DNA from: Pseudolysobacter antarcticus
GTDB taxonomy: Bacteria > Pseudomonadota > Gammaproteobacteria > Xanthomonadales > Rhodanobacteraceae
Assembly (NCBI RefSeq): GCF_004168365.1
Contig: NZ_CP035704.1
Span: forward strand, 4,464,001-4,528,000
Length of the DNA stretch: 64,000 nt
Direction of reading: 5' to 3'
In this document: piece after piece, positions 1-64,000 of the stretch
Layout of the letters: every line of letters begins with the position of its first letter
How positions within the stretch are numbered: position 1 is the first letter of the stretch
Notes under the pieces: model-generated
Seen by the model: the letters and a program-made list of their open reading frames with translations, nothing else
Databases searched by the model: none
Told to the model about the DNA's origin: nothing
Position numbers and translations under genes: made by a program

Positions 1-2
1 AT

Positions 3-578
3 CCGCAGCTACAACTTGGTGGCGTGCTCGGCGATTTCTGGCGCGGCGCGCCGGATCCGGCGTGGCCGCCTGGCCTGCGTGCAGGTGTGATTCTGCATCG
101 GCATATCGATACGTTTACCGATGCGCATGCGCTGCTGGTTGAAGCACGCGCGTTGTTCGTGCCGCCGCAGCGACGTTATGCCGGCATCCTGCTGGATGTG
201 TATTTCGATCATCTGCTGGCGCGCGATTTTTCGCGTTACAGCGATCAGCCGCTGGCGCCATTTTCGACACGCATGATGTCGCTGTTACGCGAGTCACAGC
301 AGCAAATGCCATTGCCGATGCAGCGCTTCATACGTTACATCGGCGCGCATGACGGCCTTGCCGCGTATGCCGATCCGCAGGTGATCGTCGATGTGCTGTG
401 CGGCATCGGGCATCGCTTGAAACATGCCAATCCGCTGGCTGAAAGTGCCGCGCCGCTGTTTGCTCTCGCGGCGCCACTGAGCGAATTGTTCGCCGCGTTT
501 TTTCCGATCCTGATGCAGTTCGCCGCGGGCGAACGAGTGCGTCTGCTGCAACTCGAAGCAGCGATTCCGAAGTCCTGA
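3..578 (+). CDS. acpH: Acyl carrier protein phosphodiesterase, 5' end cut by window
   Basis: The reading frame is open from base 3 to the TGA at 576-578, so the gene begins before the window; the GTG at 24 is internal. Family members remove 4'-phosphopantetheine from holo-acyl carrier protein in the cytoplasm. The visible protein has the family signature near its start (LGDFWRG, then HRHIDTFTDAH) and later the RRYAGILLDVYFDHLLA block, which carries the conserved Asp and His residues. Only the first few residues appear to be missing, so about 190 residues match the usual length. The gene converges on the cytochrome gene downstream, with a hairpin between them. The family call is firm; activity is inferred from homology. 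Confidence 0.85.
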   Translation, partial: PQLQLGGVLGDFWRGAPDPAWPPGLRAGVILHRHIDTFTDAHALLVEARALFVPPQRRYAGILLDVYFDHLLARDFSRYSDQPLAPFSTRMMSLLRESQQQMPLPMQRFIRYIGAHDGLAAYADPQVIVDVLCGIGHRLKHANPLAESAAPLFALAAPLSELFAAFFPILMQFAAGERVRLLQLEAAIPKS

Positions 579-583
579 AACGA

Positions 584-607
584 CTGCGCCGCCCGAAGGC
601 GGCGCAG
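584..607. terminator. Perfect hairpin between convergent genes
   Basis: A 10-bp perfect stem (CTGCGCCGCC / GGCGGCGCAG) is closed by a CGAA tetraloop and sits 5 bases after the acpH stop. It lies between convergent genes, so it could end transcription from both sides. No clear T-run follows, so the strength of termination is uncertain. Confidence 0.6.
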
Positions 608-641
608 TTGCGGATCGTGCTTCAGATCGCGGCTGAGCGTG

Positions 642-1172
642 TTATTTGACCTGGGTCAACATCCACTCAACCGTGGCTTTCACCTGCGCATCGTTCAACG
701 ACGGATTGCCGCCGCGCGCCGGCATCGCGCCGGCCTTGCCGTTGTAGCCGTTGATCGCATGCGATACCAAGGTATCCAGACCCTGCGCCACACGTGGCGC
801 CCAGTTGGCCTTGTCGGTCAGCATCGGTGCGCCGGCGACGCCGGTTTCGTGACAGCTGTGGCACAGGTTGCCGAAGATGGTCTTGCCATCGGTGGTGCCG
901 CCGTAGGCCACTTGTGCGGCAGCGGCTTTCTGCGCGGCTTGCTCGGCGGCGAGTTTCGCGGCACGGCCGGTATCGCCAGCATATGCATCGCCGATCGGCG
1001 TGATACGCGATTCCACCTGTTGCGCGTGCAGCGGATTCTGCGGCGGCGGATGCAAGGTGTAGAGGTACGCCGCCACTGCCATCAATGCGGCAGTGACCAG
1101 CACAAGAAAGCCGATGATCATCGAGAAATGCTTGAGGAATTGCAGGTCGGTCTTGTTAACGGGGTTGCTCAC
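642..1172 (-). CDS. Membrane-anchored c5-type cytochrome
   Basis: A 176-residue protein with one membrane segment near residues 15-37, an Ala/Gln-rich linker, then a monohaem cytochrome c domain. The haem motif CHSCH is at residues 104-108 and the probable axial Met lies in GAMPARGG. Proteins of this type carry electrons in the periplasm, often to a terminal oxidase. I chose the GTG at 1172, preceded by AAGG, because the region upstream in the longer frame shows no family features; the longer frame to 1220 cannot be excluded. It stands alone on the minus strand. Confidence 0.82.
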   Translation of the reverse strand: MSNPVNKTDLQFLKHFSMIIGFLVLVTAALMAVAAYLYTLHPPPQNPLHAQQVESRITPIGDAYAGDTGRAAKLAAEQAAQKAAAAQVAYGGTTDGKTIFGNLCHSCHETGVAGAPMLTDKANWAPRVAQGLDTLVSHAINGYNGKAGAMPARGGNPSLNDAQVKATVEWMLTQVK

Positions 1173-1442
1173 GGAGGCACCTTGACTGTCGCATCGGGGC
1201 CAGGATCGGCCATTCCACACAAAGACTGCTGATTATAGCGAGCCTGCACGCAGCTAGGAAGCGCAGCACCATGGTTTTGCTGGAACCCGGCACGATCGGA
1301 CGTTATCGGCGCGTAGTGGAATCCGTCGCCAACTTGAGGAAAACTGCGTCCAGTGGCGACGGTTCTGAGCAGACATCACTCGACCTCGCCTCATCTTTGA
1401 TATGCGCATCCATGCTACGAGGAATCGGTTTTTACTTACGAA

Positions 1443-2552
1443 CTATTCGTTACGATTGAGCGAGCGGAATCCGGCATTGCTTATCAGTTCGTTGCGCTGG
1501 GCGATATTCAAATCGGCCTGCATCATTTCGCGCACCAGCGCATCGAAATCCGTGCGTGGAAACCATCCGAGTTTTCGGCGTGCCTTGCTTGAATCACCGA
1601 GCAGGGTTTCGACTTCGGCCGGACGCATGTAGCGTGAGTCGATGCTGACGATGCGTTGTCCCGGGCGCACCGCAGACTCAGCCGGTGCCGCGGCAACCAC
1701 ACCGTGTTCCTCTGCACCGCTGCCGACCCAATCGATGCTGATGCCGATTTCATTCGCCGCGCAACTGACGAAATCGCGCACCGAATGCTGCACGCCAGTG
1801 GCGATGACGTAATCTTCGGGCTCATTCTGTTGCAGCATCAGCCATTGCGCCTCGACAAAATCGCGCGCATGCCCCCAGTCACGGCGAGCATCGAGGTTGC
1901 CCAGATACAGACAATCCTGCTGCCCCAGATGAATACGCGCCAGACCACGAGTGATTTTGCGCGTGACAAATGTTTCGCCGCGTAACGGTGATTCGTGATT
2001 GAACATGATGCCGTTGCATGCGTACAAGCCGTGCGCTTCGCGATAATTCACGGTGATCCAGTACGCATACAGCTTGGCCACGCCATACGGCGAGCGTGGA
2101 TAGAACGGTGTGGTTTCAGTTTGAGGCGTTTGCTGCGCCTTGCCGTACAGCTCCGATGTCGAGGCCTGATAAAAACGCGTCTTGTCCTGCAGGCCAAGAA
2201 TGCGGATTGCCTCAAGCAGTCGCAACGTGCCGATGGCATCGGTATTGGCGGTATATTCCGGCGTCTCGAACGAGACCTGCACATGACTCTGCGCGCCGAG
2301 ATTATAGATTTCATCCGGTTGCACTTGCTGCACGATGCGGATGAGGTTGGTGGCGTCGGTGAGGTCGCCGTAATGCAGAAAAAAGCTGCGCGCCGAATCA
2401 CGGGGATCTTGGTGCAGATGATCAATGTGATCGGTATTAAAAGACGATGCATGCCGTTTGATGCCATGCACTTCGTAGCCTTTGCCGAGTAAAAACTCCG
2501 CCAGATACGCGCCGTCTTGGCCGGTGATTCCAGAAATGAGTGCGCGTTTCAC
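1443..2552 (-). CDS. gmd: GDP-mannose 4,6-dehydratase
   Basis: This enzyme converts GDP-mannose to GDP-4-keto-6-deoxymannose, the precursor of GDP-rhamnose, GDP-fucose and GDP-perosamine. The 369-residue protein is an extended short-chain dehydrogenase. The NAD(P) site [12 protein letters not shown] is at the N-terminus, and the catalytic set is visible as the Thr/Ser in STSELYGK and YxxxK in [22 protein letters not shown] is typical of the family. The GTG start has AGGA eight bases upstream. It lies 89 bp downstream of the giant glycosyltransferase gene in the same direction, so it is probably part of the glycan operon. No reductase or epimerase acting on its product is seen in this window. 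Confidence 0.93.
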
Positions 2553-2641
2553 AGGATTCCTATTGATTGTTGGCGCTCGAATAAACACGCAGTTTAATGC
2601 TCGGTGGGCCAGTACATATCGATCCGCGCAGATCTCCGTTT

Positions 2642-5600
2642 TCAGATTGATCGCGAGTTGATTTCCACGAGCCGGGCAGTTATCGCGGCAAGACTCGACG
2701 CGGCTGAAAAGCGCTGGCGCACGCTTGCTTTTGCTTTTTCGCCGATCTGTCGCGCATATGCCGGGTCGTCGGCTAACCTTTTGAGATAGCCTGCCGCCTG
2801 ATCAATGTCCGGCTCGGCCCAGTGCTGGCCCTGCCAGGCTGGATAGTCGCCTTCTTCCACGGGGACCAGAGAGTAACCGACGAGGCAACTGTTGTCCGCA
2901 TCCATGAATGCGAGGTTGCCGGAATATGCGGTCGCGACGACGGGTTTGCCGAACAACATGCATTCCGCCATACCCAAACCCAAACCTTCGGAGCGGTGTA
3001 GCGAGATATAACAATCGCAGCAGGCTTGCAGCCCCCACATTTCGATACGATCGAGAAATCCATCACGCACCTCGATGCGATCGTCGCCTGCGGCAGCGTC
3101 AGTTAGCTCCCGCAACGCATCAGCGTGCCGCTCACCATTGATGGTCTTGATCAGCAGACGCACGTCGCGGCGACCATCGGCGAAGGCGCGGCGGAATGCG
3201 GCGATGGCACCTTCCGCGTTTTTTCGCGTCGTGTAGGAGTTGAAGTCGAAGCTGAAAAGGCAAACAAAGGCGCCCTCAGCCAATCCGAATTCGCCGCGCG
3301 AATAGCTCCTGGACAAATTCACCTCGAGCGCAACCGGGACAATGTGCACGGGCTTGGGCGTGCACGCGGCGATTGCGTCGCGCACGAACGGCGACGTCAC
3401 CCATATCTCGTCGACCAGATCGATCGCGCCGTGCCACTCCTCGGGGAATTTTTCCAATTCCCAAAACCAGCAGCCGATGTTGTAGCGCCCGGCAAACACC
3501 GCATCGCCCATTTGCTCGCGCGCCACCGGCATCTGGTCGGCGTTGATGCAGAACAGATTCACTTCGTAGCGGCATTCCTCCGACAGGAAACGCTGCATGC
3601 TGCGATCGCTCTCGCGGCTTGGGACGCCAATGTCGAAGTTGCGCACGACGAACGGCACGCCACCATCGTGCAGCGCGTGCGCATACCTGCGCAGGATCTC
3701 GGCGACGCCAAATTCGCCGTGCGCGTAACCGACCAGATTGATGCCCGACTGGATTTGCGAGCTTAATGTCGGAGCGACTGTCGTGGTCGATCCCGCGATG
3801 CGCTCCAGCCAATGGCGAACCCAATGCCGCGCCCTTTCCGGGATCATCGCGTACAGACGCAGCGCAAGGCGAAAGCGGCAGCTCCAATTGATCAGGTCCA
3901 AGAGTACGGAGCCCGTGCCGCGCACCGGCACCGGCATCGGCTCAGGCTCAGGGAGCGATATCGATGGCTTGGGATCCGGCGCGTCATCCTCCTGATGTTC
4001 TGTCAACGCACGGTGCACCGGATCGAGATGGCGCTGCGGAATGCCCATCTCCGGACCGGCGGTGCTGACAAACCAGCGCATGAATCCGTCGCGACCTTCT
4101 GCCTCATTCAGATCGAACGCGTGCTGCACGTCCACGCGCATTTTCCAGGTGGCATACATCACGCGCGTTATCGGTGCGTCGGCGCACTCGGGCAGCTCAT
4201 CGCACAGCAGATCGTACAAGCTGCGGTCCATCAAGAAGGGGTGGCGTTGCGGCTGCGCCGCCCCTTTGTCGAAATAGCGCCGGTATACAGCGCGTACGGG
4301 TTCACAGATCGGTTCGCCGTCGGCAAAACTGCCGAAAGCGTACGGTTTGGCGCGGTGTTCGGCATGGCCATTTGCGGTCAGGCGACTGAGGTAGTCCGCG
4401 TACAACGGCTCCAGTTCGCCGAGGGTCGCTTGCGTATGGCGATTCTGATGCTTGGAGAATTGCGCCGGATGATCGAGATCGACGCCACTGAAATGGACGA
4501 ATGCCAGCGGCTGCTCGTCCGCGTACCAAGCAAGCTCTCGCCGCGACACCGGGCGTTGCGACAAATTCCAGTAGGCGAGGTTGTAACCTTGGTCGCGCAG
4601 AATGTGGACGTCCGCAAACAAGCCGGGTACCAAGTCAATCCACTTCTGATCGGTGAACAGGCCGGCAGTTATGTCACTGAACGCGCCGAATTCGAGTCGA
4701 TTCGCCCACCAAGTGATCAGACGATCCGCCTCGGCGTGAGCGCCGATCGCGACGAATCCGCAGTTGTAGGTGCCGCTCGCCAGGATTTCGCGCTCGCCAG
4801 GATGGCGATCGTCATCGATCGGTTCGAGCAGATGCGGCGTCAGCACGACCAGCGTGCCTTGCGCCAACGCGGCTTCGACTTCGGTGAGCGGCGCGATGAC
4901 GAGAATGTCCGGATCAAGGTAGATGATGCCGGCGCCGGGATGCAATCGACGCAGGTGAGCGAATGCGTACGGCTTGATCGCGGTATTGAATTCCATGATG
5001 GTGTAGCGAAACGCAAACGCCTCAAAATCGGGAAGGGCGAGCGCTTCGGTCAAGATCGTGGTGAACGGCGCGCCGACCAGAGTAGGGTCGGCTGCATCGC
5101 GGTCTGCAAGAATCAGGTATCTCAGCGCATTGGGATACTGAACCGCGATCGACTGCATCAATGTCAACGCGTACGCCAGATAATTGCGCGAAGCGATCGT
5201 GAAAAATACCGGGATCTCGTTGCGCGCAGGCGACTCCGATTCCTCCGGCGGTGCTACCTCGTTCCGCGCTTGCTCAAGCGACCGCGCGTACTCGACCGCT
5301 TCATCTCGGCTCAGTTGCAGCGATCTGGCGTGTTCGACGGCGCGGTCGCGGTCCTGCTCCAGCGATTTTGCGCACTCGACGGCATTGCTGCGCTCCCGCT
5401 CCAGCATCCCGATGGTTTCCTCCAATCGTCGGGCGTGCTTGGTTGCGTCCGTGACGCGGACATCTCTTGCATCGAGTTCGGTTTCGAAGCGGCGATGCAT
5501 GTCCGCGCGTTCGATGGCGTATTGCCGTGAGGCTGCATCTGCTTGGCGGCGTAAATCGCCGAATACGTGTTCTCTGGCGACGACGTATGCGCTGAGTAGC

Positions 5601-6436
5601 GCCTCGGCGGTTGCGATGGTATTCGCGGCGCCGTTGAATAGCGGGTAAACCACATCTGGATCGAGAACCGCACGCTGCATGCTCGCGTAGACCTCGCGGC
5701 TGATTTCGCCGCCGCCATTCACGGAACTTTCTATTTCGTGAACTCGGCCATCGCCTTCCAGAAAGTCGTCGATCTGTTTTTGTGCGCGTTGCCACTGCGG
5801 CCACTCGATTCCAAGCTGCCGACCGATACGCGCAAACTGCACACGCCAATCGGCAAGTACATCGTCGAATGCCACAAAAGAGCGTGCGTAGCCGCGGCTA
5901 AATTTTTCTGCGGCCAGAACATAGCGAAGCCACACCGCGACACCTTGCGCATGCGGCAATGCGTTGCCGCTGTCGAGTCGCCTTTCGCGCAGTTCCAGTG
6001 ATGCCGCAACAGCATCGGGATGCCTGAACGGAAGCACGAATCGCGGCACGATCGACGACTTGCGCATAGCCTCCAACCACAGCGGAAGAACCAGCGTCAT
6101 GCGCGGATCCTTCAGCACGAAGAAGGTCGACGTCGGGTAGTCGACTTCGAGCAGCTCCTGCATGCGACCGATCCATGCCTGAGCCGCTGCGCTGCCGAAC
6201 CAGTCGGGTGCGATGTTCACGGGCGAATAAATGTCGGATTCAAGTTCGGCCAGCAAGCGGTTGTGCAAGCTCTGCAGCGTGCTGGATTCCCAATGACCGC
6301 GCTCGTTGCCGATGCCGGCAGGAATCAGATCGCCAGCGAGCTCGGCACCGAGGAGATTGATGATGCGCGTCGCCACCGACGTACCGCTGCGATGCATGCC
6401 AGCAACAATGATTGCTGTTCTTTCCTTCGCCATCAT
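2642..6436 (-). CDS. Sulfotransferase-like / double glycosyltransferase fusion protein
   Basis: A 1264-residue protein with three catalytic-looking parts. Residues 1-270 resemble P-loop sulfotransferases, with the PAPS-binding type motif GMHRSGTS near the N-terminus. Residues about 280-395 are charged coiled coil, including three 14-residue tandem repeats (residues 349-390). Residues about 405-800 are a glycosyltransferase-A-like domain with a DxD-type motif in YLDPDILV near residue 505. Residues about 895-1260 are a GT4-type glycosyltransferase with the EGLGLGMAE (E-x7-E) motif near residue 1150. There is no signal peptide or membrane segment, so it is probably cytoplasmic. The start overlaps the stop of the UDP-xylose synthase gene (ATGA), suggesting translational coupling; a second ATG follows at once. 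Acceptor and donor are unknown; surface glycan assembly is inferred from the neighbours. Confidence 0.75.
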
Positions 6437-7383
6437 GCGTTCAACTGCGCCCGAAAATAGGCAATCGTTTTCGTGAGCCCCTCGTCGAGTGACACTTTGG
6501 GTTGCCAACCCAGCACTTGTATGGCCAGACTGATGTCGGGTTGGCGCAGCTTCGGATCATCCGGCGGCAGTGGACAATGGACGATCCGGGATTTGCTGCC
6601 GCAGAGCCGCAATACGAGTTCGGCGAGTTCGAGCATGCTCAATTCAGCGGGATTGCCGATGTTGACCGGGCCGGTGAATTCGGGCGGCGTCTCCATCGTG
6701 GCCAGCATCGCCTCGATCAAATCGTCGACGTAACAAAACGAGCGCGTCTGGCTGCCGTCGCCGTAGAGCGTGACATCCTCGCCGCGTAACGCCTGGACGA
6801 TGAAATTACTGACGACGCGGCCGTCGTCGATATACATGCGCGGACCGTACGTGTTGAAGATCCGCACGACCTTGATGTCGAGATCGTATTGCCGGCGGTA
6901 GTCGAAAAACAATGTTTCGGCGCAACGCTTGCCTTCGTTGTAACAGCTGCGCATTCCTATCGGGTTGACCCGACCCCAGTAGCTTTCGGGCTGCGGATGA
7001 ATTTCAGGGTCACCGTAGACTTCGCTGGTCGACGCCTGCAGGATGCGAGCGCGCTGGCGCTCGGCGAGAGCGAGCATGTTCATCGCACCATGCACGCAGG
7101 TTCTTGTCGTCTGCACCGGATCGTGCTGGTAGTGAACTGGCGATGCGGGACAAGCAAGATTGAAGATGCGGTCGACCTCGATATCGAGCGGTAGCGTGAC
7201 ATCGTGATGCAGCAGCTCGAAGCGCGGATGCGCCAACAGCGGCGCGATGTTATTGCGCGTGCCGGTATGGAAATTGTCCACGCAAAGCACTGAGTCACCG
7301 CGCTGGATCAGCGCATCGCACAGGTGCGATCCAAGAAAGCCTGCACCGCCCGTCACCAGTGTTCTGTGCCCAGTCGGCCGCAT
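6433..7383 (-). CDS. uxs: UDP-glucuronate decarboxylase (UDP-xylose synthase)
   Basis: A 316-residue short-chain dehydrogenase-type enzyme that makes UDP-xylose from UDP-glucuronate using bound NAD. Visible features are the nucleotide site [14 protein letters not shown], the [12 protein letters not shown] block typical of the UXS subgroup, the catalytic [14 protein letters not shown] (YxxxK) and the [14 protein letters not shown] motif. It is the first gene of the minus-strand glycan operon and overlaps the next gene by 4 bases. It diverges from the plus-strand membrane protein at 7572. The subgroup assignment is good because PASPVHYQ and YNEGKR together separate it from other NDP-sugar epimerases. 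Confidence 0.9.
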
Positions 7384-7571
7384 CGAAAGATCGTTTCCGT
7401 ATCGCGCTTAATCGACGAAGATAGCAAGGCCGCAGCACCCTGTCGATCTGCTAAGCTCGTGCGCCATGCGTCTCACCTCGTCGCCCCCAAGTTTCTACGC
7501 CACGTGCCGAACCGCGCGCCAAATAGCGCGCAGCCATCCCGGTTTTGCGGGGTACTGATGTTGGCAGCAAT

Positions 7572-10412
7572 ATGCACCTCGTTGACGGCGCCGCGCCGTC
7601 CGCACTTGTCGGCCAGATGACCGACGGGATCGAGGTCAATCGCGATAGCGCAGGGCGGGTGTCGGGCGCCACGACCACCGCGCCCCATTCGCGTCAATCA
7701 CGCCTGCGCTCGCTGGCGGCGCCGTTCCTTCTCGCGTTGGCCTGCCTGTTGGTCTACAACGCGAACCTGCGCCAGATCGGCGCCGGGGACACGTTAGCCG
7801 CCCGATATCTGCCGCTGATTCTTTGGCACGACGGTTCGCTCGAACTCAGCGCCCACACAGACCTGCTTGCGCAGGGGCACCCGACGGACTTCAAACGGTA
7901 TCGGCCAGCGAACGCTGATGGCAAAGCTGTCTACTTCGAACCGCCGACGTATTGGCTGGTTCGCACGCGAGAGCACCAGCTAGCTTCCTTCTACCCCTTG
8001 GTGACGCCGTTGCTCGTGGCGCCGCTCTATGTTCCCGCGGTCTTGTGGCTCAACGCCCATGGCTGGGAACAGTCGCAAGTCGACCGCATTGCGGAGTGGA
8101 TGGAGAAACTCGCGGCCTCGATTCTTGCCGCGGCGGCAAGCGTCCTCGTGTATCTCACGCTGCGTCGCGAGGGCAATCGGTGGAGTCTGCCGCTTGCTCT
8201 CGTGTTCGCCTTCGGCACCAATACCTGGATGATTTCGAGCCAGGCGCTTTGGCAGCATGGAACGGGCGAGTTGCTGGTTGCCGCCGCCATTCTACTCGTC
8301 CTCGGCCCCGCGACCTTCATGCGTTTGACGCTGCTTGGTGCCTTGTGCGTTCTCATGACGGCAAATCGTCCGCCGGACGCGCTGATTGCCATGGCCCTCG
8401 GACTTTTCATCGTTTGCCGACGCTGGCGCGACGCGGCGTGGCTGATCGCTGGCGGTGTCGTGCCTCTCGCGGCCATGCTGGTTTACAACCTGAACTTTAT
8501 GGGCCATCTCGCCGGGGGATACGGCCTGGTGAAGCCGCCTGATAATTTCTTCCAGAACGATTGGTCAGGGTTGGCCGGATTGTTGGTCAGCCCGGCGCGC
8601 GGGCTGCTCGTTTTTTCGCCATTCTTGGTCTTCGCTCCAATAGGGCTTAGCCAACGATTGCGCTCATCCGAATCGAGAGTGCTGGTCGTGGCGCTCGGTC
8701 TGGCGGTCATCGCCCAGCTTGTGCTCTATGCGCAGGGAGACTGGCGCGCCGGCACATCGTGGGGGCCACGTTGGCTGACCGATCTGTTGCCAATCCTGAT
8801 GTGGATGCTCGCTCCGGCCCCGCTAATCATGCGGCCCATTGCGCGCGGCCTGCTCGTGTTGGCGATGGTGGCATCGGTCGGTGTGCAGACGGTAGGGGCC
8901 TTTTGGTACACGAAGACAAGCGACGAACTCATCTACGCCGGAGACCCCGCATCGATGCGCGGCGCATGGGATCCCGGCAATATTCCGTTCGTCACCGAGC
9001 TGCGTCATCCGCCTGCACGCGGCGAGCTCCTTTGCGACGCCATGGGCTCGATCGATCTCATCGGACAGAGTTTACGTCCCTCTGCCGACATGCGACCCGA
9101 GTTGGAATCCGGTGCAGTGCTCGAAGGCTGGGCACTGGCCTGCGGACGATCGCCCGCGCAGATTTTGCTGCTGGTAGATGGTCTCATCATTGGGTCGACG
9201 GCGGAATTTCTGCCGCGTCCAGACGTCGACAAAGCTATGCACACCAGCGCGCCCACAGGCTGGCGAATCTCCGCCAGCCTGTGGGGTGTTGCGTCAGGCG
9301 AGCGCGTCCTGCAGCTCGCCGTTCGTATCGAACCGCGTAGCGACTTCCGCATTGTCCGCGAGCAGCACGTGATCGTTCATCCACAAGCCCCGGCAAAAAC
9401 CGTCGCGGAACCAGCGCAGCAGCCGTCAACATCAGAGCTGGATGCGATGGCCGCACGCGCCGCGTTGGTGCTGCGCGAACATCAGACGGCGTACGGCGCC
9501 TGGCTTACCTCGCACACCACCGCCCCGCGTTACGAAGCGTCGCAGCCGGAGATGAATACGTTCGTGACGTCGACGCTGGTGGACCTGCTCGCGCCAATTG
9601 CGCGCCGACAAAACGTCGACACTGCGTTGCAGCGAGCACGCACGCATCTCGCGGCGCAGATCGAAGACAATGGATTAGTGCGTTATCACGGGCTGCCGGA
9701 CGGACCGACGATCGGCACGCTCGGATGCGCCATCACGCCTGATTCCGACGATACCGCCTTAGTGTGGCGGATCGCCGGGCGCGGCGTCGACGACCCGAGG
9801 CAACAACGCATGCTGGAAACCCTCGCCCGCTACAAGGATGCACGGGGCTTCTATCGCACCTGGCTCGCCGCGCGAAAAAACTACCAGTGCATCGATCCTG
9901 GCAGTGATCCGAACCCGACCGACATCGCTATCCAGATGCACGTCTATCTGATACTGCGCGTGCTTGATCCGCCATCGGCACGCGCGCTTTGTGGCGCTTT
10001 GCAACGTTCGTTTCACGACGAAGATATCTGGGTCTATTACGCGAAGTCTGCGCTTATTCCGTATCTGCGCGTAGCCGAGCTGCAACAACTCGGCTGTACG
10101 CTGGCGCTGCCAGTCGAGCGATTGGCGCTTCCCGCCGAGGGACAGGAGATTTGGAGCGAGGCGGCGCGCTGGCTCGTCGAGTCCACGGCATTACCCAACG
10201 ACGCAGAGGCGCGGCAGGAGGCTCGCCGCGTGTTGGCGCAACTCGGCGTCGACGACTTCGCGCTGATTCGCCGCTCACCACCGCTGCTGTATCACAATGA
10301 CTTGAGCGCGACCGTGCGTCGGTTTTACTGGTCGGAGGATGTCGGCTATGCGCTGTGGTTGCGACTCTACGAGGTCGTCGGCATCGACGCCGAACCGCAT
10401 CGCCAACCATGA
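7572..10412 (+). CDS. Polytopic membrane protein fused to a terpene-cyclase-like toroid domain
   Basis: About 946 residues. After a short N-terminal tail, residues 40-450 hold around ten hydrophobic segments with a large loop containing EPPTYWLVRTREHQ, in the style of GT-C glycosyltransferases or related sugar-transfer membrane proteins. A middle region (450-620) looks soluble. Residues 620-940 resemble one alpha/alpha barrel of the prenyltransferase/squalene-cyclase fold, with DSDDTA at 9741-9758, matching the DxDDTA acid motif of class II terpene cyclases. The ATG at 7572 is the most likely start (TTG 7545 and ATG 7617 are alternatives; no strong ribosome site is seen). Its stop overlaps the UbiA start. 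Function is not established; the fusion of the two halves is directly visible. Confidence 0.6.
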   Translation: MHLVDGAAPSALVGQMTDGIEVNRDSAGRVSGATTTAPHSRQSRLRSLAAPFLLALACLLVYNANLRQIGAGDTLAARYLPLILWHDGSLELSAHTDLLAQGHPTDFKRYRPANADGKAVYFEPPTYWLVRTREHQLASFYPLVTPLLVAPLYVPAVLWLNAHGWEQSQVDRIAEWMEKLAASILAAAASVLVYLTLRREGNRWSLPLALVFAFGTNTWMISSQALWQHGTGELLVAAAILLVLGPATFMRLTLLGALCVLMTANRPPDALIAMALGLFIVCRRWRDAAWLIAGGVVPLAAMLVYNLNFMGHLAGGYGLVKPPDNFFQNDWSGLAGLLVSPARGLLVFSPFLVFAPIGLSQRLRSSESRVLVVALGLAVIAQLVLYAQGDWRAGTSWGPRWLTDLLPILMWMLAPAPLIMRPIARGLLVLAMVASVGVQTVGAFWYTKTSDELIYAGDPASMRGAWDPGNIPFVTELRHPPARGELLCDAMGSIDLIGQSLRPSADMRPELESGAVLEGWALACGRSPAQILLLVDGLIIGSTAEFLPRPDVDKAMHTSAPTGWRISASLWGVASGERVLQLAVRIEPRSDFRIVREQHVIVHPQAPAKTVAEPAQQPSTSELDAMAARAALVLREHQTAYGAWLTSHTTAPRYEASQPEMNTFVTSTLVDLLAPIARRQNVDTALQRARTHLAAQIEDNGLVRYHGLPDGPTIGTLGCAITPDSDDTALVWRIAGRGVDDPRQQRMLETLARYKDARGFYRTWLAARKNYQCIDPGSDPNPTDIAIQMHVYLILRVLDPPSARALCGALQRSFHDEDIWVYYAKSALIPYLRVAELQQLGCTLALPVERLALPAEGQEIWSEAARWLVESTALPNDAEARQEARRVLAQLGVDDFALIRRSPPLLYHNDLSATVRRFYWSEDVGYALWLRLYEVVGIDAEPHRQP

Positions 10413-11290
10413 CCGCAAACGCACGAAACTACGTGCGCATCGTGCGCCACTTTGTCTCCACTCGCGCATTGGAGGTGCTCGCCCTGCAGGCATCGCCGAT
10501 GCTCGGCATTTTCCTCGGCGGCTACAGTATCGAACGCCGTGGCGTTGTCCCGCTCGGCTTGCTGCTGCTCGGCAGCTGCGCGCTCACGGCGCACATTTTC
10601 ATCTTCAACGATTGGGCCGGCTACGCGGGCGATCTTCGCGATCCGCTGCGTGCGCCGCACGTTTTCAGTCGCCAAGGCATCAGCAGGCGCGAGGTCTTGA
10701 GCGCCGCCATTGTCCTGCTCGTCCTCGCGACCATCGCGTTCGCTGCCGTCGGCCTACCGGCGTTGCTGCTCGGCGCCGCGATCGCCGCACTCGGCTTGCT
10801 GTACTCGGCTTCGCCGGTTTTCGGCAAGAGCACGCCGATCGCGGCATCGGTCAATCATCTGGTCGGCGGCATGCTGCACTTCCTGCTCGGCTACACCTTG
10901 GCACAAGCGCTCGATCCGAACGGTCTGTGCATCGGCCTCTTTTTCGGCCTCGTATTTGCCGCGGGCCATCTCAATCAGGAAGTGCGTGACTACGATGGCG
11001 ACCTGCTCAACGGGATACGCACGAACGCCGTGGTGTTCGGCCGCCGCCCCGCGTTCCTCGCCAGCCTGTTTGTGTTCACGGCAGCCTATGCGATGCTCAT
11101 CGGTTTGGCAGCCCTCGGCATGCTGCCGCGGGTGCTGCTTTGGAGCGTCGTTGTTTGGCTGCTGCACCTGGCGTGCGCCGCGCAGGCGTTGCGGCGTGGT
11201 CTGAGTTTTGAAACCGCTGTCTGGATGCAACAGCGGTATCGATGGCTGTTCGCCCTCATCGGGCTCGCGATCGTGATCGGACAGGCGTGA
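10409..11290 (+). CDS. UbiA-family prenyltransferase-like membrane protein
   Basis: A 293-residue integral membrane protein with about eight hydrophobic segments. UbiA enzymes transfer polyprenyl groups to aromatic or sugar-phosphate acceptors. The second Asp motif is intact ([11 protein letters not shown]-x3-D). The first is altered: NDWAGYAGD has Gly in place of the middle Asp of NDxxDxxxD. The start ATG overlaps the previous stop (ATGA), so the two proteins are probably made together. The next gene encodes a polyprenol-phosphate-sugar type glycosyltransferase, so an isoprenoid sugar carrier is a reasonable but unproven substrate. The missing Asp could mean altered chemistry. Confidence 0.75.
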
Positions 11291-11391
11291 TACGCGCGCT
11301 CCCCCAAGCGCAAGGCGGCTCGAATGCTGATATGCGGGCTCGCCTCGCAAGTAGAATCGCCCAGTGCTTCGAATGTCGCCAGGAAAATGAA

Positions 11392-12096
11392 ATGATGAAA
11401 CTGTCCGTGGTGATTCCTTGTTACAACGAGGAAAGAACCATCCGCGCGCTCGTCGACGCGGTGCGTGCGTCGCCCTATGCACCGAAGGAAATCATCATCG
11501 TCGACGACTGTTCGAGCGACGGCACGTGCGCGATCCTGAAAACGGAAATTGCGCCGCTGGTACAGCAGATCCATTATCACGACGTCAACCAAGGCAAGGG
11601 CGCCGCTCTGCGCACCGGCATCCGCGCCGCGACCGGAGACATCGTGATCATCCAGGACGCCGATCTCGAATACGATCCGAACGAATATTCGCGGCTGGTG
11701 GAGCCCATTCTGAGCGATCGTGCTGACGTCGTATTTGGATCGCGCTTCAAGGGTGCGCAGCCGCCGCGCATGCTGCTCCGCCAACGGCTCGGCAACAGGG
11801 TGCTCACGCGCCTGTCGAACCTTTTCACAGGTCTGCATCTCACGGATATGGAGACCTGTTACAAAGTGTTCCGTCGCGAGATCATCCAGGCCATCCAGAT
11901 CGAGGAGGACCGTTTCGGCTTCGAGCCGGAAGTCACCGCCAAAGTCGCCAGAGCAGGCTGTCGTATCGAGGAAATCGGCATATCTTATTGCGGCCGCAAC
12001 TATGCGGACGGCAAGAAAATTGGCTGGAAGGATGGCCTCCGTGCGGTCTATTGCATCGCAAAATACAGCCTGCCGATTTGGTCACACCAGCATTAA
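11392..12096 (+). CDS. GT2 glycosyltransferase, polyprenol-phosphate sugar synthase-like
   Basis: A 234-residue soluble GT-A enzyme of the DPM1-like type. It starts with [11 protein letters not shown], has the nucleotide-sugar motif DDCSSDGT, the metal-binding QDADLEYDP, and ends with the [12 protein letters not shown] segment usual in this group. Such enzymes charge undecaprenyl or dolichyl phosphate with one sugar, which membrane GT-C proteins then use. No C-terminal membrane helices are present. AGGA seven bases before the ATG at 11392 supports the start; a second ATG follows directly. It lies 101 bp after the UbiA-like gene in the same direction. The sugar is unknown. Confidence 0.85.
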
Positions 12097-12808
12097 GTGT
12101 CACAGAATTCAGGCAATTCGTGTCGTAAACGCTCACCTTTTGACATGAATTGCCCTGACGTTCCGGGCATATCGCGTCACGCATTTTCCGAAAACTGGAA
12201 ATTCTAAATGAATTCAGCATATTGAAAACCACAGTCGGATTTTCTACGAATCGCTTGTGATCGTCCGTTGCAGTCAAAACACGTCGTCGTGTGTAACGAA
12301 ACCCCTTTCCGCCGCGCGCACTACAGTCTGCGGGTCTGTGCTCCGCAGATCCGCGGGCCGCGCTCCAACTAACTTCCCTTTAGGTTGAAAAAACCGGAAC
12401 CTCGCCGCCCATCCGTATTTGCTCCGAGGCAAGTACATCAAGATTTGCGCCATGCATGGAGCGAACCGTCGGCTTGAAACTGGAACGCGGGATACAGATG
12501 CTCTCTGCGTAAGATCGCTCCCACCGGGAGTTTTTAATTCCGCAGATGGTTCGCGTTCCACCGCATCGGAGCCGACGATACTCTCCGCGACGCCATCGCC
12601 GGCGGGCTGGCTCGTGCGCCTCTCGTCGATCGAATTCCTTCTTGAGGGTTTTACCAGTGCGTGTTCCGATCCAATACGGCCGCCAGCATGGATGCCATCA
12701 AGGCGTTCGGGGGGCTGACGGCGCGGCTGGACACGGAGTTTCCACAGGGCATGGATGGGTAGAACTCAGCAGCGTCCCCAAGCGGTCCAATACGGGCATC
12801 ACCAGCCT
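12097..12808. other. Gene-free convergent spacer, 712 bp
   Basis: This stretch separates the convergent glycosyltransferase and adhesin genes. I see no frame with protein-like composition, no tRNA and no clear insertion-sequence ends. It is less GC-rich in its first 200 bases. It may hold terminators or decayed sequence, but nothing can be named. Confidence 0.5.
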
Positions 12809-14863
12809 TCAGGAATCGAATCCTGCTCGAAAGATGGTGTCGATCGGTAAAACTTGGACCCATATTCCGGAGAGAAGAACTTGGTGCTTGTCCTCCGAGC
12901 GTTCGACGACCGGTCGAACGAGCGCCATCCTGGCTACCCCGGCAATGTCCACGGGCAGAGACAGGGTCAGCCCGTCGACCGCAGCAAATTGGCCGGTACC
13001 CGCGGCGGCCTTTGCCGCATCGATAACGGTGATTCGTGGGATGGCGGGGTAGAAAACCGCAGTATTCGAGTCGCTCAGCGTTCCACGGTCGAACACGGGA
13101 TCGTGTCCGATCGCAATTCGTAACGTGCCCTCGGACAAAAACGACTGAATGCCGCTACCGAAGCGGATGCTTCCGGCTGTGGAGCCGCTCACGTCGCTGT
13201 AGAGGCGCAAGACGGCCTGATCAGCAAGGGTGACGACAGCGCCTGTTTCCTCGGTGCCGTCTATCGTCACGCCGCCTGTCAGCAAACGGGAGGAATCGAT
13301 GACGCCGCGCCCGTCGACCGTCAAGCTTCCGCTGCCAAAATCCGCCAAGCCCGTGCCGACCACCTCCCAACTCGCAGCGGCACCGACGTGCAGTTCGTTG
13401 GTCCCTGCGTGGTAGTAGCCGTTCGCTCCCGCATATCCCAAGACATTTCCCAGAAGGAAAGAGGAGGGCGTTGCGAGGAAAACGCGCGTGGACGCAGTAC
13501 CCGTTTCTCCCAACAGCGCCCCGGTGACGATGTCGCCATCGAGTTGAACGGATTGTCCACCCGCCTCGTTGACCAGAATCGTGCCGCTCTGTCCACCGGC
13601 CGCAACGTTCCAGATGGCGTAGGCATTGCCTGGCGGGGTCACCTGGGTTGTGATGACCAGACCGCCGGCGATTTCGACGGTTCCGCCCTGATTCCGGATT
13701 CCATACACGTTGCACCCACTGCACGAGGTGGTCGCGCCAAGCCGTGTGGTGCCGACGAGCGATGGGATTTGCAGGGTACTGGCGTTGTCCACGGCATACG
13801 TTTCGGTCGTCGCTGTTATCGTTGCCCTTACGGCGCCACCGAAGCGCATCACCGACGTGCCGGGGTAGTTATTGGCGATCGCGGTCGGGTTTCCGAACGG
13901 CACGTAATTCGTTCCATTGCTGACGGTGATATCCGTGTCCCCGAGGAGGTTTACGCGCGCCGTCCGGTGCGTGTTGGCGATGCCGAAGGTCGAGCGGGGT
14001 CCCGATGTCGTGACATGAGTGTTTCCGCTGACGTTCAGGACGCCTTGATTGCGCACGCCGAACGCCGTTGAGCCCTGAGAGACCGCGTTTATATCCAATG
14101 ACCCTGTGACCGCAATGGCGCTGTTTTGGTTGTCGTTGTAGATGCCATGAACGTTATCGCTCGGATGAATGGCCAGCGCCGAGATCGTCGCGCCCCGATT
14201 GAAGTTGATGTGACTGATTCCACCACCGGAATTGTAGACCCCGCTGGTGGACTCTCCTCGCGCCTGAGCAAGGATGGTGGCCGCGCCGTTGAAATTGACG
14301 ATGCCTTGATACACCCAGATTCCTTGCGAGTAACCCGGGGTGTAGGTCGTGATCTGCGCATCCCCCTGAAAGGTGGCCGAGCCGGAGTGGACGCGGACGC
14401 CGAGGGATGCGCTGGTCGGAACGGCATCGTCCGATTGGGCATAAACCGAACTGCTGCCGTTTACTGTCAGCGCGCCTCCGTCGTCGACGCTCATGCCGGT
14501 GGCAACGCCCCAGACGCCTGTTGCGCCTCGAACCGAGGACACGCTGAGTCTGCCTGTTCCATTCCCAACGTCCAAGACGACCGGCGACGAGCCGCCGGTC
14601 GACGACAGATTCAAGCCGGATACGTCGATAGGCAACGAAGTCGCCACCTGTACGAGGTCGGCGTCCGACAAGACGTAGTGCAAAGCGCCGTTGGAGGAGT
14701 GAATCGAATAGGCGGGAACGTAGTTCCCCGCACCGCCTGGACCATCGTGCGCCGAGACGCCGGTAATTGGAGCGACGTACGTGGTAGCAGCGGCCACGCC
14801 GGGAAAAGCAACAACCGCAATCCTCAGTCCCAATTGGAGGACACACGCCAAGTTCTTGCTCAT
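12809..14863 (-). CDS. Secreted repetitive beta-helix-like protein with C-terminal GFD tail
   Basis: A 684-residue exported protein. The ATG at 14863 has GGAG upstream and gives a Sec signal peptide (KNLACVLQLGLRIAVVAF, cleaved after VAAA). The rest is rich in Gly, Ser, Thr, Asn and Val, with irregular 20-30-residue repeats of the kind found in filamentous haemagglutinin or autotransporter passenger domains (for example ALTVNGSSSVYAQSDD, SLDINAVSQG). No beta-barrel translocator is present. The protein ends in IDTIFRAGFDS, a tail shared in pattern with the protein at 45305-47404. Surface adhesion is only an inference from fold type. Confidence 0.7.
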   Translation of the reverse strand: MSKNLACVLQLGLRIAVVAFPGVAAATTYVAPITGVSAHDGPGGAGNYVPAYSIHSSNGALHYVLSDADLVQVATSLPIDVSGLNLSSTGGSSPVVLDVGNGTGRLSVSSVRGATGVWGVATGMSVDDGGALTVNGSSSVYAQSDDAVPTSASLGVRVHSGSATFQGDAQITTYTPGYSQGIWVYQGIVNFNGAATILAQARGESTSGVYNSGGGISHINFNRGATISALAIHPSDNVHGIYNDNQNSAIAVTGSLDINAVSQGSTAFGVRNQGVLNVSGNTHVTTSGPRSTFGIANTHRTARVNLLGDTDITVSNGTNYVPFGNPTAIANNYPGTSVMRFGGAVRATITATTETYAVDNASTLQIPSLVGTTRLGATTSCSGCNVYGIRNQGGTVEIAGGLVITTQVTPPGNAYAIWNVAAGGQSGTILVNEAGGQSVQLDGDIVTGALLGETGTASTRVFLATPSSFLLGNVLGYAGANGYYHAGTNELHVGAAASWEVVGTGLADFGSGSLTVDGRGVIDSSRLLTGGVTIDGTEETGAVVTLADQAVLRLYSDVSGSTAGSIRFGSGIQSFLSEGTLRIAIGHDPVFDRGTLSDSNTAVFYPAIPRITVIDAAKAAAGTGQFAAVDGLTLSLPVDIAGVARMALVRPVVERSEDKHQVLLSGIWVQVLPIDTIFRAGFDS

Positions 14864-15254
14864 GAATCGAAAATTCTCCATGAAACGGGCTGAAGAGCGG
14901 TTCTTGGATGTTGTCGGCAGCAAACTGCAGCCGGCTGATGGCAAGTCGGAAAATGCTCTTGCGGTTCTAATTTATCACGGGGCTGACGTCGCACGGCCAA
15001 AGCGGTAGAAAACTATCGTCTGGTTGTTGTATTTCGCGTTCGATTGACGGCAATACTCACTTTTGGGTGACCATCCATTGACCCGTTTAAAAGCCGGTAA
15101 AGCAAAGATCGCATGGCGCAGCGCTTGGTCACCGCGAAACGAAAATGCTCGTCAAATCGGAAGCGCAAATCAACAGTCCAGCCTTTTTGGGAAATGTCCT
15201 CGGTAAACGTCGGATCACACTGCAAACGGCAGACCGCTGCATAGCGCGGCGGAT
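14864..15254. other. Gene-free upstream region of the adhesin gene
   Basis: About 390 bp between the adhesin start and the first insertion-sequence remnant. It must hold the adhesin promoter, but I could not pick -35/-10 boxes with confidence. Short open frames here have no family resemblance. Confidence 0.45.
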
Positions 15255-15304
15255 GATCATCTCGCTTCCTGCGAGCAGATCGGGTCCAGTTTTTCTACAG
15301 CCTC
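15255..15304 (-). mobile_element. Solo left end of an IS1182-family element
   Basis: These 50 bases match the reverse complement of the first roughly 50 bases of the IS at 18061 with only a few differences (one missing base and about four changes), ending in GTTTTTCTACAGCCTC. No transposase follows, so this is a leftover end. It lies directly against TTAGGC, which is divided from it by the IS5-family insertion. Confidence 0.7.
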
Positions 15305-15315
15305 TTAGAACCTGT

Positions 15316-15834
15316 TCAAAGTCTTTTGAGCAGTAGCGTGAGGAAGGCAAGGTGAATGAACTGGAGGCTGGTATTGAGCTTGCGCTCGCAGTTCTTCCAG
15401 AGTCGTCGGCATTTCTCCAACCAGGCGAAGGAGCGCTCGACCACCCACCGCTTCGGGATAACGGCGAAGGTATGCAATTCATTGCGTTGGGCGATCTGCA
15501 CGGTGGCACCGATGGCGCCTTGGACCGCTTCGGCAAAGGGCTGGCCGACGTAGCCGCCATCCGCTAGGACACTTTGTACCCGATGTAGGTTTGCCTGACA
15601 TCGATCTATCGCCTGCAAGGCGCCCTTGCGATCGGTGACTTCCGCTGTAGTCACCGCAATAGCGTGAGGCAGTCCCTGCGTATCCACGGCAATATGCCGC
15701 TTGATCCCCGAGACCTTCTTGCCGGCATCGTAGCCCTTATGCGTCGCCGTGTCGGTGTTCTTTACGCTTTGTGCATCAACGATCAAGAAGCTCGTCATGG
15801 CGTTGCGCCCCTGCTTGATACGCGCCGCGCCCAC
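15316..15834 (-). CDS. IS5-family transposase, second frame (orfB, DDE catalytic part)
   Basis: A 172-residue frame holding the catalytic domain: first Asp in LIVDAQSVKN, second Asp in LADGGYVGQPF, and the Y/R-E-K box in RWVVERSFAWLEKCRRLWK. The GTG at 15834 is simply the first possible start; the natural product is probably the fusion with orfA made by frameshifting. The frame is undamaged, so the element may be active. Confidence 0.82.
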   Translation of the reverse strand: MGAARIKQGRNAMTSFLIVDAQSVKNTDTATHKGYDAGKKVSGIKRHIAVDTQGLPHAIAVTTAEVTDRKGALQAIDRCQANLHRVQSVLADGGYVGQPFAEAVQGAIGATVQIAQRNELHTFAVIPKRWVVERSFAWLEKCRRLWKNCERKLNTSLQFIHLAFLTLLLKRL

Positions 15835-16105
15835 CTGATTTTTTTAACGCCCGCTCCAGCAGGCTGATGCCGTTCTCGTCAGGCTCGCTCCAGATCGAAA
15901 AGTACGAATGCACCGTTCGCCATTTCGGAAACTCCGTGGGCAGCATGCGCCACTGGCAGCCGCTTTTGAGGAGGTAGCGGACCGCGCAAAATACCTCGTA
16001 CAGATCCACCCGACGCGGGCTGGTCTTCTTGCGTGCGCTTTCCAGCAAAGGATGAATTTGCTCAAACTGGGCGCGACTGATGTCACTCGGATAGGTTGAT
16101 CTCAT
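15776..16105 (-). CDS. IS5-family transposase, first frame (orfA)
   Basis: A 109-residue frame covering the N-terminal DNA-binding part of the transposase (MRSTYPSDISRAQFEQIHPLL, then the SGCQWRMLPTEFPKW block of IS5-type enzymes). It overlaps the second frame by 59 bases. A run of seven A on the coding strand (plus-strand T run at 15839-15845), in the codons TTA AAA AAA, lies just before the overlap. Moving from this frame to orfB needs a +1 (or -2) shift, so a full transposase is probably made by ribosomal or transcriptional slippage there. Confidence 0.8.
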   Translation of the reverse strand: MRSTYPSDISRAQFEQIHPLLESARKKTSPRRVDLYEVFCAVRYLLKSGCQWRMLPTEFPKWRTVHSYFSIWSEPDENGISLLERALKKSGGRGAYQAGAQRHDELLDR

Positions 16106-16332
16106 TCCGCCAGTATCAGCACGCCGGTCTCATAGATTGAGACTTTGAACAGGCTCTTAGGCACCGAATCAGCGCACTGATGTCCGGCTTATCTTGGTGG
16201 GCCTTGTCACTGCTCTGCGGTGCCTGTTTAAACCCTGAAACCATGCGGCGCATCTGAACGCTGCGCCCGCTCGACACGAGATAGCAAGATAGGCGGTTGT
16301 TACCCATCACATCATTCGCGTCAGGAAGATCC

Positions 16333-17457
16333 ATGTCATCTGGAAAGTATCGCGTCACAACGATCATCGTCGCCGCTCTACTGTGGCTGCCTTGCCTTGG
16401 CACCGCGGCGAATACATTGGACCAGGCCAACGCACTGACCAAGCAGTTGCTACAGCAGAAGATGAAGGAGCAACGCATACCCGGGGTGCAGGTTGCCATC
16501 ATCAAGGACAATCGAATCGTGCTGTCCGAAAGCTATGGCCTGGCCAACGTCGAGAACCACGTGCCCGCCACAAGCACAACTTTGTTTCCGATCAATTCCG
16601 CCACCAAGTCATTCACCGGCGTCGCCATGATGCAATTGGTCGAGGCAGGGCTGGTGGATCTCAATACTCCCGTCTCGCGCTACCTGGAAGACTTGCCTGA
16701 AGCTTGGCGCGGCATTCGTATTCGTCAACTTCTCGGCCATACCTCGGGCCTGCCGGACATCGTCGACCAGAAAGGCTCGATCGGCGGCGGCACGGAACTG
16801 GATGCCTGGAACGCGGTGAAAAAGTTGCCATTGGAAGCAGCGGTTGGCGATCGATTTGCCTACAATCAGACCAACTATGGTTTGTTGGCTCAGATCATTG
16901 CGAAACAAACGAAGACGCCCTACGAGCAGTACATCGCCGAGCATCAATTCGCCGTCGCAAAAATGCCCTTGTCGACATTCGGCGACAGCTACGACCTCGT
17001 TCCCAATGCAGCGACGATCTACGCCACCACGCCGCGCGGAACCCTGGCGAAGGACGACGGCAACCGCTTGTCGAAATGGATCTATGAGATCCCTTACAGT
17101 CTTTGGGCCGGTGGTGGAATCCAAACCACGGCAGATGAAGTAGCGCACTGGATCATCGCGTTATCGAACGGCCAACTGATCAGCAAGGCTGCTGTTCAGA
17201 AGATGTGGGTGCCAGAAAAATTGAACAGCGGCGCTGATAGCGATTGGGCTGCTGGATGGCCCGTGCTGCAGACATCTCCCCACCGCCAAATAGCGGGTAT
17301 CGGTGGCGCCAGAGCCGCATTCGTTGTTTACCCGGATGATGGCTTGGCCATCGTCGTGTTGACCAATCTCGCCGGAGCGAATCCGCAGCGCTTCATTCCG
17401 CAGATAGCCGAGTTCTACAAGCCATTGCAGCGTACGCGTTCGCATCGGATTGAATGA
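16333..17457 (+). CDS. Serine beta-lactamase-like hydrolase, secreted
   Basis: A 374-residue protein of the class C beta-lactamase / DD-peptidase / esterase superfamily. It has a signal peptide (hydrophobic residues 9-23, cleavage near GTAA). The nucleophile motif SATK is at residues 89-92. The second motif reads YNQ (177-179) rather than the usual YxN, and the C-terminal HxG/KTG element appears as GIGGARA. The ATG at 16333 has AGGA seven bases before it. Many such proteins are esterases or peptidases, so antibiotic resistance should not be assumed. It lies in the accessory island; its 3' end runs into an attC-like half-site. Confidence 0.8.
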   Translation: MSSGKYRVTTIIVAALLWLPCLGTAANTLDQANALTKQLLQQKMKEQRIPGVQVAIIKDNRIVLSESYGLANVENHVPATSTTLFPINSATKSFTGVAMMQLVEAGLVDLNTPVSRYLEDLPEAWRGIRIRQLLGHTSGLPDIVDQKGSIGGGTELDAWNAVKKLPLEAAVGDRFAYNQTNYGLLAQIIAKQTKTPYEQYIAEHQFAVAKMPLSTFGDSYDLVPNAATIYATTPRGTLAKDDGNRLSKWIYEIPYSLWAGGGIQTTADEVAHWIIALSNGQLISKAAVQKMWVPEKLNSGADSDWAAGWPVLQTSPHRQIAGIGGARAAFVVYPDDGLAIVVLTNLAGANPQRFIPQIAEFYKPLQRTRSHRIE

Positions 17458-17467
17458 ATTATTAGGC
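17440..17467 (-). repeat. attC-like half-site after the DUF7010 gene
   Basis: Reading the minus strand, six bases after the DUF7010 stop comes GCCTAATAATTCATTCAA, which closely matches the 5' part of integron attC sites (GCCTAAC followed by AATTCATTCAA). The matching 3' arm ending in GTTRRRY is not found; the sequence instead runs into the end of the beta-lactamase-like gene. It may be a truncated attC. Confidence 0.5.
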
Positions 17468-17473
17468 GGCGGA

Positions 17474-18022
17474 TTATGCACGCTTTGATTGTTGGGCAGC
17501 GTGGATGCGCCAGTGGACCAAGCCGAAGGTCAGCAACAGCGCTGCAGTGAACCACGCGCCTAATGTGGAGACGCTTGGAGCGTAAAGGCCGACGAGAAGC
17601 CCCGATGCCATCATGATCGCAGCTAAGATGATGAACTGCCTCATGCCATAGAGGAACGAAAAGGGCAGATAGTGAGCGCCGATCGCAACCATGAATGCAG
17701 GATAGAACCATGCGTTCTTGTAAAGAGTGGCGGCGCCGATGAGCGGCAACATTAAGGGACCCACTACCGCGACTTCAATCGCGAGCTCACGCATCGGATT
17801 TGTTGCAGGCAGTGAGGCTGGGCTGCCCGTTGCTCGCAATACAAGCTGTGTGGCCGGATAGATAAAGAATCCACCGAGAAGCATGGCGAGTATCCCCGAG
17901 CTAGTGCTGTACCAAGTAGTGAGTGCGGCGGATACAGCCCACACCAAACCTGACACGACTTGCCCAACAGAACCCAACATGTAAACAGACCTGACTTCGC
18001 GCTGGGCGTCAGCGATAAACAT
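17474..18022 (-). CDS. Six-helix membrane protein, DUF7010-like, cassette-borne
   Basis: A 182-residue integral membrane protein with about six hydrophobic segments. The N-terminus MFIADAQREVR and the VSGLVWAVSA and PATNPMRE blocks resemble the DUF7010 family, whose function is unknown. GAGAGG lies about seven bases before the ATG. On its strand the gene is preceded, 28 bases upstream, by GTTAGGC (an attC core site cut by the IS insertion) and followed within ten bases by a GCCTAAT half-site. This is the normal layout of an integron gene cassette. The family name is from memory and moderately certain; the cassette layout is seen in the sequence. Confidence 0.7.
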   Translation of the reverse strand: MFIADAQREVRSVYMLGSVGQVVSGLVWAVSAALTTWYSTSSGILAMLLGGFFIYPATQLVLRATGSPASLPATNPMRELAIEVAVVGPLMLPLIGAATLYKNAWFYPAFMVAIGAHYLPFSFLYGMRQFIILAAIMMASGLLVGLYAPSVSTLGAWFTAALLLTFGLVHWRIHAAQQSKRA

Positions 18023-18060
18023 TTCGTAAACCTCTCTTGAAATTTCCTCTGCCGCCTAAC

Positions 18061-19810
18061 GAAGCTGTAGAAAAACTGGCCCCGATCTTGCTCGCAAGAA
18101 GCGAGATGATCAAGGGAGTCGGTGATGGCGCGCTACAAAGTGGTGGACATGAGTCCGCGGCTGTTGCCGGTGGATCTGGAAGCGCAGTTGCTACCGGGCT
18201 CGTTCGCCCACGCCGTGCATCACGTCGTCGACGCGCTGGACTTATCGCTGTTCGATGCGCACTACCGCAACGATGAGGTCGGTGCGTCGGCGCATGCGCC
18301 GGCGATGTTGCTCAAGGCAGTGCTGTTGGCCTACTCGCAAGGCATGATCAGCTCACGTGCGATCGAGCGCGCGTGCCGCGACAATGTTGTGTTCATCGCG
18401 ATCACGGGCGATGCCAAGCCGCACTTCACCACGATCGCGGACTTCGTCAGCCGCTCGCGGGATGCGATCGCGTCGGTGTTCGGTCAGGTACTGACGCTGC
18501 TCGGCAAGGAAGGTCTGATCGGGCGAACCATGTTCGCCATCGACGGCGTCAAACTGCCGTCGAATGCCTCGAAGCACCGCTCCGGCACACGCGCGGAGTT
18601 TCTCGCGCAAGCACAGAAGATGGAGCGTGCCGCCAAGACCATGCTCGACCGTCATCAGGCCAACGATGCCGGCAGCGCCGAGACCGTCATGGATGCGAAG
18701 GCGACCGCACGCATCGAGCGCCTGACGAAGGAAGCAGCGAAGCTGCGCACGTGGCTAATCGAGAACCCCACCGACCGCGCCGGTACGCGCGGATCGATCC
18801 GTAAATCCAACCGCACCGACAACGCCTCGGCCAAGCTGGCTACCGACAAAGGGGTGATCCAAGGCTACTGCGGCGTCGCTGTCGTCGATGCTGCACATCA
18901 GGTCATTGTCGAGGCCTCGGCGCATGGCACCGGATCGGAACAAGAGCTGCTGCTGCCGGTGCTGGATGCCTGCGCCTATCAACGCAACGCCACCACGCTG
19001 ATCACCGCCGATGCCGGTTATCACTGCGAAGCCAACCTCGCCGCACTGGCCGAACGCGGTATCGATGCATTGATTGCCGACAACCAGATGCGCCGTCGCG
19101 ACGAACGGTTTGCCGAGCAGGGCAAACACACGAGCAAGCCCGATCCGCTTTACGACAAATCACGTCGAGCAAAGAAACCGCGCCTGTTTGGCAGCGAGGA
19201 TTTCATCATCGCAGCAGATCATTCGCACGCCATCTGCCCGGCCGGTCAACGGCTGTATCGCAATGGCAAGGACTGCACCATCGGTAGTTACGCCGCCATC
19301 AAGTTCCGCGCGCCGGCAGCGACGTGCGAGCACTGCACACGACGAGCGCAATGCCTGCGCAAACCCGAGACGACACCGGCACGGCAAGTCGCCGTGCTCA
19401 CGCGCAAAGCCATCGCCACGCACACGCAACGCATGCGCGAACGCATCGACAGTGACGAAGGCCGCGAACAGTATGGAAGACGCTTCGCCACGGTCGAGCC
19501 GGTGTTCGGTAACCTGCGCCACAACAAACGGCTCAACCGCTTCACCCTGCGTGGCCAGACAAAGGTGGATGGTCAATGGAAGCTGTTCGCTCTGGTGCAC
19601 AACATCGAGAAGTGGGCGAACTACCGAAAAGCAGCATGAAGGCAACGGAAAAGCCCGCGCGCTTCGAGGGTTTTACGCATCAGGCAGCTATGGCCCGGAT
19701 GCCGACGCGCACCACGAGCGCGTCGGCAGACAAACACCCTGACATGCAGCGTTCTCATATCGCCGCGAAGATCATCGCGCGTGCTCGAAAAGGGGTTTTT
19801 CTACAGCCTC
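18061..19810 (+). mobile_element. IS1182-family insertion sequence, copy 1 (1750 bp)
   Basis: The element runs from GAAGCTGTAGAAAAAC to the inverted end GTTTTTCTACAGCCTC and is flanked by the 3-bp repeat AAC (18058-18060 and 19811-19813). Comparing both copies fixes the borders: bases inside match the copy at 20454 and bases beyond the shared attC-type flanks differ. It encodes one complete transposase. Removing it with one AAC rejoins an attC-like site exactly. Confidence 0.88.
18125..19639 (+). CDS. IS1182-family transposase, copy 1
   Basis: A 504-residue DDE transposase. The N-terminal part has the PGSFAHAVHHVVDALDLS and HAPAMLLKAVLLAYSQG blocks of the DUF772 domain. The catalytic part shows MFAIDGVKLPSNAS (first Asp), LITADAGYHCEANL (second Asp) and, near the C-terminus, YGRRFATVEPVFGNLRHNK (catalytic Glu). 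A Cys cluster (CEHCTRRAQC) lies before it. AGGGAG is six bases before the ATG at 18125; a GTG lies just ahead. The frame is intact and the protein is the same as copy 2. Confidence 0.9.
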   Translation: MARYKVVDMSPRLLPVDLEAQLLPGSFAHAVHHVVDALDLSLFDAHYRNDEVGASAHAPAMLLKAVLLAYSQGMISSRAIERACRDNVVFIAITGDAKPHFTTIADFVSRSRDAIASVFGQVLTLLGKEGLIGRTMFAIDGVKLPSNASKHRSGTRAEFLAQAQKMERAAKTMLDRHQANDAGSAETVMDAKATARIERLTKEAAKLRTWLIENPTDRAGTRGSIRKSNRTDNASAKLATDKGVIQGYCGVAVVDAAHQVIVEASAHGTGSEQELLLPVLDACAYQRNATTLITADAGYHCEANLAALAERGIDALIADNQMRRRDERFAEQGKHTSKPDPLYDKSRRAKKPRLFGSEDFIIAADHSHAICPAGQRLYRNGKDCTIGSYAAIKFRAPAATCEHCTRRAQCLRKPETTPARQVAVLTRKAIATHTQRMRERIDSDEGREQYGRRFATVEPVFGNLRHNKRLNRFTLRGQTKVDGQWKLFALVHNIEKWANYRKAA

Positions 19811-19899
19811 AACGGTTGAGGTAAGTGGCCGCTGCCGCGAAGTTGCATGAAGATGCCGCGCCGATTCGCGGCGGTCCACTTGACCGAATAGTTAGCGCC
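19811..19899 (-). repeat. attC-like recombination site interrupted by IS1182 copy 1
   Basis: On the minus strand this begins with GGCGCTAAC fifteen bases after the stop of the hypothetical gene and folds into a long imperfect hairpin. The outer arms are GTCAAGTGGACCGCC against GCGGCCACTTACC, and the inner perfect arm is GCCGCGAA / TTCGCGGC. It is cut after CAACCGTT by the IS. Joining it to the bases beyond the IS (18051-18057) gives an ending CTCAACCGTTAGGC, as in classical attC sites (core GTTRRRY). It therefore separates two cassettes. No integrase gene is nearby. Confidence 0.75.
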
Positions 19900-19927
19900 T
19901 GCGCAGGAAGTGAAAGCCTAGGTGTGT

Positions 19928-20398
19928 TTACGGCGACTGAGCATAAGTGACATGCAGGCCTCGGCTACTTGCATGCCGCAGCAATGCCACTTGGGATTTC
20001 AGAAATGATAACAAGTACGGCAGTTCATCTCCGTCGTCACTTTCGTAGAGTGGCCCCCAAGGTGAGGCATCCACTTGTAACATAGTATGGATTTCCTGAT
20101 TTGACCAAGCGTCCTGCTCCAAGAGCGCAGAGAGTGAGGACGGATCCTGTTCTATAGCCAGAAGGAGATTACTCAACTCCGTCGCTGCAAGCTCCGACTC
20201 CTTCGGGCTAAGTACAGCGGCCCGACAGCTCAAATATGACAACCCCTGTAGGCCATAGTGGGAGGCACATTTTTGGATTGCGTAACTCAGCCAATTTCTT
20301 CGCGAGTACGTATCGAGTCCTTCGCCGATCTTGTAGAGCGACGTCAAATCCAGTAACGAATCGAGCCGCTGGGGCACTTCGCCTTTGGGCAGTGTCAT
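19928..20398 (-). CDS. Hypothetical cassette protein
   Basis: A 156-residue soluble protein with no motif I recognise. It is rich in Leu and Ser with an acidic stretch (YESDDGDELPY) near residue 120, and looks alpha-helical. The ATG at 20398 has no good ribosome site; a GTG at 20425 is an alternative. The open frame continues upstream into the IS, but that part cannot be native. The gene lies between a GTTAGCC core-like sequence and the attC-like site, so it fits a gene cassette. Base composition is visibly less GC-rich than in the core genes. Confidence 0.6.
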   Translation of the reverse strand: MTLPKGEVPQRLDSLLDLTSLYKIGEGLDTYSRRNWLSYAIQKCASHYGLQGLSYLSCRAAVLSPKESELAATELSNLLLAIEQDPSSLSALLEQDAWSNQEIHTMLQVDASPWGPLYESDDGDELPYLLSFLKSQVALLRHASSRGLHVTYAQSP

Positions 20399-20453
20399 CG
20401 TTATAGAAGCGTAGTAGTTGGGCACGATTAATACGATCCAGATGAGGGCTAAC

Positions 20454-22203
20454 GAAGCTGTAGAAAAACTGGCCCCGATCTTGCTCGCAAGAAGCGAGAT
20501 GATCAAGGGAGTCGGTGATGGCGCGCTACAAAGTGGTGGACATGAGTCCGCGGCTGTTGCCGGTGGATCTGGAAGCGCAGTTGCTACCGGGCTCGTTCGC
20601 CCACGCCGTGCATCACGTCGTCGACGCGCTGGACTTATCGCTGTTCGATGCGCACTACCGCAACGATGAGGTCGGTGCGTCGGCGCATGCGCCGGCGATG
20701 TTGCTCAAGGCAGTGCTGTTGGCCTACTCGCAAGGCATGATCAGCTCACGTGCGATCGAGCGCGCGTGCCGCGACAATGTTGTGTTCATCGCGATCACGG
20801 GCGATGCCAAGCCGCACTTCACCACGATCGCGGACTTCGTCAGCCGCTCGCGGGATGCGATCGCGTCGGTGTTCGGTCAGGTACTGACGCTGCTCGGCAA
20901 GGAAGGTCTGATCGGGCGAACCATGTTCGCCATCGACGGCGTCAAACTGCCGTCGAATGCCTCGAAGCACCGCTCCGGCACACGCGCGGAGTTTCTCGCG
21001 CAAGCACAGAAGATGGAGCGTGCCGCCAAGACCATGCTCGACCGTCATCAGGCCAACGATGCCGGCAGCGCCGAGACCGTCATGGATGCGAAGGCGACCG
21101 CACGCATCGAGCGCCTGACGAAGGAAGCAGCGAAGCTGCGCACGTGGCTAATCGAGAACCCCACCGACCGCGCCGGTACGCGCGGATCGATCCGTAAATC
21201 CAACCGCACCGACAACGCCTCGGCCAAGCTGGCTACCGACAAAGGGGTGATCCAAGGCTACTGCGGCGTCGCTGTCGTCGATGCTGCACATCAGGTCATT
21301 GTCGAGGCCTCGGCGCATGGCACCGGATCGGAACAAGAGCTGCTGCTGCCGGTGCTGGATGCCTGCGCCTATCAACGCAACGCCACCACGCTGATCACCG
21401 CCGATGCCGGTTATCACTGCGAAGCCAACCTCGCCGCACTGGCCGAACGCGGTATCGATGCATTGATTGCCGACAACCAGATGCGCCGTCGCGACGAACG
21501 GTTTGCCGAGCAGGGCAAACACACGAGCAAGCCCGATCCGCTTTACGACAAATCACGTCGAGCAAAGAAACCGCGCCTGTTTGGCAGCGAGGATTTCATC
21601 ATCGCAGCAGATCATTCGCACGCCATCTGCCCGGCCGGTCAACGGCTGTATCGCAATGGCAAGGACTGCACCATCGGTAGTTACGCCGCCATCAAGTTCC
21701 GCGCGCCGGCAGCGACGTGCGAGCACTGCACACGACGAGCGCAATGCCTGCGCAAACCCGAGACGACACCGGCACGGCAAGTCGCCGTGCTCACGCGCAA
21801 AGCCATCGCCACGCACACGCAACGCATGCGCGAACGCATCGACAGTGACGAAGGCCGCGAACAGTATGGAAGACGCTTCGCCACGGTCGAGCCGGTGTTC
21901 GGTAACCTGCGCCACAACAAACGGCTCAACCGCTTCACCCTGCGTGGCCAGACAAAGGTGGATGGTCAATGGAAGCTGTTCGCTCTGGTGCACAACATCG
22001 AGAAGTGGGCGAACTACCGAAAAGCAGCATGAAGGCAACGGAAAAGCCCGCGCGCTTCGAGGGTTTTACGCATCAGGCAGCTATGGCCCGGATGCCGACG
22101 CGCACCACGAGCGCGTCGGCAGACAAACACCCTGACATGCAGCGTTCTCATATCGCCGCGAAGATCATCGCGCGTGCTCGAAAAGGGGTTTTTCTACAGC
22201 CTC
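20454..22203 (+). mobile_element. IS1182-family insertion sequence, copy 2 (1750 bp)
   Basis: Same length, orientation and ends as copy 1, and as far as I can compare identical in sequence. It is flanked by AAC at 20451-20453 and 22204-22206. Without it the minus strand reads CTCTCCCGTTAGCCC, again a GTTRRRY-like core at the 5' border of a cassette. Two identical copies in direct orientation bracket the hypothetical cassette. Confidence 0.88.
20518..22032 (+). CDS. IS1182-family transposase, copy 2
   Basis: A 504-residue DDE transposase with the same sequence as the protein of copy 1, including the acidic residues in AIDGVKLP, TADAGYH and VEPVFGN. The frame and the ribosome site are intact. 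The lack of differences between the copies points to recent transposition or gene conversion. Confidence 0.9.
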   Translation: MARYKVVDMSPRLLPVDLEAQLLPGSFAHAVHHVVDALDLSLFDAHYRNDEVGASAHAPAMLLKAVLLAYSQGMISSRAIERACRDNVVFIAITGDAKPHFTTIADFVSRSRDAIASVFGQVLTLLGKEGLIGRTMFAIDGVKLPSNASKHRSGTRAEFLAQAQKMERAAKTMLDRHQANDAGSAETVMDAKATARIERLTKEAAKLRTWLIENPTDRAGTRGSIRKSNRTDNASAKLATDKGVIQGYCGVAVVDAAHQVIVEASAHGTGSEQELLLPVLDACAYQRNATTLITADAGYHCEANLAALAERGIDALIADNQMRRRDERFAEQGKHTSKPDPLYDKSRRAKKPRLFGSEDFIIAADHSHAICPAGQRLYRNGKDCTIGSYAAIKFRAPAATCEHCTRRAQCLRKPETTPARQVAVLTRKAIATHTQRMRERIDSDEGREQYGRRFATVEPVFGNLRHNKRLNRFTLRGQTKVDGQWKLFALVHNIEKWANYRKAA

Positions 22204-22241
22204 AACGGGAGAGTTCCTACGAAAAAGTGGACACCCTGTTA

Positions 22242-22380
22242 ATTTGCACACGGGATTGAGCCAAGTTTTCGCGAAACTTGGGGCCACCCCAGCGCGCGCT
22301 ACGTTTTATGCATCATGCATTTAGCTCCGAATTGCCGGCTGACGACTCGATGAAAACTGGGCTCAATCCCGTGTGCAAAT
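22242..22380. repeat. 139-bp palindromic unit with nested hairpin
   Basis: Perfect 21-bp inverted repeats (ATTTGCACACGGGATTGAGCC at 22242-22262 and its complement at 22360-22380) enclose 97 bases. Inside, CCAAGTTT-TCGCG-AAACTTGG forms a second hairpin at 22261-22281. No gene is inside. This is the form of a miniature mobile element or of a structured recombination site. Confidence 0.65.
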
Positions 22381-22550
22381 CAACACCGTAGTGCGCCTGG
22401 CGAAGCCGCCTGACTATGACGAAACGCAGGCTCAGCTATAGAGTAAAATCTTCTAAACCGCTGGCTTTGGCACGACAACCTTTACTCAATTCCAAACGTT
22501 CGTTTGAAAATCGGTCGCGCGCGTGGTCACGAAATAGTCACGAAGGATTT

Positions 22551-22627
22551 TGGCGCGCCCGGAGGGATTCGAACCCCCGACACCCGGCTTCGGAAGCCGG
22601 TACTCTATCCAGCTGAGCTACGGGCGC
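22551..22627 (-). tRNA. tRNA-Arg (anticodon CCG)
   Basis: A complete cloverleaf: 7-bp acceptor stem GCGCCCG/CGGGCGC, D arm with AGCTCAGCTGGATAGAGTA, anticodon arm CCGGC-TTCCGAA-GCCGG with anticodon CCG, T arm with GGTTCGAATCC, and an encoded CCA at 22551-22553. The anticodon reads CGG codons for Arg. It sits at the edge of the island, and its 3' end has a second, inverted partial copy at 22857. Confidence 0.95.
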
Positions 22628-22713
22628 ATTTATAAAAGAGTTTTTCCAGCAAGGCTCGAAAAAGGAGTAAAGCCTTCGTGCCCGAAAATAACTATACCGC
22701 AACTGCTGAGTTA

Positions 22714-22756
22714 CGCCTTCGGAAGCCACTACTCTATCCAGCTGAGCTACGGGCGC
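22714..22756 (-). pseudogene. 5' half of a second tRNA-Arg
   Basis: The minus strand repeats the first 27 bases of the intact tRNA (acceptor 5' strand and D arm) and the TTCCGAAG anticodon loop, then departs. The T arm and the 3' acceptor strand are missing, so it cannot fold as a tRNA. It is probably the broken remainder of a tandem tRNA copy. Confidence 0.75.
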
Positions 22757-22856
22757 ATTACGTTGCGGGTTTTTTCTGAACATGAGCGGTTTGGACCAAA
22801 GCGTTTGCGCCCACGAACTTTAGTATAACCTACTTAGAGTGCTGCTTTGCGAAGCC

Positions 22857-22875
22857 GGAATCCCTCCGGACGCCA
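22857..22875 (+). repeat. Inverted copy of tRNA-Arg 3' end
   Basis: GGAATCCCTCCGGACGCCA on the plus strand matches the end of the tRNA (GAATCCCTCCGGGCGCGCCA) except for one change and a 2-base gap. Similarity continues for about 15 bases into the tRNA's 3' flank. tRNA 3' ends are usual attachment sites of integrative elements, so this may be an old attachment-site remnant. Confidence 0.5.
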
Positions 22876-23020
22876 AAGTTCTTCGTCCCTTTCATACCCA
22901 TAGATCTGGCACCCTCAAGTAAAGACGAGGGGTTCCCAACGTAGCCACGGTGACGTATCTGCACCGCTTCCATACGGATATCGCCAATTCCGACAAATTA
23001 TCGTATCGCCAAACGTTAGC

Positions 23021-23792
23021 AGGCTGTTGAGAAACTCCGCTCCGCGAAATTTGTCATAGTCGCAGTCAATCCTGAGATGAGTCGAGCGATGCGCGGAGCA
23101 GATGTACAACAGCTGGGAATGTTCTCCTACGTGTCGGTCGAAGACCGCGTGCCCGTCGATCATCCGATCCGTAAACTGCGGGTTCTGGTGGATGTGATCT
23201 TGAAGGAACTGGACGAGGTGCTGGCGTCGCGCTATGCGGCCGGCGGTCGCGAATCGATTCCGCCGGAGCGGCTGTTGCGTGCCTCGCTGTTGCAGGTGGT
23301 CTACAGCGTGCGCAGCGAACGGCTGCTGATGGAACAGCTGAGCTACAGCCTGCTGTTTCGCTGGTTCGTGGGTCTGAACATCGACGATCCGGTGTGGGAT
23401 CATTCGACGTTTTCGTTCAATCGCGAGCGGCTGTTCGATGCCGAGATCGCGCAGCGATTCTTCGAACACGCGGTGCTGCTGGCACGGCTGCAAGACCTGG
23501 TCAGTGATGAGCACTTTTCGGTGGATGGCACGCTGCTGGAGGCATGGGCCTCGCACAAGAGCTTTCGCCCGAAGGACGGTAACGACGACAGCGATGGCGG
23601 CGACTTCCGCGGCCAGACACGGCGCAACGACACGCGCGCGCCTCAACCACGGATCCGGATGCCCGCCTGATGCGCAAGGGCAAAGGCAAGGAAGCACGCT
23701 TGAGCTACTTGGCCAATACGCTGATGGAGAATCGCCATTGTCTGCTGGTCGACGTTGACGTGCGTCACGCCAGCGGCACCGGCGAGCGCGAC
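23021..23792 (+). pseudogene. Broken IS5-type transposase (DUF772 class)
   Basis: The frame from ATG 23077 encodes the N-terminal part of a transposase (MFSYVSVEDRVPVDHP, then DDPVWDHSTFSFNRERL and DEHFSVDGTLLEAWAS with the first catalytic Asp). Near 23633-23641 a GCGCGC run carries two extra bases, shifting the frame. The expected continuation ASTTDPDARLMRKGKGKEA resumes in the next frame and runs to GERD at 23792, where similarity ends. The catalytic C-terminus is gone. A left end (AGGCTGTTGAGAAACTC) is visible at 23021; no right end is seen. The gene cannot make an active enzyme. Confidence 0.82.
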
Positions 23793-24246
23793 GTTGACGG
23801 TCTAAAGTCAACGGCACCGGTTCCATCCGCCATAGACGAGGAGAAATGCTTGTCTTTCAGGCAGAAAAAGCTTGCTTCGCCAATTTAATGAGCGTGGGGT
23901 TAAGAGTGTCGCGGGTACTGGCGGGAATAACAGCCGCTTAGCATTCCCGCGGTCGCGATCAAGACGACTAAGCAGCAATAAGTGCAGCTCTTACGTCGGT
24001 TGCATGCGTTCAGGGGCTAGGATTGCAAGGGGGTGATCGATCAGCTGCATGTCATGCTGCTGGTTTCTTCGCTTGAGCATGCGCATAAGCACGTTCAACG
24101 GTTACTTCCGAATAGCCGCGAGCTATTTTTGCCTAGTCAGCAAATGCGAAGAGCGTGGCGGCGGACCCTGCCATAGCGGATATTTTGAACCGTAACTGAC
24201 CACGCGTTATGTCGCCTGTTCAATTCGCTCAGGGCCGTCCAGTGCG
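23793..24246. other. Gene-free stretch between transposase remnant and regulator
   Basis: No supported gene in about 450 bp. A small hairpin (GTTGAC-GGTCTAAA-GTCAAC) lies at its start. On the minus strand between about 24060 and 24130 a stretch reads like a protein C-terminus (GYSEVTVERAYAHAQAKKPAA and stop), but a TAG just upstream breaks it, so at most it is a decayed gene end. Confidence 0.5.
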
Positions 24247-24639
24247 TCACACAAAATCCTCAAACCACACCACAAACTTTTCGCGTTTTTTCTGCGGGAT
24301 TTTGCGAAACGCCAACAACAGGCGCTCTTCGAACAGGTCGCGCGCGAAGGATTCCGCGGCAATGGTGGGTGATTCCAACTGCGAATCCACGGTGACACCA
24401 CGCCCGGTGGCAAGCCACTCGAACGCGACGCCGGTGCATTTTGCGACACGCACCATATGCTCGACTGTTGGCGAGGTGCCGGTGCGGCCTTCCCATTGCG
24501 CGACGGCGCTGGGAACAACGCCGACACGATCGGCCAATCCGACCTGACTGAGCTTTGCCAGGCGACGCGCATGACGAATGCGATCGGGCAACGGACCGGA
24601 AAAACGACTATCGGTGGAACGACGATTGGTTGGCGGCAT
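24247..24639 (-). CDS. XRE-family (Cro/CI-type) transcriptional regulator
   Basis: A 130-residue protein. Residues 18-75 form a helix-turn-helix of the XRE type (RIRHARRLAKLSQVGLADRV, then VVPSAVAQWEGRTG). The C-terminal half is alpha-helical, with no peptidase or ligand domain seen. A strong GAGGGGG site precedes the ATG at 24639. It diverges from the nine-gene oxidase operon across 450 bp, so it may control that operon or only itself; this is inferred from position. It could also belong to the mobile island next to it. Confidence 0.85.
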   Translation of the reverse strand: MPPTNRRSTDSRFSGPLPDRIRHARRLAKLSQVGLADRVGVVPSAVAQWEGRTGTSPTVEHMVRVAKCTGVAFEWLATGRGVTVDSQLESPTIAAESFARDLFEERLLLAFRKIPQKKREKFVVWFEDFV

Positions 24640-24711
24640 GAGTCCCCCTCAGCTCGGCTAATGCGCTCAGTAAATCTAACATTAAACACTCATCTGCGCT
24701 GCGTGCGGTTT

Positions 24712-24722
24712 TCACTTTGTGA
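24712..24722. promoter_or_regulatory. Candidate operator dyad TCAC-N3-GTGA
   Basis: TCACTTTGTGA is a perfect short dyad about 73 bp upstream of the regulator start, followed by further TTTCACA repeats. XRE repressors often bind such dyads near their own promoter. The assignment is a guess from symmetry and position. Confidence 0.35.
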
Positions 24723-25007
24723 CGCCGCTCACATCTTGTTTCACACATTTTTTCACATTCGTAACGGTGTCGACCAGCGCCACTCAGTTGCGCTAATGAC
24801 AATCCGCCGAGGGCGCGATGGCTCGCGATAAAAATACTGGCTAAGTTACGAGCAGGGCAAAAAAAGCTACGACAAGGGGAATGTCGATCACGCTGGTGAC
24901 GGTCGTCCGCGATTGCGCGCGGGTCGCCGCTCAACCGTGAACAACGCCGGGAATTCAAACTTTTTTTCAATCGCTTGCTGCTGGTTATCTGACATGTGTG
25001 GCCTGCC

Positions 25008-25037
25008 GTTTCAGGGATGAGTCAACAACCCTGAAAC
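25008..25037 (+). promoter_or_regulatory. Leader hairpin upstream of the oxidase operon
   Basis: Perfect 9-bp arms GTTTCAGGG / CCCTGAAAC with a 12-base loop, 52 bases before the oxidase ATG. It has no T-run, so it is not an obvious terminator. It may stabilise the message or be a protein-binding dyad. Confidence 0.4.
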
Positions 25038-25089
25038 GACCCGAGGTTGCGCTGTCTGCACGGGTGCCGAACAACTTCGGAGGGGAACC

Positions 25090-28000
25090 ATGCAACAAAA
25101 CATATCCCGGTTTTATGTCACCGCTGCGCTGTTTTTTCTGCTCGGCCACGGCCAAGTCGCAGGCGCAGTCGACACCGCGCAGCGCTGCGAATCGCTAGTC
25201 AAGGCGGATGTGGTCGCGCTGGATCAGGCGTTTCAGGTCAACCGGCTCGGCACTACGCGCACCGATGGCGAAATTTACGCGCTGCGTGCGGACGTGGTTT
25301 CCACCGATGCCAATAGCCGCGATCTGCGCCCCGGCCAAGTGATGTTGCGATCGGACAAACGTCCGCGCCCGATGGTGTTGCGCGTGAATGCCGGCAGCTG
25401 CCTGGAGATCACGTTCACCAACCTGCTCGATCCGAAGCAGAAAGACCCCATGCAGCCGGTGACGCGCAATGCATCGATGCACGCCGCCGGCATGCAGGCG
25501 ATCGACAGCATCGCCGATGACGGCACGTGGGTCGGGCAGAATCCGATCATTGGCAATGGACAAATGAGTGGTCTCGTCGCGCCCGGCGCAACCATCGTGT
25601 ATCGATTGTTTGCGCAGGAAGAAGGCACCAATCTGCTCTCCAGCACCGCGGCGCAATACAACAATTTCAACCCGATGCAGATTTCCACTGGCTTGTTCGG
25701 CGTGGTCACGGTGGAGCCGCGCGGCAGCGAGTGGTATCGCAGCCAGGTGTCGGAAGCCGACATGAAACTCGCGACGCGCGGCGCGCTGCCGGACGGCCAT
25801 CCCAAGATCGACTACAACGCCGTTTTTCCGCTCGGCCATGCGCATGCGGGCACGCCGATTTTGCGCATGATCGATAGTCAGGGCCGCATCGTCCATACCG
25901 ATTTGACCGCGATCATTACCGGCCCGAATCGCGGCCAACTCGCTGGCGGCGCGGACGACAATCCGATGTTGCCTGATCGAAACCAGCCATTCCGCGAAGT
26001 CTCGGTGGTGTATCACGAGTCGCAGGATGTGGTGCAGGCGTTTCCGTACTTCATGTCCGCGACAAATAGCCAGGTGCCGCGCAACGATGCCGGTGCGGAT
26101 ACGTTCGCGATCAACTATGGCATCGGCGGCATCGCGCCCGAAGTGCTGGCGAACCGCATCGGCGTTGGTCCAGCGGCGGATTGTCCTGAGTGCAAGTTCG
26201 AGGAATTTTTCCTGAGCTCGTGGGCGATCGGTGATCCGGCGTTGGTCGTGGATGTGCCGGCCAACGCGCCATGCACAACCGCCGAGTTGCAAGATCTCAC
26301 GCTCAAGTTCGACGCCGATCCGCTCACGTTCAACCCGACCAATCCGTGCAAACCCACTGGCGGCAAAAAAGCGACCAAGGCGTTTTATCCGGACGATCCG
26401 TCCAACGTGTATCACTCCTATCTCGGCGATCATGTGCGTTTTCGCGTGCTGCATGCCGGCGCCGCGGTGCATCACATCCATCACCATCATGCGCATCAGT
26501 GGCTGCGCAATCCCGACAGCGACGAGAGCAGTTATCTTGATTCGCAAGCGGTTGGGCCCGGTTCGTCGTTCACTGCCGAACTGGTTTTCGGCGGTAGCGG
26601 CAATCGCAATCTGACCACCGGCGATTCGATATTCCACTGTCATTTTTATCCGCATTTCGCCGCAGGAATGTGGGCGCTGTATCGCGTGCACGACGTGTTC
26701 GAAGGCGGCACCGCGCTCGACGAACAAGGCCGGCCACGCGCCGATGCGCGTGCGTTGCCAGATGGCGAAATCATGCGCGGCACGCCGATTCCGGCAGTCG
26801 TGCCGTTGCCGTTGTATGCGATGGCGCCGATCCCCGCACCGGTGAAAATCATCGAGGGCCAAGCGCATATGAGCGGCGATGGCCATCCGGGATTTCCGTT
26901 CTTCGTGCCGGGTGTCGCCGGTCATCGTGCGCCGCATCCGCCGCTGGATTTCGCGACTGATCCGACGACCAAAGAATCGCTCGACGGCGGACTGCCGCGC
27001 CACATGATCCAGGCCGCGACGATCGCCAACGAACAGCACACCGCGCTCGACTGGTCGAAAGATCTGCTGACCATCAAGGCCTATCAATTGCCGGAAAAAG
27101 GCACGCCGCAGGAACTCACCGCGATGGCGTATTTCGGCCATCAACTGCATGCGAGTTTCACGCCGGAAGGTGCGCCGCAACCGTTCAAGGTGAACGGTCT
27201 GCCGCGCGGCCCGCAGCCCGGCGCGCCATTCGCCGATCCGGCCGTGGTTGATGGCAAGGCTGTAGGCAATCCGCTGCGCAATTACCGAGGCGTGAATCTG
27301 CAACTCGATGTTGCGTTCAACAAGGCCGGCTGGCATTTCCCGCAGCAGCGCATTCTTTCGTTGTGGGGTGACGTGAAGGATTACGTCGAAGGCCGCAAGC
27401 CGCCCGAGCCGCTGTTTTTCCGCGCCGCCAACAACGATGTGATCGAGTATTGGCACACCAATCTGATCCCGGCGTATTACGAACTGGACGACTTCGAAGT
27501 GCGCACGCCGACCGATATTCTCGGCCAGCATATCCATCTCGTGAAGTTCGATGTGCTCGCCTCCGATGGCGCGGCCAACGGCTTCAATTACGAAGACGGC
27601 ACGTTCAGTCCGGAAGAAGTGCGCGAGCGCATCCACAGCATCAACCAGACCGGTGGTTTGTGGGATGCGACGCACAAGCAACAGCGCAAGCTCACGGCGA
27701 AATCGATCAAGGAACTCGGCAACGGCCCGTCGCCCGGAAGCCTCGCATGGATTGGCGCGCAGGCTACCGTGCAGCGTTGGTGGCTCGATCCGCTCATGAA
27801 CCAGCCGGCACCGGTGACCGACAAGGATCGCACCTACATGACCGTGTTCACGCACGATCATTTCGGGCCGTCCACGCACCAGATGGTCGGCTTGTATGGC
27901 GGCCTGCTGATCGAACCGACCGACACGACGTGGACTTCACTCGATGGCAAAATCCAGTTCGGCGTGCGCTACGACGGTGGCCCAACCAGCTATGCCGCGA

Positions 28001-30681
28001 ATATCGTTTTTAAATCGCCGCAACGTCAGGCCGACAACTATCGCGAATTCGCGCTCGAGTGGGGCGATACCCAGCACGCCTACACGCAGGCCAGCCGTGA
28101 TCGGCACGATTGCTACAGCTACACCGAACCGAACGGCCATGTGGTCACACAGGCGCCGCCGTACTTCGATTGCGTAGCGCTTTCGCCGACGCAGAAATAT
28201 TACGGCTGGGCCGATCCGGCGCATGTATTGAATTGCCTCAATTGCCCGCCGCAGCCACTCGCGCAGACGCCGCAATCGCTCGTGAATAATTTGTACGGTC
28301 AGGCGCCGTGGCCACCGCAGCCATTGCTCGTGACGGATTTCGGCGCGGGCATGATCTCGATGAATTATCGCGGTGAACCGCTGCCGATGCGTGTGTTCAA
28401 ACCCGAGTCGGCGAATCCGAACGCAGCAGCGGATGCGGGCGATTTGTCGTCGGCGTTCCGCTCGATCCAGCGTTTCGATGCAGCGTACTCGACCCAGCCG
28501 ACACCCGGCGCGCAGATCGATCCCGAATGCAGCGGTATGAGCTGTTTCAAGTTCCCGCTGCAGCCGATTGCGCAAGGCATGAGCCCGACCGATCCGTATA
28601 CGCCGATGTTGCAAGCCTACGAAGGCGACAAGATCCAAATTCGCCTGCTCGCCGGCGCGCACACCTCGATGCACGATTACACCATGCACGGCATGCGCTG
28701 GCTGGCCGAGCCGTTCGAGAAAAATTCCGGCTATCGCAATACGCAGTTTATTTTGCTTTCCGAACACTACGAGTTGCTGTTCAACCTGCCGCGCATCGGT
28801 GCCGAAAAATCCACCGATTATCTGTACAACCCGGATGCGTCGTTCGAAGGTTTGACCAATGGCGCGTGGGGTTTGCTGCGCGCGTTCAATCCATCGAATC
28901 CGCAGGTTTTTCTCAAGCCGTTGAACGCCTCGGCGCCGCCACCGGTACAGCCGATCAAGCCGCCGCCGGGCATGCGTCCGGATTGCAATAGTAGCCAGGC
29001 GTGCATCCGCGAATACGAAGTCCACGCGATGACCGTGCAGCAAGCCCTTGGTCAGCCGAACGGCGTGCTGAAATACAACACGCGCGGCGCGAACCTGCTG
29101 AACGGCAAGAGTGATACGGCTAATCCGCTCGAAGATCCGCTCGCGCTGGTGTATGTCACCGTGCCGCAAGGCCAGACCTACCGACCGACCGGCAGCGTCG
29201 AGCCACTCGTGCTGCGCGCGAACGCCGGCGACTGGATCCACGTCACGCTCGTGAACGATTTCAAGGGCGGCGAAACGGTCTTCAAAACCTATGAAGCCGC
29301 CTCGCGTTTCGGCCTCACCTACGCAGTGCCGTACAACTACATACCGATCGCCTCGTCGGCGAATGTCGGCCTGCACGCGCAGCTTGTGACTTACGACGCG
29401 CGCAGCAGCGACGGCGCCAACATCGGCAACAATCCGGTGCAGACAGCCGCGCCGCAACGCAAGGTCGACTACTGGTGGTACGCCGGACGCATCGACGACG
29501 GCAAGCAGACACCGATCGAATTCGGCGCGATCAACTTGCTGCCATCCGATCCACTGATGCAGGTGTACCGCGGCCTGTTCGGCGCGCTCATCGTCGAGCC
29601 GCTCGGCTCGCACTGGCTGCCCGATCCGCAATCCAGCGCATCGGCCACGGTCTGGAACGGTGACAAAGTGTTCCGCGAATTCGTCGTGATGTACCAGAAC
29701 GACGCCAACATGCTGACCAACGGCAATTCATGGTGGGCGACCGGCAATCCGCTGGCGGGATTCAACTATCGCTCAGAACCGGCGTGGCTGCGTTTCGGCA
29801 AGGGCCTGAATACCGCGATGGGCATCGATGCGCCGAAAGACTGGAGCCAACTCACGCCGGACGACGTGCAGAATATTTCGCTGTTGTCGATGTCGGATGT
29901 CGACGAAACCAAAACCACAGCAAACCTGCTTGTGGGTGCCGAACCACAGACGCCGATCTTCCGTGCACCCGCGCACATGCCGGCGCGCTTCCGCCTCGTG
30001 ATGCCGGGCGGCGATGGCGACAATCAGATCACGTGGGAACTCACCGGCCATGTCTGGCAGGAAGAACCCTATACCGATGAGTCACGCAAGATCGGCTACA
30101 ACCCGAAATCGGTCAGCGAAAGCACCAAGACCGGCTTCGGCGCGGCGAGTGCGTACGACATCGTGCTGGACGACACGCCCGGTACCACGCCATCTGGCGG
30201 ACGTTATGGCGTGCCCGGCGATTATCTGTATCGCGGCTGGACTGCGAACATTTTCCAGGGCGGTGCGTGGGGCGTGTTCCGCGTTGCGCCGTGGACGCCG
30301 CGCGATGGCGCGCGCCTGCCGGATACGGTTGGAATTTCGTCGCTCAGCAATACCGCGGGCATCACCACGATCAGCGGCTTCACCACGCCGTGTCCGGTGA
30401 CGGTGCAGGATGCCGGCGGCAAGGTCATCTGTCGCGCTGGCGGATTCGTGCCGCAGGTGACATTGAGCGGCGGCGGTACGGCCAAGGTCGTCAACGGTCT
30501 GTGGACGTTGACGAGCAAGGCATCCGTGAACACTGCATTCGATGTGACCTCGCCCGCGGGCGGTGTTGCGGCATGGAAAAACACCGCCGTGCCGTTGCTC
30601 GCAGCAAGAGCCGAAGCCGCGCCGCAGGTGACGCCGACAAAGACCTTGCCGAACCGGCCGAAACGGTTGCCGCGTCACTGA
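25090..30681 (+). CDS. Giant secreted multicopper oxidase (MofA/MnxG-like)
   Basis: An 1863-residue protein, several times longer than ordinary laccases. Residues 1-26 are a Sec signal peptide (YVTAALFFLLGHGQVAGA). The copper centre is visible: a His-rich stretch HHIHHHHAHQW at residues 461-471 and the trinuclear/type 1 motif HCHFYPHFAAGM at 516-527 (HCH-x3-H-x4-M). Further cupredoxin-like units follow, with His-rich segments THDHFGPSTHQM (near 921) and HTSMHDYTMHGMRW (near 1192), so five or more repeats of the fold are likely. Size and motif order recall the giant oxidases MofA and MnxG, implicated in Mn(II) oxidation; the substrate here is unproven. It starts the operon behind a strong ribosome site. 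Confidence 0.82.
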   Translation: MQQNISRFYVTAALFFLLGHGQVAGAVDTAQRCESLVKADVVALDQAFQVNRLGTTRTDGEIYALRADVVSTDANSRDLRPGQVMLRSDKRPRPMVLRVNAGSCLEITFTNLLDPKQKDPMQPVTRNASMHAAGMQAIDSIADDGTWVGQNPIIGNGQMSGLVAPGATIVYRLFAQEEGTNLLSSTAAQYNNFNPMQISTGLFGVVTVEPRGSEWYRSQVSEADMKLATRGALPDGHPKIDYNAVFPLGHAHAGTPILRMIDSQGRIVHTDLTAIITGPNRGQLAGGADDNPMLPDRNQPFREVSVVYHESQDVVQAFPYFMSATNSQVPRNDAGADTFAINYGIGGIAPEVLANRIGVGPAADCPECKFEEFFLSSWAIGDPALVVDVPANAPCTTAELQDLTLKFDADPLTFNPTNPCKPTGGKKATKAFYPDDPSNVYHSYLGDHVRFRVLHAGAAVHHIHHHHAHQWLRNPDSDESSYLDSQAVGPGSSFTAELVFGGSGNRNLTTGDSIFHCHFYPHFAAGMWALYRVHDVFEGGTALDEQGRPRADARALPDGEIMRGTPIPAVVPLPLYAMAPIPAPVKIIEGQAHMSGDGHPGFPFFVPGVAGHRAPHPPLDFATDPTTKESLDGGLPRHMIQAATIANEQHTALDWSKDLLTIKAYQLPEKGTPQELTAMAYFGHQLHASFTPEGAPQPFKVNGLPRGPQPGAPFADPAVVDGKAVGNPLRNYRGVNLQLDVAFNKAGWHFPQQRILSLWGDVKDYVEGRKPPEPLFFRAANNDVIEYWHTNLIPAYYELDDFEVRTPTDILGQHIHLVKFDVLASDGAANGFNYEDGTFSPEEVRERIHSINQTGGLWDATHKQQRKLTAKSIKELGNGPSPGSLAWIGAQATVQRWWLDPLMNQPAPVTDKDRTYMTVFTHDHFGPSTHQMVGLYGGLLIEPTDTTWTSLDGKIQFGVRYDGGPTSYAANIVFKSPQRQADNYREFALEWGDTQHAYTQASRDRHDCYSYTEPNGHVVTQAPPYFDCVALSPTQKYYGWADPAHVLNCLNCPPQPLAQTPQSLVNNLYGQAPWPPQPLLVTDFGAGMISMNYRGEPLPMRVFKPESANPNAAADAGDLSSAFRSIQRFDAAYSTQPTPGAQIDPECSGMSCFKFPLQPIAQGMSPTDPYTPMLQAYEGDKIQIRLLAGAHTSMHDYTMHGMRWLAEPFEKNSGYRNTQFILLSEHYELLFNLPRIGAEKSTDYLYNPDASFEGLTNGAWGLLRAFNPSNPQVFLKPLNASAPPPVQPIKPPPGMRPDCNSSQACIREYEVHAMTVQQALGQPNGVLKYNTRGANLLNGKSDTANPLEDPLALVYVTVPQGQTYRPTGSVEPLVLRANAGDWIHVTLVNDFKGGETVFKTYEAASRFGLTYAVPYNYIPIASSANVGLHAQLVTYDARSSDGANIGNNPVQTAAPQRKVDYWWYAGRIDDGKQTPIEFGAINLLPSDPLMQVYRGLFGALIVEPLGSHWLPDPQSSASATVWNGDKVFREFVVMYQNDANMLTNGNSWWATGNPLAGFNYRSEPAWLRFGKGLNTAMGIDAPKDWSQLTPDDVQNISLLSMSDVDETKTTANLLVGAEPQTPIFRAPAHMPARFRLVMPGGDGDNQITWELTGHVWQEEPYTDESRKIGYNPKSVSESTKTGFGAASAYDIVLDDTPGTTPSGGRYGVPGDYLYRGWTANIFQGGAWGVFRVAPWTPRDGARLPDTVGISSLSNTAGITTISGFTTPCPVTVQDAGGKVICRAGGFVPQVTLSGGGTAKVVNGLWTLTSKASVNTAFDVTSPAGGVAAWKNTAVPLLAARAEAAPQVTPTKTLPNRPKRLPRH

Positions 30682-32555
30682 TGCGCCGCGCATTCGCCAT
30701 GCGTTTTGCTGTGCTCGCATGCCTCGTATGTGTTGCGGGCGCGCGTGCCAGCGAGTTGGCGCAGGCATCGCCGGTGCCTGCGCAGCACGAAGTCGATCAA
30801 GGCATCGCGGTGGATTTCAGCGCGTTGCCGGCTGCGCACATCGGCGATCCGACCATATTCGCATTCACCCTCACCGACACCGCCAGCGGCACGCCGATCA
30901 GCGGCGCGCGCCCAGCGGCATGGCTCGTTGCGCACGACAAAAATACGTCTGACAAAAATGGTAGCAACGCGCCGCAAAGTTGCAAACAACAGGTCGCCAC
31001 TTATCTCAGTGCCGACCTGTTTCGACGCGCCGATATCGATCTCAACAGCTATTACGTCTTGTCGCTGAACGACGACAATTCGATCAGCGTAGTCGATCCA
31101 CTGTTCGGCTTCGGCGGCTCGAAATTGCTCGCGATGTTGCCGTTGCCGAGCCGCGCCGCAGACTGGGCGCTTGCAACGCAAAACGATGCATTGTTCGTGA
31201 CGATGCCGACGAGCGCGAAAGTGGCGATCGCCGATACACGAAGCTGGAAGATCGTCGACACCATCGCCGCCGGGCCGAATCCGCGCCGCATCGTTTTGCA
31301 GGCCGATCGCGCGTGGATCGCGGACGATGAAGGGCTCAGTGTCATCGATGTAAAAACCCATGCATTGACCCGACTGCGTGTCGGCGCAATACGCGAACTC
31401 GCAACCAGCAACGATGGCGATCTGGTGTTCGCGACCGGCGCACACGATGTGCTGATCCTCGATGCTCACGCGGTTAAAGTGCTGGCCGATATCGTCGTCG
31501 ATGGCGTACCCGATTTGCTCGCGTATTCGAGTGCTGCCAAGGCGATTTATGCCGCCGATGCGTTGGCCGGAAGACTTTTTGCGATCGATGTGCGCAGTCA
31601 TGCGATTGCCGCGACTGTCGCGATCCGACCCGGCGCCACGCAGCTGCGTTTTGCACCCGATGGTCGGCACGCGCTGATGCCGAATCCGCAACAGAATGCG
31701 GTGCAGGTGCTCGACGCGGCAAGCAATCGCATCGTGCAAAGTCTGGACATCAGCAATGCGCCGGTGCAGGTCAGCTTCACTTCGCTGCTCGCGTATGTGC
31801 GGCGCCGTACGAGCGAAACCGTGGCGATGATTCCGCTCGATCAAATCGGCGTTGAAGGCCGTGCGGTTGGTGTTGCGGATTTCCCCGCGGGTCAACACGC
31901 GCTGGGGGACGGCGGTCTCGCCGACTCCATTGTCGGCGCCCCCGACCAACCCGCGGTGCTGGTGGTGAACACCGCCGACAACATGATTTATTACTACAAG
32001 GAAGGCATGGCTGCGCCGGCCGGCGGCTTCAACACTTACGGCGCTACGCCGCGCGCGGTGCTGGTGGTCGATCACGGTTTGCGCGAGCAACAACGCGGCC
32101 GTTATGCGACCGCGATGCCGGTGAAAAACCCCGGCGCCTACGATGTCGTGATGTTCGTCGATGCGCCGCGCGTAGTCGCGTGTTTCGGCCTGACCATTGC
32201 TGCCGAAAAAGAGGCGGTGGAAAAACCCGTGACACGCGTAACCGCCATCGATCCGCCACACCAGTTGCAGGCCGGCGCGGCGGTGCGATTGCAGTTTGCG
32301 CTGAGCGATGTAGCGCACAAGGAATTGCGCCACGCCGACGACGTGCGTGCGCTCGCCTTCGAAGCACCCGGCGTGTGGCAGCGACGCGGTGATCTCAAAC
32401 GTCTAAGCAACGGCAATTACGAACTCGAATTCATTCCGCCGACCGCGGGCACCTATTACGTCTGGATCGAATCGGACGCACTCGGCCTCGCACGCAACAA
32501 CTCGCAATTCTCGGTGTATCAGGCGATCGATGCCGCGATCAATCAGACCAATTAA
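30681..32555 (+). CDS. Secreted beta-propeller (YVTN/cytochrome-D1-like) protein
   Basis: A 624-residue exported protein whose ATG overlaps the oxidase stop (TGATG), so it is translationally coupled. After a signal peptide (FAVLACLVCVAGARA), residues 40-110 resemble the FixH/YtkA-type fold, and residues 125-500 are repeats of about 40 residues (SISVVDPLFGFG, KVAIADTRSWKIVDTI, GLSVIDVKTHALTRLRV) typical of seven-bladed YVTN propellers. The last 110 residues form another immunoglobulin-like domain (ELEFIPPTAGTYYVWIES). No haem-binding CxxCH is present. It probably binds or stabilises the oxidase or a metal outside the cell; the role is inferred. Confidence 0.75.
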   Translation: MRRAFAMRFAVLACLVCVAGARASELAQASPVPAQHEVDQGIAVDFSALPAAHIGDPTIFAFTLTDTASGTPISGARPAAWLVAHDKNTSDKNGSNAPQSCKQQVATYLSADLFRRADIDLNSYYVLSLNDDNSISVVDPLFGFGGSKLLAMLPLPSRAADWALATQNDALFVTMPTSAKVAIADTRSWKIVDTIAAGPNPRRIVLQADRAWIADDEGLSVIDVKTHALTRLRVGAIRELATSNDGDLVFATGAHDVLILDAHAVKVLADIVVDGVPDLLAYSSAAKAIYAADALAGRLFAIDVRSHAIAATVAIRPGATQLRFAPDGRHALMPNPQQNAVQVLDAASNRIVQSLDISNAPVQVSFTSLLAYVRRRTSETVAMIPLDQIGVEGRAVGVADFPAGQHALGDGGLADSIVGAPDQPAVLVVNTADNMIYYYKEGMAAPAGGFNTYGATPRAVLVVDHGLREQQRGRYATAMPVKNPGAYDVVMFVDAPRVVACFGLTIAAEKEAVEKPVTRVTAIDPPHQLQAGAAVRLQFALSDVAHKELRHADDVRALAFEAPGVWQRRGDLKRLSNGNYELEFIPPTAGTYYVWIESDALGLARNNSQFSVYQAIDAAINQTN

Positions 32556-32577
32556 ACGCAACAACGGAGCCGCAATC

Positions 32578-34470
32578 ATGACGAGCAATGCTGCAACACC
32601 GGTCCAGCCCCAATACACCTACAACGCGACGACAAAAATGTTCCAGCTCGTGCACTTCACCACGCCGGGCTGCAACAACGACTTTCCGAACAACCCGACC
32701 GCATATGCAAAACTGGTGCAGGCGTGGAGTCAGAACGTCAACGGTTTCACCAACCAGGCGATCACAGGAAATCCGTGGAATGCGCTGAACTCCGCGCAGC
32801 AGACCGGCTACTACAATCCACTCAACACGCCGATTCCCGCTGGCTCAGGCGCAGTCGATGTAGCGTGGATCGCGTTCCCGAACCGGCTTGTGCAATACCT
32901 CGGCCAGAACCAGTCGCCGGCTAATCCGTACGGCCTGAGCATGGACATGCTGTACCAGCTCGCCGACACCGGCCAGCTCGGCAAATACCAGATTCCGACG
33001 GTGCGCTGCCCGCAAGCAGACTGGAGCGGTTTCAGCAAGCAGCAAGGCATTGAACCTTACGGTCCCTATGGCCCGCGCGGCTGGCTCGATGAATATTGCG
33101 AATTCAGCGTCGTGCGCAACAGCGCCGGCAAGATCACGCGCGTCGATTTCACCTGTGAGAATCCGGAATATTTCCAAACCCTGTGGCGCGTCGATCCGCA
33201 AACCTGTGCGGACGTCTTTACGGCTGCATTGAACATGGGCGCGCCGCAAAATCAGTGGGTCAAGGTGACGATGGCCGACCTGACCTTGCTCGATCCGAAA
33301 ACCGGCGCGAAGGTGATTGATCCGCAAACCGGCCTGCCCGCGTACAACCCGCTCAACAAGTGGAACAGCGGCACAGCGACCGTGCGCAGCGGCGCGCAAG
33401 CCAGCTTCAGCGGCGGTGCGATGCACCTTACGGCGACGCCGAACACGCTACAAACCGAGCTTGGCCTCGGCGCCGGGGCGACCGTGCAGCGCCTGGCGGG
33501 CGATACCGATCCGCAAGCGCTGATCTGCTGCGGCCAGTACGGTCAGAATTATCGCAACAGCGATCCGCACATCGGCCAGAGCATCAATCTTGCGGTTGGT
33601 GCGGGTTTCAATATTTCGCTGGCCGATCCGCCGGGCCTGTACATCCAGATGCCGAGCTTCGCGCAATACACGCTGCCGGCCGATCCGAAATTGCCGAAAG
33701 GCGCGAAGGCGTCGGACTGCTGGCAGATCGTGCGCGGTTTCGAAAAAATCATCGATCCGATAACCAATACGCCATTCCCGGGTTCTTTCATCCTGCATGC
33801 GGCGTTACAGATTCCGCAGGCGTGGATTGATGCCGGCGTATCGTTCACGATCGGCGACATCATGATCGCGGGCGAGGCGATCAAGTGGGGTTCGCAGGTG
33901 CAGGCGACGCTTGAGGTCGCTCTGTTTGGCCGACCGATTCCACCGGTCGCCGCGACACCGAAACAGATCTGCGTCGGCGCGCCGAATCCGGTAGTGCAGG
34001 CGCAGCCGTTGCAAATCATGTTCCAGAATCTGTGGAACGCGTATTACGGCACCACGATCAACACACCCGCGGGCGTGCCGATGGTATTGGCGAGCAACTC
34101 GAGCATCATTCCGCCGACATTGCGCACGGGTGCGGCGAATGTTCCCCTCGCACTTACCTACGCCGCGCCGAGCGGCACAACGCCGATCCCGCAAGCGCAG
34201 TGGCCCAGGGTGATATTCACACTGCCGAACGGTCAGGCCGATAACAGCATCACCACCACGGTGATCGGTTTTACCCCAAGCGTCACTTACGCCGTGCCCG
34301 GCAATACCTACCCGAGTGCATCGCAACTGCTGAACCTGCACGTCAGTGTCGCAGCGAATGCGCCGGCGGGCGTACGTGGAGTGGTCATCGTGCCATTCGG
34401 CCAGACCTTTTCGCCGTCCATCACCCCGGCGCCGGCATTTCTCGTAGTTGCATCATCGACCACGGCTTGA
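32578..34470 (+). CDS. Operon protein of unknown function, no signal peptide
   Basis: A 630-residue protein with GGAG before the ATG at 32578. I do not recognise its family. It begins MTSNAATPVQPQYTYNATTK without any hydrophobic signal, unlike nearly all other products of this operon. It is rich in Asn, Pro, Gln and Thr, with few charged residues and scattered Cys (TPGCNND, YCEFS, TCENPEY, ICCGQYG), a composition that suggests a folded extracellular or surface protein. The C-terminal 100 residues look like a beta-sandwich. It lies 22 bp after the propeller gene. How or whether it leaves the cytoplasm is unclear. Confidence 0.6.
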   Translation: MTSNAATPVQPQYTYNATTKMFQLVHFTTPGCNNDFPNNPTAYAKLVQAWSQNVNGFTNQAITGNPWNALNSAQQTGYYNPLNTPIPAGSGAVDVAWIAFPNRLVQYLGQNQSPANPYGLSMDMLYQLADTGQLGKYQIPTVRCPQADWSGFSKQQGIEPYGPYGPRGWLDEYCEFSVVRNSAGKITRVDFTCENPEYFQTLWRVDPQTCADVFTAALNMGAPQNQWVKVTMADLTLLDPKTGAKVIDPQTGLPAYNPLNKWNSGTATVRSGAQASFSGGAMHLTATPNTLQTELGLGAGATVQRLAGDTDPQALICCGQYGQNYRNSDPHIGQSINLAVGAGFNISLADPPGLYIQMPSFAQYTLPADPKLPKGAKASDCWQIVRGFEKIIDPITNTPFPGSFILHAALQIPQAWIDAGVSFTIGDIMIAGEAIKWGSQVQATLEVALFGRPIPPVAATPKQICVGAPNPVVQAQPLQIMFQNLWNAYYGTTINTPAGVPMVLASNSSIIPPTLRTGAANVPLALTYAAPSGTTPIPQAQWPRVIFTLPNGQADNSITTTVIGFTPSVTYAVPGNTYPSASQLLNLHVSVAANAPAGVRGVVIVPFGQTFSPSITPAPAFLVVASSTTA

Positions 34471-34480
34471 GGACGAGACC

Positions 34481-36040
34481 ATGAATCACACTCACACTTC
34501 CATCGCAATGTGCGCATTGGCATCCGCTCTGTTGCTGGCCGCCTGTCACCACCAGGAAACGACCAAGACGACCGCGCCGACTGTGCCTGCGCAAGCCGTC
34601 ACCGCGCCGACGCAAGCCGCGCCCGATACGGCGAATGCACTTGCAAACGGCAGCACGAGCAACTGCCTCACGCCGCCTTTTCTCGTATCGTCAACCAGCG
34701 GTAAATACGGCTATACGGTGCCGGCGGATTTCGCGCTGACACGCCAAGCCGACGCCAACTGTTTTGCGTGGCAAGAATTCATCGCGCTGAACTGGATCGC
34801 CTCGACCAGCGAACGTGGTAATCCGAACACCGCGGCATCACCAAGCAGCTTCGGCACAGCGAACGATCAGCGTGCGACGGTCTGGGAAACCTACAAGGAA
34901 TCCGACGAAGTATTTCTTGCCGATGCAAAAAATCCGGGGCCGTGGAACTACGCGAACGGCGCGGCGGCCAGTATCAAGATGCTCGGCGGTCTGCGCTCGG
35001 AAGTCGGCGCCAAACCGGTGCTTGATCTGAGCGCGATCGGCCAAGCCTCGCAAGGCAGCCCGTGGCTCACGGCGCAGAGCAAAATCCTCACGCTGTACGA
35101 GCGCCGCATGAACGAGGACGAGTACAACTACATCGTCAACTACGGCCTGTACAACGCCAACGTGCAACAAACCTTCGTACTGAAGATGGGCATCAACCTG
35201 CCTGACGGCACACCGACGAAACCGTCGTTCGGCAACACCGGTTCGATCGAAACCAAAGCGGCGTGGCTTGAGCTGCCGAATCCCGCCGACTGGCCACGCT
35301 TCAAGATTTCCAAGGCGATCGTGACGTACCCGGGGCAGGCGTCGAAAACCGTCGTGGTCGGGCTGACCGGTTTGCACATCATCCACAAGACCGCGCTCGG
35401 CCAGCAGTTCATCTGGGCGACGTTCGAGCACAAGCAGAACGTGCCCGATGTGAACCAGGTTGCGAGTCGCACGTTGACGCCGCCGTACACGTATTACAAC
35501 GTCAACTGCAATCCGAGCACCGACTATTACAGGTGCGTGGCGAATGCCAATCCGGCCAAGGTGAACGGCGGCAAGAATCCGTATAACGCGCCGATCCAGG
35601 CCGTGCGGCAGACGCCGATCGCATCGCGTGCCAACAACGATGTGGCCGGGCTGAATCAATACGTCTGGTCGCAGGTGATCGCGAAGCAGAATCCGAATTC
35701 GGTGTTCCTCAACTACCAGCTCGTCAACACGTTGTGGTCGAACCAGAACACACCGATTCCGCCGGGCTCGCATACACCGCTGATCGCCGCACAACTGTCG
35801 CCCGGCCCAAGTCAGGAACCGGTCGCGAATGCCACGATGGAAACCTATGTGCAAAGTCTCACGTGTCTGGATTGCCACGCGTCGGCGCCGATTGCGACGG
35901 TGAAAAAAGCGACCACGCTGAAGATTTTCGATCCGGCCACGGCGGGCACCGATGCGACCAAGGCAAATCCGTTTGCGTCCGATTATTCGTTCCTGCTCGG
36001 CAACGCCACGCAGCCGAAATCGCCGCACGCCGGCCACTGA
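34481..36040 (+). CDS. Haem-binding lipoprotein (cytochrome c-like C-terminus)
   Basis: A 519-residue protein with a lipoprotein signal (CALASALLLAACHH, lipobox LAAC) and a Pro/Thr/Ala-rich linker. The large middle part has no motif I know; the segment QEFIALNWIAS and several Trp/Tyr-rich blocks recur in uncharacterised exported proteins. Near the C-terminus there is a single haem c site CLDCH at residues 462-466, followed by a possible axial Met-free tail ending in PHAGH. It starts 10 bp after the previous stop, with GAGGA as ribosome site. It is probably an outer- or inner-membrane-anchored electron carrier linked to the oxidase. Confidence 0.7.
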   Translation: MNHTHTSIAMCALASALLLAACHHQETTKTTAPTVPAQAVTAPTQAAPDTANALANGSTSNCLTPPFLVSSTSGKYGYTVPADFALTRQADANCFAWQEFIALNWIASTSERGNPNTAASPSSFGTANDQRATVWETYKESDEVFLADAKNPGPWNYANGAAASIKMLGGLRSEVGAKPVLDLSAIGQASQGSPWLTAQSKILTLYERRMNEDEYNYIVNYGLYNANVQQTFVLKMGINLPDGTPTKPSFGNTGSIETKAAWLELPNPADWPRFKISKAIVTYPGQASKTVVVGLTGLHIIHKTALGQQFIWATFEHKQNVPDVNQVASRTLTPPYTYYNVNCNPSTDYYRCVANANPAKVNGGKNPYNAPIQAVRQTPIASRANNDVAGLNQYVWSQVIAKQNPNSVFLNYQLVNTLWSNQNTPIPPGSHTPLIAAQLSPGPSQEPVANATMETYVQSLTCLDCHASAPIATVKKATTLKIFDPATAGTDATKANPFASDYSFLLGNATQPKSPHAGH

Positions 36041-36058
36041 GAATCGAGGATCAAGAAC

Positions 36059-36889
36059 ATGGATCAGCAACCCGTTCCAAGCTGGCTCGCCGCGTCGTGG
36101 CAGCGCCTCTGGGTCATCAACAACAATCAGGGGCCACCGAAAGACACGGTCAACGTGCGCAATATTCAGACGCCGACACTGTTCGGTGACTGCCGCATTC
36201 CGAAGGATCGGCCTGCGTTTCCCGATGCAAAATCGCTGGCCGATCTGACCGATGCGCAGTTGAAAACGCTGTATGCGCAGGAAGGATTCAGTGGCTACAC
36301 CACAGTCGATGGCTACATCATCACTTGGCATCACGAGATCGGTTACCAGCCGCCGGATGGCACGATCGACATCGGCCGTTTCGAGATTCTCGGCGGACGC
36401 AACGTGCTCGAACACGGCGTGCAGGCGGTGTATCTCGAACACTGGTGGCGGCTCGAACAATCCGGCAGCGATTTCCTCGGCGTGAAAGTGATGCGCAAGC
36501 TCGGCGACGGTCGCCAGCGTGTGCATGAAATCCTCTCTGTGAGCGGCGACCATTTCATCTACGCACGCAATCGCGATTTCGATCTGCCGATGGCGAACTC
36601 GCTGGCCGATCTGATCAAGCAGGAAAAATACACACGCAAGCAGATTCTCGCGGTGCTCGATTGCGAGGTATCGCACGGCTTTGTACTCGGCGGTCGCTGC
36701 CCGTGGCAAGTGCAGTTCTCGACGTTGCCGTTCAAGGAAAACAAGCCGCTCGATTTCGCCGCGCAGATCGTGGTGGATCCGAAAACCGGCGCGCTCTCGC
36801 ATCGCTGCAGCACACCCGATTTGAGCTGGTCGTTTCCGGTCAACACGCTGGATATCGAAGACCTGCTCGTGCTGTTTCCGCCAGCGTGA
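36059..36889 (+). CDS. Operon protein of unknown function, beta-rich
   Basis: A 276-residue protein beginning MDQQPVPSWLAASWQRLW, without signal peptide or membrane segment. The spacing from the previous stop is 18 bp and GAGGA precedes the ATG. The centre (TTVDGYIITWHHEIGYQPPDGTIDIGRFE in two halves, then ILGGRNVLEHG) suggests a lipocalin-like or other small beta-barrel, with a conserved-looking His pair that could bind haem or metal. This is a reading of pattern only; I do not recognise the family. Two Cys flank the C-terminal half. Confidence 0.6.
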   Translation: MDQQPVPSWLAASWQRLWVINNNQGPPKDTVNVRNIQTPTLFGDCRIPKDRPAFPDAKSLADLTDAQLKTLYAQEGFSGYTTVDGYIITWHHEIGYQPPDGTIDIGRFEILGGRNVLEHGVQAVYLEHWWRLEQSGSDFLGVKVMRKLGDGRQRVHEILSVSGDHFIYARNRDFDLPMANSLADLIKQEKYTRKQILAVLDCEVSHGFVLGGRCPWQVQFSTLPFKENKPLDFAAQIVVDPKTGALSHRCSTPDLSWSFPVNTLDIEDLLVLFPPA

Positions 36890-36912
36890 ATACCAACTTT
36901 GGGAGTCGAACC

Positions 36913-38691
36913 ATGTACCGATTGATTGCAAGTCTCACCCTCGCGCTCGGCGTTTGCGCGCTGGCGCACGCCGATACCAACAAGGCGATCCAGGTCTCGT
37001 CGCGTCACGCCACCGATGCGAGTCCGCATCCACTGGCGCTGCACGCGCCCGGCATCGCGCACTGTCTGATCCAGAACAACAACACCGGCAATCCGCTGGC
37101 CCCGGGCAGCAACGACGATGCCTTGTTCAAGCTGCTGTCAGCGCAACCGCGTTGTCCGGAAAACGCGCTGGTATTTCGCGACCTCGTGCTCGCCAGCAAG
37201 ATGACCTTGCATCCGGCGATGGTGGCGAATCGCGGTTTCCACAATCCGTTGCCGCAAGGCAGTTTCAGTTTCTTCGAATCGGTGCAGGGCGCGTATGCCG
37301 GGCAAACTCTCGCGCCCGGCGACTGGTTTTTCGGCCACTTCACCGCCGCCTCGATCGACAACGTCGCACTGACCAGCGTCATGGCGCCGCAACAGGCCGC
37401 GACACCGGATAATCTGCTGCTCGAAACGCTGGTGTGGGATCCGAAAAAACAGGTCTTCAACTTCTACGAAATCCGCGGCACCGGTCAGGGCGGTGAATGG
37501 TTTTATCGCGGCGACTCGGTGGATATCCTCGCCGACATTGCCAATCTGGATCGTGGCTACGATGCCTCGCAGCCGATCTTCATGGGCCCACTCGATGGCG
37601 GCAAGGCGACCATGCCGCGACTGCGTTGCTCGGGCTGCCACATGAACGGCGGGCCGATCATGAAGGAGCTGAAAGCGCCGCACGATTCGTGGTGGACGGT
37701 CGAACGTCCGCTGGATTTCGGTGCGTTGCGCATCGCGCCCGAGTTCAACACCATCCTCGCCAATCTGGTCAGTGCCAACGAGCTGGAAAAGTGGATCAAG
37801 GCCGGCGACGAAAAACTGCTGGCGAGCGCGCCGTTCTGGAAAACCCGCTCGGCGTTGTCGTTGCAGGAACAGTTGCGGCCGTTGTTCTGCGAGCAGGAAG
37901 TCAATCTCGAATCCGATCCACAGCCGTTCGAAGGACCGGATGCGAATATCCAAGCGCCGGTCGGCGCGTTCGTCGATCAGCGCCTCGTGCCGGACCAGCA
38001 AACGGTAAGCATCGCCAAGGATCTGTATACCGGTTCGCTGACATTGTTCCAATCGCAGTTCATCGATTACCAGAGCGGCGGTTTTGCCAACTCGGTGCAG
38101 CCGATCAATCAGATCGATGCTGACCACGCCTTCGAGACGCCGGTGAAATCGCATAGCGACATGCTGGTCGTCGACAAACTCGTCGCTGCCGGCGTGATCG
38201 ATCAGAAGTTCGTGTTCGATGTGATCGCCACCGACATGACGCGCCCGATGTTTTCGCCGGGACGTTGCGGATTGTTGCAGAAACTGCCGACCGGCCCGGC
38301 CACGGCGGACTGGAAAAACAAGTTCCAGCAAAACCTCGCGAGCACGAATTCGGCAGCGGCAAAAGAGCTGCTTGCCAACCTCGGCGATGCGGCGCGCACA
38401 CCGGCTTATCATCGCGCCAAGGCAAAACAACTCATCGCGAAAATCCAGAGCAACGCCGCGCAGCAGCCCGCGGTGAACGGTTATGTGCGACTACTCACGC
38501 AACGCCGCATCGCGGTGTATCAGGCGCAGATTTCGCAGCATCCGCAAGGGCAGATTTTCGAGCCGGGTTTCCGCCTGATTTTCCCGACCATGCAGTTGTT
38601 CCAGAAGAATCAGCAACAGATTGCGTACGGCGGCGTGCCCGATCAATATTGGCTGAATCCGGCGAGCGGCGCCGTGGAGCTGACGGAGTGA
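36913..38691 (+). CDS. Secreted single-haem cytochrome c-like protein
   Basis: A 592-residue exported protein with a signal peptide (LIASLTLALGVCALAHA). The haem site CSGCH is at residues 239-243, within LRCSGCHMNGGPIMKEL. Cys residues near the N- and C-termini (IAHCLIQ, APGRCGLL) may form disulfides. The longer frame upstream overlaps the previous gene in another frame and is discarded: the ATG at 36913 has GGGAG upstream. The last codons overlap the SCO gene (GTGA). It probably accepts electrons from the multicopper oxidase pathway or helps its maturation; both are inferred. Confidence 0.72.
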   Translation: MYRLIASLTLALGVCALAHADTNKAIQVSSRHATDASPHPLALHAPGIAHCLIQNNNTGNPLAPGSNDDALFKLLSAQPRCPENALVFRDLVLASKMTLHPAMVANRGFHNPLPQGSFSFFESVQGAYAGQTLAPGDWFFGHFTAASIDNVALTSVMAPQQAATPDNLLLETLVWDPKKQVFNFYEIRGTGQGGEWFYRGDSVDILADIANLDRGYDASQPIFMGPLDGGKATMPRLRCSGCHMNGGPIMKELKAPHDSWWTVERPLDFGALRIAPEFNTILANLVSANELEKWIKAGDEKLLASAPFWKTRSALSLQEQLRPLFCEQEVNLESDPQPFEGPDANIQAPVGAFVDQRLVPDQQTVSIAKDLYTGSLTLFQSQFIDYQSGGFANSVQPINQIDADHAFETPVKSHSDMLVVDKLVAAGVIDQKFVFDVIATDMTRPMFSPGRCGLLQKLPTGPATADWKNKFQQNLASTNSAAAKELLANLGDAARTPAYHRAKAKQLIAKIQSNAAQQPAVNGYVRLLTQRRIAVYQAQISQHPQGQIFEPGFRLIFPTMQLFQKNQQQIAYGGVPDQYWLNPASGAVELTE

Positions 38692-39269
38692 GAAAAGTGC
38701 GCAAATTGCTGGCGGTGATCCTGTTCTTCGGCGCAATGGCGGTGGTGTTCGCCGCCGCACCGAGCGGTGCCGCGAAATATTTCGACGGCATCGATCTAGT
38801 CGACCAGGACGGGCACAGTGTTGATCTTTATCGCGACGTGATCGCCGATCATGTCGCGGTAATCCACACGTTTTTTACGAGCTGCACGGCAAGTTGTCCG
38901 GTCGTCATGAGCACGCTGAAATCCTTGCAAAGCCAGCTCGGCGCGAAGATGGGGCGCGATGTGCGCCTCATCTCGATCACGGTCGATCCGGCGCACGACA
39001 GCCAGCACGCGCTGAAGGAATATGCGCAACGCCTCAACGCCAAACCCGGCTGGTATTTCCTCACCGGATCGAACGAACAAATCGCCGCCGCGCTCAAGCG
39101 CATCGGTCAATACACCGCAGAACCGGATGCGCACATGGACTTGATCGTGGCCGGCAACGACCGCACCGGGCTGTGGAAAAAAATCAACGGCTTAGCGACC
39201 ACGACGGAAATCAACAGCCTCATCATGGGCGTGGTCAATGATCAAGGTGGAGCGGCGGCCGCGAAATGA
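38688..39269 (+). CDS. SCO1/SenC-family copper chaperone, first copy
   Basis: A 193-residue thioredoxin-fold protein with a signal/anchor segment (LLAVILFFGAMAVVFAA). The copper-binding CxxxC appears in FFTSCTASCPVVM and a downstream conserved His-like position lies in DAHMDLIV. SCO proteins load copper into cytochrome oxidase or other cupro-enzymes in the periplasm. The GTG start overlaps the previous stop by four bases and has GACGGA before it. In this operon it is most likely dedicated to the giant oxidase. Confidence 0.85.
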   Translation: MRKVRKLLAVILFFGAMAVVFAAAPSGAAKYFDGIDLVDQDGHSVDLYRDVIADHVAVIHTFFTSCTASCPVVMSTLKSLQSQLGAKMGRDVRLISITVDPAHDSQHALKEYAQRLNAKPGWYFLTGSNEQIAAALKRIGQYTAEPDAHMDLIVAGNDRTGLWKKINGLATTTEINSLIMGVVNDQGGAAAAK

Positions 39270-39365
39270 TCTCGGCCGAGAGCGGCGACACAATCAATCT
39301 TCCACACGCTTTTACTTCACCCTGAAAACTGCGATCTTGCGCAAAAAAAACCAAGGCGTTTCTGC

Positions 39366-39962
39366 ATGCGTTTCAAAATTGTCTTGCCCGTTCTGAGTGT
39401 CTTGCTGGCTTGCTCCGCGTACGCGCAAGAGCATCGCCATCCGGTGAGCGTCGCCACGAGCAATGAAAAGACAATCACCGCCTCGATTGCCAATGTGAAC
39501 GTGATCACGCAGGCCGATCGGCCCGTGCATTTCTACAGCGATCTGGTGCAAGGCCGATTGGTGGCGGTGAATTTTATCTTCACCGAGTGTGGCACTGTCT
39601 GCCCGTTGATGGGTTTGCGTTACGCGCAATTGCAGGCGTTGCTCGGCCCGCAGGCGCGTGATGTGACGCTGCTTTCGATCAGCATTGATCCGCTTAACGA
39701 CACGCCGGCGCGGCTCGCTCAATGGAGCCAGAAATTTGGCGCAAAACCCGGCTGGACACTGGTCACCGGCGGCAAGGCGGACATCGACACACTCGTGAAA
39801 TCGCTCGGCTCATCCGCGGTTGATCCAACCTCGCATTCACCGCTACTGATCGTGATCGACGATCGCCATGGCGGACCGTGGCAACGGCTCGATGGCCTCG
39901 CTGACCCATCGACGATCGCGCGTATCCTGCGCGAGCATCTCGCACTGCCAGTCAGGCAATGA
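39366..39962 (+). CDS. SCO1/SenC-family copper chaperone, second copy
   Basis: A 198-residue secreted protein with signal peptide (IVLPVLSVLLACSAYA) and thioredoxin fold. The copper site is CGTVCP, and SISIDPLNDTP is the family strand that follows. It differs from the first copy in length and sequence, so the pair is an old duplication or two separate acquisitions. A 96-bp gap lies before it, long enough for an internal promoter. A Ser/His segment (DPTSHSPLLIVID) carries the metal-binding His. Confidence 0.86.
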   Translation: MRFKIVLPVLSVLLACSAYAQEHRHPVSVATSNEKTITASIANVNVITQADRPVHFYSDLVQGRLVAVNFIFTECGTVCPLMGLRYAQLQALLGPQARDVTLLSISIDPLNDTPARLAQWSQKFGAKPGWTLVTGGKADIDTLVKSLGSSAVDPTSHSPLLIVIDDRHGGPWQRLDGLADPSTIARILREHLALPVRQ

Positions 39963-41113
39963 TGCTGCGAATGGGCTTCGTTGCGCTCGCCATGCTCGGC
40001 GCCGGATTGACCGAGCAACAGCAACGCGGTCGCGAAATTTTTCTGCACGGACAAACCGACAGCAATCACAGCATCGATGCCACGCTGGGTAATGAGAGTA
40101 CCGTCGTTCCAGCTACGTTGCTGCCGTGCGCGAATTGCCACGGCGATGATGCGCACGGCAAGCCGGAGGGTGGCGTGCGTCCGGCCGATATCACGCCAGT
40201 GGCACTCACACGCAGCCTCACACTCGGCTCGCGTTCGCGACCGGCATACACGCCAAGCTTGCTCAAGCGCGCGATCACGATGGGACTGGATAGCGCCGGT
40301 AATCCGCTAGATAACGCAATGCCGCATTTTCGTCTGACGCAGCAAGATGCGCGCGACCTGCTGGCTTATCTCGATGTCGTCGGCAGTGTCTCGCAACCGG
40401 GAATCGGCGACGATCGCATTCGCATCAACGTGCTTGGCGCCGACGATCTCGTCGTTGCGGATGCATCGATGTATGGCCGCAGAATCGAGATCAGTCGCAC
40501 GCGCGATGACGATGCTTTCCTCACCATCGATACATCGGCGGACAGCAGTGCCAGCATCGCTGCAGCCACGCGCGACGGCATGCCGACCATCGCGACGTAT
40601 GCTGCGCAAGCCGCAACAGTTGCCAATATTTTTATTCTGACCGCGAGCATGCAGGATCAGATCGCGGCACTCGAAACCTACGCTCGCAGCATTAATTCCA
40701 GAAGCATTTTGCGCACAAAGGATTGCAGCGGAACAAGTCATATTGCAACGGATACGCTGGTATTGCTGACTTCCGCCGCGGCGCAGAACTGTGCCTTGAA
40801 TAGTCTACCTGCCGCGCTAGATCAGCGTGTCATCGTCGCCGCACCCATGCCTCCCACACCGCAAGGCAATCGTGATGCAGCGAGTGCGGCGCTATCGATT
40901 GCGACCTCAGTGCTGGCGCAACTCGGACGTGATGTCACGCGCCGAACTTTTCTCGATGCACTGGAGCACATCTATCGCTCCGAGCATGCGGGCCTCGCGC
41001 CGATCACATGGAGCAGCCAGCGACACGTTGGCAGCAAGGCTGTCTGGCTCATGAAATTGAAATTGCCGGAACAGAGATTATCCGGCGAACCCGGTTGGGT
41101 TGAAGGCGAATGA
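39959..41113 (+). CDS. Cytochrome c fused to a periplasmic-binding-protein-like domain
   Basis: A 384-residue protein starting on ATGATG that overlaps the preceding stop. The first 140 residues are a cytochrome c domain: haem site CANCH at residues 57-61 and a likely Met ligand in NAMPHF. The remainder resembles the C-terminal lobe of type I periplasmic binding proteins, clearest in RRTFLDALEHIYRSEHAG and RHVGSKAVWLMKL. The N-terminal hydrophobic stretch (MGFVALAMLGAG) is short, so export is probable but not certain. It ends the operon; the neighbour at 41177 is convergent. Confidence 0.72.
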   Translation: MMLRMGFVALAMLGAGLTEQQQRGREIFLHGQTDSNHSIDATLGNESTVVPATLLPCANCHGDDAHGKPEGGVRPADITPVALTRSLTLGSRSRPAYTPSLLKRAITMGLDSAGNPLDNAMPHFRLTQQDARDLLAYLDVVGSVSQPGIGDDRIRINVLGADDLVVADASMYGRRIEISRTRDDDAFLTIDTSADSSASIAAATRDGMPTIATYAAQAATVANIFILTASMQDQIAALETYARSINSRSILRTKDCSGTSHIATDTLVLLTSAAAQNCALNSLPAALDQRVIVAAPMPPTPQGNRDAASAALSIATSVLAQLGRDVTRRTFLDALEHIYRSEHAGLAPITWSSQRHVGSKAVWLMKLKLPEQRLSGEPGWVEGE

Positions 41114-41176
41114 GGTGGGCGTTTCGGGCATGAAACGTGCGCCGTCCCTGGCACAATTTCCTGAATCCCGTAGGTT

Positions 41177-42058
41177 TTAACGCAGTGCCACGCGCGTTTT
41201 CAGAATGACTTCGACACGACGATTCTGTTGACGGCCCGCATCGGTATCGTTCGAGGCCACAGGAAAATCCGGGCCAAGCCCCTGCGTGGTCATGCGCTGC
41301 GAATCGATGTTGTGACTATTCAGATACATTTTCACTGCATCGGCGCGGCGCAATGAAAGATCGACGTTGTGCTCGCGATTACCGGTCGAGTCCGTGTGAC
41401 CTTCTATCTGAATCGTAGCTGCTGGATCGTCACTCAGCGCGCGCACCAATCCATCAAGCGTGCGTGCCGCTCCCGGCTTGAGTTCGGCGCGATCCGTTTC
41501 GAACAGAAAATCGCCCAAGGTCACGAGCATGCCGCGCTGCGTCTGCTGTGCTTGCAGATCGCGCAGATCGGCGCGCAACGAATCAACTTCCGCACGTGAT
41601 TGTTCTGCATCGCTACGCGCGATGACAGCGTTGCGGTGTTCTGCATCGGCTGCAGCCAGCGCGGTGTTCGCGACGACTTGAGCGTTACGCAGATCGCGCG
41701 ACTTGGCATCGACCAGCAAGCGGTCACGTTCGACGCCCAGATCCTTCGCCTTGATTTCGGCATAGCGCGCCAATCCCTGCGCCTCGGCGATGCGAATCAG
41801 ATGATCGGCGATATACACATGATGCTCGTACAGTTGCGCATCCGTGCCGCGGCGATCAAGCACCACCACATTCACTGCGCTATCGGCTTGGCGAAGTTCG
41901 TCGGTCGCGTTCGGGCCGATGCGCGGATCCTCGTGCGCATGACGCAAATCATTTTGCAGACGTACCACTTCCGGCGCAGGGCCGGGTGGAACGCTGGCGC
42001 AACCCGCGACCAAACCCAGCAGGATAGCTGCGCTGATAAGTTTCCGGGAAATAATCAT
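41177..42058 (-). CDS. OmpA-family lipoprotein with DUF4398-like N-terminus
   Basis: A 293-residue lipoprotein (lipobox LVAGCAS). Residues 30-165 are alpha-helical and resemble DUF4398; residues 175-290 are an OmpA C-terminal peptidoglycan-binding domain with DFLFETDRAELKPGA, EGHTDSTGNREHNVDLSLRRA and the final NRRVEV motif. It probably links the outer membrane to peptidoglycan. It overlaps the gene before it by four bases (ATGA), so the two are co-expressed. Confidence 0.88.
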   Translation of the reverse strand: MIISRKLISAAILLGLVAGCASVPPGPAPEVVRLQNDLRHAHEDPRIGPNATDELRQADSAVNVVVLDRRGTDAQLYEHHVYIADHLIRIAEAQGLARYAEIKAKDLGVERDRLLVDAKSRDLRNAQVVANTALAAADAEHRNAVIARSDAEQSRAEVDSLRADLRDLQAQQTQRGMLVTLGDFLFETDRAELKPGAARTLDGLVRALSDDPAATIQIEGHTDSTGNREHNVDLSLRRADAVKMYLNSHNIDSQRMTTQGLGPDFPVASNDTDAGRQQNRRVEVILKTRVALR

Positions 42059-42432
42059 GACTGACCTCCGGCGGCAATGCCCAGTTGCTCACGCAAGCTG
42101 CGCACGGTTTGCTCCACTTCGGCGGTGGATTGTTCGGCGCGATGCTGACGACTGCGCGCGGTGGCGAGGTCTGCATCGGCTTTTGCGTTCTCCGCCGAGA
42201 ACACGCTGTCGTTCCAGTGATGATGATCGAATGCGGCTTGTGCATTCGTCAGCATATCGTGCGAGGTGTTGAGGTCGGTGGCGGCATATTGCGCGGCATC
42301 AGCGCGCTGCGCCGACTCCACCGCGGCGTTTGCTTCCGTCATCGCGCGCTCGGCGTCTTTTCGGTCGAGTGCATGCGCCGCCATCGGCAACGCCGCCATC
42401 ATCAAGGTTAACAACAATGTTTTTGCAATCAT
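42055..42432 (-). CDS. Small periplasmic DUF4398-type helical protein
   Basis: A 125-residue protein with a signal peptide (MIAKTLLLTLMMAALPMAAHA) and otherwise Ala/Gln/Glu-rich helices predicted to form a helical bundle. The block AQYAATDLNTSHDMLTNAQ is typical of DUF4398 proteins, which often sit beside OmpA-like lipoproteins. It is the first gene of the two-gene unit. Its biochemical role is not known. Confidence 0.8.
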   Translation of the reverse strand: MIAKTLLLTLMMAALPMAAHALDRKDAERAMTEANAAVESAQRADAAQYAATDLNTSHDMLTNAQAAFDHHHWNDSVFSAENAKADADLATARSRQHRAEQSTAEVEQTVRSLREQLGIAAGGQS

Positions 42433-42666
42433 ATTTTTCTCCCGCTGAAATATCGAATACTGCGAGCACGATGCTGCAATCGATGTGCCACGAATATTTC
42501 ATGGCGGGTTGATCCAGCCTCGTTATCGGCTATTGTTTTTCATGGGGTTTTTACCAGCCACGATTTTTGCGCAATGCATATTGCAAAAATGGCCATTGCA
42601 AATTGCGCGATTAGCTCTTTTTGGATGCAGTGCGCGTGGCGATTGGTGACGAGAACGAACGTTTTC

Positions 42667-44340
42667 CTATTTTTCTGCCATAGATAATGCGGGCGATTGC
42701 CGCGGATCAGCAGGCATCGCCGCGAGCAAAGCTTGAGTGTGAGGATGCTGCGGAGCGGTCAGAACCGTTTCGGTATCGCCCAGCTCCACCAGTTTGCCGC
42801 GGTACAAAACACCAACCCGGTCGGCGCACGCGCGCACCAATCGCAGATCATGCGTGATCAGCAGCAGGCCGAGCCCGCGCTGTTTTTGCAGCGTCTGCAG
42901 CAACGTCAGAATATGCGATTGATGCGCGGCGTCGAGCGCGCTGGTGGCTTCGTCGCAAATCAGATAAAGCGGATCGACCGCGAGTGCGCGCGCGATCGCG
43001 ACACGCTGATTCTGTCCGCCTGATAATTGATGCGGATAACGTGTTAATACATTGTCATCAAGCCCGACCAACGCGAGCAATTCGTGTATGCGTGATTCGC
43101 GGGCGGCGCGGCCTTGGACGAGTGCGTGAATCTGCAGCGGTTCGAGCAACACATCGCGGATACGCATGCCCGGATCGAGCGAGGCATACGGATCCTGGAA
43201 CACGATCTGCAGTTGCCGCCGCAACGGCAACCACGCGGCACTCGAATCCAGCGCGAGCGATTTTCCGGCGAAATAAATCGTGCCGCTTTGCACGCGTTGC
43301 AAACCCAGCAGACAGCGCGCGAGCGTGGATTTTCCCGAACCGGATTCTCCGACAATCGCGAGCGTTTCGCCGCGGTGCAATTCCAGGCTGACATCGATCA
43401 GGGCCGCGCGCTTTTTTTGCCGCCAACCGCGCGCCGCATAACTCGCATTCAGTGATCGAATTTCGAGTAACGGCGCATCGGCTGAGGTTGTGAGCTGCGT
43501 TGTGTGCAGCGGCAACTGCTGGCCCAGCAGCAAACGCGTGTAGGCGTGTTGCGGCGATGAAAATAATTGCGCGGTCTCGCCTTGCTCGACGATTCGTCCG
43601 TGCTGCATCACTGCGATACGCTGGCACAATTCGGCAGCCAGCGTTAGATCGTGGGTGATGAACAACAGTGCCAAGCCACGCTCACGCCGCAGCTTATCCA
43701 GCAGCAGAATAATCTGCCGCTGCACGGTCGCATCGAGCGCGCTGGTGGCTTCGTCGGCGACCAGCAAACTCGGCTCGCCGGCCAGCGCCAGCGCGATCAA
43801 TACACGCTGCCGCTGACCGCCGGAAAGCTGATGTGGATATGCAGCGAGGCGTTGTTCCGGCTGATCGATGCAGGTCTCGTGCAGCAAGGCGATCGCCGCC
43901 GCGCGCGTCTTTTTTGCGTCGATCGGTCGCTGCTGCCGCAACACTTCCACGAGCTGCGCGCCGATGCTGCGCAATGGATGCAGACTCGCCGCTGCGTTCT
44001 GGAAAACCAAGGCGATCTCGCGGCCGCGAATGGCGCGCCAGTCGGTTTCGCGCGCGCCGACAAGCTCACCGCCGCGATAGCGTATCGAGCCGGTCGTGAT
44101 GCTGCCGGGCGGCAACAATCCGAGCATTGCGCTCGCGCTGAGGCTTTTGCCGGAGCCGGACTCGCCGACCAAGCCAAGGCATTCGCCAGCGGCAATGTGC
44201 AAGTTCAGTTCGTTTACTAGCGGCGCGCGGTGCCCGCGCAGAAAAATCGAAAGCTGTTCGACCTCAATCAAGTTTTTCGGCGAATGCGGCGACTGGTTTT
44301 TCGTATCGCGCAAATGCGCCGGTTTATTAACACCGCTCAT
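42667..44340 (-). CDS. Peptide ABC transporter, fused double ATPase subunit
   Basis: A 557-residue protein with two complete ABC domains, as in YejF. The first has Walker A GESGSGKS, signature LSGGQRQRV and Walker B LLVADEATSALD. The second has GESGSGKST, LSGGQNQRV and LYLICDEATSALD. The start overlaps the permease stop (ATGA). It powers uptake of oligopeptides or similar solutes at the inner membrane. The matching second permease and the binding protein are not in the window, so the transporter encoded here is incomplete or uses subunits from elsewhere. Confidence 0.9.
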   Translation of the reverse strand: MSGVNKPAHLRDTKNQSPHSPKNLIEVEQLSIFLRGHRAPLVNELNLHIAAGECLGLVGESGSGKSLSASAMLGLLPPGSITTGSIRYRGGELVGARETDWRAIRGREIALVFQNAAASLHPLRSIGAQLVEVLRQQRPIDAKKTRAAAIALLHETCIDQPEQRLAAYPHQLSGGQRQRVLIALALAGEPSLLVADEATSALDATVQRQIILLLDKLRRERGLALLFITHDLTLAAELCQRIAVMQHGRIVEQGETAQLFSSPQHAYTRLLLGQQLPLHTTQLTTSADAPLLEIRSLNASYAARGWRQKKRAALIDVSLELHRGETLAIVGESGSGKSTLARCLLGLQRVQSGTIYFAGKSLALDSSAAWLPLRRQLQIVFQDPYASLDPGMRIRDVLLEPLQIHALVQGRAARESRIHELLALVGLDDNVLTRYPHQLSGGQNQRVAIARALAVDPLYLICDEATSALDAAHQSHILTLLQTLQKQRGLGLLLITHDLRLVRACADRVGVLYRGKLVELGDTETVLTAPQHPHTQALLAAMPADPRQSPALSMAEK

Positions 44341-45212
44341 GCGCGACTCGCGCGTGGATCGAGCCGCACTCGCCACGCTTCACCGAGCGACTGGCTCGCG
44401 ATCAAGGTCAGGCTCAGCAAAATCGCCGGCACCAGCAAAGTCCACGGCGCGCTATCCATTTCCAGCGTGCCGTCAAACAACATCGCACCCCAGCTCACGC
44501 TCGGCTCGTCCACCGACAGCCCGAGAAAACTCAGGAAGGATTCGACCAGGATCGCGTTCGGCACGAGCAGACTCAGATACACCAGCGCGAGGCCGAGCAG
44601 GTTCGGCACGATATGCCGCAGCATGATGCGCTGATGCGATGCGCCGAGCGCCTGCGCCGCGAGTACGAACGGCGCAATACGCAATCGCGCCGTCTCGGCA
44701 CGAATCACGCGCGCAAAATCCATCCACACATAACCGCCGATCACCGCCAACAACAGCGGCAACGAGCGCTCGAACAGAGTCAGCAACAATACCACCAGCA
44801 ACAGGAATGGCAGCGCCGAAAAAACATCGAGCAGCCGCATCATCGCGCTCTCGATCAAACCGCCGCAATAACCGGCGAGCACGCCGTAAGCGGTGCCGAC
44901 AATCAGCGCAATCAGACTCGCGGCGAGGCCGATCAGCAGCGACAGACGCCCGCCGTAACACGCCCGCACGAGCACATCGCGCCCGATCGCATCGGTGCCG
45001 AGCCAGTGACCATTGCTCAGGCTCGGCGCGAGCGACAGATGCAGCCAATCGGTATCTTCCGGGCCGATGGTTATCAGCATCGGCAGCAATACGCACAGCG
45101 CCGCGATTGCGGCGAGTACGCTGGACCATAGCCACACCGCACGACGATGCGCAGGCCGCGAATCAAGCGGCGCTTCGGTTGTGCTGACGGCAGGTTTTGT
45201 CACTGATGGCAT
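44337..45212 (-). CDS. Peptide ABC transporter permease (DppC/YejE type)
   Basis: A 291-residue inner-membrane permease with about six helices. The N-terminal half has LGTDAIGRDVLVRACYGGR, and the EAA loop, needed for contact with the ATPase, reads AAQALGASHQRIMLRHIVPN. The C-terminal part VPNAILVESFLSFLGLS is typical of the DppC branch. The usual partner DppB permease gene would lie directly upstream but a repeat-protein gene is found instead, 92 bp away. The ribosome site is weak. Confidence 0.88.
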   Translation of the reverse strand: MPSVTKPAVSTTEAPLDSRPAHRRAVWLWSSVLAAIAALCVLLPMLITIGPEDTDWLHLSLAPSLSNGHWLGTDAIGRDVLVRACYGGRLSLLIGLAASLIALIVGTAYGVLAGYCGGLIESAMMRLLDVFSALPFLLLVVLLLTLFERSLPLLLAVIGGYVWMDFARVIRAETARLRIAPFVLAAQALGASHQRIMLRHIVPNLLGLALVYLSLLVPNAILVESFLSFLGLSVDEPSVSWGAMLFDGTLEMDSAPWTLLVPAILLSLTLIASQSLGEAWRVRLDPRASRA

Positions 45213-45304
45213 GCGCTGGAATCATGCCACAAGGCAGTGCATTGGTCGGAAAGTGAACTACCGTGTTCTGCAAACCGATTCGCATGTGTTCGCCAAGTCA
45301 GGAA

Positions 45305-47404
45305 TCAAGGCTCGAACCCGTCGGTGAAAAGATGATCGGTCGGAATCACCATGCGGAAGACGCCCTCGGGGCCTGCGCCGAACACTACGCCATCAACTCC
45401 TCCTGCGATCGTTTCGACGGCTGGCACGGCCAGCGTTTGCACAGGCCGACTCAAGTCAGCCGGCAACCACTCCACGTCCGTAGCGCCGGACGCGATCATC
45501 CACACACCTTCATCAGGACTCAAAGCCACGAAGTGCAGACTGCTGCGGTAATAGTCGACCTGCGCAACTGTCGGTGCCGAAGCGATGATATGACCGTCAG
45601 CCGCGTCGAGCAGCGTCAGCGTCGATCCAGTCCACACCGCCACGTTCGGTCGACCAATCGTGGCCACGGCAATGGCCACGGGATCAATATTGTTCGGCGC
45701 ATAAGTTGCGCTCCACAATACCTGGAACGTCGCGCCGTCAATCATCTGCAGCACGCCGGCCATCTGCATATTCTCCTGATACGGGTGCATACGCACGATG
45801 TCAGGCACGCCGTCGCCGTTCATATCGGCGAAAGCGATCTGTCGCGAACCATAATCGAGGTAAATATCGGGGGTGCTGCTCCATAGCGTTGTGCCATCCC
45901 TGGTGTCGATCACCTGCAGGAAGGAACCATGGGTGTTACTGTCGAACGCGATGGATGCAATCAGCATTCGTTTGCAAGCGACGCCAGTACAGGTGGAGGG
46001 AGGAACAGCGAAAGAATCCCACGCATTGCCCGAACTGAATTTATCATTGTCGATCTCCCACAAGGGTTTGCCATCGGTCAATCGCTCCGCGGCGATTCGG
46101 CCCTCGTCCGCGGTGATCAACACTGAGTCTGTGGTGGCGGCGTACTGGCCGACAAATACGCGGCTATCCACCGGCGCGGGATCGGTACGCCGCAAGATTT
46201 CGTGTAATGTCTCCGGTTCACGCAACACGATGTCAAGATACGACTCGTTTTTCTCGCCGTCAAAGTAGGTGTCGCCTGTGACCAGTACGTCGAACCCAGG
46301 GCCGGTCATACCTGCCACTTGATATCCGCCTGTAGCAGTCTGCAGGTAGCGCGACGGGCCACCATTGGGTAGGAAGTGGAGGTTGTTACCGGCGGTCCAC
46401 AAAAGGTCTTGCTTGCCGTCTGCGTTGTAGTCGGTCGCCCAAAACGACGATATGGATTGCTGGATGGCGTTGACTGGCAGCGTCTCGGTGTAGAGGAGCG
46501 CGCCGCTGACGGGATTGAAGACACGCACGGCGTCGTACCAGACGCCCGCAAGCGCGGGTTTGCTGCCGGACCACTTAACCGGCGTGGCGCTGTAGAGCAG
46601 GAAATCCGCCGTGCTGCCAGCCCTGACGGTGCTCGTCGTGGACAGGTTCATTGATGACAATTGGACGGATATGTTGCTGAAGTAGATGTTGTCGAGCCCA
46701 TCGCCAGCCCAATCGTAGATTCCGAAGATTCCACGCGTCTGCGGCGACTGAACAGTCCTGACGAATTGACCGTTGTGAGCGTCGTACAGATCGAATTGAT
46801 CATTGCCGACATCCACGAGTTGCGTCGATTGCGACGATAGAAAATGCCCCACACGGCGCTCGCCGAACATGTGCGAGAACAACAAATTGCCGCCGGGGAA
46901 TGTACGAATCTCCCAGCCGTCCGCTGTGTTGATCAGGATTTCATTTACGTGTTCGGGCAACAACTCGAAGACGGTGCCACTGTTGACGGTGTTCACTGGC
47001 GGATTGAACGTGCCGATGCTGATCTGCTGCAGCGTGACCGGATCAAGCGCGATCAAGTTGTTATCGTTCGCCAGGATGAAGTTGCGGTCGGTCGCGGTGG
47101 GGTTGCGCACGACGCGGTCAAGAAAGGTGCCGAAATAACCCCAGTTCACAATGTCCATCTTGCCGCTGGTCGCGTTGGGAGATACACACACCCAAGCGTC
47201 TCCGTTGGCGCTGTAGTATCTTCGTTCGATGCCGAACATCGCGCCGCCGCAAAGGCTTTCGAAGTGCGTTGGCGGCACGAGGAACTCCAATTGCGATTCA
47301 CTGTATTTGGCAGTGATCTGGGGCACGGGCGCGGCCGAAATGCCGGCGGAGATAATCAGCAGGAGGGTAGGTAAAGCAGCACCGAGTTTCACAATTCTTC
47401 TCAT
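45305..47404 (-). CDS. Secreted FG-GAP/VCBS-like propeller protein with C-terminal GFE tail
   Basis: A 699-residue exported protein. The ATG at 47404 follows a longer TTG-initiated frame; it gives a signal peptide (KLGAALPTLLLIISAGISA). The body has repeats of calcium-binding type (DWAGDGLDNIYFSN, DYNADGKQDLLWTAG, DMNGDGVPDIVRM), as in FG-GAP/VCBS propellers, mixed with WD-like blades (DGTTLWSS, DGKPLWE). It ends in DHLFTDGFEP, the same kind of tail as the adhesin at 12809-14863. Function outside the cell is unknown. Confidence 0.78.
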   Translation of the reverse strand: MRRIVKLGAALPTLLLIISAGISAAPVPQITAKYSESQLEFLVPPTHFESLCGGAMFGIERRYYSANGDAWVCVSPNATSGKMDIVNWGYFGTFLDRVVRNPTATDRNFILANDNNLIALDPVTLQQISIGTFNPPVNTVNSGTVFELLPEHVNEILINTADGWEIRTFPGGNLLFSHMFGERRVGHFLSSQSTQLVDVGNDQFDLYDAHNGQFVRTVQSPQTRGIFGIYDWAGDGLDNIYFSNISVQLSSMNLSTTSTVRAGSTADFLLYSATPVKWSGSKPALAGVWYDAVRVFNPVSGALLYTETLPVNAIQQSISSFWATDYNADGKQDLLWTAGNNLHFLPNGGPSRYLQTATGGYQVAGMTGPGFDVLVTGDTYFDGEKNESYLDIVLREPETLHEILRRTDPAPVDSRVFVGQYAATTDSVLITADEGRIAAERLTDGKPLWEIDNDKFSSGNAWDSFAVPPSTCTGVACKRMLIASIAFDSNTHGSFLQVIDTRDGTTLWSSTPDIYLDYGSRQIAFADMNGDGVPDIVRMHPYQENMQMAGVLQMIDGATFQVLWSATYAPNNIDPVAIAVATIGRPNVAVWTGSTLTLLDAADGHIIASAPTVAQVDYYRSSLHFVALSPDEGVWMIASGATDVEWLPADLSRPVQTLAVPAVETIAGGVDGVVFGAGPEGVFRMVIPTDHLFTDGFEP

Positions 47405-47650
47405 CCCAAACTTTGGCAAACTTGATACACATTCTATCGTACGACGATACGCGTACGCACGAAGCGCGGGAAGCTAAAATAGACAGTCTGCTAAATCGGG
47501 CACTGAAGGCGCTAGCAGAGCCTTAAACGTAGTTCCATTGTGATTCGGGTAATTGCTCAGGAGACCTAGACTAGTTATTGATCGCCCACAGCGATGCAAA
47601 TGCAATGTAGCAGCATCAATACAACGTCATCGAGATAGTTCGCGCGAAAG

Positions 47651-48187
47651 TCATTGCGATGACAAATTTTCGCCGATGCGCTTCCAGTAGATCATCGTAC
47701 CGGTCAGTCCGCCATGCGGCTTCAACGCGTAGTCCGGGATCGTCCCGGCGTGGGTAAAACCCAGTCGCACATACAACGCCGATGCCCCTTCTTCGACCGC
47801 AGTATCGAGCACCAACAGCGTGCGCTGGTGTTGCACGGCGATGGTTTCGGCGGCGCGCATCAGCGCCGCTGCAGCACCGCGCTGACGATAGTCGATGCGT
47901 ATCATCAGCTTGGCAATCTCGGCGCGGTGCGGCTGGTTCGGCGGACAATCCAGCAGCAGCGTGACGGTGCCGATCAGAGTCGTGCCATCCCACGCACCGA
48001 GAACCATACGTTCGCCGCGCGCGGCGGCGGCCAGCGAAGTCTCCCAGAACTTTATCGCGACGGGCCGCGGCAGCGGATGCATGAAACTCACTGAACCGCC
48101 ATTTGCCACCACCTCGACCAGCAGCTCGCTCAGCGCCAGGCAGATTTCCTGCGACGCGTTTAATTTGGAAATCGAAATTTCGGGCAT
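47651..48187 (-). CDS. GNAT-family N-acetyltransferase
   Basis: A 178-residue cytoplasmic acetyltransferase. The acetyl-CoA site is RIDYRQRGAAAALMRAAE (R/Q-x-x-G-x-A type), preceded by the IAKLMI strand and followed by LLVLDTAVEEGASALYVRLGF, which carries the usual Tyr. The ATG at 48187 with GGAG nine bases ahead is preferred over an upstream TTG. The substrate cannot be told from the sequence. It is divergent from hemB. Confidence 0.85.
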   Translation of the reverse strand: MPEISISKLNASQEICLALSELLVEVVANGGSVSFMHPLPRPVAIKFWETSLAAAARGERMVLGAWDGTTLIGTVTLLLDCPPNQPHRAEIAKLMIRIDYRQRGAAAALMRAAETIAVQHQRTLLVLDTAVEEGASALYVRLGFTHAGTIPDYALKPHGGLTGTMIYWKRIGENLSSQ

Positions 48188-48278
48188 CGCGAAAACTCCG
48201 TGCAATCGTGACGAGGTGTTCGCACAAATTGTAAACGCACGGAGCAGCGTTCAGTCACTCGCGCCGCACGCAAATTGA

Positions 48279-49361
<1,083 letters not shown>

Positions 49362-49407
49362 TCGCGATCTCACCGCATCGTTGCGCACCTCCACCAAGGA
49401 CATCGAC

Positions 49408-50247
49408 ATGACTTCACACTTTGCCGTTTTCGGCCATCCGATCGCGCATTCGCTGTCGCCGCGTATCCACGCCGCGTACGCGCGCGCCAACGATATCGAT
49501 CTGGAATATCGCGCGATTGATGCCGCGCCGGAGCACTTCAAAGATCAGCTTGCATCGTTCCATCGCGATGGCGGCGCGGGTGCAAATGTCACCTTGCCGC
49601 TGAAGCTGCAGGCCTATGGTTATTGCACCGAACTCAGCGCCGCTGCACAACGCGCCGGCACGGTAAACACCTTGCGCCGCAGCGCCGGCGGCTGGAGCGG
49701 ACACAACACCGACGGTGCCGGTTTGATCCGCGATCTGACCGAACGTCACTCGCTCGATTTGCGCGACCGCCGCACGTTATTGCTCGGTGCCGGCGGTGCG
49801 GCGCGCGGCGTGTTGTGGCCGTTGCTGGATTCCGGTTTGCGCGAACTGGTGATCTGCAATCGCACGGCGGAAACGGCGGATCGCCTGGCCGATAGCGTCG
49901 GCGATCCCGCACGAGTACACACCCGTTATTGGGACGATCTCGCGCAACAAGGCAGCTTCGATCTGATCATCAACGCCACCTCCGCCGGTCATGGCGATGG
50001 CGCATTTTCATTGCCGTTTTCGCTGATCGGCGCACGCGCGACGTGCTACGACTTGTCGTACGGCAACGCTGCGCGCAGCTTCATCGCGTGGGCGCGTGCA
50101 GCGAACGCGGCGCAGGCGCTGGACGGCCTCGGCATGCTGGTCGAACAGGCAGCGGAATCGTTCGAGTTCTGGCACGGCGTGCGTCCCGAAACCGAAGCGG
50201 TGTATGCGCAATTGCGCGCGAGTTTTCTCAGCGACGCCGCCGATTGA
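49408..50247 (+). CDS. aroE: Shikimate dehydrogenase
   Basis: A 279-residue NADPH-dependent enzyme of aromatic amino acid synthesis that reduces 3-dehydroshikimate. The shikimate-binding SLSPRIH motif is at the N-terminus, the catalytic Lys in NVTLPLK, the catalytic Asp in HNTDGAG and the nucleotide site LGAGGAARGVL. The ATG at 49408 has AAGGA upstream; the open frame continues further back inside hemB but without sense. The stop overlaps the start of the next gene. Confidence 0.94.
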   Translation: MTSHFAVFGHPIAHSLSPRIHAAYARANDIDLEYRAIDAAPEHFKDQLASFHRDGGAGANVTLPLKLQAYGYCTELSAAAQRAGTVNTLRRSAGGWSGHNTDGAGLIRDLTERHSLDLRDRRTLLLGAGGAARGVLWPLLDSGLRELVICNRTAETADRLADSVGDPARVHTRYWDDLAQQGSFDLIINATSAGHGDGAFSLPFSLIGARATCYDLSYGNAARSFIAWARAANAAQALDGLGMLVEQAAESFEFWHGVRPETEAVYAQLRASFLSDAAD

Positions 50248-50525
50248 TGTCCAGCGAAACCCTCGCCTGTCGTATCGGCTGTGGCGCGTGCTGCATCGCG
50301 CCGTCGATCAGCTCGGCCATCCCGGGTATGCCGCACGGCAAACCCGCCGGCGTGCGCTGCGTGCAACTCAGCGCGGATAATCGTTGTTTGATTTTCGGTC
50401 GACCAGAGCGGCCGAAAGTTTGCAGTCGACTGAGTCCGGAGTTTGCGATGTGTGGAGAGTCATCCCAGCAGGCGATGCGGAACATTGCTGTGATGGAAAG
50501 TTTGACGTTACCAACCGCTGGCTGA
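50247..50525 (+). CDS. YkgJ-like cysteine-cluster protein
   Basis: A 92-residue protein with a metal-binding type Cys pattern, CRIGCGACC at the N-terminus, then CVQLSADNRC and VCSRLSPEFAMC. Such proteins are thought to bind zinc or an iron-sulfur centre; their role is unknown. The ATG overlaps the aroE stop (TGATG), indicating coupled translation. It is slightly short compared with many YkgJ proteins. Confidence 0.82.
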   Translation: MSSETLACRIGCGACCIAPSISSAIPGMPHGKPAGVRCVQLSADNRCLIFGRPERPKVCSRLSPEFAMCGESSQQAMRNIAVMESLTLPTAG

Positions 50526-50552
50526 TCGAAAATGCGTTGGCTAGTTCGCTAT

Positions 50553-51296
50553 CTACAGCTTCAGGCGGATGGATGTTGGAGAAAAAACCTCCACAACGAT
50601 GATTCCCAAAAGCTGTGCATTTGCCCTGAACCAGTCACGAAGATTTGTTCCGCCCATGATGCGTGGTGTGCCGTTTGCATTTGCTCTTCGATTGATCGTA
50701 CCTAATACCGGTTTCGGATCATCCCCCAGAAATAGTTCGATTTTTTCACCATCGGCACCAAAATTTCCCTGAGCTGCAACGCCTACGTTGAAGAAGCCGG
50801 ACTCGTAATACGTGGATTGCAGAGTGAAGGTAAATGTTGCGCTAATAGGCTGCACCGAATTCGGCTCGTGATCGATAGTCGCCGGAGCCATCACGGGAGT
50901 CTTTTCTGTCTTGCCGCCATTCCACTCAGGATTGATTTTCTTGATTAGGTCATCCTCCAGCGCAGCTGCAAGATTCAAGTGAAATTGACCATAGTGCATA
51001 AGCCCATTATCCGGCAGCGCGAAAATATCGATCGCTACACCAATGAGTAGCGATTCTCGTATTCGTCGATTGTTTTTGATATTCGTAGTTTGGGTAATAC
51101 CCGGATTCTTGTATCCGTACATTCTCATGGCAAGTGTGCGAATGGTCTTGCCAACATACTTGACCTGACCATCGCAGACGAAAGCGTAAAGAATATTTTT
51201 CTGTGTTGAATGGCGAGTCAGCTCGAATTTCAGCGCGTCATTTTCCAGCAACCAATGACCTGCGGGTTCAAAACCGATGTCTAGTAACCGATCCAT
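50553..51296 (-). CDS. GIY-YIG-type nuclease-domain protein with extra C-terminal domain
   Basis: A 247-residue protein. Residues about 25-125 read as a GIY-YIG domain: ILYAFVCDGQVKYVGKT (the second half, YVG, is intact; GIY is replaced by YAF), then the Arg in LAMRMYGYKNPG and a Glu/Asn-rich end LEDDLIKKINPEWNGGK. Residues 135-247 form another beta-rich domain of unknown type (FTFTLQSTYYESGFFNVG, IELFLGDD). The start is nine bases after the aldo/keto reductase stop. It is less GC-rich than its neighbours, suggesting transfer. Possible roles are DNA cleavage or defence; neither is shown. Confidence 0.65.
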   Translation of the reverse strand: MDRLLDIGFEPAGHWLLENDALKFELTRHSTQKNILYAFVCDGQVKYVGKTIRTLAMRMYGYKNPGITQTTNIKNNRRIRESLLIGVAIDIFALPDNGLMHYGQFHLNLAAALEDDLIKKINPEWNGGKTEKTPVMAPATIDHEPNSVQPISATFTFTLQSTYYESGFFNVGVAAQGNFGADGEKIELFLGDDPKPVLGTINRRANANGTPRIMGGTNLRDWFRANAQLLGIIVVEVFSPTSIRLKL

Positions 51297-51304
51297 GGCC
51301 CGTT

Positions 51305-52294
<990 letters not shown>

Positions 52295-52391
52295 AAACAA
52301 ACGCTCCAGAGTGATGTTGCGAAACCGACGCCGGGCAGAACAGTCATATCATGCCGGCCGCGTCATTTCGATAAAGACGAATGTGCGACAG

Positions 52392-52925
52392 TCAGCCTGC
52401 CGCCAGATATTCGTCTTTCAGTCGCACGTAATGTGCTGCCGAATAATGCAACTGTTCAAGTTCGCGTTCTGTCAATTTTCTGGCGAAACGCGCCGGATTG
52501 CCGAGCCACAACTCGCCCTCCCCGATGATCTTGCCGGGCGACACCACCGCGCCTGCGCCGATAAACGCATTTTTCTTCACCACCGCGCCGTCGAGCACGC
52601 GCGCGCCCATACCGATCAGGCACGCATCCTCGATCGTGCAACCGTGCAGGATCGCGCCGTGGCCGACGGTGACATCGGCACCGATCAACAACGGTTTCCC
52701 GCCCGGCGTGAACGGGCCATCGTGCGTGACATGCAGCACGCAGCCGTCCTGGATATTGCTGCGCGCGCCGATGCGGATAAAATTGACGTCGCCGCGCGCG
52801 GCCACACACGGCCAGATCGAAACATCATCATCGAGCTCGATATCGCCGACCAGCACCGCGCTGCTATCGATATAGACGTTCTTGCCAAGGCGCGGCAACT
52901 GGCCGCGATACGCACGTAAATTCAT
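52392..52925 (-). CDS. Gamma-class carbonic anhydrase homologue
   Basis: A 177-residue left-handed beta-helix protein of the YrdA/CaiE type. The metal-binding histidines are in HVTHDG and VGHGAILHG. Hexapeptide repeats run from residue 20 to 145. These proteins form trimers and bind zinc or iron; catalytic activity differs among members and is not shown here. It diverges from the aldehyde dehydrogenase gene. Confidence 0.87.
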   Translation of the reverse strand: MNLRAYRGQLPRLGKNVYIDSSAVLVGDIELDDDVSIWPCVAARGDVNFIRIGARSNIQDGCVLHVTHDGPFTPGGKPLLIGADVTVGHGAILHGCTIEDACLIGMGARVLDGAVVKKNAFIGAGAVVSPGKIIGEGELWLGNPARFARKLTERELEQLHYSAAHYVRLKDEYLAAG

Positions 52926-52990
52926 CGGAATCACCACACGGGGAAAGCCGGAATGTTAGCATCCGACCACGCACCCGCCGCGAGATAACC

Positions 52991-54409
52991 ATGAACGCAC
53001 AATTGCAAACTGCCGCGACCATCACCCCGGATCTTTCCAGCGTATTAAAACGCTTGCGCGAGGCGCAGCGACGGCAGGTGCCGGACTACGCACAACGCAT
53101 GGACGATCTCGCGCGCTTGCGCAGCGCATTCAAGGCGCGGCTCGAAGAATTTGCCACGGCGATGAGTGCGGATTTCGGCCAGCGTTCGCGCCACGAATCC
53201 TTGCTCAGCGATGGCATGACCGTGCTCAACGAGATAAGTCATCTGCGCTCGCACCTGCGCGGCTGGATGCGGCCAAAACGTGCGATGGCGGATATGAATT
53301 TCTGGCCGGCGACCACCGAGATTCGTTATCAGCCGCTCGGTGTGGTCGGCATTATTTCGCCGTGGAATTATCCGGTGAATCTCGCGCTGATGCCGCTCGC
53401 CGCGGCGATCGCGGCAGGCAATCACGTCATGCTGAAACCGTCCGAACATACACCGCGCACGGCCGAACTTTTACAGGTTTTACTCAGCGAAGTTTTTCCC
53501 GCGGATCGCGTTGCGACCATCCTCGGCGGTGCCGATGTCGCTGCCGATTTTTCGGCGTTACCGCTCGATCATTTGTTCTTCACCGGCTCGACCCAGGTCG
53601 GGCGCATGGTGATGGCCGCGGCGGCGCCGAACCTGACCCCGATCACGCTCGAACTCGGCGGCAAATCGCCCGCGATCATCGCGCCGGATTATCCGGTGAA
53701 AACCGCGGTGGAACGCATCGCCAGCGGCAAGTTTCTCAACGCCGGACAGACCTGCATCGCGCCGGATTATGTGCTGCTGTCACGCGCGATGATTCCGGAT
53801 TTCGTCGAGGCGATGCGCGTGACGATTGCGGCGCGTTATCCCGACCTCGGCACCAGCCCCGACTACACCAGCATCGTCAACGATCGGCAATATCAACGCC
53901 TCGTCGGGTATCTCGATGAAGCGCGCGCAGCCGGCGCCGACGTGATCCAGTTCGGCACAGGCGATGCGGCGCGGCGCATCCTGCCGCCGACGCTGGTATT
54001 GAATGCGGGCGAAAATCTCAAGCTCATGCACGACGAATTGTTCGGCCCGATCCTGCCGTTGATCGCGACGGATTCGGTCGATGCCGCGGTCGATTACATC
54101 AACGATCGGCCACGCCCGCTCGCGCTATATCACTTCGATCACGACAAGCAGCGCACCGAGAGCGTGCTCAATCGTACCGTCGCTGGCGGCGTGGCGGTCA
54201 ACGACACCGTGTTCCAGATCGCACAGAGCAAGCTGCCGTTCGGCGGCGTCGGCCCGTCCGGCATGGGCCACTATCACGGCCGTGACAGTTTCCTGACTTT
54301 CAGCAAGCAGAAACCGGTGTTGTATCAGGCGCGTTTCAGCACGCTCTCGCTACTGCGTCCGCCGTATGCGAAGGCGGCAGATTTTCTGCTGAAACTTCTG
54401 ATCCGTTGA
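52991..54409 (+). CDS. calB: Coniferyl aldehyde dehydrogenase-like enzyme
   Basis: A 472-residue aldehyde dehydrogenase. NAD-binding motifs IISPWNYPVN and FFTGSTQVG are present, with the general-base Glu in TLELGGKSPAII and the nucleophile Cys in NAGQTCIAPDY. The N-terminal block and RPKRAMADMNFWPATTEIRY are like CalB enzymes, which oxidise coniferyl and related aldehydes. A hydrophobic C-terminal tail may attach it to the membrane. A strong hairpin with T-run follows at 54463. Confidence 0.85.
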   Translation: MNAQLQTAATITPDLSSVLKRLREAQRRQVPDYAQRMDDLARLRSAFKARLEEFATAMSADFGQRSRHESLLSDGMTVLNEISHLRSHLRGWMRPKRAMADMNFWPATTEIRYQPLGVVGIISPWNYPVNLALMPLAAAIAAGNHVMLKPSEHTPRTAELLQVLLSEVFPADRVATILGGADVAADFSALPLDHLFFTGSTQVGRMVMAAAAPNLTPITLELGGKSPAIIAPDYPVKTAVERIASGKFLNAGQTCIAPDYVLLSRAMIPDFVEAMRVTIAARYPDLGTSPDYTSIVNDRQYQRLVGYLDEARAAGADVIQFGTGDAARRILPPTLVLNAGENLKLMHDELFGPILPLIATDSVDAAVDYINDRPRPLALYHFDHDKQRTESVLNRTVAGGVAVNDTVFQIAQSKLPFGGVGPSGMGHYHGRDSFLTFSKQKPVLYQARFSTLSLLRPPYAKAADFLLKLLIR

Positions 54410-54462
54410 GCGCTGCGCCAGTCGGCTATCGAGGCACGAAAGCCTCGCGAAGAAATAAAGAA

Positions 54463-54531
54463 CCCGTCATTGACCAGCTTCGCTGTTGAAAAACGCTTCA
54501 GCGAAGGCTGGAATGACGGTGCTTTTTTCTG
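54463..54531 (+). terminator. Long inverted repeat with T-run after calB
   Basis: The arms (CCGTCATTGACCAGCTTCGCTG and near-complement CAGCGAAGGCTGGAATGACGG, split here for clarity as 22 and 21 bases with three mismatches or gaps) enclose a short loop and are followed by GCTTTTTTC. This fits a rho-independent terminator for calB on the plus strand; it may also serve the convergent DUF1456 gene. Confidence 0.75.
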
Positions 54532-54545
54532 AGTCCCTGAATTGT

Positions 54546-55013
54546 TCAGCCGCGCACGCGCAAGGTCAAACCCTTAAGAAAATTTCGTAGCAGCTGATCG
54601 CCGCAATCGCGATAGTTGCGATGCCCGACCTGGCGGAACAAGGCATTCAGTTCCGGCTTGGAAACGGGAAACCCAGCTGCCAACAAAATCGCGTGCATGT
54701 CAGCATCTTTCAGCTCGAACGCGACGCGTAATTTTTTCAGCACGACGTTGTTGCTCATACGCGCCTCGGCCGGGCGCGCCGGCAGACTTTCGTCTTTGCC
54801 GCGCTTGAAAAACACCAGGCCATCGAGAAAATTCGCTAGCGTCTTGTCATTGCAATCGCGATAACCTTCGAGGTCTTCGCGCTGCAGAAATGCCGTGACA
54901 TCGGCTTTCTCGATCGTACTTTCCGGCTGCGCGAGCTGGATGATCTCGACGATCTTCGCATCGCTGAAATCCAGCATGTAGCGCACGCTGCGCAACACAT
55001 CGTTATTGATCAC
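54546..55013 (-). CDS. DUF1456 family protein (YehS-like)
   Basis: A 155-residue protein of two similar halves, each with the sequence type NNDVLRSVRYMLDFSDAKI / NNVVLKKLRVAFELKDADM and each ending with YRDCxDxxLxNFLxGL. This internal duplication defines the DUF1456 family. The GTG start at 55013 has GGA nine bases before; a longer frame has no family resemblance. Function is unknown. It follows tex by 28 bp on the same strand. Confidence 0.88.
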   Translation of the reverse strand: MINNDVLRSVRYMLDFSDAKIVEIIQLAQPESTIEKADVTAFLQREDLEGYRDCNDKTLANFLDGLVFFKRGKDESLPARPAEARMSNNVVLKKLRVAFELKDADMHAILLAAGFPVSKPELNALFRQVGHRNYRDCGDQLLRNFLKGLTLRVRG

Positions 55014-55041
55014 TTTGCATCCTTCATTAGTTGCGCTTGCA

Positions 55042-57414
55042 TTAGTTACGCTTGGCTTTGGCGAACGCATCGGCGAACGCATTGCTGCCCGGCGCGGCGG
55101 CAGGTTTCTGCGGCGCGCGCGAGCTGGAAATATCACGCGGCGCCGAACGTCCTCCGCGCTCCTCACGCCGCGGGCTGGCAGTAACACCCGGCGCGCGCGC
55201 TTCGGGAATCGGATCGTCCATGCGCATGCTCAAGGCGATGCGTTTGCGCGGCAGATCGACTTCGAGCACCTTGACCTTGACCACGTCGCCGGCCTTGACC
55301 ACTTCACGCGGATCCTTGACGAATTTATTCGACAGCGCCGAGACATGCACGAGGCCATCCTGATGCACGCCGAGATCGATGAACGCGCCGAATGCGGCGA
55401 CGTTGCTGACCACGCCTTCGAGGATCATGCCGGGCTTGAGATCGCGGATATCTTCGACACCGTCGGCGAAGGTTGCGGTCTTGAATTCGGGACGCGGATC
55501 GCGGCCCGGTTTATCGAGTTCCTTGAGGATGTCGCGCACCGTCGGCAGGCCGAATTTTTCATCGGTGTAATCGGTCGCGTTCACGCTTTTGAGAAACGCG
55601 CTGTCGCCGATCACCTGCTTCACTTCGCGCCCGCAATTTTTCAGAATGCGTTGCACTAGTGGATACGCTTCGGGATGCACGCTCGATGCGTCGAGCGGAT
55701 TTTCACCGTCGGCGATGCGCAGGAATCCAGCGCATTGCTCGAACGCCTTGTCGCCGAGACGCGGCACTTTCAGCAAATCCTTGCGCGATTTGAACGCGCC
55801 GTGTTCGTCGCGAAACTTGACGATATTTTCGGCGACGCCGGGCGAGAGTCCCGCGACGCGCGCGAGCAACGCGCCCGATGCGGTGTTCGCATCCACGCCG
55901 ACCGCATTCACACAATCCTCGACGCGCGCATCGAGTGCGCGGGCGAGTTTCACCTGATTTACATCGTGCTGATATTGGCCGACACCGATCGACTTCGGAT
56001 CGATCTTCACGAGTTCGGCCAGCGGATCCTGCAAGCGTCGCGCAATCGACACCGCACCACGCAGGCTGACATCGAGTTCGGGAAATTCTTTCGCGGCAAG
56101 TTCGGATGCCGAATATACCGACGCACCGGCTTCGGAAACCACGATCTTGCTGAGCGTGAATTCCGGATGTTTTTTCATGAGCTCAGCGGCGAGTCGATCA
56201 GTTTCGCGCGAGGCGGTACCGTTGCCGATCGCGATCAGATTCACGCCGAACGCCTTGCATGCAGTCGCGAGTTGCGCGATCGATTCGTCCCATTGCTTGC
56301 GCGGTTCGTGCGGATAAATCGTGTGCGTGCCGAGCAGCTTTCCGGTGCCATCGACCACGGCCACTTTCACGCCGGTGCGAATGCCGGGATCGAGCCCCAT
56401 CACCACTTTCGGACCGGCCGGTGCGGCCAACATGAGGTCTTTCAGGTTATCGCCGAAAACGCGTATGGCTTCGTCTTCAGCGGCTTCGCGCACACGACCG
56501 AACAGATCGAGCGTGAGATGCAGATGCAGCTTGATTCGCCAGGTTTGGCGACAGGTTTCGAGCAGCCATACGTCCGCTGCACGCTGGCGATTGTCGATAG
56601 CAAAACGCGTCGCGACACGGCCTTCGCCATACGCATGGCCGGCGAGCACGGCCGGATCGGGCGCACCTTCCACTCGCGCCACGGAACTCGCGGCCAGCGG
56701 CTCGAGTTCGATATCGAGAAAACCTTCGTTGCGTGCGCGAAACAGCGCGAGCAGGCGATGCGACGGAATGCTCTTGATCGCCTCGGCATGATCGAAATAA
56801 TCGGCGAATTTGGCCCCTTCGTTTTCCTTGCCTTTGACCACATGCGCGCGGATCTGGCCGTTACCCCAGAGCCAGTCGCGCAGCTCGCCGAGCAGCGCCG
56901 GATCTTCGGAAAATTCTTCGAGCAAAATCGCGCGCGCGCCATCCAGCGCAGCCTTGCTATCGGCGATATTTTTCTCGGCGCTGATGAACTGTTGCGCGAA
57001 CGTTTCCGGTGTCAATGTCGGATCATCGCGCAAGCCGTGTGCGAGCGGTTCTAGCCCGGCTTCGCGCGCGATCTGCGCTTTGGTGCGGCGTTTCGGTTTG
57101 TACGGCAGATACAAATCTTCGAGTCGCGATTTGGTATCGGCGGCCTCGATCTCTCGCTTCAATTCGTCGCTGAGTTTGCCCTGTTCGCTGATGCTTTCGA
57201 GAATCGCTGCGCGGCGTTCTTCGAGCTCGCGCAGATAACGCAGGCGATCTTCGAGCAATCGCAGTTGCGTATCGTCGAGACCCTCGGTGGCTTCCTTGCG
57301 ATAGCGCGCGATGAACGGCACGGTCGCACCGCCATCCAGCAGATCGACGGCGGCTTGCACTTGATGCGGTTTGGCCGCGATTTCTACAGCGATTCGTTGT
57401 TCGATAGTCAGCAT
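55042..57414 (-). CDS. tex: Tex transcription accessory protein
   Basis: A 790-residue cytoplasmic nucleic-acid-binding protein. The N-terminal helix-turn-helix region has the conserved [16 protein letters not shown], followed by the YqgF-like domain ([16 protein letters not shown]), helix-hairpin-helix repeats ([18 protein letters not shown] and following KFRDEHG) and a C-terminal S1 RNA-binding domain ([17 protein letters not shown]). A basic, Ala/Pro-rich tail closes the protein. Tex proteins modulate transcription and are often important in stress or virulence. The length is normal. Confidence 0.95.
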
Positions 57415-57484
57415 GATTTTGGCGTGAGTGTGCTCAAGGTGTTGGAAAGTTGGGATGGCGGCGCGGTATCGCCCGCGTGCGAAT

Positions 57485-58270
57485 TCAGAACGGTTTGCCG
57501 ATCAACCAGGTCACGCCGGCAAAAAATGTGCGGTCGTGGGCGGCGTGGTTGAGCTGGTAGGCGAAACCGGTATCGAACACCACGCGTGGCGACGCATTGT
57601 AGTTGATTGCGGCGAGCAGTTCCGAGGTCGAGCCGGCGCTGGTTTGATGCGTGCCGGAAAGTTCCACCGCGCCGCCGAGCTGCTCGTTGAACGGTCGCGA
57701 CAGACTTGCCGCCCAGGTTTGCTGGATGCGGCTGGTGCCGGGGATGGCATCGCCGATGCGCACCGCGCCAGCATTGAGATCGATGTGATTGGTGCCGAAG
57801 TTGGTACTCAGAATCGCATTGAAAAGATAATTGGTTTTGCCATAACCCAGTCCGTTGCGCGACGTCGGCGATTGAAACCCGGCCTCGAAACCGAGCGCAG
57901 TATCGGCGCTGAGAGGAAAACGCTGTTTCCATTCGAGGAACGTATCGCCGAGGCCGTTCAAGCTCGACCCACCCGGAAAGGTTTGGGCGATATGTGCATC
58001 GCCGCCGAGCAGGATGCCGGAAGTATCACTGAACGCATATTTGAACAGATACGGCACGCTATCGCGACGTGAATCGTCGGCCGCGAGAATGCGTTGCAGA
58101 CCACCTTCAAACTCGATGTAACCGGGCGCGGAAAGATCCGCCGGATTGGAAATGGTCGGGCGATACGGCGTGGCGCTCGGCTCGTCCTCGGCGTGCGCGT
58201 GATCAACCGCCAGGCTTGCGACCAGCAACAAAACCAGCCGCACACCAATCCTTTGCGCGAAAAAAGTCAT
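57485..58270 (-). CDS. Outer-membrane beta-barrel protein of the phenol-degradation transporter type
   Basis: A 261-residue protein with a signal peptide ([15 protein letters not shown]) and alternating beta strands ending in a terminal Phe (TWLIGKPF), as expected for an outer-membrane barrel. The pattern [17 protein letters not shown] is like the MetA-pathway-of-phenol-degradation/transporter family. It lies 19 bp after mnmG and 70 bp before tex on the minus strand. The cargo is unknown. Confidence 0.72.
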
Positions 58271-58289
58271 GGATTGTCCTTGTGCCGAT

Positions 58290-60176
58290 TCAGGCGACGC
58301 GACGATGGCCGCGACGCGTCAGATGCACCAGCAGTAGCGAGATCGCCGCCGGCGTGACGCCGGAAATCCGCATCGCCTGGCCGACCGTCTGCGGTTGTAT
58401 ACTTTGCAACTTTTGTTGCACTTCCGCGGACAGGCCGTGCACCTGCAGATAATCGAACGCGGCGGGGATCGCGGTTTCCTCGTGACGTTTCTGCCGCGCG
58501 ATTTCCTCGCGCTGGCGTTCGAGATAACCGGAATACTTGGCCTGCACTTCGACTTGGCCGGCAACCTTGTCATCGTCCACGCCCGGCGCGATGCCGGCGA
58601 CACGGCGCAGCGCGGCGTAATCGAGTTCGGGGCGGCGCAGCAAATCCAGCGCATGTGTTTCGCGCGTCAGCGTGATGCCCAGCGTCGCTTCGACTTCACG
58701 CCCGAGCGCATTGCCCGGCGCCGCCCACAGCGAACGCAAACGCGCGGTTTCGTGCTCGACCGCCTCGCGCTTGCGACACAGCGCGGTGTAATGCGTGTCG
58801 CTGACACAACCGAGGCCATGGCCGATTTCGGTCAGACGCAGATCGGCATTGTCCTCGCGCAGATGCAGGCGATATTCGGCGCGCGACGTGAACATGCGAT
58901 ACGGCTCGATGGTGCCGTTGGTGATCAGATCGTCGATCAGCACACCGATGTAGGCCTCGTCACGGCGCGGGCTCCACGCTTCTTTTCCTTGCGCCTGACG
59001 CGCCGCGTTGAGGCCCGCGATCAAGCCTTGCGCGGCGGCTTCTTCGTAGCCCGTGGTGCCATTGATCTGGCCGGCGAAAAACAGGCCGTCGATCGCTTTG
59101 GTTTCGAGGCTGGCCTTGAGTCCACGCGGATCGAAATAATCGTATTCGATGGCGTAACCCGGGCGCGTGATATGTGCGTTCTCGAAACCCTTGATCGAGC
59201 GCACCAGTTCGAGCTGCACATCGAACGGCAACGACGTGGAAATGCCATTCGGATAAATCTCGTGCGTATGCAAACCTTCCGGCTCGATGAAAATCTGATG
59301 CGAGGCTTTCTCGGCGAAACGCACCACCTTGTCTTCGATCGACGGGCAATAACGTGGCCCGGTGCCTTCGATCTTGCCGGTGTACAGCGGCGAGCGATCC
59401 AGCGCACCGCGAATGATTTCATGCGTGCGCTCGCTGGTGTGGGTGATCCAGCACGACACCTGCGGCGGATGATCAGTCACATTGCCACTGAACGAAAACA
59501 CCGGCATCGGGGTATCGCCGGGCTGCTCTTCGAGGCCGCTGAAATCAATGCTGCGGCCATCGATGCGCGGCGGTGTGCCGGTTTTCAGACGCCCGACCTG
59601 GATCGGCAATTCGCGCATGCGTTCGGCCAGTTGCTGCGCTGGCGGATCGCCCGCGCGACCGCCGCGATAATTGGCGAAACCGATGTGGATCAATCCGGCG
59701 AGAAAGGTACCGGCGGTCAGCACCACGGTCTGCGCACGAAAGCGCAAACCCATCTGCGTAACCACACCGCGCACGCGCGCGCCTTCGATTATCAGATCAT
59801 CTACACCTTGCTGGAATAGCGTGAGATTCGGCTGATTCTCGACTTGCTCGCGGATCGCGGCGCGGTACAGCATGCGATCGGCTTGGCAACGCGTCGCGCG
59901 CACGGCGGGACCTTTCGACGCGTTCAAGGTGCGCCACTGGATGCCGGCGCGATCCGCCGCGCGCGCCATGACGCCACCAAGCGCATCGATCTCGCGCACC
60001 AGATGGCCCTTGCCAATGCCGCCGATGGCCGGGTTGCAACTCATCTGGCCGATGGTTTCGATATTGTGGCTGAGCAGCAAGGTGCGCGCGCCGATACGCG
60101 CCGCAGCCAGTGCCGCTTCGGTACCGGCGTGGCCGCCACCGACCACGATCACATCGAATTGCTGTTGAAAATCCAT
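58290..60176 (-). CDS. mnmG: tRNA uridine-5-carboxymethylaminomethyl modification enzyme MnmG (GidA)
   Basis: A 628-residue FAD-binding protein that, with MnmE, modifies U34 of certain tRNAs. The FAD site is [19 protein letters not shown]. The family blocks [23 protein letters not shown] and RAKYSGY-like end ([12 protein letters not shown]) are present, as is the Cys-containing [10 protein letters not shown]. The ATG is at 60176. Length and motifs are normal. Confidence 0.96.
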
Positions 60177-60387
60177 GGTGGTAGTCGCTTTATCGCTGAC
60201 TGAAAACAGGGCGCCATTCTATCCGAGCTACCCGGCACACGCTTGGCACGACTTCTGCTTAGGTATTCTCGCACTCTCGTTGGTGCACGGCGCGGCAAGG
60301 TTAGCGCGACGGCAGTTGGAGGTCAGGGGCCGACGCGCACCAAACGAGGGGAAGCCCAGGGAATGTAGGGCTTTCAGGAAGAAAGGG

Positions 60388-60450
60388 TCTGACGCCCGGC
60401 GGCCATAGGAACAGGGGGAATCCAAGAGGGCCGTATTGCCGGGCGTCAGA
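60388..60450. repeat. Long-arm hairpin (13-bp perfect stem)
   Basis: TCTGACGCCCGGC at 60388-60400 pairs perfectly with GCCGGGCGTCAGA at 60438-60450; within the loop GGCC words extend the stem. No T-run follows. It could be a dispersed extragenic palindrome or part of a structured RNA. Confidence 0.6.
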
Positions 60451-60616
60451 TTTATATGCAGTCGCGTGAAGTTCGCCACGACTGACGTTAGTTACCTGAG
60501 TATCTCGCTCTCTCCCGCGCTTACCCAGTTTTGTCTGCAAAGGCTTGTGGCCTTCTTGACGAGTGATTCGGCGTTGAACGTCACTTTACGACGCGATGTG
60601 ACGCAAAGCAATTATG

Positions 60617-60655
60617 CTGTGACAAACGCTGTCACACAAGTGATCTTGTGTGACA
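60617..60655. promoter_or_regulatory. TGTGACA/TGTCACA dyad cluster
   Basis: TGTGACA-AACGC-TGTCACA (60618-60636) overlaps the perfect dyad TGTCACACAAG-TGAT-CTTGTGTGACA (60630-60655). Arrays of this kind suit a dimeric regulator, and the half-sites resemble those of the CRP/Clp type, though the spacing differs. It could equally be a terminator stem for the lipoprotein gene, but a T-run is missing. Confidence 0.4.
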
Positions 60656-60699
60656 TGCCTGTTTTTCGCTTTCAGCAGATTTTGCCGCACCGCGACGGC

Positions 60700-62121
60700 C
60701 TATTGACGATGTCCGCTGGATCCAGAGCTGCGCGACGAGGAAGATGGCGCCGATCGCGCTCCGCTGCTAGAACGTCCGGCTGAGCTGCGCGCTTCGCCAC
60801 CACCGCGGCTGGCCTGACCACCACCGCCATACGGCCCCTGGAAGCCGCCTCGCGAACCGGACATGTAACCGCGCGGCGCGGCGCTGTGATCCGCCTTGGG
60901 CGACGCATATTCATGCGCCATGTAACCACCGGTGTAAGACTGCTTCGCGCCGTTTGCAGAGCCGCGATATGCATAACCGCCGCTATTGCGGTAGTTCGGT
61001 TGACTGCGATAACTGTTGCCTGCGCGCTGCTGGCTCGAATAATTCTGGGCAGCACCGGAATATTGCGAACTCGAGCGCAAGCCGTTGGAATAATTCTGCT
61101 GCCTCGACGGCGATGACGAATTGATCGCCGCACCTTCGCGACGATTATTCAGCCCCGCGGCAGCACCGCCGCGCGATTGATCACGATACGACGCCGAAGG
61201 CATCACCGGCGAATTCGGCATCGGCCGATTACCGGCGCTCGCGCCTGCAGAGTAGCCAGCGCGCGCATTACCACGCTCGCCGTAACTGTTGCCGTTCGCA
61301 GCACGATCGCCCGGATTGCCTGACGCGCTATTGCGTAGCGCACCGTTCTGCCCGGCAAAACCGCTGCTGCGCTGCTGCGCATTGCCCTGCGTCACTCGCG
61401 AGTTGCCCACGCCAGCGCGTTGACCGCCCCATGTCGGCAAGCCGGCAACACCGCCGCGCGAATTGATCGAATTGCCGCGTGCCGAAAATCCGTGGCTACC
61501 ACGATTGCCACCAAACGATGCGACCCGCGCGGCTTCATTGCGCGCGCTGCCGAAACGACGATTCGGATAGTAGTGGCCGTAGTTGGGATAGTTGTGGCGC
61601 CAGTAACCCCAGTTGTAATAGTTATCCCAATACGCTGAGCGCCACGGCGAGAAACCGAAGCCAAAACTCAAGCCCAGCCCCCAGCCGAATCCGCCGTAAC
61701 CCGCGCCATAGAAACCGCTCGGATAAAAAGTCACACCGGGATAAAAGTACGGCGATGCATACGGATAATAATAATTGCCGTAGACCGGCCACAACGAGCT
61801 GTAATAAGCCGGATATTCGATGTAGTCGGGAACGTCCGCATAGCCGCCCGTGTCGTCGTCGTAGTCGCCGCCCTGCTGATCTTCGGCGTAGTTGCCATAA
61901 CCGGACGCAGTGTCATCGTCGCGCGCGCGATCCGCATAATTGCCACTATCCGCAGCGGGATCCACATCGCCGCGCGCATCATCGGGGCGCGCATCGCGAT
62001 TGGCGTAGTTATCGGCATACGCGCCTTCGGGCGCCGGCGCGTCGTAACGCACATAGTTCGGCGGCTGCACCACACAACCGCTGAGCGCCAGCGCGGCCAA
62101 TAACAGAATGAAGCGTGACAT
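60700..62121 (-). CDS. Low-complexity Gly/Ser/Tyr-rich lipoprotein
   Basis: A 473-residue protein with a lipoprotein signal (FILLLAALALSGCVV). Three zones follow: an acidic Asp/Tyr region (30-110), a Tyr/Gly/Trp-rich aromatic region (110-220; YGNYYYPYASPYFYP) and a long Ser/Asn/Gly/Arg-rich tail (220-473). No enzyme motif is present. The ATG at 62121 has GGAG before it; a longer frame upstream lacks a signal. Such proteins may be surface or matrix components, but no role can be shown. Confidence 0.72.
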   Translation of the reverse strand: MSRFILLLAALALSGCVVQPPNYVRYDAPAPEGAYADNYANRDARPDDARGDVDPAADSGNYADRARDDDTASGYGNYAEDQQGGDYDDDTGGYADVPDYIEYPAYYSSLWPVYGNYYYPYASPYFYPGVTFYPSGFYGAGYGGFGWGLGLSFGFGFSPWRSAYWDNYYNWGYWRHNYPNYGHYYPNRRFGSARNEAARVASFGGNRGSHGFSARGNSINSRGGVAGLPTWGGQRAGVGNSRVTQGNAQQRSSGFAGQNGALRNSASGNPGDRAANGNSYGERGNARAGYSAGASAGNRPMPNSPVMPSASYRDQSRGGAAAGLNNRREGAAINSSSPSRQQNYSNGLRSSSQYSGAAQNYSSQQRAGNSYRSQPNYRNSGGYAYRGSANGAKQSYTGGYMAHEYASPKADHSAAPRGYMSGSRGGFQGPYGGGGQASRGGGEARSSAGRSSSGARSAPSSSSRSSGSSGHRQ

Positions 62122-62425
62122 GATCGATTCTCCTACCCCACGTTTATGTGCTGAAGCTAGGCTCAAGGCAGTGAATTACGCCTGAACTCACAATGTTTAA
62201 CGTGTGGGCACCAGAATGGTTGTCAACGCGATCATTGCCGTTCAGCCAACCGACTATGAGCGAAGGTTCATTGAGCGTGGCGAGATCGTGGATTGCGTGG
62301 TCACCAACAATTTTTCGCATCATCCTTTCGGCATGACGATAACAGCCACCGCCGCCACGGCTGCAGATAAAACACAGCCTGCAATGCGTTACCGCGTTAC
62401 ATTCGCGCGACAACCCAGGAAAATC
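62122..62425. other. Spacer between pepN and the lipoprotein gene
   Basis: About 300 bp with no supported gene. Short open frames here lack coding character. It should contain the promoter of the lipoprotein gene; no convincing boxes or terminator hairpin were found. Confidence 0.4.
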
Positions 62426-64000
62426 TCAGGCCAGCGCGCGCTGCAGGATGTCGCGCAAGTCCGGTGACAACGTTGGCAGCTCGATCAGTCTTTGCAACTC
62501 GCTCTGCATCAAGGCGCGGCGGTGCGGCTCGTAACGTCGCCACTCCTTGAAACTCGCGGCCAGGCGCGCGGCGACTTGCGGATTGATCGCATCAAGGCGC
62601 TGCACGCACGCGCCGAAATACGCATAACCGGCGCCGTCGGCACGATGAAACGCGTGCAGGTTGCGGGCCAGAGTCATGAACAACGCATACACCTTGTTCG
62701 GATTATTCCAGCGAAAATCCGCGCGTTCGGTCAAAGCCTGCACTGTATCCAGCGTATCTGCATGCGGCCGCGCGGCCTGCACGGCAAACCACTTGTCGAG
62801 GACGAGCGCATCATCAGCATGGCGCGCGTGAAAAGCCGCCAACGCATGCTCCGCCGGTTCACCCCCGGCGCGCACCAGACAGACCAGCGCAGCGAGGCTG
62901 TCGGTCATGCAGCGCGCGTTCTCGAACTGGTTTAGCGCGCGCACGATTCCAGCGGCATCGTTGCGCGAGCAGAGCAAATCGAGGCAACGATTTTTCAGGC
63001 GTCGACGTGCTGGCGCGCGCGCCTCGACCGCACCAGTTTCATCGGCGCTCAGCGCGTCGTAACGTGCAAGCACGCGCGCATGCAAAACCATTGCGATATT
63101 TTTTTCGAGCGCGCCGATCCGCGCATGCACAACATCGGGATCGATCTCGGCCAAACGCTCGGCGAGGATCGAATCAGCGGGCAAACTCAACAGTTGCGCG
63201 AGCAACGCCGGATCGAGCGTTGCATCGTCCATCGCCGCGGCCAGACCGTCGTTCATTGCGACCAGGGTTGTCGCATCATTCACGTCGGCATCGAACAAAC
63301 GTGTCATCAGCGCCTGCGCTGCCATCCAGCGATTGCAACCATCACTGTCGGCCCGCAACAGCAGCGCGAGATCGTCCGCGCTCACATCGAACTGCGGCAA
63401 TACCGGCGCCGAATATCCGCGCAATAACGACGGCACTGGCGGCGCAAAAACATCCTCGAACACCAACGTCATACTGTCGCGATCGAGCACGAACACACGC
63501 TCGATTCCGCTCGCTGCAACTTCGCCGGCAAGCCGCAACGGCACTGCATCGCCATTCGGCAGATACAAACTCAGCGCTACCGGAATCGGCAAAGGCGAAT
63601 TGTCCGCCGCCAATAAAATCGACGCGACTTGCTGCGACAACTGCAAATGATAGGTGCGAGTCGCAGCATCGTAACGGCCATTGGCGCTGAGTCGCGGCGT
63701 GCCGGCTTGGCGATACCAGCTCAGGTAATTCGATAAGTCGGTTTTGTTGGCATCACCGAGCGCGGCCAAAAAATCTTCGACCGTGGCGGCTTGCCCATCG
63801 TGCCGCGCGAAGTACAAATCCATGCCGCGGCGGAATCCGTCACGACCCAATGCCACGGCCAGCATGCGCACGATTTCCGCGCCTTTTTCGTAGATCGTGG
63901 CGGTGTAGAAATTATTGATTTCGAGATAGTGCTCGGGCCGTACCGCATGCGCGAGCGGGCCGGCGTCTTCGGCAAATTGCGCGCGCCACAACGTTTGCAC
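62426..64000 (-). CDS. pepN: Aminopeptidase N, C-terminal part (5' end beyond the window)
   Basis: The frame is open to the last base, so the N-terminus is missing. The visible 524 residues match the middle and C-terminal parts of E. coli-type PepN: EINNFYTATIYEKGAEIVRML, DGQAATVEDFLAALGDAN and LSWYRQAGTPRLS, then the helical C-terminal domain. The zinc site HExxH lies upstream, outside the window. PepN removes N-terminal residues from peptides in the cytoplasm. The stop is TGA at 62426-62428. Confidence 0.93.
   Translation of the reverse strand: MQTLWRAQFAEDAGPLAHAVRPEHYLEINNFYTATIYEKGAEIVRMLAVALGRDGFRRGMDLYFARHDGQAATVEDFLAALGDANKTDLSNYLSWYRQAGTPRLSANGRYDAATRTYHLQLSQQVASILLAADNSPLPIPVALSLYLPNGDAVPLRLAGEVAASGIERVFVLDRDSMTLVFEDVFAPPVPSLLRGYSAPVLPQFDVSADDLALLLRADSDGCNRWMAAQALMTRLFDADVNDATTLVAMNDGLAAAMDDATLDPALLAQLLSLPADSILAERLAEIDPDVVHARIGALEKNIAMVLHARVLARYDALSADETGAVEARAPARRRLKNRCLDLLCSRNDAAGIVRALNQFENARCMTDSLAALVCLVRAGGEPAEHALAAFHARHADDALVLDKWFAVQAARPHADTLDTVQALTERADFRWNNPNKVYALFMTLARNLHAFHRADGAGYAYFGACVQRLDAINPQVAARLAASFKEWRRYEPHRRALMQSELQRLIELPTLSPDLRDILQRALA

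Follow-up and report, generated by a model that had tools for sequence, protein, structure and literature searches.

A MnxG-type multicopper oxidase operon of Pseudolysobacter antarcticus with an inserted haem protein module

A cluster of nine genes headed by a giant multicopper oxidase, found in a window of 64,000 nucleotides of Pseudolysobacter antarcticus DNA, raises the question of whether it encodes a new extracellular oxidation system, as a sequence-only reading had proposed, or a known system with additions. The claim of a new system is too strong, the core being the known mnxG set, although the cluster also carries genes that the known set lacks. All nine genes are present where that reading had placed them, open on the + strand between positions 25090 and 41113 (Table 1), and they include the three CxxCH proteins (g4, g6 and g9) and two copper chaperones (g7 and g8, both matching PF02630 and both with a CxxxC motif) that it had listed.

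Table 1. The nine genes of the cluster, with positions in the window
Gene	Position	Strand	Description
g1	25090..30681	+	MnxG-type multicopper oxidase, 1863 aa, signal peptide by eye
g2	30681..32555	+	YVTN-type beta-propeller; Pfam Cytochrom_D1 4.1e-7; NCBIfam TIGR03866 2.7e-17, below its own cut-off
g3	32578..34470	+	630 aa, unnamed family, Ig-like domain C-terminal at ~475-627
g4	34481..36040	+	519 aa monohaem cytochrome (CLDCH), lipoprotein-like by eye
g5	36059..36889	+	276 aa, without family match
g6	36913..38691	+	592 aa monohaem protein (CSGCH), signal peptide by eye
g7	38697..39269	+	SCO1/SenC copper protein, GTG start; PF02630 2.3e-18
g8	39366..39962	+	SCO1/SenC copper protein; PF02630 7.4e-18
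g9	39959..41113	+	Cytochrome c (CANCH); PF00034 1.1e-5

The overlapping starts and stops described earlier hold for two of the eight junctions, g1/g2 (1 base) and g8/g9 (4 bases); the other six are gaps of 5, 10, 18, 22, 23 and 96 bases, with the 96-base gap before g8. The suggestion that conservation of the complete gene set be sought is borne out in three relatives (L059, L063 and L065), where all nine genes lie within one locus with g8 and g9 divergent, upstream of mnxG. Because of the 96-base gap and this divergent arrangement, we consider a 7+2 gene arrangement as likely as a single nine-gene transcript. In a genome of the same genus the set is split over two contigs (L002 and L019), where the contig end truncates g9. 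An apparent absence of g8 and g9 from Tahibacter aquaticus was ruled out: the L016 stretch ended early, and the divergent pair is present in L065. The best sigma-54 promoter candidate upstream of g1 agrees at 9 of 11 letters and is unconvincing, scans for sigma-70 promoters and terminators gave no more matches than in shuffles, and an Rfam scan of window positions 22000–44000 found only tRNA. A repeated element is present in two copies ~3–7 kb upstream.

MnxG had been named as the nearest parallel to the oxidase, and the relationship is closer than claimed. The NCBIfam MnxG model NF041487 matches g1 with 1085.7 bits, covered in four stretches (1–589, 653–786, 823–1371 and 1466–1893 of 1894), and the solved MnxG chain 9bxa_A is matched at E 3.6e-77. 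As the score is below the equivalog cut-off of 3100 bits, which is passed by none of 369 class genomes, we refer to g1 as MnxG-type and not as a MnxG equivalog. The HCH-x3-H-x4-M centre is confirmed at residues 516–527 of the 1863, and the full set of 12 copper ligands (H462, H465, H467, H516, C517, H518, H522, M527, H814, H816, H922 and H924), which we take to bind T1 and trinuclear copper, is invariant in all 15 aligned rows (14 distinct, as L016 and L065 come from one genome). A search with a DNA pattern covering part of the oxidase motif gave no matches. With the ligand set present, we read g1 as a probable Mn(II) oxidase. In relatives g2 follows the oxidase gene, and a relative of g9 (L067) matches both PF13458 and PF00034; the C-terminal part of g9 is probably binding-protein-like, and this part of g9 itself has no Pfam match. 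Since g1 matches the MnxG family and g1, g2, g7, g8 and g9 reproduce the operon of Pseudomonas putida GB-1, these five genes are by sequence the known mnxG operon core.

The remaining genes, g3–g6, are an insert within this operon, between the propeller and SCO genes. For none of the four did Pfam or NCBIfam give a match at E values up to 0.1, and to that extent the earlier statement that several parts match nothing stands; the g3–g4 pair, however, is widespread and also found in tyrosinase and LodA loci. The insert was not found by tblastn in eight mnx relatives with visible downstream genes (L013, L014, L015, L017, L018, L051, L052 and L054), so the g3–g4 module is not needed for mnxG operons generally. 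For 50 of 53 g3 copies, g4 lies directly downstream. Within the fetched stretches, the contexts of the 50 named g3 loci are tyrosinase in 27 (mostly Pseudomonas relatives and not independent), mnx in eight, LodA in three and none in 12; one of the 12, L061, has the mnx propeller only and would otherwise be a ninth mnx locus, and 11–12 of the 50 are without any tested oxidase. A search for tyrosinase in the window's own genome gave no match, and the search control matched nowhere either. On a tree of 33 g3 rows (33 of the 53 copies were aligned) the mnx label changes four times, with at least three changes forced by branches with SH-aLRT ≥95; two Kuenenia rows on long branches, whose placement the program called unsure, help to force this result. 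Three loci, L069 and L078 (tyrosinase) and L092 (LodA), were entered on the tree as 'other', leaving the mnx label unaffected. The pair appears to have joined mnx genes at least three separate times, and as judged from its neighbours it is neither private to the mnx operon nor manganese-specific. As the same pair stands beside several unrelated oxidases, it may be a general helper of oxidases.

The predicted fold of g4 resembles cytochrome P460/c'-beta, a likeness that sequence profiles do not confirm. In VIA with the g4 model, P460/c'-beta entries fill the first 16 of the 30 rows (126–143 residues aligned, targets 135–161 long) at Z 5.2–6.4, with the next row at 3.5, and Z values below 8 may reflect a common arrangement; in Foldseek the best P460 row is second, at E 0.13. 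The family model PF16694 matched neither g4 in the Pfam search nor anything in the same genome, and a PDB sequence search with the g4 profile returned no match. Comparison of g4 with P460 by hhalign aligned only nine columns around CxxCH with a score of 28.1, the comparison scores being 23.1 for g6 (another CxxCH family) and 18.7 for the best of 40 column shuffles.

Residues K259, H299, C462, C465 and H466 are invariant in the 31 of 52 g4 copies that were aligned. K259 is at G+5, the spacing of the P460 cross-link, and a Lys is at this position in 19 of 30 P460-family loci (the count as printed is K 20, F 4 and other or not found 6, and among the 20, L132 owes its K to a chance match inside the signal peptide, the true residue being F). 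Downstream of the haem motif, at a distance of no more than 40 residues, D[YFW]x[FY] is present in 27 of 31 g4 rows, in 22 of 30 P460-family loci and in one of 32 other CxxCH ORFs, the last set including ORFs of doubtful reality. The figure of 22 is a recount made without selection on the motif; a count of 18 of 19 was dropped as evidence, its set having been selected in part on that motif. H299 is four residues before K303, and by hand count an acid stands at the same distance before a Lys in P460 sequences, a register set by spacing and not by residue-level structural alignment. The distal carboxylate of the P460 family is given as Glu96/Asp102 in Table 2 of PMC11928373.

Six plasmid loci with lone g4-like genes were also opened. 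In L149 the gene adjoins a GMC enzyme and its small subunit, in L154 it is near a GMC enzyme, in L150 it adjoins a xanthine-dehydrogenase-like enzyme, and in L152 it adjoins LodA/GoxA and an FAD protein; of the other two, L151 is without a named oxidase in the neighbourhood, and in L110 no oxidase adjoins g4 directly. A far-reaching proposal, which we offer tentatively and regard as doubtful, is that g4 represents a new class of giant P460-type cytochromes, with a K259–haem cross-link and a distal H299, and that, paired with g3, it can be plugged in as the haem partner of enzymes from at least five unrelated classes of oxidoreductase (multicopper MnxG, type-3 copper tyrosinase, CTQ LodA, GMC flavoenzymes and molybdenum hydroxylases), tying Mn(II) oxidation here to the cytochrome pool.

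The predicted structure of g3 has an AF2 pLDDT of 88.9, and residues 475–627 match 1jmx_A with Z 7.4 over 79 residues. Because VIA for g3 covers residues 471–630 only, the main part is barely tested and we do not call its fold new. Foldseek gave no g3 match at E 0.001 or better, and PDB sequence searches with the g3, g5 and g6 profiles gave only weak matches with unrelated names. Two g3 cysteines (C144 and C317) are invariant and two (C174 and C193) nearly so. The g3 protein of the window has no signal peptide visible by eye, so how it would meet exported partners is unexplained. The other two inserted genes are rarer: g5 is in six of the 50 named loci, those of Rhodanobacteraceae/Lysobacterales with this operon, and has no plasmid match at E 0.01; g6 is in five of the 50, and among 398 phylum genomes it matched its own and, marginally, one other. 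Distant g6 relatives adjoin g3 relatives on alphaproteobacterial plasmids (11 of 13 plasmid matches by coordinates, plus a 12th), and one fusion also links the two families. A role of g6 as the haem partner of g3 in alphaproteobacteria was ruled out, as all four g6 relatives tested lack CxxCH. We suggest that g5 and g6 are lineage-specific additions to the g3–g4 module.

The reading we favour, and think probable, is that a MnxG-type operon for Mn(II) oxidation has gained an exchangeable haem redox-partner module, g3–g4, accompanied by lineage-specific g5–g6. The SCO proteins g7 and g8 would, by their family, help load copper into exported g1, which would oxidise Mn(II), or less likely another small reductant, with O2 reduced at the trinuclear site formed by the conserved ligands. 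Probably membrane-anchored, g4 with its predicted P460-like fold would form a complex with g3, as the near-constant pairing suggests, and would mediate electron exchange between the periplasmic cytochromes (g6 and g9) and either the oxidase itself or its reactive products. The self-contained electron route to the membrane envisaged by the sequence-only reading is possible, given three CxxCH proteins and a g4 that looks like a lipoprotein. Counting against our reading, MnxG, tyrosinase and LodA use O2 themselves, and a cytochrome acceptor is thus not required for turnover.

The closest alternative for the g4 step is that the open haem site works in the manner of a peroxidase. The g3–g4 pair would then be a peroxidase-type partner in which g4 uses H2O2 or reactive products released by the oxidase, with H299 as distal acid-base, either protecting the enzyme or oxidising a second substrate. 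The invariance of H299 and its match in spacing to the P460 acid agree with this, within the limits of a register set by spacing. A Dyp-type peroxidase directly follows short g3 relatives in three of the eight read (L148, L153 and L062), but not in the other five (L109, L110, L146, L147 and L155). GMC and xanthine-oxidase-like enzymes can release H2O2, although it is not known as the main product of MnxG or tyrosinase. LodA is described as releasing H2O2 in PMC4417212, and the title of a reference within PMC11928373 describes a c'-beta variant as a peroxidase mimic. We judge this alternative somewhat unlikely.

A maturation factor for the oxidase cofactor, acting in copper loading or quinone formation like LodB or the tyrosinase caddie proteins, is an unlikely identity for the pair: a LodB-like flavoprotein is already present in LodA loci L105 and L092 (by Pfam) and L152 (by annotation), the mnx operon encodes two SCO proteins of its own, and the flavin and molybdenum neighbours have cofactors whose chemistry is unrelated to that of copper and quinone enzymes, even if the association with the latter and the four conserved g3 cysteines fit such a role. 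It is quite improbable that the locus is a new extracellular system in which the oxidation of Mn(II), Fe(II) or phenol feeds the respiratory chain and yields energy. The core genes are those of the known mnxG operon, the MnxG oxidase reduces O2 directly, and none of the nine proteins is by Pfam a recognised quinone-interacting membrane protein, with g3–g6 unrecognised; in its favour, the cluster brings together three CxxCH proteins and a cytochrome that looks like a lipoprotein. Least likely is an ordinary mnxG operon with g3–g6 as passengers lacking a functional link to the oxidase, as might be drawn from the eight mnx relatives without them and the repeated element upstream, because the g2–g3–g4 order is kept in the window, L058–L063 and L065 with g4 identity of 66–83%, and the g3–g4/mnx association appears to have arisen separately at least three times.

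Why bacteria oxidise manganese, and what they might gain from it, is an open question, and a haem partner in an oxidase operon offers a direct test of it. A g3–g4 pair common to tyrosinase, LodA and MnxG loci would supply two large protein families, whose tested members matched no Pfam or NCBIfam model, with a function, and our reading of g4, if true, would take the P460 haem fold beyond the chemistry of nitrogen.

Among known systems, the HxxHxH, HCH and two HxH copper motifs of g1 align with those of 9bxa, presumably a Bacillus-type MnxG with MnxE/F subunits, which has 1227 aa compared with 1863 in g1; a literature search, with most subscription journals outside its scope, found no paper on this structure. 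The mnxG operon of P. putida GB-1, MS-1 and DSV-1 (PMC11409713, Table 4) and of OF001 (PMC8218464) is described as giant MnxG first, then YVTN propeller, SCO, SCO and a cytochrome c/ABC-binding protein, as in the window, which differs in its four extra genes between propeller and SCO and in an oxidase below the MnxG equivalog cut-off. SurA is the last gene listed there, whereas none closes the window set, since the next ORF after g9 (41177–42058) is on the - strand. The Leptothrix mof operon (MofA, Mip-like MofB and cytochrome MofC; PMC8218464) likewise joins an oxidase and a cytochrome gene, but no Mip/FKBP Pfam match is present among the nine. With the P460/c'-beta superfamily as set out in PMC11928373, g4 shares a late CxxCH, the Lys at G+5 and D[YFW]x[FY], and its predicted fold resembles that of the family; it differs in being about three times longer with large insertions, in having, by spacing, a His where the distal carboxylate would be, and in lacking a profile match. 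Although a pair of the g3–g4 type is not named in the accessible part of PMC4417212, operons in which LodA-like, tyrosinase and multicopper oxidase genes occur together are reported there, and its authors suspect a functional link between them.

The nine genes read as one cluster were borne out, with their start points, as nine open reading frames on the same strand: an MnxG-type multicopper oxidase (g1), a YVTN propeller (g2), four genes g3–g6, two SCO proteins (g7, g8) and a cytochrome c (g9). The overlapping starts and stops that had been put forward hold at two of the eight junctions, and the others are gaps of 5 to 96 bases. The host genome is 4.73 Mb in two contigs, and the same cluster is present in a Pseudolysobacter MAG with 83–96% identity for g1–g8 and 80% for g9 over the portion present. 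Two identical copies of a 1760-base element, containing a 505-aa reading frame that is transposase-like by eye, lie ~3–7 kb upstream of the operon, and a tRNA gene is ~2.5 kb upstream of g1.

Positions of the features described
Feature	Record	Position	Strand
Nine-gene cluster g1–g9	window	25090-41113	+
Repeated element, first copy	window	18056-19815	
Repeated element, second copy	window	20449-22208	
tRNA-Arg (ccg)	window	22551-22627	-
HCHxxxHxxxxM motif of the oxidase, with His522	g1 protein	residues 516-527	
Two tandem g3–g4 pairs after the mnx operon	L067, Kuenenia-labelled MAG contig	6481-13360	
Second, short g3 relative, then Dyp-type peroxidase, just behind mnx genes	L062, Massilia horti	7380-10419	
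Single 954-aa reading frame, g6-like plus g3-like part	L147, Azospirillum argentinense plasmid	7246-10110	

Pfam multicopper domains match g1 weakly and under cut-off, and the NCBIfam MnxG model (1894 positions) scores it at 1085.7 bits, short of the curated cut-off of 3100 that none of the 369 genomes of the class reaches. Nine of these 369 match the model, the host genome included, two of them (G081 and G307) by short weak matches only. The oxidase also matches the solved MnxG chain 9bxa_A (E 3.6e-77), and the HxxHxH, HCH and two HxH motifs line up. In g1 the HxxHxH and HCHxxxHxxxxM motifs come first and the two HxH motifs follow, which is the order in MnxG and is inverted relative to ordinary laccases. 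The copper centre is intact as had been read, with twelve presumed copper ligands, which from family knowledge we take to be those of the type 1 and trinuclear sites, invariant in all 15 aligned rows (14 distinct, as L016 and L065 are one genome). In the printed alignment 9bxa_A has Ala opposite His522, and the solved protein may be a mutant.

A search for the complete gene set, which had been suggested as a check on its conservation, found all nine genes in Tahibacter harae (L059), a Rhodanobacteraceae MAG (L063) and Tahibacter aquaticus (L065), with g8–g9 divergent and on the opposite side of g1. Oxidase, propeller and SCO genes are matched in eight mnx relatives (L013, L014, L015, L017, L018, L051, L052 and L054); six also match g9, L015 has instead an annotated c-type cytochrome at that place, and L013 has no g9 match. 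There is no match to g3–g6 in any of these eight; in the window lineage they sit between the propeller and SCO genes, and they are the parts rightly described as matching nothing recognisable, giving no hit in Pfam or NCBIfam.

Scanning 84,980 species genomes for g3 with two peptide patterns, and therefore missing distant relatives, yielded 50 loci. Of the 53 g3 copies, 50 have the cytochrome gene g4 as the next gene downstream, at a distance of -4 to 155 bases; the three that do not are the L066 copy, the second of L062 and one of the two that L068 carries. By comparison, g5 is in six loci and g6 in five, all Rhodanobacteraceae/Lysobacterales. Within the fetched stretches (up to 10 kb per side, often shorter), the neighbours include tyrosinase in 27 loci, at least two mnx genes in eight, LodA in three, and none of these in 12, among them L061, where a piece of a propeller is present. 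Pfam identified selected members as tyrosinase (PF00264) and as LodA (PF17990, PF18417) with a LodB-like flavoprotein. Twenty-one related genes immediately precede g3 in the same orientation, both of the two Pfam-tested being tyrosinases, and the gene preceding g3–g4 in a Paracoccus denitrificans PD1222 plasmid record is annotated as tyrosinase family. In the Kordia pairs (L070, L075 and L076) related genes are upstream instead of an oxidase, and the one tested is a phosphatidylserine decarboxylase.

The pair appears to have joined mnx genes repeatedly. A quick maximum-likelihood tree built from 33 of the g3 proteins requires four changes of the mnx label, and at least three associations are forced by branches with SH-aLRT of 95 or more: the Rhodanobacteraceae/Massilia group, the two copies of L067 (on long branches and of unsure placement), and L080, a betaproteobacterial MAG whose g3 clusters with tyrosinase-linked g3 of Halomonadaceae. 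The pairs lie behind the mnx genes in L067, behind SCO-SCO-cytochrome in L080, and before the SCO genes in the window. In L060, L061, L062 and L080 the oxidase gene is not included, and the matched mnx genes start at or near a contig end. Since g3 occurs in only three of 398 sampled phylum genomes, the host's among them, we infer informally that a chance meeting of g3 and mnx genes is unlikely.

Matches to g4 occur in 31 plasmid records, of which seven, Paracoccus among them, were hand-picked for reading. A lone g4-like cytochrome has a small subunit and a GMC oxidoreductase for neighbours in L149, the layout of three-subunit-type GMC dehydrogenases, in which the cytochrome receives electrons. 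It is one gene away from a GMC oxidoreductase in L154, and adjoins a xanthine-dehydrogenase-like molybdenum enzyme in L150 and LodA/GoxA with an FAD protein in L152; by annotation, there is no named oxidase near it in L151 and none directly beside it in L110. The enzymes neighbouring the module differ between loci, being of copper, quinone, flavin or molybdenum type. Because g3 pairs near-constantly with a haem protein while the neighbours change, a redox-partner role for g3–g4 would fit these gene arrangements better than cofactor assembly.

The main rival is a peroxidase role. Matches to g3 occur in 25 plasmid records, and seven were read, chosen by g3 match. Among the eight short g3 relatives read, which are without the Ig domain, a Dyp-type peroxidase directly follows in three (L148, L153 and L062) and is not behind the other five (L109, L110, L146, L147 and L155). 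In alphaproteobacteria the g6-like and g3-like genes adjoin each other, and the haem cysteines are absent from all four g6-like genes tested; in the L147 fusion the haem-motif cysteines are replaced.

The AF2 model of g3 (mean pLDDT 88.9, pTM 0.91) is matched only in its C-terminal Ig-like part, best by the quinohemoprotein amine dehydrogenase alpha chain 1jmx_A (Z 7.4 over 79 residues). For the g4 model (pLDDT 77.9, pTM 0.82), Foldseek matches are weak, with cytochrome P460 (6hiu) second at E 0.13, and VIA places 16 P460 or c'-beta entries on top (Z 5.2 to 6.4; next 3.5), spanning most of each target. A VIA Z below 8 can reflect a common arrangement, so the predicted fold is graded as likely, not proven, to be P460/c'-beta-like. 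The motifs that support it are a CxxCH late in the chain and, no more than 40 residues further on, D[YFW]x[FY] (27 of 31 g4 rows, 22 of 30 P460-family loci, 1 of 32 other CxxCH reading frames). K259 is five residues past an invariant G. P460 relatives have their Lys at the same spacing, and c'-beta has a Phe there (Lys70/78/106 versus Phe61; PMC11928373, Table 2); K259 and H299 are invariant in the 31 g4 rows and in all 13 of a separate, more varied set. Counting against the P460 reading, support in a g4/P460 profile-profile comparison is confined to the haem motif.

The nearest parallel is of MnxG type, as had been proposed. In excerpts of PMC11409713, the Pseudomonas putida GB-1 mnxG operon comprises mnxG, a YVTN propeller, two SCO1/SenC genes, a cytochrome c and binding-protein gene, and a SurA gene; g1, g2, g7, g8 and g9 are the same set, minus SurA. 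Of the proposed new oxidation system, the operon is thus of a type already known and the g3–g4 module is new. The window cluster is a known operon type carrying a new module, and its interest rests in that module rather than in the operon as a whole.
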